A DNA stretch of 27,117 nucleotides from a virus: IMG/VR virus record IMGVR_UViG_3300030042_000323, positions 1 through 27,117 of that record. One strand, 5' to 3'. Both the position numbers and the translations under genes were made by a program. How positions within the stretch are numbered: the stretch's first letter is position 1; every line of letters starts with the position of its first letter. A model generated the notes under the pieces. That model did not search any database and had not been told where the DNA came from. It saw nothing but the letters and a program-made list of their open reading frames with translations. This document shows, in pieces, positions 1 to 27,117 of the stretch.

Positions 1-1212
1 ATGAAAATCTATCTCTACGATACCGACACCGATTGCATAGGCTCCGGCACCTTATCATCTTCCTACATCCAATATCAATTAGAGGAAGCCGCAGGTGAGG
101 ATGTCGAGGTACATATCAGCTCAGTTGGCGGCAGCGCGTTTGATGCCATCGCTATTTACGATCTGCTCAAAAAATATCCGGGCAACGTAACTACCTATAT
201 TGATGCGCTGGCCGCCTCTGCAGCTTCGGTGGTTGCCATGGGCGGTAAAACAGTGGTCATGAGCAAGTACGCCCTGCTCATGATCCACAAACCCATGGTA
301 GGCTCCGGTGGCAATGCCGATGAGTTGCTAAAAGATGTACAGATGCTCAACATCGTACAATCGCGCCTGGCGCAGATATATGTGGATAAAACCGGGTTGG
401 ACGGAGTTACAGTTAACAGCCTTATCAACTCCGTCACCTGGCTATCCGCAGATCAGGCGCTCGATCTTGGTTTTATTGATCTGATCGAGGATTACAGCAC
501 CGATATCACCAATAGCGCCCTAATTAAAAACTATACCAACACCGCCCCGGCGGTTTACCAGCGATGCATAAACAAAATCTTAAACAAAAACACCAATAAC
601 AACATGAACATGGAAAATCAGCAACTTATCGAAAAAACAACATCGGTTTTGGATAAGATCATGAACTACTTTAAGAAAGTAGTGAACAAACAAACCATTA
701 CCGACAAAGGCACGCTGCACCACGCCGGGGCTATGGACGAAGGCACCGAAGTATACCAGGATGCCGATATGACAACCCCGGCAACCAGCGACACCTACAC
801 AACCGCCAATGGCAGCCAAATTGCCGTAAAAGGCGGCCTGGTGCAAACGGTTAGCCCGCCATTGTCTGATCCGGATGCCGATCCCGATCCGGATAGTTTT
901 CAGGATGATGACGATGACATGCCCGACAGTAAATTCACAAAAACAAAAGCCGGCGATGTGCAAAACAGGATCAGATCCATCAAAGCCAAGTTGCATGCCC
1001 AAAACGCCCTGTTAGGAGAAGCGCAAGCCGCCCTCGCAGCCGCTAACGCCCGCCTAAGCAAAACCCGCGAGGAAGTAAAGAACGAGATCAAATCAAACTT
1101 CACGCCCGAAGGTTCCAAACGCAGCAACAAAGCCAAAACCGAACAAACACCCTTCTTCGCACCAACCAGCACACTGGCTAAAAATGCGGTAAAAAAAGCA
1201 ATCTCTAAATAA
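1..1212 (+). CDS. ClpP-like prohead protease with C-terminal scaffold-like region
   Basis: This is a phage head-maturation protease of the ClpP/S14 type, which would process the capsid assembly during procapsid maturation. Residues 1-170 carry the ClpP fold: an SSVGGSAFDA stretch at 40-49, a nucleophile-region SAAS at 73-76 (S73 best fits ClpP Ser97 by spacing), MIHKP with H96, and LGFID with D160. Residues 200-403 lack protease features. They contain a very acidic DPD/D-rich segment near 289-305 and a likely coiled coil near 323-365, as expected of a scaffolding domain fused to the protease. The start coincides with the window edge; MKIYLYDTD is a plausible true N-terminus, but an upstream extension cannot be excluded. 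The major capsid gene lies directly downstream, supporting the role. Confidence 0.88.
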   Translation: MKIYLYDTDTDCIGSGTLSSSYIQYQLEEAAGEDVEVHISSVGGSAFDAIAIYDLLKKYPGNVTTYIDALAASAASVVAMGGKTVVMSKYALLMIHKPMVGSGGNADELLKDVQMLNIVQSRLAQIYVDKTGLDGVTVNSLINSVTWLSADQALDLGFIDLIEDYSTDITNSALIKNYTNTAPAVYQRCINKILNKNTNNNMNMENQQLIEKTTSVLDKIMNYFKKVVNKQTITDKGTLHHAGAMDEGTEVYQDADMTTPATSDTYTTANGSQIAVKGGLVQTVSPPLSDPDADPDPDSFQDDDDDMPDSKFTKTKAGDVQNRIRSIKAKLHAQNALLGEAQAALAAANARLSKTREEVKNEIKSNFTPEGSKRSNKAKTEQTPFFAPTSTLAKNAVKKAISK

Positions 1213-1357
1213 GTAGTAAGTATATAGTATCAAGTACGAAGATTCTTTTCTTGACTCTTGAATCTTATCTCTTGATTCATCTTTCACCTGTACTTGATAC
1301 TTGATACTAACTACTTGATACTAAACTAAAATCAATCAAAATACCCCAAATTAAACA
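1213..1357 (+). repeat. Heptad-phased degenerate repeat spacer with inverted copies
   Basis: The protease-capsid spacer is built of 7-nt words. From 1293 to 1327 five words run in strict phase, three of them identical (cttgata at 1293-1299, 1300-1306 and 1314-1320). A 12-nt inverted copy links 1226-1237 with 1290-1301, and a smaller inner pair (aagattc 1239-1245, gaatctt 1260-1266) nests inside. It is not GC-rich and has no T-run, so it does not look like an ordinary terminator. It may form an RNA hairpin between two co-transcribed genes. Confidence 0.7.
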
Positions 1358-2566
1358 ATGCCACAATTTACATTTACAAACAACACCTATGCCGGCGAAG
1401 CGCTGGCCGGGTTTATGGCCAGCACGCTGCTGGAAGCCGATTCGGTAAAACGCGGCCTGCTAACTGTTATTAACGACGTAAAATCGCGCAAGGTGATACT
1501 TGATGTTGATGACGATGTAGTACTGCAGGATCCATCAGGCATATTTGCCGATCAGGGCACAACCGCCCTGCAAAACGAAAGCTACCTCGACCCGGTAGTA
1601 TTCGAATTTATGAAACAGGAGCAATGGGACAAGCTCATCCAGTCGTGGGAAACCCAAAGCCTTAAACCAGGCGCGTTCTTAGATTATGAAGGCGTGGTCG
1701 ACCTGTCCGACTTCATGGTGCAGCGTTACCTAACCAAAATACAAATAGCTAACGAGCGTTTGTACTGGCTGGGCAAATCGGCCACAAAAGAGGCAGCTTT
1801 TACTGCCGGATTCACCGGCTTATTGCCATCTATTGCCGCCGCAAGCGGTGTTTACAAAGTAGGCCTGGGTAAACCGGCAACATCTATGGCTGCAACAGCT
1901 ATTGATGCAACAGGCCTGGTAACTGTAGCCGATACCTCAACCCTTTCCGACGGCGATGTGGTAACCATTACTGATGTAACCGGTACCAGTAAAGACACCA
2001 CCAACGGCACACCGGGGATAGATATAGACGGGCAATCATATTTCATACAAATAGCCAGCGCCACAACCTTTAAGCTGGTGCGTAACTATAATGAGATAAA
2101 TACCCGTAAGGCGGCAACTTTTGCAAGCACATCTACCGAGGCTACAGTTAGCTACATTAATGCCAGTAACGTATTATCAGTTTTAACCGGCGTTTATGCA
2201 CAGCTTGATCCTGCCGACAGAAGCCAGGACGATTTTAACCTGCAAATCCCTTTACACGTAGGTTATGCCTATGCACAAGCGCAGGCCAACAAAGCAGTTA
2301 ACGTACTTAATGCCTTTACCGATAGCAAAAAGATGGATTACCTGGGTGTGCCGCTGCAATTGATGAACCACTGGCAAGCCAATACCATATTGGGTGCACG
2401 TACATCAAACCTGTTTTTAGGGGTCGATCTGCTGGGCGATGAGTCTGAACTTTCAACAGTTTACATGAAACCCTACACCAATGACAACGTAGTGCGCATG
2501 AAAGCCCGTATGAAAGCTGCCGTAAACTACAAATTCGCTAACGAGATCTTCTACCTGAGCGCTTAA
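1358..2566 (+). CDS. Phage major capsid protein with inserted beta domain
   Basis: This is probably the major capsid (HK97-fold) protein that builds the phage head. Support comes from its position after the protease-scaffold gene, its length of 402 residues, and an overall composition typical of Bacteroidota phage capsids. The N-terminus (about 1-50) is not obviously a cleaved delta domain, which fits a separate scaffold in the preceding gene. Residues about 183-242 (TVADTSTLSDGD ... GQSYFIQIASATTFKL) look like an FCCH-like beta domain of the kind inserted in various phage virion proteins, here probably exposed on the capsid surface. The C-terminal half includes a long helix-rich segment (about 285-330). 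ATG 1358 is the only good start. An alternative is another abundant head protein. Confidence 0.75.
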   Translation: MPQFTFTNNTYAGEALAGFMASTLLEADSVKRGLLTVINDVKSRKVILDVDDDVVLQDPSGIFADQGTTALQNESYLDPVVFEFMKQEQWDKLIQSWETQSLKPGAFLDYEGVVDLSDFMVQRYLTKIQIANERLYWLGKSATKEAAFTAGFTGLLPSIAAASGVYKVGLGKPATSMAATAIDATGLVTVADTSTLSDGDVVTITDVTGTSKDTTNGTPGIDIDGQSYFIQIASATTFKLVRNYNEINTRKAATFASTSTEATVSYINASNVLSVLTGVYAQLDPADRSQDDFNLQIPLHVGYAYAQAQANKAVNVLNAFTDSKKMDYLGVPLQLMNHWQANTILGARTSNLFLGVDLLGDESELSTVYMKPYTNDNVVRMKARMKAAVNYKFANEIFYLSA

Positions 2567-2578
2567 GCGCAATTACTG

Positions 2579-2649
2579 ATTGAGTGAATGAGTGAGTTAG
2601 TGAATATAAATAAAAATCACCCATTCACTAACTCACTCATTCACTCAAT
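2579..2649 (+). repeat. Perfect 27-bp inverted repeat with 17-nt loop, octad-phased
   Basis: Bases 2579-2605 and 2623-2649 are exact reverse complements of each other, separated by an A-rich 17-nt loop. The right arm is itself three 8-nt words in phase (2624-2631, 2632-2639, 2640-2647) of the form YTCACTMA. The structure sits between the capsid gene and the next gene, both on the + strand. The stem is mostly A/T with isolated G/C and lacks a downstream T-run, so a classical terminator is unlikely. An mRNA-stabilising or processing hairpin is possible. Confidence 0.85.
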
Positions 2650-2682
2650 AATTTAACAATCACTAATTCAATAATTAAAAAA

Positions 2683-3270
2683 ATGTCCATTTACAATAAA
2701 ATAAATGCAGGGTTCAGTTTAGGAACAGACGAACCCATCACCGCCGGTATTGAGGATGTCATATACATCTTTAACCAGGATGATATCAGCCTAACATTTG
2801 ATACCACCAACCCGCTTATAGTTACCGGCCTTACCGCTGTTGCCAGCGCAAATGTTTACAAATTCGAAGGCACAAACAATAGCTTCAACACCACTTCTAA
2901 ACTGGCCAAAACATCAGTAGGCCCACGTTATACCGAAGAAATTGACTTTAATATTGCCGGTTTATCAGTTGATATTAAAACACAATTACAAGCCATGGGC
3001 TATGGCCGTGTGTGCGCCATAGCGGTAAACAATTACAACTCCAGCGATTCAGCTATCGAGTTATTCGGTGCCGTAAATGGTTTGATATTAACCGATGCCG
3101 AACGCAGTGCAGCCGATGATACTATGGATGGTGGTTACAAATTAAAACTAACCAATCCCGATAAATTAAAGGAGCCTTACCCACCGCGTGCAGTATCTAT
3201 CCCGCCAACAACCGGCTCCGCAACCTACGCAAGCACAATTGCTGCCATCGAAGCTTTGGTAGCTGCTTAA
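2683..3270 (+). CDS. Phage structural protein of unknown function
   Basis: A 195-residue protein without a motif I can name. It is rich in short beta-prone segments (VIYIFNQDDISLTF; VYKFEGTNN; RYTEEIDFNIAG) with a hydrophobic alanine-rich C-terminus. It has no signal peptide, no membrane segment and one cysteine. Its place between the capsid and portal genes makes a virion role likely: a head decoration protein, a neck component, or a tail-tube-like protein, since tube monomers of many phages are about this size and all-beta. I cannot choose between these. ATG 2683 is preceded by an A-rich leader typical of Bacteroidota. The gene is framed by two foldback spacers. Confidence 0.6.
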   Translation: MSIYNKINAGFSLGTDEPITAGIEDVIYIFNQDDISLTFDTTNPLIVTGLTAVASANVYKFEGTNNSFNTTSKLAKTSVGPRYTEEIDFNIAGLSVDIKTQLQAMGYGRVCAIAVNNYNSSDSAIELFGAVNGLILTDAERSAADDTMDGGYKLKLTNPDKLKEPYPPRAVSIPPTTGSATYASTIAAIEALVAA

Positions 3271-3367
3271 GTTTATGGTTGATGGTTCATTTTGATAGCA
3301 ATTCGACTATGAACCATCTATCTGAAACGAATACCATGAACTATGATCCATCAACCATGAACTATAA
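3271..3367 (+). repeat. Heptad-phased spacer with imperfect foldback
   Basis: Five 7-nt words in phase fill 3333-3367, two of them identical (accatga at 3333-3339 and 3354-3360). The left side (3271-3288) is complementary to 3345-3362 at 16 of 18 positions. An inner 8-bp inverted pair is exact (atggttca 3282-3289, tgaaccat 3310-3317). The spacer separates two + strand phage genes and resembles the other foldback spacers in design but not in sequence. Confidence 0.7.
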
Positions 3368-3372
3368 AATCA

Positions 3373-3654
3373 ATGACTAATAAGAAATATATATTGAAAC
3401 CCGGGAGGCACCAGTTTGCCCCCGGTTCGCACGCGGCGCACAATAATGAAAGCTTAAGCGATGAAGAAGCCGAATGGTACCTGGAAAAGTACCCACATAT
3501 AGCATCATTGTTTGAAAAAAACGAAAATGTTGAAACGTTGGAAAATGGTAAGGTTGAAACGTTGGAGGATGAAAAGTCCGGAATTTCAGAAGATAAATCT
3601 GCAAATCTAAAACAACAGTCACATAAGAAAAACAACGACCTCACCGAAGAATAA
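3373..3654 (+). CDS. Small acidic phage protein of unknown function
   Basis: This 93-residue protein has a conserved-looking N-terminal part (MTNKKYILKPGRHQFAPGS ... LSDEEAEWYLEKYPHIASLF, to about residue 48), the pattern of a short fold seen in small head/tail-region proteins of Bacteroidota phages. From about residue 50 it is low-complexity, charged, and contains a direct duplication (VETLENGK, VETLEDEK) encoded by an octad DNA repeat at 3521-3576. No membrane segment or signal peptide is present. It lies between the unknown structural protein and the portal. The repeated tail is probably disordered and may tolerate changes in repeat number. Function unknown. Confidence 0.6.
   Translation: MTNKKYILKPGRHQFAPGSHAAHNNESLSDEEAEWYLEKYPHIASLFEKNENVETLENGKVETLEDEKSGISEDKSANLKQQSHKKNNDLTEE
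3521..3576 (+). repeat. Octad-phased repeat inside a coding sequence
   Basis: Seven 8-nt words run in phase. The word gttgaaac occurs at 3529-3536 and 3553-3560, each followed by a gttgga(a/g)(a/g) word. The larger unit is 24 nt, that is 8 codons, so the reading frame survives duplication. The design matches the intergenic word arrays on either side of this gene. Confidence 0.7.
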
Positions 3655-3692
3655 CATCATAACCTTACAACATTTAATATTACAACAACAAA

Positions 3693-4982
3693 ATGAAAAC
3701 CTACCTGCCGCAAATTGAACGAAGAATATTAGTAAGGCCAAACCAAACCTTTGGCATACTGAATTACGATATGGATAATGCCTATCCGCAGCGCATGCTC
3801 GAACTGGTAGCCGCCTCGCCTACTGCTAAGGATTGCTGGAATAAAAGGGCAAAATTTATAGCCGGCAACGGTTTCGAACAAACGGATCTGGGCAAACAGG
3901 TGATTAACGGCAATGGCTTAACGCTTGCCAAATTATTAAAGGCTATAGCTACAGATAAGGCGCTGTTCACCGGCTTTGGTATTCATGTAAATTATAATGC
4001 CAATTTTAAAATAGCATCGGTAAACTACATCAAATTCGAAGATATCCGCATGGGTGATACAGATTGCCCGGACACTGCCGGTAAATATGCCATCTATTCT
4101 GATTGGGGCCGCAAAACCTGGAAAAATATCATGCGTAGCAAGATCACTTTCCTTGACAAATACAGTCCCGATCCTGCAACTATTGAACAACAGGTAATTG
4201 ATGCAGGTGGATGGGAAAGCTACAAAGGACAATTATTTTACTTTAACCCCGAAGTAGATGATTATCCGTTGATAGAAGCCGACAGCGTTTGGGAGGATTT
4301 TGAAACCGAAGCAGGTATTAAGATATTCAACAACCGCGAGGTAACTACCGGGTTTTTACCATCAACCATGCTTTTCATGCAATCGCGCCGTGAGGAGGCT
4401 GATAACAGCCGCCCGGATAGTGATGAACAACATTATTACAATACCCCATCGCAACTAGAGAAAGATCTGGGTGCATTTCAGGGGGCCAAAAGTGCGCAAA
4501 AGATCATTGTTATTGAATATGAGGATGAAACCTCAAAGCCCGAGTTTCAACCTTATGCTATCCAAAATAACGATAAGCTGTTTGAAATAACTGAGAAATC
4601 AGTCGAGGCACGCATCATTAAAGGCTTTTCCATTCCAAAAGAATTAATAAATTCTGATAAAATATCAGGATTAAGTAATGGCAGCGAAAAGAAGGAAGCG
4701 ATAAAAGAGTTTAACGATAATACCGCTGCCGACAGGCTTGAACTATCAGAAACGCTGGCCGAAGTATTCAGTCATTTCTATACGATTGTAAATCCAATCG
4801 GCAACTGGAATATCATACCCGTTCCGGCCAATGTAGCCGATGATAATGCAGGCATTCTTGCCGGAACAAGTATCAACCAGTTATTACTCTCAGGTATACC
4901 TGCCGAAAATAAAATAGCTGTTTTAGTTTATGGTTACGGCTTTAAACAAGCAGAAGCCGAAGCAATGGTGTCTCAACAGTGA
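3693..4982 (+). CDS. Phage portal protein
   Basis: This 429-residue protein matches phage portal proteins, the dodecameric ring at one head vertex through which DNA is packaged and the tail attaches. Features that fit are an N-terminal NYDMDNAYPQRMLELVAASPTAKDCWNKRAKFIAGNGFE (about 24-62), the INYIKFEDIRMG-like wing/clip region near 108-120, and a long helical region (about 300-370) with FEITEKSVEARIIKGFSIPKELIN followed by a SNGSEKKEAIKEFND segment. Length is within the usual 400-550. Unusually, the portal gene follows the protease and capsid genes, whereas terminase-portal-protease-capsid is the common order. No terminase gene precedes it here. Confidence 0.8.
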   Translation: MKTYLPQIERRILVRPNQTFGILNYDMDNAYPQRMLELVAASPTAKDCWNKRAKFIAGNGFEQTDLGKQVINGNGLTLAKLLKAIATDKALFTGFGIHVNYNANFKIASVNYIKFEDIRMGDTDCPDTAGKYAIYSDWGRKTWKNIMRSKITFLDKYSPDPATIEQQVIDAGGWESYKGQLFYFNPEVDDYPLIEADSVWEDFETEAGIKIFNNREVTTGFLPSTMLFMQSRREEADNSRPDSDEQHYYNTPSQLEKDLGAFQGAKSAQKIIVIEYEDETSKPEFQPYAIQNNDKLFEITEKSVEARIIKGFSIPKELINSDKISGLSNGSEKKEAIKEFNDNTAADRLELSETLAEVFSHFYTIVNPIGNWNIIPVPANVADDNAGILAGTSINQLLLSGIPAENKIAVLVYGYGFKQAEAEAMVSQQ

Positions 4983-5000
4983 AAACAAGTGCATTCAACC

Positions 5001-5040
5001 ATTCACTAAATCACTAATTCACTTAATCACTAACTCATAA
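5001..5040 (+). repeat. Octad-phased spacer repeat
   Basis: Five 8-nt words in strict phase (5001-5008, 5009-5016, 5017-5024, 5025-5032, 5033-5040). The second and fourth are identical (aatcacta). Unlike the other spacers it has no inverted partner nearby. The core word tcacta is shared with the right arm of the 27-bp inverted repeat at 2623-2649. Confidence 0.65.
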
Positions 5041-5042
5041 CC

Positions 5043-5672
5043 ATGAATCAAATCTATTTGATCAACCAGATCACGTTTCAGAATTACGAAGATCTTTCTG
5101 TAAACATAAAATCCGAACGCGTAAAGGTATTTGTAAAAAAAGCGCAGGAACTTGATCTTAAACCTTTTTTAGGCCACGCCTTGTATTACGACTTTATCCA
5201 ATATTTTAATACAGATGGCACGCTGATGGATAATACACCGCAACCTTACAAAGATCTGTTAAACGGATCAGAATATCTTGACAAATACGGGCATGTAATA
5301 TTGTATGAAGGGCTGTTACCCATGCTGGTGTATTTCACTTTCGCCCGCTTTATTGAGGCCGATGCTATACACTACACAGCCACCGGCCCTATAATAAAGC
5401 ACCATGACAATGGCGATACCCTTTCGCCACAAGAGATTACAAAGCTTGTTCAACAGCAACGCAGTGTAGCAAATGCACATGCCAATGAAGTTGAAAAGTT
5501 TTTATGGGATAACCGTACCGATTTTCCACTATGGCATTACAATGATAAGAACAGGAGTGCCCGGCAAGCAGGCCCACGCATACGCGGGATCGATAAAAAC
5601 GATTTCAATTATCCTGGTGACAGCTGCAGCCAAAACAATGGCATTTTACCAATTAATGAATTTATAAACTGA
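5043..5672 (+). CDS. DUF6712-like phage connector candidate
   Basis: A 209-residue, largely helical protein that resembles the DUF6712 family of Bacteroidota prophages. Typical elements are YLINQITFQNYEDLSVNIKS (3-22), a KAQELDLKPFLG segment (34-45), YKDLLNGSEYLDKYGHVILYEGLLPMLVYFTFARFIEAD (about 62-100) and a C-terminal LWDNRTDFPLWHY-like segment. Being just after the portal gene, it is a good candidate for a head-tail connector/adaptor, but this is positional inference. Its TGA stop overlaps the next ATG (TGATG at 5670-5674), so translation of the two is probably coupled. No membrane or export signal. Confidence 0.65.
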   Translation: MNQIYLINQITFQNYEDLSVNIKSERVKVFVKKAQELDLKPFLGHALYYDFIQYFNTDGTLMDNTPQPYKDLLNGSEYLDKYGHVILYEGLLPMLVYFTFARFIEADAIHYTATGPIIKHHDNGDTLSPQEITKLVQQQRSVANAHANEVEKFLWDNRTDFPLWHYNDKNRSARQAGPRIRGIDKNDFNYPGDSCSQNNGILPINEFIN

Positions 5673-6598
5673 TGGCAGATAAAAAAATAAGTCAATTACC
5701 GGTAGCATCCAGTATTGGCGCTGCCGATGTTTCCGTACTTGTAGGCAGTGATACTGATTATCAGTTTTCATTCACTACCCTGCTTGGCTTTGTTGCTTCA
5801 AATTTATCTGTCGGATCAGGCATTTCATTTGGTATTGCCATACCTCAAAATACTATAGGCAATAATGGCGATGTATTCTTAAAAACAGATACAGCATCAC
5901 TTTACCAAAAGATTAATGGGGCATGGGCGCTTGCTTATACAATACCCACAAGCGCTGCTGGCCCAGATGGCACATTATTATATGGGGATGGTATTCCCGG
6001 CGCCACCATTGGGGCAGATAACGACAGCTATATTGATACCTCTACCGGTATATTCTATTTAAGAACGTCGGGTAGCTGGGCACAAGTATTTTCAATGGCC
6101 ACAGGCCCCCAAGGCCCCCAAGGCCCACAAGGTACCGCAGGTATAGATGGCACAAACGGAACCAATGGAAAAACCATTTTGAGCGGCACAACAAATCCAT
6201 CTAATAGTACCGATGGTGTTGATGGTGATTATTATATCAACCTTTCAACCTATTACTTTTTTGGCCCCAAAGCAGCAGGAATATGGCCGGCTGGGTTTAG
6301 TTTAATAACATCAATAACCTCCAATAGTTATAATACGCCGTTTACCGCAATTACAGGACTTACCATCATGTGGCAAACCGATGTTGTAACAGATACGGTT
6401 ACCTATGCAGCATTATTTGGCAATACTTTGTTTACAAAACCCACTGTATATGCAAAAGGAATTATTAACACAGATGGCAGTTATGAAGTGAACAGCATTG
6501 ATTATAACCTGACGATCACCCTATCTGCCGATGCAAGCCAGATCATCAAATTAACCTTTGACTGGGTCACCCCACAAACCGGAATTATATCTTTTTAG
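5672..6598 (+). CDS. Collagen-like phage fibre protein
   Basis: A 308-residue protein with an N-terminal KKISQLPVASSIGAADVSVLVGSDTDYQF segment, typical of virion-attached ends of Bacteroidota phage fibres. In the middle is a collagen-like Gly-X-Y run (about 145-168: GPQGPQGPQGTAG, then GTNGTNG) that would trimerise as a triple helix. The C-terminal about 110 residues are beta-rich and probably a receptor-facing or trimerisation head. The start overlaps the preceding stop. The next gene encodes a larger fibre/spike, so the two probably act together in host adsorption. Gly-X-Y runs of this type are known to vary in length between relatives. Confidence 0.75.
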   Translation: MADKKISQLPVASSIGAADVSVLVGSDTDYQFSFTTLLGFVASNLSVGSGISFGIAIPQNTIGNNGDVFLKTDTASLYQKINGAWALAYTIPTSAAGPDGTLLYGDGIPGATIGADNDSYIDTSTGIFYLRTSGSWAQVFSMATGPQGPQGPQGTAGIDGTNGTNGKTILSGTTNPSNSTDGVDGDYYINLSTYYFFGPKAAGIWPAGFSLITSITSNSYNTPFTAITGLTIMWQTDVVTDTVTYAALFGNTLFTKPTVYAKGIINTDGSYEVNSIDYNLTITLSADASQIIKLTFDWVTPQTGIISF

Positions 6599-6607
6599 TT
6601 TTTTAAT

Positions 6608-9358
6608 ATGAAAAAATACATTTATACATTTATATTTTTGCTTATAACATTGTTTGCAAACGCGCAATCAGATCCGGCGCCCACCACCTCGGAATCTTCA
6701 TCTCTTATAGGCTTCAGGCAATTAACCGGTGCCGATACACAACACTATGCTTTTCAAAAAGATGGCTGGATACTATTTGCCGGGCGTTCATGGGTAAATA
6801 AGCACTTTTTACATTTGGGAGATAGTGCCAAATTTGTTACGCCTTATTATTTCAATACGCATCCCGGCATAGCAGCAACCCATTACGCCGACAGCCTGAA
6901 AAATCAATTACTAACTGGTAATAATAAGTATATGGGTGTAGATACAGTTTATAATGGATTGGTAGGTTTTGGAGGTGTAAACTGGGATGGCTCGCCAAAA
7001 TCACTTTTTGGAAACGGCGGTCTATACTTCACTGATAGAGGGGCCGATAATACGGATGAAGATGCGGCTGATTTTGGTGTGGATAACTCGGATATGTTCT
7101 TTCAAAATCCAAATATCCCTGATAGAAGCTGGGCTTTATCATTTGAGCGATACGGCAGCCAATACCCGCATGATGGAATGTGGGGTGTCATTATAAGTGG
7201 CAACCCGACAAATTTTATAGACACACTTTATTCTCATATAGCCCCTAACGACCCATATAGTGTTATGAACCGCAGAAGCGCCGATAGTTTATATGCTCAT
7301 ATTGGAAGTGGGGTATTATCTATTAATGGACTAAGCGGAACAGTAATGATTGAACCATCTAATACTGACACTACTTCTACAGGTTTTGCAACACAAAAAT
7401 CTTTGTTGCCATATCTTACCAAAGCACAAATAGTTGCATCTTATCAATCAAAAATATCCATAAACGCTGGCGACTATCTACCTACAGCCTATATAGACAG
7501 CCTTACCGATGTTACAACCTACCTAAATACTGCCTTTGCAGCCGTTCCTGCATCAGGTGCAACAGTTTACTTACCAAGTCATAAGTACATCATATCTGGT
7601 CAATTAAATATTCCGCCGTTCGTCCATATTATAGGCGATGGTGGATTAGCGCCTTATTCAGGCACCAGCGGTACGAGCCCATCAGGTATATATGCGGGGG
7701 GTACATCTGTTATCATACAGACAAGCCCGACGGCGAATGCCCTTTATATAGCAAACGGGAGTGGCGTAAGTATAGATGGTATAACAATCAAAAATGCAAG
7801 CGCAGCAACGCCGACAGCTGGAGCCGGGATATATATAGCCAACAACGGCAACTCATTCCGAATGCACAATACTTTCATCGGTTATTTTTACAATAATTTT
7901 TATGCCTTATCTCTTAATGAAAGCCGGATAGAAGGGTGTCAGTTCGTAAATGATATACAGTATAATATGTATCTCTCCAATACTATAAACGACGAGGGCG
8001 ATAACGATATTGACGATAACTGGTTCAATAGTTCAAAATCCTCTACCGCCATGGATATTTATGGCGTTTTTGTAGGCGGTTTGCGTATTAAAAATAATAA
8101 ATTTCATATTGGCGTGGGGCAACGGACAGGAGGATATAAAGCGAATGCTATTGTACTTGTATCGAATTCAACAACTTCTGATGTTCAAATCCAAAATAAC
8201 AGCATTGAAGATTTTAAAAATAATGCAATCAATATCTCTAATGCATCAGGATTTACATTGCAAAATACTTTAATACAAAACAATCAAATTTCAAGGGATA
8301 CAACTGACAATGCAAATGATGTAGTGATAAATAGCTTTGCTGCCGGAAATATAAACAACGTTAACTTCACTGGAAATACAGTAACCAACGTTGGTACTTA
8401 TGCAAGCTTTAAGGCAACGAATTGCAACAATATCAAATTTGATATGGTCACAAATTCATTTAATAATCAAACAGCAATTCTTGACAGTTTGGTAAGTTGC
8501 ACTAATTATGCAAATGTTGCTCCTTATTTAAGTTTTGCACCAGTTCAAAACGCTTTTATAGTAGGTTTAAATACGCCAGTTGATTACGCAACTGGAAATT
8601 CAGGTTCAGTATTTCCTTTTACTTCGGGTGCCGGGCAAGGGAACAAGGTATTCGAAACGAGATCAGACGGCGTTTCTAGAGGTTTTTATTTTGTTAATGG
8701 CTCTACACTTGCCGTGCAGGCTGGTCTATTTGGTACGGGTAATTGGGTTGTGGGCGGATCGGGTCTAATTGCTGGGACAGACCCGGGATATAAAATATAT
8801 GCGGGCAGCCCAGGAACAAATGGATATGCCGGATTTGGCAGTTTCGCCGTAAACGCAAGTGGTATACCTAATACTTCAGCCACACCTGCATATAGCACAA
8901 CAGGTACAACCATTCCTAATTTAAGTTATTTGGGTACTAATTATGCTCCATTAGCAAGCCCGACTTTTACGGGTGTTCCGGCAGTACCGACCCCATCAAG
9001 CAATATTAACACAACGCAGGCGGTAAATGGTGCATGGGTAAATACTTACTATCAGGCTAAAGGTGCGTTACCGGGGCGTACACCAATATCGGATGTTAAC
9101 TATACCCAACTATCAACCGATTATTTAATGGCTTATACCACACTCACAGCAGCGAGAACTGTAACGCTTATTGTCATTACAGATAAGCAAACTATTATGG
9201 TAAAGGATGAGAGCGGGAACGCCGCTACTGATAATATCACTATTAACGCACCATCAGGCAAAACAATAGATGGTGCCAGTAGCATAACCATCAATACGGC
9301 CTACGGGTTTAAAAAATTGTATTACGTAGCCTCATCAGGCAATTATTTCACTAATTAA
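6608..9358 (+). CDS. Large beta-helix tail fibre/spike with N-terminal signal peptide
   Basis: A 916-residue protein. Residues 1-20 form a textbook signal peptide: two lysines, a hydrophobic core (YTFIFLLITLF) and an ANA cleavage site before Q20, which is odd for a virion protein. A pectate-lyase-like right-handed beta-helix begins near residue 285 (DVTTYLNTAFAAVPASGATVYLP ... IIGDGG) and runs to about 640, the architecture of tailspikes that bind or cleave polysaccharide. Residues near 785-820 contain APLASPTFTGVPAVPTP ... TTQAVNGAWV, a hallmark repeat of phage tail fibres. The C-terminus (about 840-916) is a small beta domain. Repeated asparagine-rich turns in the helix region fit the fold. 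Catalytic residues cannot be assigned. It follows the collagen-like gene by 9 nt. Confidence 0.78.
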   Translation: MKKYIYTFIFLLITLFANAQSDPAPTTSESSSLIGFRQLTGADTQHYAFQKDGWILFAGRSWVNKHFLHLGDSAKFVTPYYFNTHPGIAATHYADSLKNQLLTGNNKYMGVDTVYNGLVGFGGVNWDGSPKSLFGNGGLYFTDRGADNTDEDAADFGVDNSDMFFQNPNIPDRSWALSFERYGSQYPHDGMWGVIISGNPTNFIDTLYSHIAPNDPYSVMNRRSADSLYAHIGSGVLSINGLSGTVMIEPSNTDTTSTGFATQKSLLPYLTKAQIVASYQSKISINAGDYLPTAYIDSLTDVTTYLNTAFAAVPASGATVYLPSHKYIISGQLNIPPFVHIIGDGGLAPYSGTSGTSPSGIYAGGTSVIIQTSPTANALYIANGSGVSIDGITIKNASAATPTAGAGIYIANNGNSFRMHNTFIGYFYNNFYALSLNESRIEGCQFVNDIQYNMYLSNTINDEGDNDIDDNWFNSSKSSTAMDIYGVFVGGLRIKNNKFHIGVGQRTGGYKANAIVLVSNSTTSDVQIQNNSIEDFKNNAINISNASGFTLQNTLIQNNQISRDTTDNANDVVINSFAAGNINNVNFTGNTVTNVGTYASFKATNCNNIKFDMVTNSFNNQTAILDSLVSCTNYANVAPYLSFAPVQNAFIVGLNTPVDYATGNSGSVFPFTSGAGQGNKVFETRSDGVSRGFYFVNGSTLAVQAGLFGTGNWVVGGSGLIAGTDPGYKIYAGSPGTNGYAGFGSFAVNASGIPNTSATPAYSTTGTTIPNLSYLGTNYAPLASPTFTGVPAVPTPSSNINTTQAVNGAWVNTYYQAKGALPGRTPISDVNYTQLSTDYLMAYTTLTAARTVTLIVITDKQTIMVKDESGNAATDNITINAPSGKTIDGASSITINTAYGFKKLYYVASSGNYFTN

Positions 9359-9369
9359 ATAAAAATATT

Positions 9370-9597
9370 ATGACAACAATTACATCAAGCTTTTTAAGCT
9401 TAAATATTAGAGATATAATCCATGGGTTAATAATGGCTGTGGGCGGTGCTGTATTAGGCATTATTACCGGATCACTACAAACCGGCAACTTAACCTTTAA
9501 TTATACAGCCATTTGGCATGCAGCAGCTACCGCAGCCGTTGTTTATTTGGGCAAGAAATTCTTTACCCCATCCCAACAAGTTAAACCTGTTCAATAA
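9370..9597 (+). CDS. Holin candidate, two membrane segments
   Basis: A 75-residue protein with two hydrophobic segments: about 15-35 (IHGLIMAVGGAVLGIITGSL) and about 46-61 (AIWHAAATAAVVYLGKKFF). It has a short polar C-terminal tail. Small size, two membrane spans and a position just before an endolysin gene support a holin, the membrane protein that times release of the lysin. The TAA stop overlaps the next ATG (TAATG at 9595-9599), indicating translational coupling with the endolysin. Sequence alone does not prove pore formation. Confidence 0.65.
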   Translation: MTTITSSFLSLNIRDIIHGLIMAVGGAVLGIITGSLQTGNLTFNYTAIWHAAATAAVVYLGKKFFTPSQQVKPVQ

Positions 9598-10169
9598 TGG
9601 CCGATTTTCTTAAAGCATACGAAATAACCGTTCTCGGCAATGAGCGTGGTTACAATCCCGGCATTGATGAAAAAGAAACCTATATGGGTATTGATCGCGG
9701 AGCAAACCCCGGCTGGGATGGGTGGGTTATTATTGATGCTGCCAAAAGGACTAATCCCGATATGACTATACCCAAAATGGACATACTGCTTTCGCAGAAC
9801 ATATCCCTGCAAAGCAATATTGAAAATTTTTATAAAATTAATTACTGGGATCCTGTAAATCTTACCCATATAAATGACCAGCAATTAGCCAGTAATCTTT
9901 TTGATTGTGCTGTTAACCAGGGTGAAGGCCTTGCACGCAAGTTTATGCAAATTGCCTGTAACTATGTAATAACAACAACAAAGGCCGCAATAGAAACCCT
10001 TACCATTGATAAAATAATTGGCCCGGCAACATTAATCGCAATTAATACATTGCCACCGCCAATGCTTAATGCGGAAATAAATGCAGAAAGAGAAGCCAGT
10101 TATCGCTCAGATAGCGGATATGCAATCTGGGGCAAGATTTGGGAAAAACGGTTAACAAAATATACATAA
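9597..10169 (+). CDS. GH108-family endolysin (N-acetylmuramidase type)
   Basis: A 190-residue phage lysin that would cleave the glycan backbone of peptidoglycan. The N-terminal region has the GH108 ExGY-type motif NERGYN with the predicted catalytic Glu16, followed by KETYMGIDRGANPGWDGW (27-43), the family's substrate-pocket block. Residues about 95-185 match the accompanying PG_binding_3 region (ASNLFDCAVNQGEGLARKF, then IDKIIGPATLIAIN). Length is normal for the family. No signal peptide is present, so access to the wall would need the holin encoded immediately upstream. Confidence 0.85.
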   Translation: MADFLKAYEITVLGNERGYNPGIDEKETYMGIDRGANPGWDGWVIIDAAKRTNPDMTIPKMDILLSQNISLQSNIENFYKINYWDPVNLTHINDQQLASNLFDCAVNQGEGLARKFMQIACNYVITTTKAAIETLTIDKIIGPATLIAINTLPPPMLNAEINAEREASYRSDSGYAIWGKIWEKRLTKYT

Positions 10170-10174
10170 AAACA

Positions 10175-10426
10175 ATGACAGCTATTGAACATAAAGAGCT
10201 TAAGGGTATTACGGTCAAAAACATTATCGTAACCGTTGTAAGTACAGCAAGCATCGTGGCATCGGTAATGACAACATATTTCAACCTAAAAAACGATATG
10301 AACGAACTCAGAAATCGCCAGGAAACTACCGACAGGGTAAACGAAATAAGATTAAAAGTATTAGAAAGCCAGGTAAGCATCTTACAACAGGAAGTACAGG
10401 AAATTAAATACAAACAAATAAAATAA
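10175..10426 (+). CDS. Small membrane-anchored coiled-coil protein of the lysis cassette
   Basis: An 83-residue protein from ATG 10175; an in-frame TTG at 10139 would add 12 residues inside the lysin gene and is less likely. One membrane segment (about 12-33, VKNIIVTVVSTASIVASVMTT) is followed by a charged coiled coil to the end (LKNDMNELRNRQETTDRV ... SQVSILQQEVQEIKYKQ). This layout fits an i-spanin (Rz-like) or a membrane-anchored accessory of lysis, and the position straight after the endolysin agrees. No overlapping Rz1-type lipoprotein is evident, so the spanin idea stays unproven. Confidence 0.6.
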   Translation: MTAIEHKELKGITVKNIIVTVVSTASIVASVMTTYFNLKNDMNELRNRQETTDRVNEIRLKVLESQVSILQQEVQEIKYKQIK

Positions 10427-10437
10427 CATAAAATATC

Positions 10438-10890
10438 ATGAGTTTAAAATCATTTTTAACTAAAATTTGGGCAGAAGTGCAAGGTTTATTTGACGGCATA
10501 CCTACCGAATTGAAAACTGCCATTCACATAGGCGTATTAGTAACAGAAGCTATAAAAACATTTGTAGATAGCCCCGCTGCAGATGTATTGACAGCAATAA
10601 TTCCGGGTGATGCAGACGATGAGATCAAGGATCTGCTTCGGGCCAAATTACCCGGAATACTGGCTGAGCTAAAACTGGCCGATAGCTGTGCAGGTTTAAC
10701 CGACCCTGCACAGATCACGGCATGCGCCATAAAAGTCCTTCAAGGCTTAGATGGTGATGTGAGTAGTGCTTTCCTTCACAGTTTATCCATCCTTATTTCG
10801 CAGGTAGCTTCGGATGGAAAATTATCATGGAGCGATGGCGTTTATATTCTGGAGTGGTATTACCAGAATGAGTATAAAGCGACTGCTTAA
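10438..10890 (+). CDS. Late phage protein of unknown function
   Basis: A 150-residue, mostly helical, acidic protein (SLKSFLTKIWAEVQGLFDG at the N-terminus; DADDEIKDLLRAKLPGILAEL near 58-78). It has no clear membrane segment or signal peptide. Two cysteines (about 83 and 96) flank a short segment and could be paired. I do not recognise a family. As the last gene of the late cluster, close to the lysis genes, it may belong to lysis or to a late accessory function. Its stop lies 6 nt from the 3' end of tRNA-Leu(GAG), so it is probably the last gene inside the prophage. Confidence 0.55.
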   Translation: MSLKSFLTKIWAEVQGLFDGIPTELKTAIHIGVLVTEAIKTFVDSPAADVLTAIIPGDADDEIKDLLRAKLPGILAELKLADSCAGLTDPAQITACAIKVLQGLDGDVSSAFLHSLSILISQVASDGKLSWSDGVYILEWYYQNEYKATA

Positions 10891-10896
10891 TTATTG

Positions 10897-10980
10897 TGCC
10901 CGGAACGAGATTCGAACTCGTACATTCTTACGAATGCCACCCCCTCAAGATGGTGCGTCTACCAATTTCGCCACCCGGGC
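10897..10980 (-). tRNA. tRNA-Leu (anticodon GAG)
   Basis: The minus strand folds as a class II tRNA: 7-bp acceptor stem (GCCCGGG with UCCGGGC), D-arm with GGCGAAAUUGGUAGACGC, anticodon stem CCAUC/GGUGG with loop UUGAGGG, a long variable arm (CAUUCGUAAGAAUG), T-arm with UUCGAAU, and discriminator A. CCA is not encoded. The 3' end faces the prophage, the usual orientation for phage integration into a tRNA gene. Confidence 0.95.
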
Positions 10981-10988
10981 ATATAAAT

Positions 10989-11061
10989 CGAAAGTCTTAA
11001 GTCCAAAATTCTCAGTCATCTACCGACTTTTAACTTTCAACTTAAGACTTTCAACTTTCGA
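10989..11061. repeat. Heptad-phased repeat between two tRNA-Leu genes
   Basis: Five 7-nt words run in phase from 11027 to 11061, two of them identical (ctttcaa at 11034-11040 and 11048-11054). A perfect 12-bp inverted pair joins 10990-11001 with 11041-11052. It lies between co-oriented tRNA genes, so it would be transcribed if they form one unit. The build is the same as in the prophage spacers, showing that such arrays are not confined to the prophage. Confidence 0.7.
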
Positions 11062-11068
11062 ATAGATG

Positions 11069-11152
11069 TGCCCGAAGAGAGACTCGAACTCTCAAGAGAC
11101 AATTCTCAACGGCTTCTGAGACCGCAACGTTTACCAATTTCGCCATCCGGGC
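11069..11152 (-). tRNA. tRNA-Leu (anticodon CAG)
   Basis: The minus strand gives a class II tRNA with acceptor GCCCGGA/UUCGGGC, anticodon stem GCGGU/GCCGU with loop CUCAGAA, a long variable arm and a T-loop UUCGAGU. CCA is not encoded. It precedes tRNA-Leu(GAG) in the direction of transcription, and a promoter-like element is upstream. Confidence 0.95.
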
Positions 11153-11197
11153 ATTCAAGTATGCATAATAACTTTCGGCTTTATACATACAGGGCTG

Positions 11198-11232
11198 CAA
11201 ATATACTTTTTTCGATCAAATTGATGTTCAAA
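11198..11232 (-). promoter_or_regulatory. Bacteroidota-type promoter for the tRNA-Leu pair
   Basis: On the minus strand a TATATTTG box (11198-11205) matches the TAnnTTTG -7 consensus, with a TTTG at 11229-11232 placed 23 nt upstream, at the upper limit of usual spacing. The distance from the -7 box to the tRNA 5' end is about 46 nt. Confidence 0.6.
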
Positions 11233-11254
11233 AAATATAAAAAATGATGACACC

Positions 11255-11285
11255 TTGTAACTTGTACCGGTAAACCTTACTTTAG
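11255..11285 (+). promoter_or_regulatory. Candidate promoter of the Ycf48-like gene
   Basis: TTG at 11255-11257 and TACTTTAG at 11278-11285 (7 of 8 to TAnnTTTG) are separated by 20 nt. The start codon follows 18 nt after the -7 box, giving a very short leader. Confidence 0.45.
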
Positions 11286-11303
11286 GTAAACTACTCAGGC
11301 TTT

Positions 11304-12311
11304 ATGCAGATGATCATCCGAAGTATTTTCATTCTTATACTTGTCTTTTTTACAATCAGTTTAAAAGCTCAACACATAACATTGCTTCAACAAGGCAAAC
11401 CAACCAGCATCCGGGGTTTATCGGTAGTTGACAATAAAACGGCCTGGATTAGCGGCAGCAAAGGTTATATAGCGATAACTATCGATGGCGGCAAAAACTG
11501 GGTGTGGCAACAGGTTAAAGGCTATGAACAGGCAGATTTCAGGGATATTGAGGCTTTTTCTGATAAAGAAGCAATTATAATGAGTTCTGGCACTCCTGCA
11601 TTAATATTAAAAACTATTGATGGTGGTGTAAGCTGGCAATTAAAATACCGGAATATTGATACCACGTACTTTTTAGATGCAATGGATTTTGCCGATACTC
11701 ACCATGGATTTATCCTTGGCGACCCGATTAAAAATAAATTTTTACTGTTTGAAACCAAAGATGGCGGAAACACCTGGAACAACCACGATGGCCCGGTTGC
11801 CTTACCTGGCGAAGCTGCCTTTGCAGCAAGCGGCACTTGCCTGCGCATTACCCCGGCAGGCAATATTTTTATAGCTACAGGCGGGGCAATTGCTGAAGTT
11901 GATATGCCTAAAATAAACGGCGGCTGGGATCATCATCCATTACCTGTTATAAAAGGGCAGTCAGCACAGGGGGCATTTTCTATAGCTATAGGCAAAAATC
12001 AATGGGTTGTTGTCGGCGGAGATTACCAGCATGATAAGTACAGTGATTCTACCACCTGTTACTCAATTGATAGCGGATTAATATGGCAATTAGCAAACAC
12101 ATCTCCCGCAGGCTATCAGTCATGTGCTGAATATATTAACGGCGCAACCTTCCTCTCAACCGGCACACCCGGGTCAAATATTACCAACGACGGCGGCAAA
12201 ACATGGGCGAAAATTGATAGTACAAGCTTTAATGTTTGCCGCAAAGCAAAGCACGGAACATTAGTTTTATTAGCCGGAAATGGTGGCAAAATCGGTATTT
12301 TTCAGCAGTAG
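11304..12311 (+). CDS. Exported Ycf48/BNR-repeat beta-propeller protein
   Basis: A 335-residue protein with an N-terminal signal peptide (RSIFILILVFFTISLKAQ, cleaved near residue 22). At least five Asp-box-like repeats follow (IDGGKNW, IDGGVSW, KDGGNTW, DSGLIW and NDGGKTW), the signature of BNR/Ycf48-type beta-propellers. Such proteins are often labelled oxidoreductase or photosystem II assembly-like in Bacteroidota, but no catalytic site is evident; an extracytoplasmic binding role is the safest reading. It stands alone between tRNA genes with its own candidate promoter and is most likely a native chromosomal gene rather than part of either mobile element. An alternative ATG lies two codons downstream. 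Confidence 0.8.
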   Translation: MQMIIRSIFILILVFFTISLKAQHITLLQQGKPTSIRGLSVVDNKTAWISGSKGYIAITIDGGKNWVWQQVKGYEQADFRDIEAFSDKEAIIMSSGTPALILKTIDGGVSWQLKYRNIDTTYFLDAMDFADTHHGFILGDPIKNKFLLFETKDGGNTWNNHDGPVALPGEAAFAASGTCLRITPAGNIFIATGGAIAEVDMPKINGGWDHHPLPVIKGQSAQGAFSIAIGKNQWVVVGGDYQHDKYSDSTTCYSIDSGLIWQLANTSPAGYQSCAEYINGATFLSTGTPGSNITNDGGKTWAKIDSTSFNVCRKAKHGTLVLLAGNGGKIGIFQQ

Positions 12312-12364
12312 TTTACTGTCTATGAGGCGCTTATTACCAGCTTACAAATAAAATAAAATAAGCC

Positions 12365-12395
12365 TTGCACACAAAGCCCAATACTCCTATATTTG
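12365..12395 (+). promoter_or_regulatory. Promoter of tRNA-Lys
   Basis: TTG at 12365-12367 and TATATTTG at 12388-12395 (exact TAnnTTTG) are separated by 20 nt. The tRNA begins 29 nt after the -7 box. Confidence 0.65.
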
Positions 12396-12423
12396 CACCA
12401 CTTTAATCGGAAACGAAAAAGTT

Positions 12424-12496
12424 GATTCCGTAGCTCAGCTGGTAGAGCATAACACTTTTAATGTTGGGGTCCTGGGTTCGAATCCCAGCGGGATCA
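12424..12496 (+). tRNA. tRNA-Lys (anticodon UUU)
   Basis: The 73-nt sequence folds fully: acceptor GAUUCCG with CGGGAUC, D-loop AGCUCAGCUGGUAGAGCA, anticodon stem UAACA/UGUUG with loop CUUUUAA, T-arm CUGGG/CCCAG with UUCGAAU, and discriminator A. CCA is not encoded. Its 3' half is the likely attachment site of the island. Confidence 0.96.
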
Positions 12497-12542
12497 CAGA
12501 GCAAACACAAAGTACCAGGGTTTGCATTCGTTTTTTGGCGTA

Positions 12543-12569
12543 AGAGCTCCTTGAAAAAGGGGCTCTTTT
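12543..12569 (+). terminator. Rho-independent terminator after tRNA-Lys
   Basis: An 8-bp stem (12543-12550 with 12559-12566, one G-U pair) with an A-rich 8-nt loop is followed by a T-run. A weaker hairpin (gcaaac 12501-12506, gtttgc 12520-12525) with a T6 run just after it precedes this one, so termination may be double. Confidence 0.7.
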
Positions 12570-12673
12570 CGTTTAAACGCGGTTTTTAAGTTTAAAACCA
12601 ACTTTCTTCAAATCCATTCCTCCTGTTTTTTCAAAAATTTCAATGCAAGTTAGTTCAATCTAATTCCAAGTAA

Positions 12674-12725
12674 TCGGTAACCTATTCGGTAACCTATACC
12701 TTTTACCGAAATTAGGTTACCGAAT
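12674..12725. promoter_or_regulatory. Direct and inverted tcggtaacct repeats upstream of the integrase
   Basis: The 12-mer tcggtaacctat occurs twice in tandem (12674-12685, 12686-12697). An inverted copy sits at 12712-12725, matching 12684-12697 at 13 of 14 positions. This arrangement suits arm-type integrase sites of an attachment region or an operator controlling the integrase. The wider gap from tRNA-Lys to the integrase start (12497-12798) otherwise holds only the two hairpins described for the terminator. Confidence 0.55.
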
Positions 12726-12798
12726 TTATTCTGGTCTATTGTATCAGTTTGATTTTCAGTTTAAAAACGTATGGTTTTATTTTTTAAACAAAAATCTC

Positions 12799-14043
12799 AT
12801 GAAAGTAAATGAAGATCTATCAATTTTATTTTGGCTGAATCGCCAAAAGGCATCTAAAGACGGACAAGTTCCAATTTGGGTGAGAATTACCATTAATGGC
12901 AACCGCGACGGTTTTTCCTCAGGAAAAAAAATACAACCTGACGCATGGGATGAAAAGGCTGCTATTGCTACAATGAACTGCCCGGACTATAGACTAATTA
13001 ACAGCTATGTAGCCAAAACGAGGGTGGAACTGGAACGGCATTATAACCAGCTTGCCGCTGTTAATAAAAGAGTAACCGCTGCAATGGTCAAAGAAGCCTA
13101 TATGCCTAAACAGGTTTTACAAAAATCTTTAATGCAGGCTTTTAAGCTTCACAATGATGAATTTGCAGAAAGGGTTAGCAAAAACAAGGGCACAAATGGC
13201 ACTTTGGCGCGATATGAGCGCTTGAAAGATAAAGTCCAGGACTTCCTTAAAAAGAAATTTAAGATGGCGGATATGCCATTAGAAGATATCGAAATGGTTT
13301 TTGCAGTTAATTTCTTTCATTATCTCACAATGGAAAACATTGGTGATAATACTGCTATGAAATATGTAAAAACACTTAAACAGATTATTGATCGCGCAAT
13401 TGATGAAGGATGGATAAAACATAATACGATTTCAGGTTTTAAATGCACCTATGTTGACCCTGACCGAGAAACGCTTGAAATGCATGAGTTAGTTGGAATG
13501 TATAAAAAAGAAATAGCTGTAGAACGTTTAGCTGAGGTCCGAGATGTTTATGTGTTTTGTTGTTTCACTGGTTACGCTTATGAAACAGTTTATAATCTTG
13601 AGCCTGCTAATATTTTTAAAGGTTTAGATGGCAAACCCTGGATCACGAAAGACCGGAAAAAAACAGGTGTAGAAGAAACCGTTCCATTATTACCAATTGC
13701 ATTGGAGATTATCGAAAAATATAAAAGACATTCTTACTGTGTGAATGAAAACAAACTGCTGCCGGTTAATAGCAATGTTAGATACAATGCTTATATAAAA
13801 GAGGTGGCTACAATTTGTGGAATTAAAAAGGAACTTACCACGCACACGGCAAGACACACGTTTGCTACTACGGTTACTCTTGAAAATGATGTACCCATTG
13901 AAACAGTAGGAAAAATGTTAGGCCATAAGGATTTACGATCTACTCAAAAATACGCTAAGATCACCAAGAGAAAGATCAGCAATAATATGCTGGCATTGGA
14001 GAGCAAAATTTTTGGAGAACAGGGACAATTGACGAATTATTAA
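12799..14043 (+). CDS. Tyrosine recombinase/integrase, IntDOT-like
   Basis: A site-specific integrase that would insert and excise the island. From ATG 12799 it has 414 residues; an in-frame TTG at 12739 would add 20 unlikely residues. The N-terminus (SILFWLNRQKASKDGQVPIWVRITINGN) is the Arm-DNA-binding domain typical of Bacteroidota integrases. A SAM-like core-binding domain follows (about 105-210), then the catalytic domain. Catalytic H349-x-x-R352 (HTARH), H376 (LGH) and nucleophile Y385 are present. The usual first Arg is replaced: the TGYAYE segment has A260 at that place, as in several Bacteroidota integrases including IntDOT (Ser there). It is followed by a strong terminator, so it is transcribed alone. 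Placement by tRNA-Lys supports tRNA-directed integration. Confidence 0.9.
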   Translation: MKVNEDLSILFWLNRQKASKDGQVPIWVRITINGNRDGFSSGKKIQPDAWDEKAAIATMNCPDYRLINSYVAKTRVELERHYNQLAAVNKRVTAAMVKEAYMPKQVLQKSLMQAFKLHNDEFAERVSKNKGTNGTLARYERLKDKVQDFLKKKFKMADMPLEDIEMVFAVNFFHYLTMENIGDNTAMKYVKTLKQIIDRAIDEGWIKHNTISGFKCTYVDPDRETLEMHELVGMYKKEIAVERLAEVRDVYVFCCFTGYAYETVYNLEPANIFKGLDGKPWITKDRKKTGVEETVPLLPIALEIIEKYKRHSYCVNENKLLPVNSNVRYNAYIKEVATICGIKKELTTHTARHTFATTVTLENDVPIETVGKMLGHKDLRSTQKYAKITKRKISNNMLALESKIFGEQGQLTNY

Positions 14044-14067
14044 ACTCTCAGCACTTCTGAGAGTTTT
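14043..14067 (+). terminator. Rho-independent terminator of the integrase gene
   Basis: A perfect 9-bp stem (14043-14051 with 14057-14065) and a 5-nt loop are followed by T's. The stem starts within the integrase stop codon. Confidence 0.8.
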
Positions 14068-14088
14068 AACGTCTTGTTAAGGAATTAG

Positions 14089-14142
14089 TGTCACAGAATA
14101 TTTAAATAATATTCTGTGACATTCTTATAAATAATACTTTTG
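14089..14142 (+). promoter_or_regulatory. 14-bp palindrome next to an orphan + strand promoter box
   Basis: Bases 14089-14102 and 14108-14121 are perfect inverted copies (tgtcacagaatatt) around a 5-nt centre. A TACTTTTG box at 14135-14142 matches TAnnTTTG exactly. Together they look like a dimeric regulator's operator over the upstream part of a promoter. No + strand gene follows: the next gene is convergent, and the only nearby ATG opens a 3-codon frame. The palindrome could alternatively end transcripts of the minus-strand operon. Confidence 0.5.
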
Positions 14143-14174
14143 CGAATAAATAAAAGTTCAAATTCTATAAGGAA

Positions 14175-15068
14175 TTATAAAAAATTGATGCTTATTTGAT
14201 AATCAAATAAATTTCGAATCGCTATCCCAAAACGAACTTTTGGATATATCGCACGAGCTAAATCTGTTATATAAATTCGATCTTCATTACTGATCTTTTC
14301 GCCAAATATGATGGATTTAACAGCAGAAATAGGATACTTAAAAAGTTCGCCTGAAAGTTCATTTTTCTCAGAATGAAATATAAGCCGCATTTCTTTTTCA
14401 TAACACCATTCAAGTGGTTTAACACCCAACTGTATTGAATATAAATTAAATAATAATTTTTTCGATTTTTTCAGCCAATCAGAATAAACTCTAATATTTT
14501 GTGCGTTATGACTTTTGACATACCTTCTGTAAGACAATTCTTCATCTATAACCATCTCGTGGAAGTCAACTTGATCAGCTGCAACACTGTAAACCATCGT
14601 ATCAAAATAGACAGGTTTTCTTTTGTATTTAACTTTAAGAATCACCGATTTATTTGACAGCTTAATCAATTCATCCGCATCAAATTCGATGCAGAAACCC
14701 CGAAGGCCATCAGTGTAATGCGACCACATTAGTAAATTTGAAATTTCTCTGCTGAAACAGCAAATGCGAGCACTATCAATATATTTTGATATATTTTGTG
14801 AATAATCATTATCAAACTGTTCACAGTATTCAAATAATTGGTTTATACCTTCTGCGCTGTAATCTGGTTCATCAAAACCCCATGCCCGGTAAACCTCAGC
14901 ATAGCGACTTTTCTCATTTACTGAATGCGGAATCCCCTTTTGGATAATTGACCAACATTCAAACGGATCATTAAATGCTTGGTAATGATTGCAAAAAACT
15001 TCACTTTTTTTTAATCCCTCAAGCGAATGGTCATTAATTTGATGAAATTTAAAAACACTATTATGCAT
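14175..15068 (-). CDS. DUF2971 family protein
   Basis: A 297-residue protein of the DUF2971 family. Characteristic blocks are VFKFHQIND and FNDPFECW near the N-terminus, a central ICCFSREISNLLMWSHYTDGLRGFCIEFD (about 108-136), and a late PLEWCYEKEMRLIFH (about 226-240). The biochemical role of the family is not established; it turns up repeatedly among accessory and defence genes. It is the last gene of the minus-strand operon, 35 nt after its upstream neighbour, and probably belongs to the DUF262/AAA cassette or is an added module. Transcription would end toward the palindrome at 14089-14121. Confidence 0.75.
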   Translation of the reverse strand: MHNSVFKFHQINDHSLEGLKKSEVFCNHYQAFNDPFECWSIIQKGIPHSVNEKSRYAEVYRAWGFDEPDYSAEGINQLFEYCEQFDNDYSQNISKYIDSARICCFSREISNLLMWSHYTDGLRGFCIEFDADELIKLSNKSVILKVKYKRKPVYFDTMVYSVAADQVDFHEMVIDEELSYRRYVKSHNAQNIRVYSDWLKKSKKLLFNLYSIQLGVKPLEWCYEKEMRLIFHSEKNELSGELFKYPISAVKSIIFGEKISNEDRIYITDLARAIYPKVRFGIAIRNLFDYQISINFL

Positions 15069-15103
15069 GGATAATTCGAAGCCTCAAATAATAATTATAA
15101 TGA

Positions 15104-16033
15104 TTATAAAAGACCATTAAGAAGCAATGTTTGTTTAATTGCCGATGCCGCATTTTTGATCTGATTATCCTGCTCTTTGGTCTTTCCTTCTTTTGTCGGT
15201 TTTTTATCTATAGACGCAAAAATGACTTCCGATTTTGTTTCATAGAAATAAAGTCTGTAAGCACCAGGATTAAATATTCTCAGTTCGCAAACTCTGATTT
15301 CTTTTTCATTATCGGGGGTTACGTCTTTAACGATATCATTATCAGGGAAAAATTTTGATGTTCCGTCTCGTTTTATGGCTTTTTCTATCCTGCCAATAAC
15401 TCCTATTTGGGTATCTGCATCAAGTTTTTCAAAACCATTTTGAAATTTTGGACTAAAATAGTTATCTCCCGAAATGTCAAGTAATCTTTCAAAATTGCCT
15501 AATTTCTCACGTCTCGCTAAGACAATGATTTTTTCAATTTCCTTAGTATTTGCAGGTTCGCCATACAGGTTATTAAGTTCTGTAATGCTTCCATCACTTC
15601 CTGATAACGACAAAGGATGTATTCTTAGGTCATCACTCAGACCCAAACTGAACGCGTAACCGGAATTATCTGCCACAACTTTGAGGTAATACGCATCTTT
15701 TGGATTTTGACCGACAAATAGTGTATAGTCGTTTATTACCATTTCCTCCTCATTAGTTTCTGTAAAGTGGGAGTTGAATGGATACTTTGTAAATGCGCTG
15801 TATGCGGCAGATCTCAAAGTACGTTCCAAGTTGCCTATGCACATTGCAAGCGAATAGTTATCAGCCGAAAGCATTACCTGTTGAGCATCAGTAACAGTGA
15901 CAATTCCATCCACATCGTTGGGATGATTTTTTTTCAGCGTATTATATTCCGTGTAGGTTGCTGAAAAAGCCGAAGATATAATTTCCGGCGCAATGCCCTC
16001 CGGCGTGCAGGTATTTAAATAAAATAAATTCAT
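15104..16033 (-). CDS. Unknown cassette protein with RelE/HigB-like C-terminal region
   Basis: A 309-residue protein. The first about 185 residues match nothing I know. Residues about 195-305 follow the pattern of the RelE/HigB toxin superfamily: two helices (FQNGFEKLDADTQIGVIGRI ... AIKRDG), a strand pair CELRIFNPGAYRLYFYET, then VIFASIDKKPTKEG and a helix in which an alanine follows the lysines (QIKNAASAIKQ). This is a pattern-level call, not a database match. The start codon directly abuts the stop of the AAA ATPase gene (16034), so translation is almost certainly coupled. It may be the effector of the cassette, or use the fold for binding only. Confidence 0.6.
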   Translation of the reverse strand: MNLFYLNTCTPEGIAPEIISSAFSATYTEYNTLKKNHPNDVDGIVTVTDAQQVMLSADNYSLAMCIGNLERTLRSAAYSAFTKYPFNSHFTETNEEEMVINDYTLFVGQNPKDAYYLKVVADNSGYAFSLGLSDDLRIHPLSLSGSDGSITELNNLYGEPANTKEIEKIIVLARREKLGNFERLLDISGDNYFSPKFQNGFEKLDADTQIGVIGRIEKAIKRDGTSKFFPDNDIVKDVTPDNEKEIRVCELRIFNPGAYRLYFYETKSEVIFASIDKKPTKEGKTKEQDNQIKNAASAIKQTLLLNGLL

Positions 16034-17047
16034 TTACAAAAGTTCAGATGAGTTTTTTTCAAATTGGTCAAAAAAGTTTGTTGGCCATTCATCTAATCTG
16101 CCATTATTATCAAGTATCGGAGAAGCAACATCGGTAAGCTGATTCTTATCGAGTTCAAACCAATGGAATTGCACATTATCGCCAAAATCACCGAAGCGTT
16201 TCGCTGCAATCCTTATTCCATCGAAAATATGGTCGCTATGGGTCTCAATAATAACCTGTGATCCTGTCCGTGTGCATAATGCTATCAGGTTCGCTATTTC
16301 TGTTTGACCTTTTGGATGAAGATGCGCTTCTGGATTTTCAATTATTACAACACTATTCTTTATTAGGGTGCCTACCAATAGTGCTGTTATTACCGGCAGA
16401 ATATAACTGAGGCCAAAGCCTACGTTAGTCGACCTATGTTCATTAAACATACTGTAGGACATATCGCTCAATTCGACTAATTCAAAGCTAAACTTAGTGT
16501 TAGGTGAAATTTTATTTAACCAAGACTGGAGGACAAATATAAACTGATCATTTTCAGATTCTTTTAATACGAGGGTTTCGTCAAGATGTTCGTATTCATA
16601 AGACCTAATGCATTGAAGAACATTCTCACCGTTAGGACCTATCTTATTAATCAGGTTTGCATCATTATAAATTTGAATACCTCCCCTTGGACCGAACCTA
16701 TCTGCTGCAATGTAAATTATCTCTGGAAAGTCTGAAGGCACATCTCCGCTTATTACTTTATAATCTGCTTCTTCAATTGGAATCTCGATTGCAAGGTCGC
16801 CAGTGTCAAACTGAACTGATAATCCGATATTGCCTGATGAATTTGAATTCCTAAGTTCTTTAGCAGTGCCATGTCCATACAGCAAAACGCTTTTTTCCTT
16901 CTTCGAAGCTTTTTCGAGCATAAGTAATGCCTGAATTACAGAACTTTTTCCGCTACTATTCAATCCTGTCAAAACTGTCAGTGGGCTTAGATTAATATCG
17001 CGTTCTAAAAAAGACTTAAATGCAGAAAGGCGAATAGACTTTATCAT
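16034..17047 (-). CDS. AAA/ABC-type ATPase with DUF3696-like C-terminus
   Basis: A 337-residue RecF/OLD-like P-loop ATPase. It has Walker A GLNSSGKSS (28-36), an ABC-signature-like TNVGFGLSYILP (207-218), Walker B VVIIENPEAHLHP (233-245) and an H-loop-like ETHSDH (269-274). The C-terminus (NGRLDEWPTNFFDQF, 315-329) matches the DUF3696 ending. No nuclease (TOPRIM) domain follows, unlike OLD proteins, so any killing activity must come from a partner. Its ATG overlaps the DUF262 stop by 4 nt and its stop abuts the next gene, so the three products are probably made in fixed ratio and act as a complex. Confidence 0.88.
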   Translation of the reverse strand: MIKSIRLSAFKSFLERDINLSPLTVLTGLNSSGKSSVIQALLMLEKASKKEKSVLLYGHGTAKELRNSNSSGNIGLSVQFDTGDLAIEIPIEEADYKVISGDVPSDFPEIIYIAADRFGPRGGIQIYNDANLINKIGPNGENVLQCIRSYEYEHLDETLVLKESENDQFIFVLQSWLNKISPNTKFSFELVELSDMSYSMFNEHRSTNVGFGLSYILPVITALLVGTLIKNSVVIIENPEAHLHPKGQTEIANLIALCTRTGSQVIIETHSDHIFDGIRIAAKRFGDFGDNVQFHWFELDKNQLTDVASPILDNNGRLDEWPTNFFDQFEKNSSELL

Positions 17048-18765
17048 AATAGGTATTTTAAAACTAATGTATTCAATTTGGAATGGCGCTCTATAACCGA
17101 AGTGTGTTTTAGCGCGTTACGGGAGACTACTTGTTTAAAGCTATCTTTTGCAAGATAATTAAGGTTGTAGTCATTAATAAAGTCCTTTTTATTTTCTGAC
17201 AGTTTCTCAAATTCTTCACTGGTAAGTTTAGAAAAGATTGCGCCCCATGTTTCAAAAAGTGCTTTGTTAACAGGCGTTTTGCGAAGACCGTAATAACTGG
17301 TTCGAAAATTATGTTCGCCGAAAATCAGTTGTGTTCTTTTCATGGCAGATAAAAATCTTGCTTCAATCATTTTCAATGAATCGATTTGTATATCGTCTCG
17401 ATGTATCCTTTCATTAAAAAGCTTTTTTGTTGTTGAAGGTGTAAAATCTGGCATCGCATTGATAATTCGCATAGTATCACTCAAAAAAGTATCAACGTCA
17501 CCGCTTTTTGGATATTTTGAATAATCTCTTATCATGAATGCGATACAGCGGAGTATGAACTCACGGTCGACCATTCTGTTAGCTTTGAGTTTATTATCAG
17601 TGGCATTTTTGAATGTTTGTTTAGAAGCCAGCAACTTCAGCAAATCGGTTGAGTTACCTACATATAATGCGTGTCGTATTTCCTGGTCGGTAAGCGGCAC
17701 TCCACCAGTATTAATTCTTTTAAATATATTTCTTTTGACATCTTCAGGTGTTCCGGGATTGATGATTGTGAAAGAAAATTCAGTTTCCATAATCCGATTT
17801 TGGATATGAACTGGAAGGCCTTTAAATTGAAGATTATTAAAACTTGGACCCCAAAATTCAAGATTCTTTAATTTTATCCCATAACCGCTTACGCTTTCAT
17901 CTTTTGTCTCTAAATAATTTTTGCCCAATACAAAATCACGTATTGTGCTGAGTCTTTGAAGACCGTCAACTACATTAAAATTGCCATCGTCATCAATTGA
18001 AACGTAAAACATCGGCAGTGGAATTTTCAGCATCAGGCTTTCGATGAGCCTGCATTTTTTCTCATCAGTCCATACTTCATTTCGCTGAAAATCGGGATTA
18101 AGGTTTATTGTTCCCTGTTTAATTCGCCTTAAAATTGTGTCCATTGATATACCCTTGGTATCAATGGAAATCTTCATAGGGTCAAACGGTACAAAATCCT
18201 CATTATCAGGAGTTATTTCGTCTTCTTCATCAACAGACTCATCGCTATAATCGGAAAAAAGCTGGAAATAATATAAAACGTCGCCTTCTTCAGATATCAT
18301 TTTATTGATATTCAAATAAGATATTACAGGAAGAGATATTTCTCTAATAAGCTTATACCCCGCATCAGTTGAATTAACATATATACGAGGTCCAGCAATC
18401 TGATCCTGGTCCTTTATTGTAAAGAAAATTGTCTGATTTAAAGTGTTAATTTGAAGTTTTCTTTCGTCCCAAAATTCAAGAAGTTGGTCTTTATACCTGT
18501 ATTCTTGTGTTGGGTGTAGATATTCGGTACGGGATTCATCAAGATAAAGATTAAGGTCATTTCTAAGCAGAAAACAGTGTGCCTCAAATCCACGCTCACC
18601 AAAGAAAGATTTCAGATCGTCATTATCATATCCTACATATAACTTAGCTTCTCCGTTTCCTTCACCAATTTTGTTGGGACCCAAAACAAATGAATCAGCG
18701 ATTGTAATCCTGGTTTTTGTGTCCTGAATTGAATAAAGTTTGTTATTTATTAAGATGCTTTTCAT
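17044..18765 (-). CDS. DUF262 protein with unknown N-terminal domain
   Basis: A 573-residue protein. The DUF262 (GmrS/ParB-like NTPase) domain spans about 205-400, with NPDFQR (223-228), the DGLQR variant of the usual DGQQR (267-271) and FKRINTGGVPLTDQEIRHALY (348-368). DUF262 proteins are known in modified-DNA restriction (GmrSD) and in BrxU. Here the partner HNH/DUF1524 nuclease domain is absent: residues 400-573 are helical without an HNH motif. Residues 1-170 are a separate beta-rich domain I cannot name, followed by an acidic linker (173-190). It is the first gene of the four-gene cassette, with its own promoter box upstream. Confidence 0.85.
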   Translation of the reverse strand: MKSILINNKLYSIQDTKTRITIADSFVLGPNKIGEGNGEAKLYVGYDNDDLKSFFGERGFEAHCFLLRNDLNLYLDESRTEYLHPTQEYRYKDQLLEFWDERKLQINTLNQTIFFTIKDQDQIAGPRIYVNSTDAGYKLIREISLPVISYLNINKMISEEGDVLYYFQLFSDYSDESVDEEDEITPDNEDFVPFDPMKISIDTKGISMDTILRRIKQGTINLNPDFQRNEVWTDEKKCRLIESLMLKIPLPMFYVSIDDDGNFNVVDGLQRLSTIRDFVLGKNYLETKDESVSGYGIKLKNLEFWGPSFNNLQFKGLPVHIQNRIMETEFSFTIINPGTPEDVKRNIFKRINTGGVPLTDQEIRHALYVGNSTDLLKLLASKQTFKNATDNKLKANRMVDREFILRCIAFMIRDYSKYPKSGDVDTFLSDTMRIINAMPDFTPSTTKKLFNERIHRDDIQIDSLKMIEARFLSAMKRTQLIFGEHNFRTSYYGLRKTPVNKALFETWGAIFSKLTSEEFEKLSENKKDFINDYNLNYLAKDSFKQVVSRNALKHTSVIERHSKLNTLVLKYLL

Positions 18766-18838
18766 TAGTTGCAGTTACGCTAATCCATAAAGTTATAATA
18801 TTTAAAGGTAATGATATGTTACAAGTCTCCAAACCGAA

Positions 18839-18846
18839 CAAAAATA
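18839..18846 (-). promoter_or_regulatory. -7 box for the DUF262 cassette
   Basis: TATTTTTG on the minus strand fits TAnnTTTG and sits 73 nt before the DUF262 start. No convincing -33 box at the standard distance, though a TTTG lies 14 nt upstream. The 118-nt gap from the McrC-like stop supports a separate transcription unit. Confidence 0.45.
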
Positions 18847-18883
18847 GAGATTTTCGGATGCAAATATTTTTTGGGCTGTGAGA

Positions 18884-20230
18884 TCAGAGATCAGCCAGCG
18901 TTTCAATTGTGGAATCCGATAGTGGTTTTTGATTTATATAATTATCAAAAATTATATAGGGATTGAGATGGAAATTATGGATTGGCTTTGCAATTGCTGA
19001 ATTCTCAAGTGATACATAGCCAATATTTGTCATTGCAGGAGCACTTCTTTCGCGTCCGGGAAACATTAAAATATTTCTGTAACTGGTGTTATATTTTAAC
19101 CAATCTGCATTAGATGTAGCGCGATTAAGCACAAGTTCATAAAAATATTGTTTCACTATATCACCAACTCCCGGATTGTTTTCCGCTTTCTGATTTATTG
19201 CGTTGTAATCAAACAGGTAATATTTTGCATCTATGATCAGCACTACAGATGTGGTATCGTTTCTAATCCACTTAATTACATCTGGCCGTAGTGTGTTTTT
19301 TTCAGTTGTTTTCCCAAAGGCCAAATCAACCCATTCGGGTTTTGAAATAAATCCAGCTAATTCACGGTATTCATTTCTGAAATTAAATGAAACAGCATCT
19401 TCCCAAACGTGTTCAAACTTATTTTTTCCATAAAGGGTATAGTCCTGTACATTCGAACTTGTCCCAATTTTCATTAATTCTTTTAAGCTTTTTAAAAGCG
19501 AAATGTCCCTGTCATTGAAAGTTATCCTTAACTCTTTATTGATTATTTCAACGAGATACTCCAAATCGCCCAGTTCCTCGATATCCGTAGATTCTATTTC
19601 ATCAAAAGTGATCTCAAGGTCAAGGATTTCTGAATATCGTCCAGCAACATAGGATATCGCCCACTTGTGAATTCTGCTTATAATTGTATTGGAAATGGTT
19701 TCATTTCCTTGGGAAAACACATCAAAATAATATGGATATTTCGAAATAACAGGCTGTGATTTTTCTACCGTATAGTCCCATAAAATTTCGTTTCCATCAT
19801 CCTGTGCAATGTATTTATTTTGGTAACTCCATATTCCATTGCTCAGGTAATCTTTTAGTAAAAAATCTGCAAGGGCTATTTCACTGGTCTCAGATGATGA
19901 AGACTGATCATAAAATTCCAACCTGTTACCAAAATAGCTTGTGTTGATGTCATATTGTTTCAGTATCTTAACAATTGTCCGTCCCTCATTTATGAGAGTT
20001 CCTTCAAGTGGCGATTTATGAAACATATACTTTGGTAGAACACAAATAACATTATTTGCATTTGCTGCTATTCCTACGTAGCTAAATCTTACAAAATCGT
20101 TTTTAATGGAAAGGAAGCCTGACTGTAAAAAAGCGTTAAACAGCATCCCCAATTTAAGTTTGATATAATCTATTGAATAATCCTCAACTTGTTCGAATAA
20201 ATAAATTATGCCGTTCTCTTCGATTTGCAT
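18884..20230 (-). CDS. McrC/LlaJI-like restriction nuclease subunit
   Basis: A 448-residue nuclease partner of the McrB-like motor, resembling the LlaJI (R2)/McrC family. Residues 1-270 form a long N-terminal region typical of these subunits. The PD-(D/E)XK core is seen at RPD317 and D334-A-K336 (VVLIIDAKYY), with an acidic approach at FEHVWED (272-278). It would cut DNA once recruited by the AAA+ subunit, but McrC proteins are inactive alone. The gene begins 6 nt after the McrB-like stop, so both are co-translated. The full set here (C5-methyltransferase plus two restriction subunits) is closer to LlaJI than to methylation-dependent McrBC, so the site protected by methylation is probably the site attacked when unmodified. 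Confidence 0.8.
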   Translation of the reverse strand: MQIEENGIIYLFEQVEDYSIDYIKLKLGMLFNAFLQSGFLSIKNDFVRFSYVGIAANANNVICVLPKYMFHKSPLEGTLINEGRTIVKILKQYDINTSYFGNRLEFYDQSSSSETSEIALADFLLKDYLSNGIWSYQNKYIAQDDGNEILWDYTVEKSQPVISKYPYYFDVFSQGNETISNTIISRIHKWAISYVAGRYSEILDLEITFDEIESTDIEELGDLEYLVEIINKELRITFNDRDISLLKSLKELMKIGTSSNVQDYTLYGKNKFEHVWEDAVSFNFRNEYRELAGFISKPEWVDLAFGKTTEKNTLRPDVIKWIRNDTTSVVLIIDAKYYLFDYNAINQKAENNPGVGDIVKQYFYELVLNRATSNADWLKYNTSYRNILMFPGRERSAPAMTNIGYVSLENSAIAKPIHNFHLNPYIIFDNYINQKPLSDSTIETLADL

Positions 20231-20235
20231 AGACC

Positions 20236-21813
20236 CTAATTAATTTCAATTGCATCCAAAGCCTGCTGAAGTTCGTTTGTCAAAATGCCTGAAGCATCAT
20301 CGTAATGTTCAGTTATCTCACTAAATGTATCATATTTGAAAAATTGGCGATGATTATGACGCATTACGTCCTCTCGAAGATAGAGCAGAAGTTTATTCCT
20401 AATAGAGTTACTTTTAGTAAGTTCTTCTTTATCCATAAAAAATGGACCAATCAGGCGGTCTTCAGGAATTTTTTTTGCGATCAGGAAATCATTGATGACT
20501 TTTCTGAACTGATTCCATTTGTATTTTTTTAAACCAAAGGCAATTTCAGTATTAGCATGCTCTGCCTCATGTTCGTTGAGCGGTATGTATTCAAAATTCC
20601 AACGTCTTTTAAATGCTGCATCCATATGAAATACGCCTTGATCGGCACTGTTCATCGTTGCCCAAATGTACAAATTAGCCGGTAGAAAGATTCCATTTTC
20701 AATTAAAGTGTTTTTGTCTCCTAAGCTGTTTTTCAGATATTTCATTGCCTCTTCTGAGAGCATAACCTTGTACACGCTTTGGCCATTTTTACGGTCAAGT
20801 AACTGGAATGTCTCTCCGAAAACGGCTGCTGCATTAGCACGATTAATTTCTTCAATTAATAAAAGATAGGGCTCAGCCGATAGAAATGCTTCAGTAAGTG
20901 CTTTTAAAAACGGACCTGGTGAAAATGCGTAATCTATGACTGGTTCATTCAATATAGAAGGGTTTTTTCCTAAAGATTCTTTTGAATCATGATATTCATG
21001 CGCCAATGAATCTTTTTTATAATAGGTGGAAGGTTTGAAATTACCGACAAACTTAGCATACGAGTAATCTGGATAAAAAGTAACGCGAGACTTTCTGTTA
21101 CCGAAAACAATGGATTTGTCCTCAAGAAAGTGGCTTTTTCCAGTGCCTGGGGCGCCGTAAACTATAATGTTATGAGGCGAAGTAATTTTAAGATCAGTGA
21201 TTTTAACCAATTCCGCTGAATCCTTAAAAAATAATGTCCAGGCAAAAGCAAATTCACCCGCAGGGTTTTTATAGATCCCTATTTGGTAGCCAACCTGGTA
21301 AGGAACCAAAAGTTCTCTTAGAAAAAGTATCCCAACTGGTTTGAAAAATTTAAAATAAGGTTTTGTATTAGTAGTGTCTTTTATAAAAGTAACCTCAGAT
21401 TCAAATTTGATAATATCTGGCTGTGCGGATATACTATCCAAATAAACCGCCGGATCAAAATTGGGATTTTTATAAAGAGGGGCATTGGTTTTTAAATGAT
21501 TGTAGGTATGCCCAGCAATAGATAATAAATTTGACTTTGAAATATAATGGTTTACTTGAGCACCATCGCCTTCCCTTAATGCTGTTCCCCCAAATGCAAC
21601 ATTGTATTTTGCATTATAATTATTTATAAAAAAATCTTTGTTTGCTCCAAGATAGATGATTGTGTTGCCGCCATTAGCACTCCCGGCGAGCTTTCTGTCG
21701 TCTGTAGTATTTCCTTTAACAAATTCATTTTTTGCCCAATCTATGCCTTCAAATATATTTTCGACAAACTCAAAATTATTTGTTGTAAGAAACTTCTCAA
21801 GATCAGATTGCAT
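20236..21813 (-). CDS. McrB-like AAA+ restriction subunit
   Basis: A 525-residue motor of the McrB/LlaJI R1 type. The AAA+ core has Walker A GAPGTGKS (220-227), Walker B LLLIEEINRAN (317-327), ATMNSADQ (385-392) and arginine-rich AFKRRW (400-405). McrB relatives hydrolyse GTP, but nucleotide choice cannot be read here. The N-terminal about 205 residues should recognise DNA. They contain IIYLGANKDFFINNYN and HTYNHLKTNAPLY but do not match a specificity domain that I know. It lies between the methyltransferase and nuclease genes. It is 105 nt from the methyltransferase gene, with a possible weak promoter in between, and 6 nt from the nuclease gene. Confidence 0.85.
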   Translation of the reverse strand: MQSDLEKFLTTNNFEFVENIFEGIDWAKNEFVKGNTTDDRKLAGSANGGNTIIYLGANKDFFINNYNAKYNVAFGGTALREGDGAQVNHYISKSNLLSIAGHTYNHLKTNAPLYKNPNFDPAVYLDSISAQPDIIKFESEVTFIKDTTNTKPYFKFFKPVGILFLRELLVPYQVGYQIGIYKNPAGEFAFAWTLFFKDSAELVKITDLKITSPHNIIVYGAPGTGKSHFLEDKSIVFGNRKSRVTFYPDYSYAKFVGNFKPSTYYKKDSLAHEYHDSKESLGKNPSILNEPVIDYAFSPGPFLKALTEAFLSAEPYLLLIEEINRANAAAVFGETFQLLDRKNGQSVYKVMLSEEAMKYLKNSLGDKNTLIENGIFLPANLYIWATMNSADQGVFHMDAAFKRRWNFEYIPLNEHEAEHANTEIAFGLKKYKWNQFRKVINDFLIAKKIPEDRLIGPFFMDKEELTKSNSIRNKLLLYLREDVMRHNHRQFFKYDTFSEITEHYDDASGILTNELQQALDAIEIN

Positions 21814-21917
21814 TTGTGATATAGTTTATGTTATAAATAACAATAATACGCACAAACTGGAATTAAAGGATAATTTATTAGCTTTTGTTTTAGCCATCAA
21901 TTAGCTAACTGAAATAG

Positions 21918-23156
21918 TTACCGTGTGTATTTGGTAATATCAATTTGTTTAAGCAAAGCAATAAGCACGTCAACAACAATACTGTTTCCTGCTTGGCGGT
22001 ACATTTGAGTGTCGCTAACTTCTATTTTAAAATCATCAGGAAACCCCATAAGTCTCAAGCATTCCCTTGGAGTTAATTTTCTTATTCGCCCTTGATTATG
22101 TGTTACATAATTATCAACACCAGCACGATGCATTTTATGCATAGTCTGTAAAAGCGGACGGGCGATAGTCAAATCTGTTTTTGTACTTGTTCTGAAATTT
22201 TTTGTTCCTCCTGCAAGCACATAGTCACGGACTTTATCTGACAAATAGTACTTTTCTTCTACTTCATTAACATTGAAAATAAATTCATCTGAATTAAGTG
22301 ACTCATATACTGATTCGAACACAAAGTCACCATGCCAGTTAAATTGTTGATTTGCTTTTTGACAAAGCGCAATGTTACCATTGATTTGCGTGTATCTTTT
22401 ATTTCTGTTTTTCGAACTTGTTACGAATTTTACACCTTTTTCCTTCAAATAATATTTAGAATCAATGTAATCTTCCAGAAAATCCTGCATGGTATGTTCA
22501 AGCTGTACTTTTTCCGGAAAACTAAAACTTGCCTTTTTATTTCTGAAGGCAACAACAAAAATCCTTTCACGATGCTGCGGTATTCCGAAATCTTTACTAT
22601 TTAAAATTTGGGAATGAATCTTATAACCAAGATCTTGAAATACATCCTGCACTACTTGCCAAGTTCTACCGCCGTCGTGGTTTACTAATCCTTTGACATT
22701 TTCGAAAATAAAAACATTAGGCATTGTTTGAGAAACAATTCTCGCAAAATCATAGAAAAGGGTACCGCGAATATCCTCTAATCCAAGCCTCTTGCCGACC
22801 ATTGAAAATGCCTGACAAGGACTTCCTCCAACAAGCAAATCAATTTTGCCTTTATATTTTTCTGCATTAAATTTAGTTACATCATCGTGCCAATCCTCTT
22901 CATTCAGCATATAATTTGCCAGGTAACTCTTTTTTACATGTGGATCAATATCCCCGGCAAATATCACTTCATGTTTTAGGTTTAACCGTTTAAAAGCAGT
23001 TTCAATAGCACCAATACCACTAAATAGCGTACCTATACGTATTGTTGAATTTGGTTTGGAAAATAATTTTGAAAGCAAATTTTGCGTTTCAGAAAGCGAA
23101 GTTTCAGCTTCTTGTATGGTAATTTGGTCAAGCAGCGTTACGTCTTCAAAAGCCAT
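21918..23156 (-). CDS. DNA (cytosine-5) methyltransferase
   Basis: A 412-residue methyltransferase that transfers a methyl group from AdoMet to cytosine C5. Motifs in order are: I FSGIGAIE (45-52), IV GGSPCQ with catalytic Cys114 (110-115), VI FENV (151-154), VIII QHRERIF (194-200), a target-recognition stretch (about 205-355), IX RKLTPRECLRLMGFP (359-373) and X QAGNSIVV (388-395). All needed residues are present, so it should be active. It is the modification partner of the restriction genes downstream. Its own promoter-like box lies 20 nt upstream, suggesting methylation can be established before the nuclease is made. The target cannot be read from sequence. Start ATG 23156. Confidence 0.95.
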   Translation of the reverse strand: MAFEDVTLLDQITIQEAETSLSETQNLLSKLFSKPNSTIRIGTLFSGIGAIETAFKRLNLKHEVIFAGDIDPHVKKSYLANYMLNEEDWHDDVTKFNAEKYKGKIDLLVGGSPCQAFSMVGKRLGLEDIRGTLFYDFARIVSQTMPNVFIFENVKGLVNHDGGRTWQVVQDVFQDLGYKIHSQILNSKDFGIPQHRERIFVVAFRNKKASFSFPEKVQLEHTMQDFLEDYIDSKYYLKEKGVKFVTSSKNRNKRYTQINGNIALCQKANQQFNWHGDFVFESVYESLNSDEFIFNVNEVEEKYYLSDKVRDYVLAGGTKNFRTSTKTDLTIARPLLQTMHKMHRAGVDNYVTHNQGRIRKLTPRECLRLMGFPDDFKIEVSDTQMYRQAGNSIVVDVLIALLKQIDITKYTR

Positions 23157-23175
23157 ATATGTAAGTTGGTTTTAA

Positions 23176-23183
23176 CAAAAATA
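23176..23183 (-). promoter_or_regulatory. -7 box for the methyltransferase gene
   Basis: TATTTTTG on the minus strand fits TAnnTTTG, 20 nt before the start codon. A 7-bp inverted pair (23211-23217, 23233-23239) lies just upstream and could be an operator or a weak terminator of the vsr transcript. Confidence 0.5.
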
Positions 23184-23270
23184 GAAATTGATAGTAATAA
23201 AACCAGACTTTTTAGCAAATTATTTTTCAACATGCTAAATTATCTGGCAATTTTTGTTAGTAAGCTAATT

Positions 23271-23699
23271 TTAAATACTATTAATTTTAGTCAGTTCCGA
23301 ATAGAGGTTTTCAAGGGTCGAAGGAAGTTTATTTCCTTTTAAATCACATTCCCAAATTTCTAAAACTTTCCAGCCTGCCTGAGTGAGCAAATTAGAAGAT
23401 TTTAAATCGTTTCGGGAATTAGTTTGTATTTTATTTAACCACCATTCCGATCTTGTTTTAGGAATCACATAATATTTGCATCCCTGGTGACCATGCCAAA
23501 AGCATCCTTGTATAAATATCGCCGTTTTATATTTCGGTAAAACAATATCTGGTTTTCCAGGAAGTGCTTTCACGTGTATACGATAACGAAGTCCTTTAGA
23601 AAAAAGATATTTCCGAACAAGCATTTCAGGTTTGGTATCCTTGCTGCGGATACGCGACATATTATAACTTCTTATTTCCTTGGAATGAACATCCCCCAT
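23271..23699 (-). CDS. vsr: Very short patch repair endonuclease
   Basis: A 142-residue Vsr endonuclease that nicks next to T:G mismatches left by deamination of 5-methylcytosine, limiting C-to-T mutation at methylated sites. Key positions line up residue for residue with E. coli Vsr: D51 (GKPDIV), C66-FW-H69-G-H71 (CFWHGH), then C74 and a later Cys in IWECDL (about 118) as zinc ligands, and the PKTRSEWWLNKI block (80-91). It is slightly shorter than the E. coli enzyme but intact. Its position before the C5-methyltransferase gene shows that the two serve the same modification system. Confidence 0.94.
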   Translation of the reverse strand: MGDVHSKEIRSYNMSRIRSKDTKPEMLVRKYLFSKGLRYRIHVKALPGKPDIVLPKYKTAIFIQGCFWHGHQGCKYYVIPKTRSEWWLNKIQTNSRNDLKSSNLLTQAGWKVLEIWECDLKGNKLPSTLENLYSELTKINSI

Positions 23700-23729
23700 T
23701 TTTATTATTTGGCAACTAAAGTGCCAAAA

Positions 23730-24017
23730 TTAAGATACCTGTGAAGGCAATGGAATATGCTTATCCAAACCAGTTTCGATTAAAAATATCTCTTGCATTA
23801 CACTATAAATATCTTGACCTGCAGTTTCGCAAACATCAAAGCATTGATTCATCAGGTAGTTGCGCTCGTTAGCCTGTTCTTGTGTATAAGTAGGCAAACC
23901 GGAATTCATGTTGACGTAATTATTGAAATCTTCATCAGGATGCGCATTCGTGCCCTCATCAACCAATTGTTTCATGAAAGTTTCTACATCTTTTATGGTT
24001 AGAATTGTGCGTATCAT
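23730..24017 (-). CDS. Small protein of unknown function upstream of vsr
   Basis: A 95-residue helical protein (TILTIKDVETFMKQLVDEG at the N-terminus; QEQANERNYLMNQCFDVCETAGQDIYSVMQEIFLIET in the middle). No DNA-binding helix-turn-helix, membrane segment or catalytic motif is evident, so it is not an obvious controller of the restriction genes. It starts the minus-strand block, 30 nt before vsr, with a weak 7-bp hairpin (23708-23714, 23722-23728) between them. It may be cargo of the island. Function unknown. Confidence 0.5.
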   Translation of the reverse strand: MIRTILTIKDVETFMKQLVDEGTNAHPDEDFNNYVNMNSGLPTYTQEQANERNYLMNQCFDVCETAGQDIYSVMQEIFLIETGLDKHIPLPSQVS

Positions 24018-24072
24018 AGTATATATATCATAATTTATTAGTTAAATATAACGATTTTCTGTAACTTTAAGT

Positions 24073-24324
24073 ATGGATTTTTGGAAAAATTTCGGCTACA
24101 AATATGACACTCTAACAGAGATTTCGGAATCAAATTTAATTTTGTTGGTTAACTCTATGAACCGCGAAGACATAATAGAATGGCTGTCATGGAATGACCC
24201 TAATGGGATTTACCACGATCAACAATCTTTAAAAGAATTGGGTAATATCATGTCCAAAGAAGAGGGCATAGAAATCCTTTTAAGGCAAGTAGAAGAAAAT
24301 AGAATTGATTTTTCTAATAAATAA
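24073..24324 (+). CDS. Small protein of unknown function
   Basis: An 83-residue acidic helical protein (MDFWKNFGYKYDTLTEISE ... REDIIEWLSWNDPNGIYHD). Coding is supported by an intact frame from ATG 24073, protein-like composition and an A+T-rich 55-bp divergent promoter region shared with the minus-strand gene at 23730-24017. The NREDIIEWLSWNDPNG block looks like part of a helical repeat fold common in small immunity or accessory proteins, but this is only an impression. Confidence 0.5.
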   Translation: MDFWKNFGYKYDTLTEISESNLILLVNSMNREDIIEWLSWNDPNGIYHDQQSLKELGNIMSKEEGIEILLRQVEENRIDFSNK

Positions 24325-24515
24325 ATTAAAAAATAAAAAAGTGCAGCTAAACTATTGCCCTCATTTTTGTTGATCTTTTGACATCCGCAAAAGACTACGG
24401 CATAATAAAGCGGCTACGTTCCTACGCCTGCTTTACCCTTCGGGACTTATTCCGTTTCCTTTTGCCTTTTTCGGGCATCTATTTTTTGCTTTCTTTTTTC
24501 CTTTTCTTTTTTAAA
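24325..24515. other. Non-coding stretch with a polypyrimidine run
   Basis: No convincing gene. A 62-codon + strand frame from a TTG at 24378 is leucine/phenylalanine-rich because of a T-rich tract and is not credible. The sequence contains a small tcccgaaggga-like hairpin (minus strand, around 24438-24448) in a GC-richer segment (24380-24480) and an almost pure pyrimidine tract on the + strand at about 24483-24515. This borders the 3' end of the nuclease pseudogene. Confidence 0.5.
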
Positions 24516-25327
24516 TTAATCGTTGGTTTTTGGTTCGTTGAATGTCTTTTTTGGACTAAACCCTAAATTGCTAATCAAGGCTGAGTAAGTTATTTGACAA
24601 CTTGCTAAATTTTTTCTTGTCGCATCCGATCTGTTCGGCATCCAATAAGTTTGAGTTACTTTACCGCCAACATTGGAATCGTAATATTCAATTACTTTAT
24701 AATAGTATTCGGGTACGCTTATGGATATGCCGTTGTTTGAATAAGTGGATTGTTTTCCAAAAGTACCGCACCAAATTTTAACGCTGTCTGTTACCGCAGG
24801 AACTTTATAACCCGTAAGCTTTCTGCATAATTCTTCGGTTGCAAGTTCCGTTCCGATATTTTGCCCCTGATATTCCATACCCGCATTAAAAGTATAAGTG
24901 TCCGAAAGTAACGCAGCATCTAAAGACCAGGCCATTAAAATCCATGCCTGGCAATGACCTTTTGCAATCATTTCAACAGAATTAGGTTTGCCTATAATTT
25001 TATTCGCTTCCTTGTAAACGGATGTTTCATTTGGTTGCCCATAGACAGAGTGCCACGCTGAATAAGCACCGGTTCGCGGGAGTTTAAGCGTTTCCTGTTC
25101 GAGCCTGTGAGCTTTTGTATAAATGTAAAAGGTTAACACCGGCTTATGAGCTATCGTATCTCCAATAGATTTGAAATAAGGATTTACCCAAAGCAGGCAA
25201 GCAGGACAAAGATCTGATTTTTGAGTAGGGTACTTTTCTAAAGTTCCTTTACATAGGCGGCAGAAGGTTTTTGCGCTTTGAGTATGGATGAAATTAAAAG
25301 AAATGCAACTACAGTAAAACGCTTCAT
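24516..25327 (-). pseudogene. Frameshifted secreted DNA/RNA non-specific endonuclease
   Basis: A minus-strand ATG at 25327 opens a clear signal peptide (KRFTVVAFLLISSILKAQ) but stops after 29 codons (stop 25238-25240). A second frame, open from before that region to 24516, encodes a CxxC-x14-CxxC zinc-knuckle-like segment (CRLC ... CPAC), then YIYTKAH, KGHCQAW, a QGQNIGTELATEELCRKL block, VPEYYYKVIEY and YWMPN. The order resembles divergent members of the DNA/RNA non-specific endonuclease (NUC1) family. Adding one base to the A5 run (T5 on the + strand, 25268-25272) joins both frames into about 270 codons. So this is a one-base frameshift, a phase-variable state, or a sequencing error. The GTG at 25139 alone would give a 207-residue fragment without signal peptide. 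Confidence 0.65.
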
Positions 25328-25360
25328 GGATAAGATTAGAGTGACAAGGTAAATAAAATA

Positions 25361-25393
25361 AAAAATCCCGAGCACTCGCTGCCAGGGATTTTT
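25361..25393. terminator. Hairpin between divergent genes
   Basis: aaaaatccc (25361-25369) and gggattttt (25385-25393) form a perfect 9-bp stem with a 15-nt loop and work as a terminator on either strand. It lies between the nuclease pseudogene and the + strand gene at 25485, both reading away from it, so it does not end either of them. A 7-bp inverted pair (25412-25418, 25425-25431) lies next to it. Confidence 0.55.
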
Positions 25394-25436
25394 AACCTAA
25401 CCTTATCACAAAGTTAAGTGTTACCTTAACTGTAAA

Positions 25437-25444
25437 TAGTTTTG
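25437..25444 (+). promoter_or_regulatory. -7 box of the following small gene
   Basis: TAGTTTTG matches TAnnTTTG exactly and is 40 nt before ATG 25485. No clear -33 box; the adjoining 7-bp inverted pair (25412-25431) occupies that place and could be an operator. Confidence 0.45.
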
Positions 25445-25484
25445 TAATATATAATTTTAATTGCCACTTATCAAATAGATAGTT

Positions 25485-25754
25485 ATGGAAAAGCTACCTT
25501 ATTCAGTCTTCTATCATTCGCCTGATGGTTTTTTTGTTTGCAAAACCGATTTCTTGGATTTAGATCAAGCAGAAAGGTTTATAGCTTCCGGTATGTTCAC
25601 TCATGATGGGGCAGAGTTTCATTTTATGCTTAAAGATGGAAAACACCTTATTAAAGGCGAACCAAAGGAGCGCACTGAAAAATACTATTCGGATTCGATG
25701 AAATTCGCTGTGGAAATACCAGTGTCGGCATTTACTAATTTCAATCTAAATTAA
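25485..25754 (+). CDS. Small protein of unknown function
   Basis: An 89-residue protein with alternating beta-type segments (YSVFYHSPDGFFVCKTDFLDLD; AEFHFMLKDGKHLIKGEPKE). No signal peptide or membrane segment. It has its own promoter-like box and is followed by a strong hairpin, so it forms a single-gene transcription unit. No family recognised. Small orphan genes like this are common in accessory regions of conjugative elements. Confidence 0.55.
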   Translation: MEKLPYSVFYHSPDGFFVCKTDFLDLDQAERFIASGMFTHDGAEFHFMLKDGKHLIKGEPKERTEKYYSDSMKFAVEIPVSAFTNFNLN

Positions 25755-25810
25755 GCGCCCCCTGTTTTCACCAAAGATCATCAAACCATAAGAAAACAGG
25801 GGGCGTTCTT
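25755..25810 (+). terminator. 14-bp stem hairpin after the small gene
   Basis: Bases 25756-25769 and 25792-25805 are perfect inverted copies with a GC-rich base of five C/G pairs, a 22-nt loop and a ttctt tail. It starts two bases after the stop codon of the gene at 25485 and would end its transcript. The stem is longer than most terminators. Confidence 0.65.
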
Positions 25811-25812
25811 CG

Positions 25813-25830
25813 GGCGGGCGATAGCCCGCC
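25813..25830. repeat. GC-rich 7-bp hairpin with tetraloop
   Basis: ggcgggc (25813-25819) and gcccgcc (25824-25830) pair around a GATA loop. A further ccgggc follows at once. It sits between two terminator hairpins in an otherwise A+T-rich region, and its high GC stands out. Confidence 0.6.
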
Positions 25831-25846
25831 GCCGGGCAATTTTAGA

Positions 25847-25872
25847 AATAAGGGGGATTGCTCCCCCTTATT
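25847..25872 (-). terminator. Rho-independent terminator of the DUF932 gene
   Basis: A perfect 11-bp stem (25847-25857 with 25862-25872) closes a 4-nt loop, 5 nt beyond the DUF932 stop codon. On the minus strand a T-containing tail follows. Confidence 0.8.
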
Positions 25873-25877
25873 AGCAT

Positions 25878-26945
25878 TTAGTTATAAATCAACGCTTCGC
25901 TTCCCTGCGTTGCAAAATCACGGCAAAGGTTAAAGGCGGTTTGCGCCCGTTGTTTGGCTGTACCGTCCATGATAGATTTAAACTTAGCCTCATCACTTTT
26001 GAAACTGCGTACATTTTGAAAATAGCCCGTAACGCTGTTGTACGCGCCAAATACCGTTCCTGCGGTCGTGTCCATTTGCTGGGTCTGGCTGCCTAAAGCA
26101 TACTCATAAACATTATCTACAATATTGGTATAGTGTGTAGATAGCAGGTCTAATTTGGCCCCTGCTAAATTTTCCAAAACCTCTTTGTTTGGTGCCATTG
26201 CAATCTGTATCAGTTTTTTAACCTCTGCATCTGTAATACGCACCTTTGCCCACTGATTAAATAATCCTTCAAATTCACTGCCTAAAGATTTACTAATACC
26301 CATTAAGGTATGCGCCTGTTTAAGCCTCTCCGTAGCAGATGCCGTATGACGGATTTTAATCGCCCCTGAATGATTATTCATTGCGGCATTTAGTGTGTTG
26401 TTGCAAACTATCCTGATAGGCGTAAAAGCTGCGGTAATGCTTCCTAAACCATCGTGCGTAGTGGTTAAAAACAAATATTGTTCTATCCAGTCCTTTACAC
26501 CTACCCGTATATAATCAGGCAATTTAGCGGTTATAAAAACCCGCTCGCCGTTACCCAATGCCCCCGCTGTTTCGTATAAAATACCATCGCCACCGCCTAC
26601 AATCGCATCAAAGAACGAAAACGCATCACGGTTTTGTACTACTTCGTAATCATTGCCGACTACACCTAAAACCTGCTCGGTATCTGCCCTAACGGTTGCA
26701 AAAAAATTAGGCACTGCAATTTCAGGGATCATTATATCATCGCTGCCCTCGCCTAAATGGTTTGCGGTATCATAGGTAAATAACGGGCGTTTTTCCACTA
26801 TATAATCCAGCCCTGCGTGTTCTATAGCTTCGCTACTAGTTGGGTAGCGGTCTATAATTTGCCCTAACCCGTGCCAGGCTTTTTCCTTTACGCTCATAAA
26901 GCTGTCTTTGCCTGTTTTCTTGTTAAAATTTATTTGATGTGCCAT
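25878..26945 (-). CDS. DUF932 (phage/plasmid-like TIGR03299) protein
   Basis: A 355-residue protein of the DUF932 family, known from plasmids, phages and integrative conjugative elements of Bacteroidota. Diagnostic blocks are KEKAWHGLGQIIDRYPTSSEA (20-40), a FATVRADTEQVLGVVGNDYEVVQN segment (about 82-105), the FFDAIVGGGDGILYETAGALGNGERVFITAKLP block (about 110-142) and the ITAAFTPIRIVCNNTLNAAM block (about 170-190). The molecular role of the family is not settled. It is full length, co-transcribed with a 55-residue gene 4 nt upstream, and closed by a strong terminator. It suggests the window continues into an element's replication or maintenance region. Confidence 0.88.
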   Translation of the reverse strand: MAHQINFNKKTGKDSFMSVKEKAWHGLGQIIDRYPTSSEAIEHAGLDYIVEKRPLFTYDTANHLGEGSDDIMIPEIAVPNFFATVRADTEQVLGVVGNDYEVVQNRDAFSFFDAIVGGGDGILYETAGALGNGERVFITAKLPDYIRVGVKDWIEQYLFLTTTHDGLGSITAAFTPIRIVCNNTLNAAMNNHSGAIKIRHTASATERLKQAHTLMGISKSLGSEFEGLFNQWAKVRITDAEVKKLIQIAMAPNKEVLENLAGAKLDLLSTHYTNIVDNVYEYALGSQTQQMDTTAGTVFGAYNSVTGYFQNVRSFKSDEAKFKSIMDGTAKQRAQTAFNLCRDFATQGSEALIYN

Positions 26946-26949
26946 AACT

Positions 26950-27117
26950 TTAATTTTTTGTATTTAGTTCTATAATTTTTGTTTGTAATACTTCCACGTT
27001 CGGGGTACTGCTCACCGATAACTCGGTTTTTGATTGCAGTTCCTGTATAGCATCGTGTATGTTGCTATGCGTGGTTTTGATGGTAACTTTTACCAGTAAA
27101 AAAATCCTATCCTCCAT
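26950..27117 (-). CDS. 55-residue protein of unknown function
   Basis: A minus-strand ATG at the very end of the window opens a 55-codon frame (MEDRIFLLVKVTIKTTHSN ..., ending LNTKN), with a TAA stop at 26950-26952. It precedes DUF932 by 4 nt, so the two are in one operon. The sequence is polar and helical with a short beta-prone start; no motif. The gene may be complete, or longer if the true start is beyond the edge. Confidence 0.5.
   Translation of the reverse strand: MEDRIFLLVKVTIKTTHSNIHDAIQELQSKTELSVSSTPNVEVLQTKIIELNTKN

Follow-up and report, generated by a model that had tools for sequence, protein, structure and literature searches.

A Menshen anti-phage locus in which NsnA carries a restriction-modification-type N-terminal domain, beside a LlaJI-type restriction-modification set

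Which defence system is encoded by four co-oriented genes in an integrase-bearing island of a virus record, and what would tell it to fire? The window (i.e., the whole stretch of DNA analyzed) is the 27,117-base IMG/VR virus record IMGVR_UViG_3300030042_000323. Its left third is prophage-like and ends at two tRNA-Leu genes (10896-11152), after which follow a non-phage-like gene, a tRNA-Lys gene, an integrase gene and then the island with the genes in question. The G+C content drops across about 13.5-25.5 kb, from about 0.38-0.47 to 0.33-0.37, and a search of the window for a repeat of the tRNA-Lys end on its right-hand side found none. The same island occurs in L091, a bacterial chromosome contig found via the phylum to which a Flavobacterium genome belongs; over positions 14160-23693, the DNA of the two is 88% identical. 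Another record (L003) is a near-identical copy of the window. The features discussed below are as follows.

1-1212, Clp-type protease of the prophage-like part
9597-10169, glycosyl hydrolase 108 of the prophage-like part
12424-12497, tRNA-Lys (ARAGORN)
12739-14043, plus strand, tyrosine integrase of the island, adjoining tRNA-Lys (Pfam Phage_integrase, 2.5e-13)
14175-15068, minus strand, DUF2971 gene, a PDC-S31 candidate, 297 aa (PADLOC PDC-S31, 2.1e-40)
15104-16033, minus strand, NsnC, predicted effector with a C-terminal RelE/HigB fold, 309 aa
16034-17047, minus strand, NsnB, AAA_15/DUF3696 ABC-type ATPase, 337 aa
17044-18765, minus strand, NsnA, NTPase-fold protein (DUF262/GmrSD_N) that bears an additional domain of recognition type at its N-terminus, 573 aa
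18208-18765, minus strand, N-terminal domain of NsnA, residues 1 to about 180 (aligned stretch 1-186), a homologue of the N-terminal half of those HNH restriction endonucleases that are paired with C5 methyltransferases
18884-20230, minus strand, LlaJI R2-type restriction endonuclease subunit (Pfam RE_LlaJI, 7.6e-69)
20236-21813, minus strand, LlaJI R1-like McrB-type AAA protein (PADLOC REase_II, 1.7e-54)
21918-23156, minus strand, C5-cytosine DNA methyltransferase, the proposed self-marking enzyme (Pfam DNA_methylase, 9e-84)
23271-23699, minus strand, Vsr mismatch endonuclease of the restriction-modification (R-M) set (NCBIfam vsr, 1.2e-42)

An ORF check found the four minus-strand genes to be real, with the same coordinates and junctions as in the preliminary description: NsnA and NsnB overlap by 4 nt, NsnB and NsnC abut (0 nt), and 35 nt separate NsnC from the DUF2971 gene. 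Pfam agreed with its family calls for gene 1 (GmrSD_N/DUF262), gene 2 (AAA_15 plus DUF3696) and gene 4 (DUF2971), and the DGLQR and Walker A (GLNSSGKSS) motifs were both found in the translations. Comparison of the window with the 12% diverged chromosomal copy yielded dN/dS values of 0.038, 0.036, 0.12 and 0.16 for genes 1-4, respectively; purifying selection acts on all four. The locus is a defence locus, but not the undescribed four-gene system that had been suggested. When the set was run through current defence-system models, PADLOC returned a named system, Menshen, for genes 1-3, with E-values of 1.8e-124 for NsnA (residues 176-570), 2.6e-91 for NsnB (residues 1-337) and 7e-69 for NsnC. 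By sequence, genes 1-3 thus encode the three proteins of Menshen (NsnA-NsnB-NsnC), an anti-phage system already described from bacteria (Millman et al., 2022; reviewed in PMC10952713). As in Menshen, the three homologues are adjacent, in identical order and on one strand, with the NsnB and NsnC models covered end to end and the NsnA model over its core. The window differs from Menshen in an extra domain of about 180 residues in NsnA, in the adjoining domain-associated C5 methyltransferase and in the DUF2971 gene that follows. Menshen itself is already known, and it is the R-M-type domain in NsnA that looks new. No description of a methyltransferase-linked Menshen was found in the literature searched; a Menshen study (10.1093/nar/gkaf357) lay outside the scope of that search and may overlap.

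The NsnA-NsnB-NsnC triad is conserved across phyla. In a survey of 80 NsnB relatives from across phyla, in which the NsnB gene was scored in 78, a same-strand neighbour stood within 200 nt of NsnB upstream in 75/78 and downstream in 76/78 loci (76 and 77 if the window's near-copy L003 is counted), and the overlap between NsnA and NsnB was mostly 4 or 8 nt. Gene-order conservation held for the triad and failed for DUF2971 as a fourth gene. After NsnC, DUF2971 (Pfam, 1.9e-11) was confined to one island, i.e., that of the window, L003 and the chromosomal copy L091. It was absent from all 34 other same-strand genes in the fourth position (sequence search; 20 also by profile), and a Pfam scan of 21 fourth-position genes detected DUF2971 only in the window's own (as L003). 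Although DUF2971 profile matches were found in 14 of 49 Menshen-bearing genomes, none of them lay at the Menshen locus in a sequence search of the loci, and plasmid relatives of DUF2971 stand without Menshen. The gene is co-oriented with NsnC at a distance of 35 nt, is retained in L091 and has a dN/dS of 0.16, all of which would suit DUF2971 as a required component of an undescribed four-gene system; yet genes 1-3 match Menshen, and DUF2971 occurs in no other Menshen locus examined and on plasmids without Menshen, so that we regard such a requirement as very improbable. As a candidate, a new four-gene system with DUF2971 was rejected on the Menshen matches and on this absence. The DUF2971 gene, which matches the PADLOC candidate PDC-S31 and is no part of Menshen, is probably an independent passenger.

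Menshen has been defined by a DUF262 protein without DUF1524 (PMC10952713), and no match to DUF1524, the HNH nuclease half, was found in NsnA with Pfam, in which GmrSD_N/DUF262 was matched by residues 211-368 (1.7e-26). NsnA resembles GmrSD, BrxU and SspE in having a DUF262 domain whose motif, here DGLQR, is of the DGQQR type, and differs from them in lacking the DUF1524 nuclease and in its partners, an ATPase and a RelE-fold protein. The review names an OLD-type nuclease among the Menshen components (PMC10952713). In NsnB, Pfam detected the AAA_15 ATPase half (7.6e-26) and DUF3696 (3.8e-12) alone, with no match to a TOPRIM domain. NsnB covers positions 1-343 of the 345-position PADLOC model, and the reference NsnB of the lineage is therefore of equal length. 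NsnA and NsnB probably sense and switch, as was first proposed.

The effector had been placed in the third and/or fourth gene. NsnC is likely the effector of the locus, as judged from its modelled fold, and DUF2971 has no conserved place in Menshen. NsnC had no Pfam match of its own, and its RelE-like character, already suspected, is borne out by a weak NCBIfam RelE/ParE match (0.019), by its relatives and by its predicted structure. The Pfam RelE-like family Gp49 was matched by 3 of 11 close relatives (best, 5.9e-7) and, below the Pfam cut-off, by 1 of 20 distant relatives. In Foldseek comparisons, the NsnC model (pLDDT 86) matched HigB1 (TM normalized to the target, 0.64-0.66) and Escherichia coli RelE (0.71), each with a probability of 1.00 and with E-values of 0.003-0.03. 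K236, R260 and K278 of NsnC are invariant or almost so in close relatives.

The Menshen match of NsnA begins only at residue 176, and the domain of about 180 residues ahead of DUF262 was overlooked in the preliminary description. Residues 1-180 of NsnA are 53% identical between the window and Flavobacterium sp. 11 (L006). The AF2 model of this domain (pLDDT 90) had no significant PDB match in Foldseek, where B3 DNA-binding domains ranked 2 and 16 with non-significant E-values of 0.21 and 0.56; at the sequence level, no PDB relatives were found for the domain, NsnC or NsnA.

We searched for the domain in sampled genomes of Bacteroidota and in viral contigs. In every intact case it adjoins one clade of C5-cytosine methyltransferases. 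In L093, L096, L103, L113, L114, L115 and L116, a fusion of the domain with an HNH_2-type nuclease immediately follows the methyltransferase, and the L093 enzyme matches the solved HNH endonuclease 6yex (7e-26) over the nuclease half only. The HNH type II R-M loci L093, L103, L113 and L114 thus share with the window the same N-terminal domain beside the same methyltransferase clade and differ from it in that the HNH_2 nuclease replaces DUF262, NsnB and NsnC. In L006, L092 and L095, profile matches assign the domain to NsnA, whose gene follows that of the methyltransferase; the two genes overlap by 4, 17 and 1 nt, respectively, no LlaJI genes stand beside NsnA, and an HNH restriction endonuclease with a relative of the domain lies directly 3' of NsnC. 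In L104 the domain stands by itself, flanked by the methyltransferase and Mza-like genes, and in L121 it forms the N-terminal part of a LlaJI-type AAA subunit, again after the methyltransferase (1e-21). L091 is arranged like the window, with the LlaJI genes between the methyltransferase and the domain-bearing NsnA. Fragments of a methyltransferase and of the LlaJI-type AAA protein remain in a decayed copy (L117), and none of the query genes was found within the 3.3 kb of L111, a weak match (E 2.8e-5).

By its sequence, the window methyltransferase belongs to the clade that accompanies the NsnA N-terminal domain: it is 60-75% identical to the methyltransferases beside the domain elsewhere (69% for L006), and the L091 copy is 97% identical. 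The R-M set had been reported as standing beside the cassette, and it does not appear to be chance company, as the NsnA domain belongs to that R-M family. As in LlaJI (PMC1459862), genes for a C5 methyltransferase, a McrB-like R1 and a LlaJI R2 are found, here directly upstream of Menshen, and the R1 protein of the LlaJI-type set L121 carries the NsnA N-terminal domain. LlaJI has two C5 methyltransferases (PMC1459862) and the window one; the set is therefore LlaJI-type and not LlaJI in the strict sense. In NsnA, moreover, the domain is joined to DUF262 and not to a McrB-type motor. The R1 subunit of LlaJI binds the recognition site, and unmethylated DNA is attacked (PMC1459862); the N-terminal domain of the Helicobacter pylori LlaJI protein has a B3 fold (PMC7680126). 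A diverged relative of the NsnA domain probably also forms the N-terminus of the LlaJI AAA protein in the window, as suggested by hmmsearch (5e-6) and hhalign (E 2e-5, probability 77; two unrelated control profiles gave E 0.4 and 0.5).

Linkage and co-variation tie the recognition module to the C5 methyltransferase. Across 13 loci, methyltransferase identities correlate with domain identities (Mantel r 0.58, p 0.0008). In the 80-locus sample, which was drawn with NsnB and independently of the domain, a C5 methyltransferase stood at most three genes away from 8/12 NsnAs with long N-terminal extensions vs. 1/64 others (Fisher, 2e-7; 1e-6 against 2/64), where some of the 12 are related to one another (they represent six extension types, of which four have a methyltransferase) and one is L003, whose methyltransferase was counted from the window since L003 ends before that gene. 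The remaining 4/12 have no nearby C5 methyltransferase. The other long extensions showed no recognisable homology to the window's domain (by profile comparison for the gammaproteobacterial type), and no restriction endonucleases carrying the gammaproteobacterial or Lachnospiraceae extensions were found in plasmids, nor, for the gammaproteobacterial type, in 274 genomes. The domain entered NsnA on two or more occasions. In the tree of NsnA cores, L092 is placed at a distance from the window, L006 and L095, and a tree forcing the five domain-bearing NsnAs into one clade was rejected with a p-AU of 2.9e-7, a somewhat flattering value given that the group was picked once the first tree was known. 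The NsnC of L092 also matches another PADLOC model. Thus, the domain occurs in this R-M setting in no fewer than two lineages of NsnA.

Given that the domain is shared with HNH restriction endonucleases and a LlaJI subunit, it most likely reads, by analogy, an unmethylated site. We consider it fairly probable that the locus is a restriction-type Menshen, which fires on DNA without the host methyl mark as read by the N-terminal domain of NsnA. The computations themselves establish the family memberships, the homologies of the domain, its linkage to the methyltransferase, its repeated capture and the RelE fold; sequence recognition by NsnA, its inhibition by methylation, signal transfer and mRNA cleavage are steps that we infer by analogy. 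The C5 methyltransferase (21918-23156) would mark a short DNA sequence of the host genome, and the NsnA domain would bind that sequence when unmarked, e.g., in incoming phage DNA. Upon binding, the DUF262 domain and the NsnB ATPase would change their nucleotide state, NsnB would then release NsnC, and the RelE/HigB-fold end of NsnC would cut mRNA on ribosomes, by which infection would be halted. Protection from the LlaJI endonuclease would come from this methyltransferase as well, such that one mark would serve two weapons.

Two other readings accept Menshen and assign the domain differently. The locus may be an ordinary Menshen with another trigger, its N-terminal extension a remnant of an R-M gene fusion and its methyltransferase serving LlaJI only. 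In most Menshen loci, both the extension and the methyltransferase are absent, so Menshen works without them, and in the window the LlaJI genes separate the methyltransferase from NsnA. This distance of three genes, with no overlap with NsnA, also speaks against the restriction-type reading, as the methyltransferase could serve LlaJI alone, and so do the domain's failure to match any PDB fold significantly, the four extended NsnAs far from any C5 methyltransferase and the dissimilarity of the other long extensions. The domain is, however, under purifying selection (dN/dS 0.076, window vs. chromosomal copy), two distant NsnA lineages carry it in the same R-M setting, and L006, L092 and L095 have no LlaJI genes beside NsnA, yet their methyltransferase and NsnA genes overlap; we therefore hold an ordinary Menshen to be unlikely. 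It is more doubtful still that Menshen guards the R-M set, with the NsnA domain sensing a blocked restriction endonuclease or blocked sites (e.g., by a phage anti-restriction protein) and triggering NsnC when restriction fails. L006, L092 and L095 combine an HNH restriction endonuclease with an NsnA whose domain is of one kind with that of the enzyme, and the window combines the LlaJI endonuclease with Menshen; both would fit such an arrangement, but the domain is naturally read as a DNA-binding module, and plain site recognition needs no guard logic.

Within the restriction-type reading, we lean slightly towards the view that the domain, together with its methyltransferase clade, works as an address module and has been plugged into weapons as different as an HNH nuclease, a LlaJI motor-nuclease, Menshen and a Mza-like set. 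The window methyltransferase would then license two of these at once, LlaJI to cut DNA and Menshen to cut mRNA. The literature searched names no trigger for Menshen, and the variant described here offers a concrete candidate, namely an unmethylated site whose marking enzyme is encoded in the same island. If true, R-M could steer abortive defence via a RelE-type toxin instead of DNA cutting, and recognition domains would move among unrelated weapons with the methyltransferase retained, which would also account for the occurrence of long NsnA extensions beside methyltransferases.

The prophage-like genes at the left of the window (1-11152) stop at two tRNA-Leu genes, which are common to the window and the chromosomal copy of the island (L091), and the sequence left of these tRNAs differs in L091. 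Between the integrase and the DUF2971 gene, L091 contained a Dazbog DzbA-like gene (PADLOC 6e-45) and its partner (L091:4413-6337), both of which are absent from the window. The stretch between the integrase and DUF2971 is an exchangeable cargo slot. At 25.7-27.1 kb, the window is 91% identical to L091. Two genes lie beyond the right-hand end of the R-M set:

24516-25139, DNA/RNA non-specific endonuclease gene
25878-26945, DUF932 gene (phrog_1221)

Among other Menshen loci, the gammaproteobacterial NsnAs (L055, L077, L080, and L081) had a different N-terminal domain of ~230 aa, and in each of these loci a C5 methyltransferase was found no more than three genes away. In a Lachnospiraceae locus (L069:888-10703), Menshen was found inside a set with an SNF2-type helicase, an MzaB-like ATPase, Vsr and a C5 methyltransferase, whose gene overlaps NsnA. 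The NsnA of a 72-kb viral contig (L095:8001-9655) ends at 500 aa and is followed by a 151-nt gap and then NsnB; thus, this NsnA may be truncated.

The recognition domain was also found outside NsnA. In a Mza-like set (L104:225-5238), it constitutes a lone 204-aa protein, with a C5 methyltransferase on one side and MzaB/MzaC-like genes on the other. Two LlaJI-type AAA (R1-like) proteins also bear copies of the N-terminal domain of NsnA:

window 20236-21813, probable divergent copy
LlaJI-type set L121, 6847-8988, clear copy

Given that LlaJI-type AAA proteins bear these copies, both weapons of the window's island, LlaJI and Menshen, probably carry the same reader domain.
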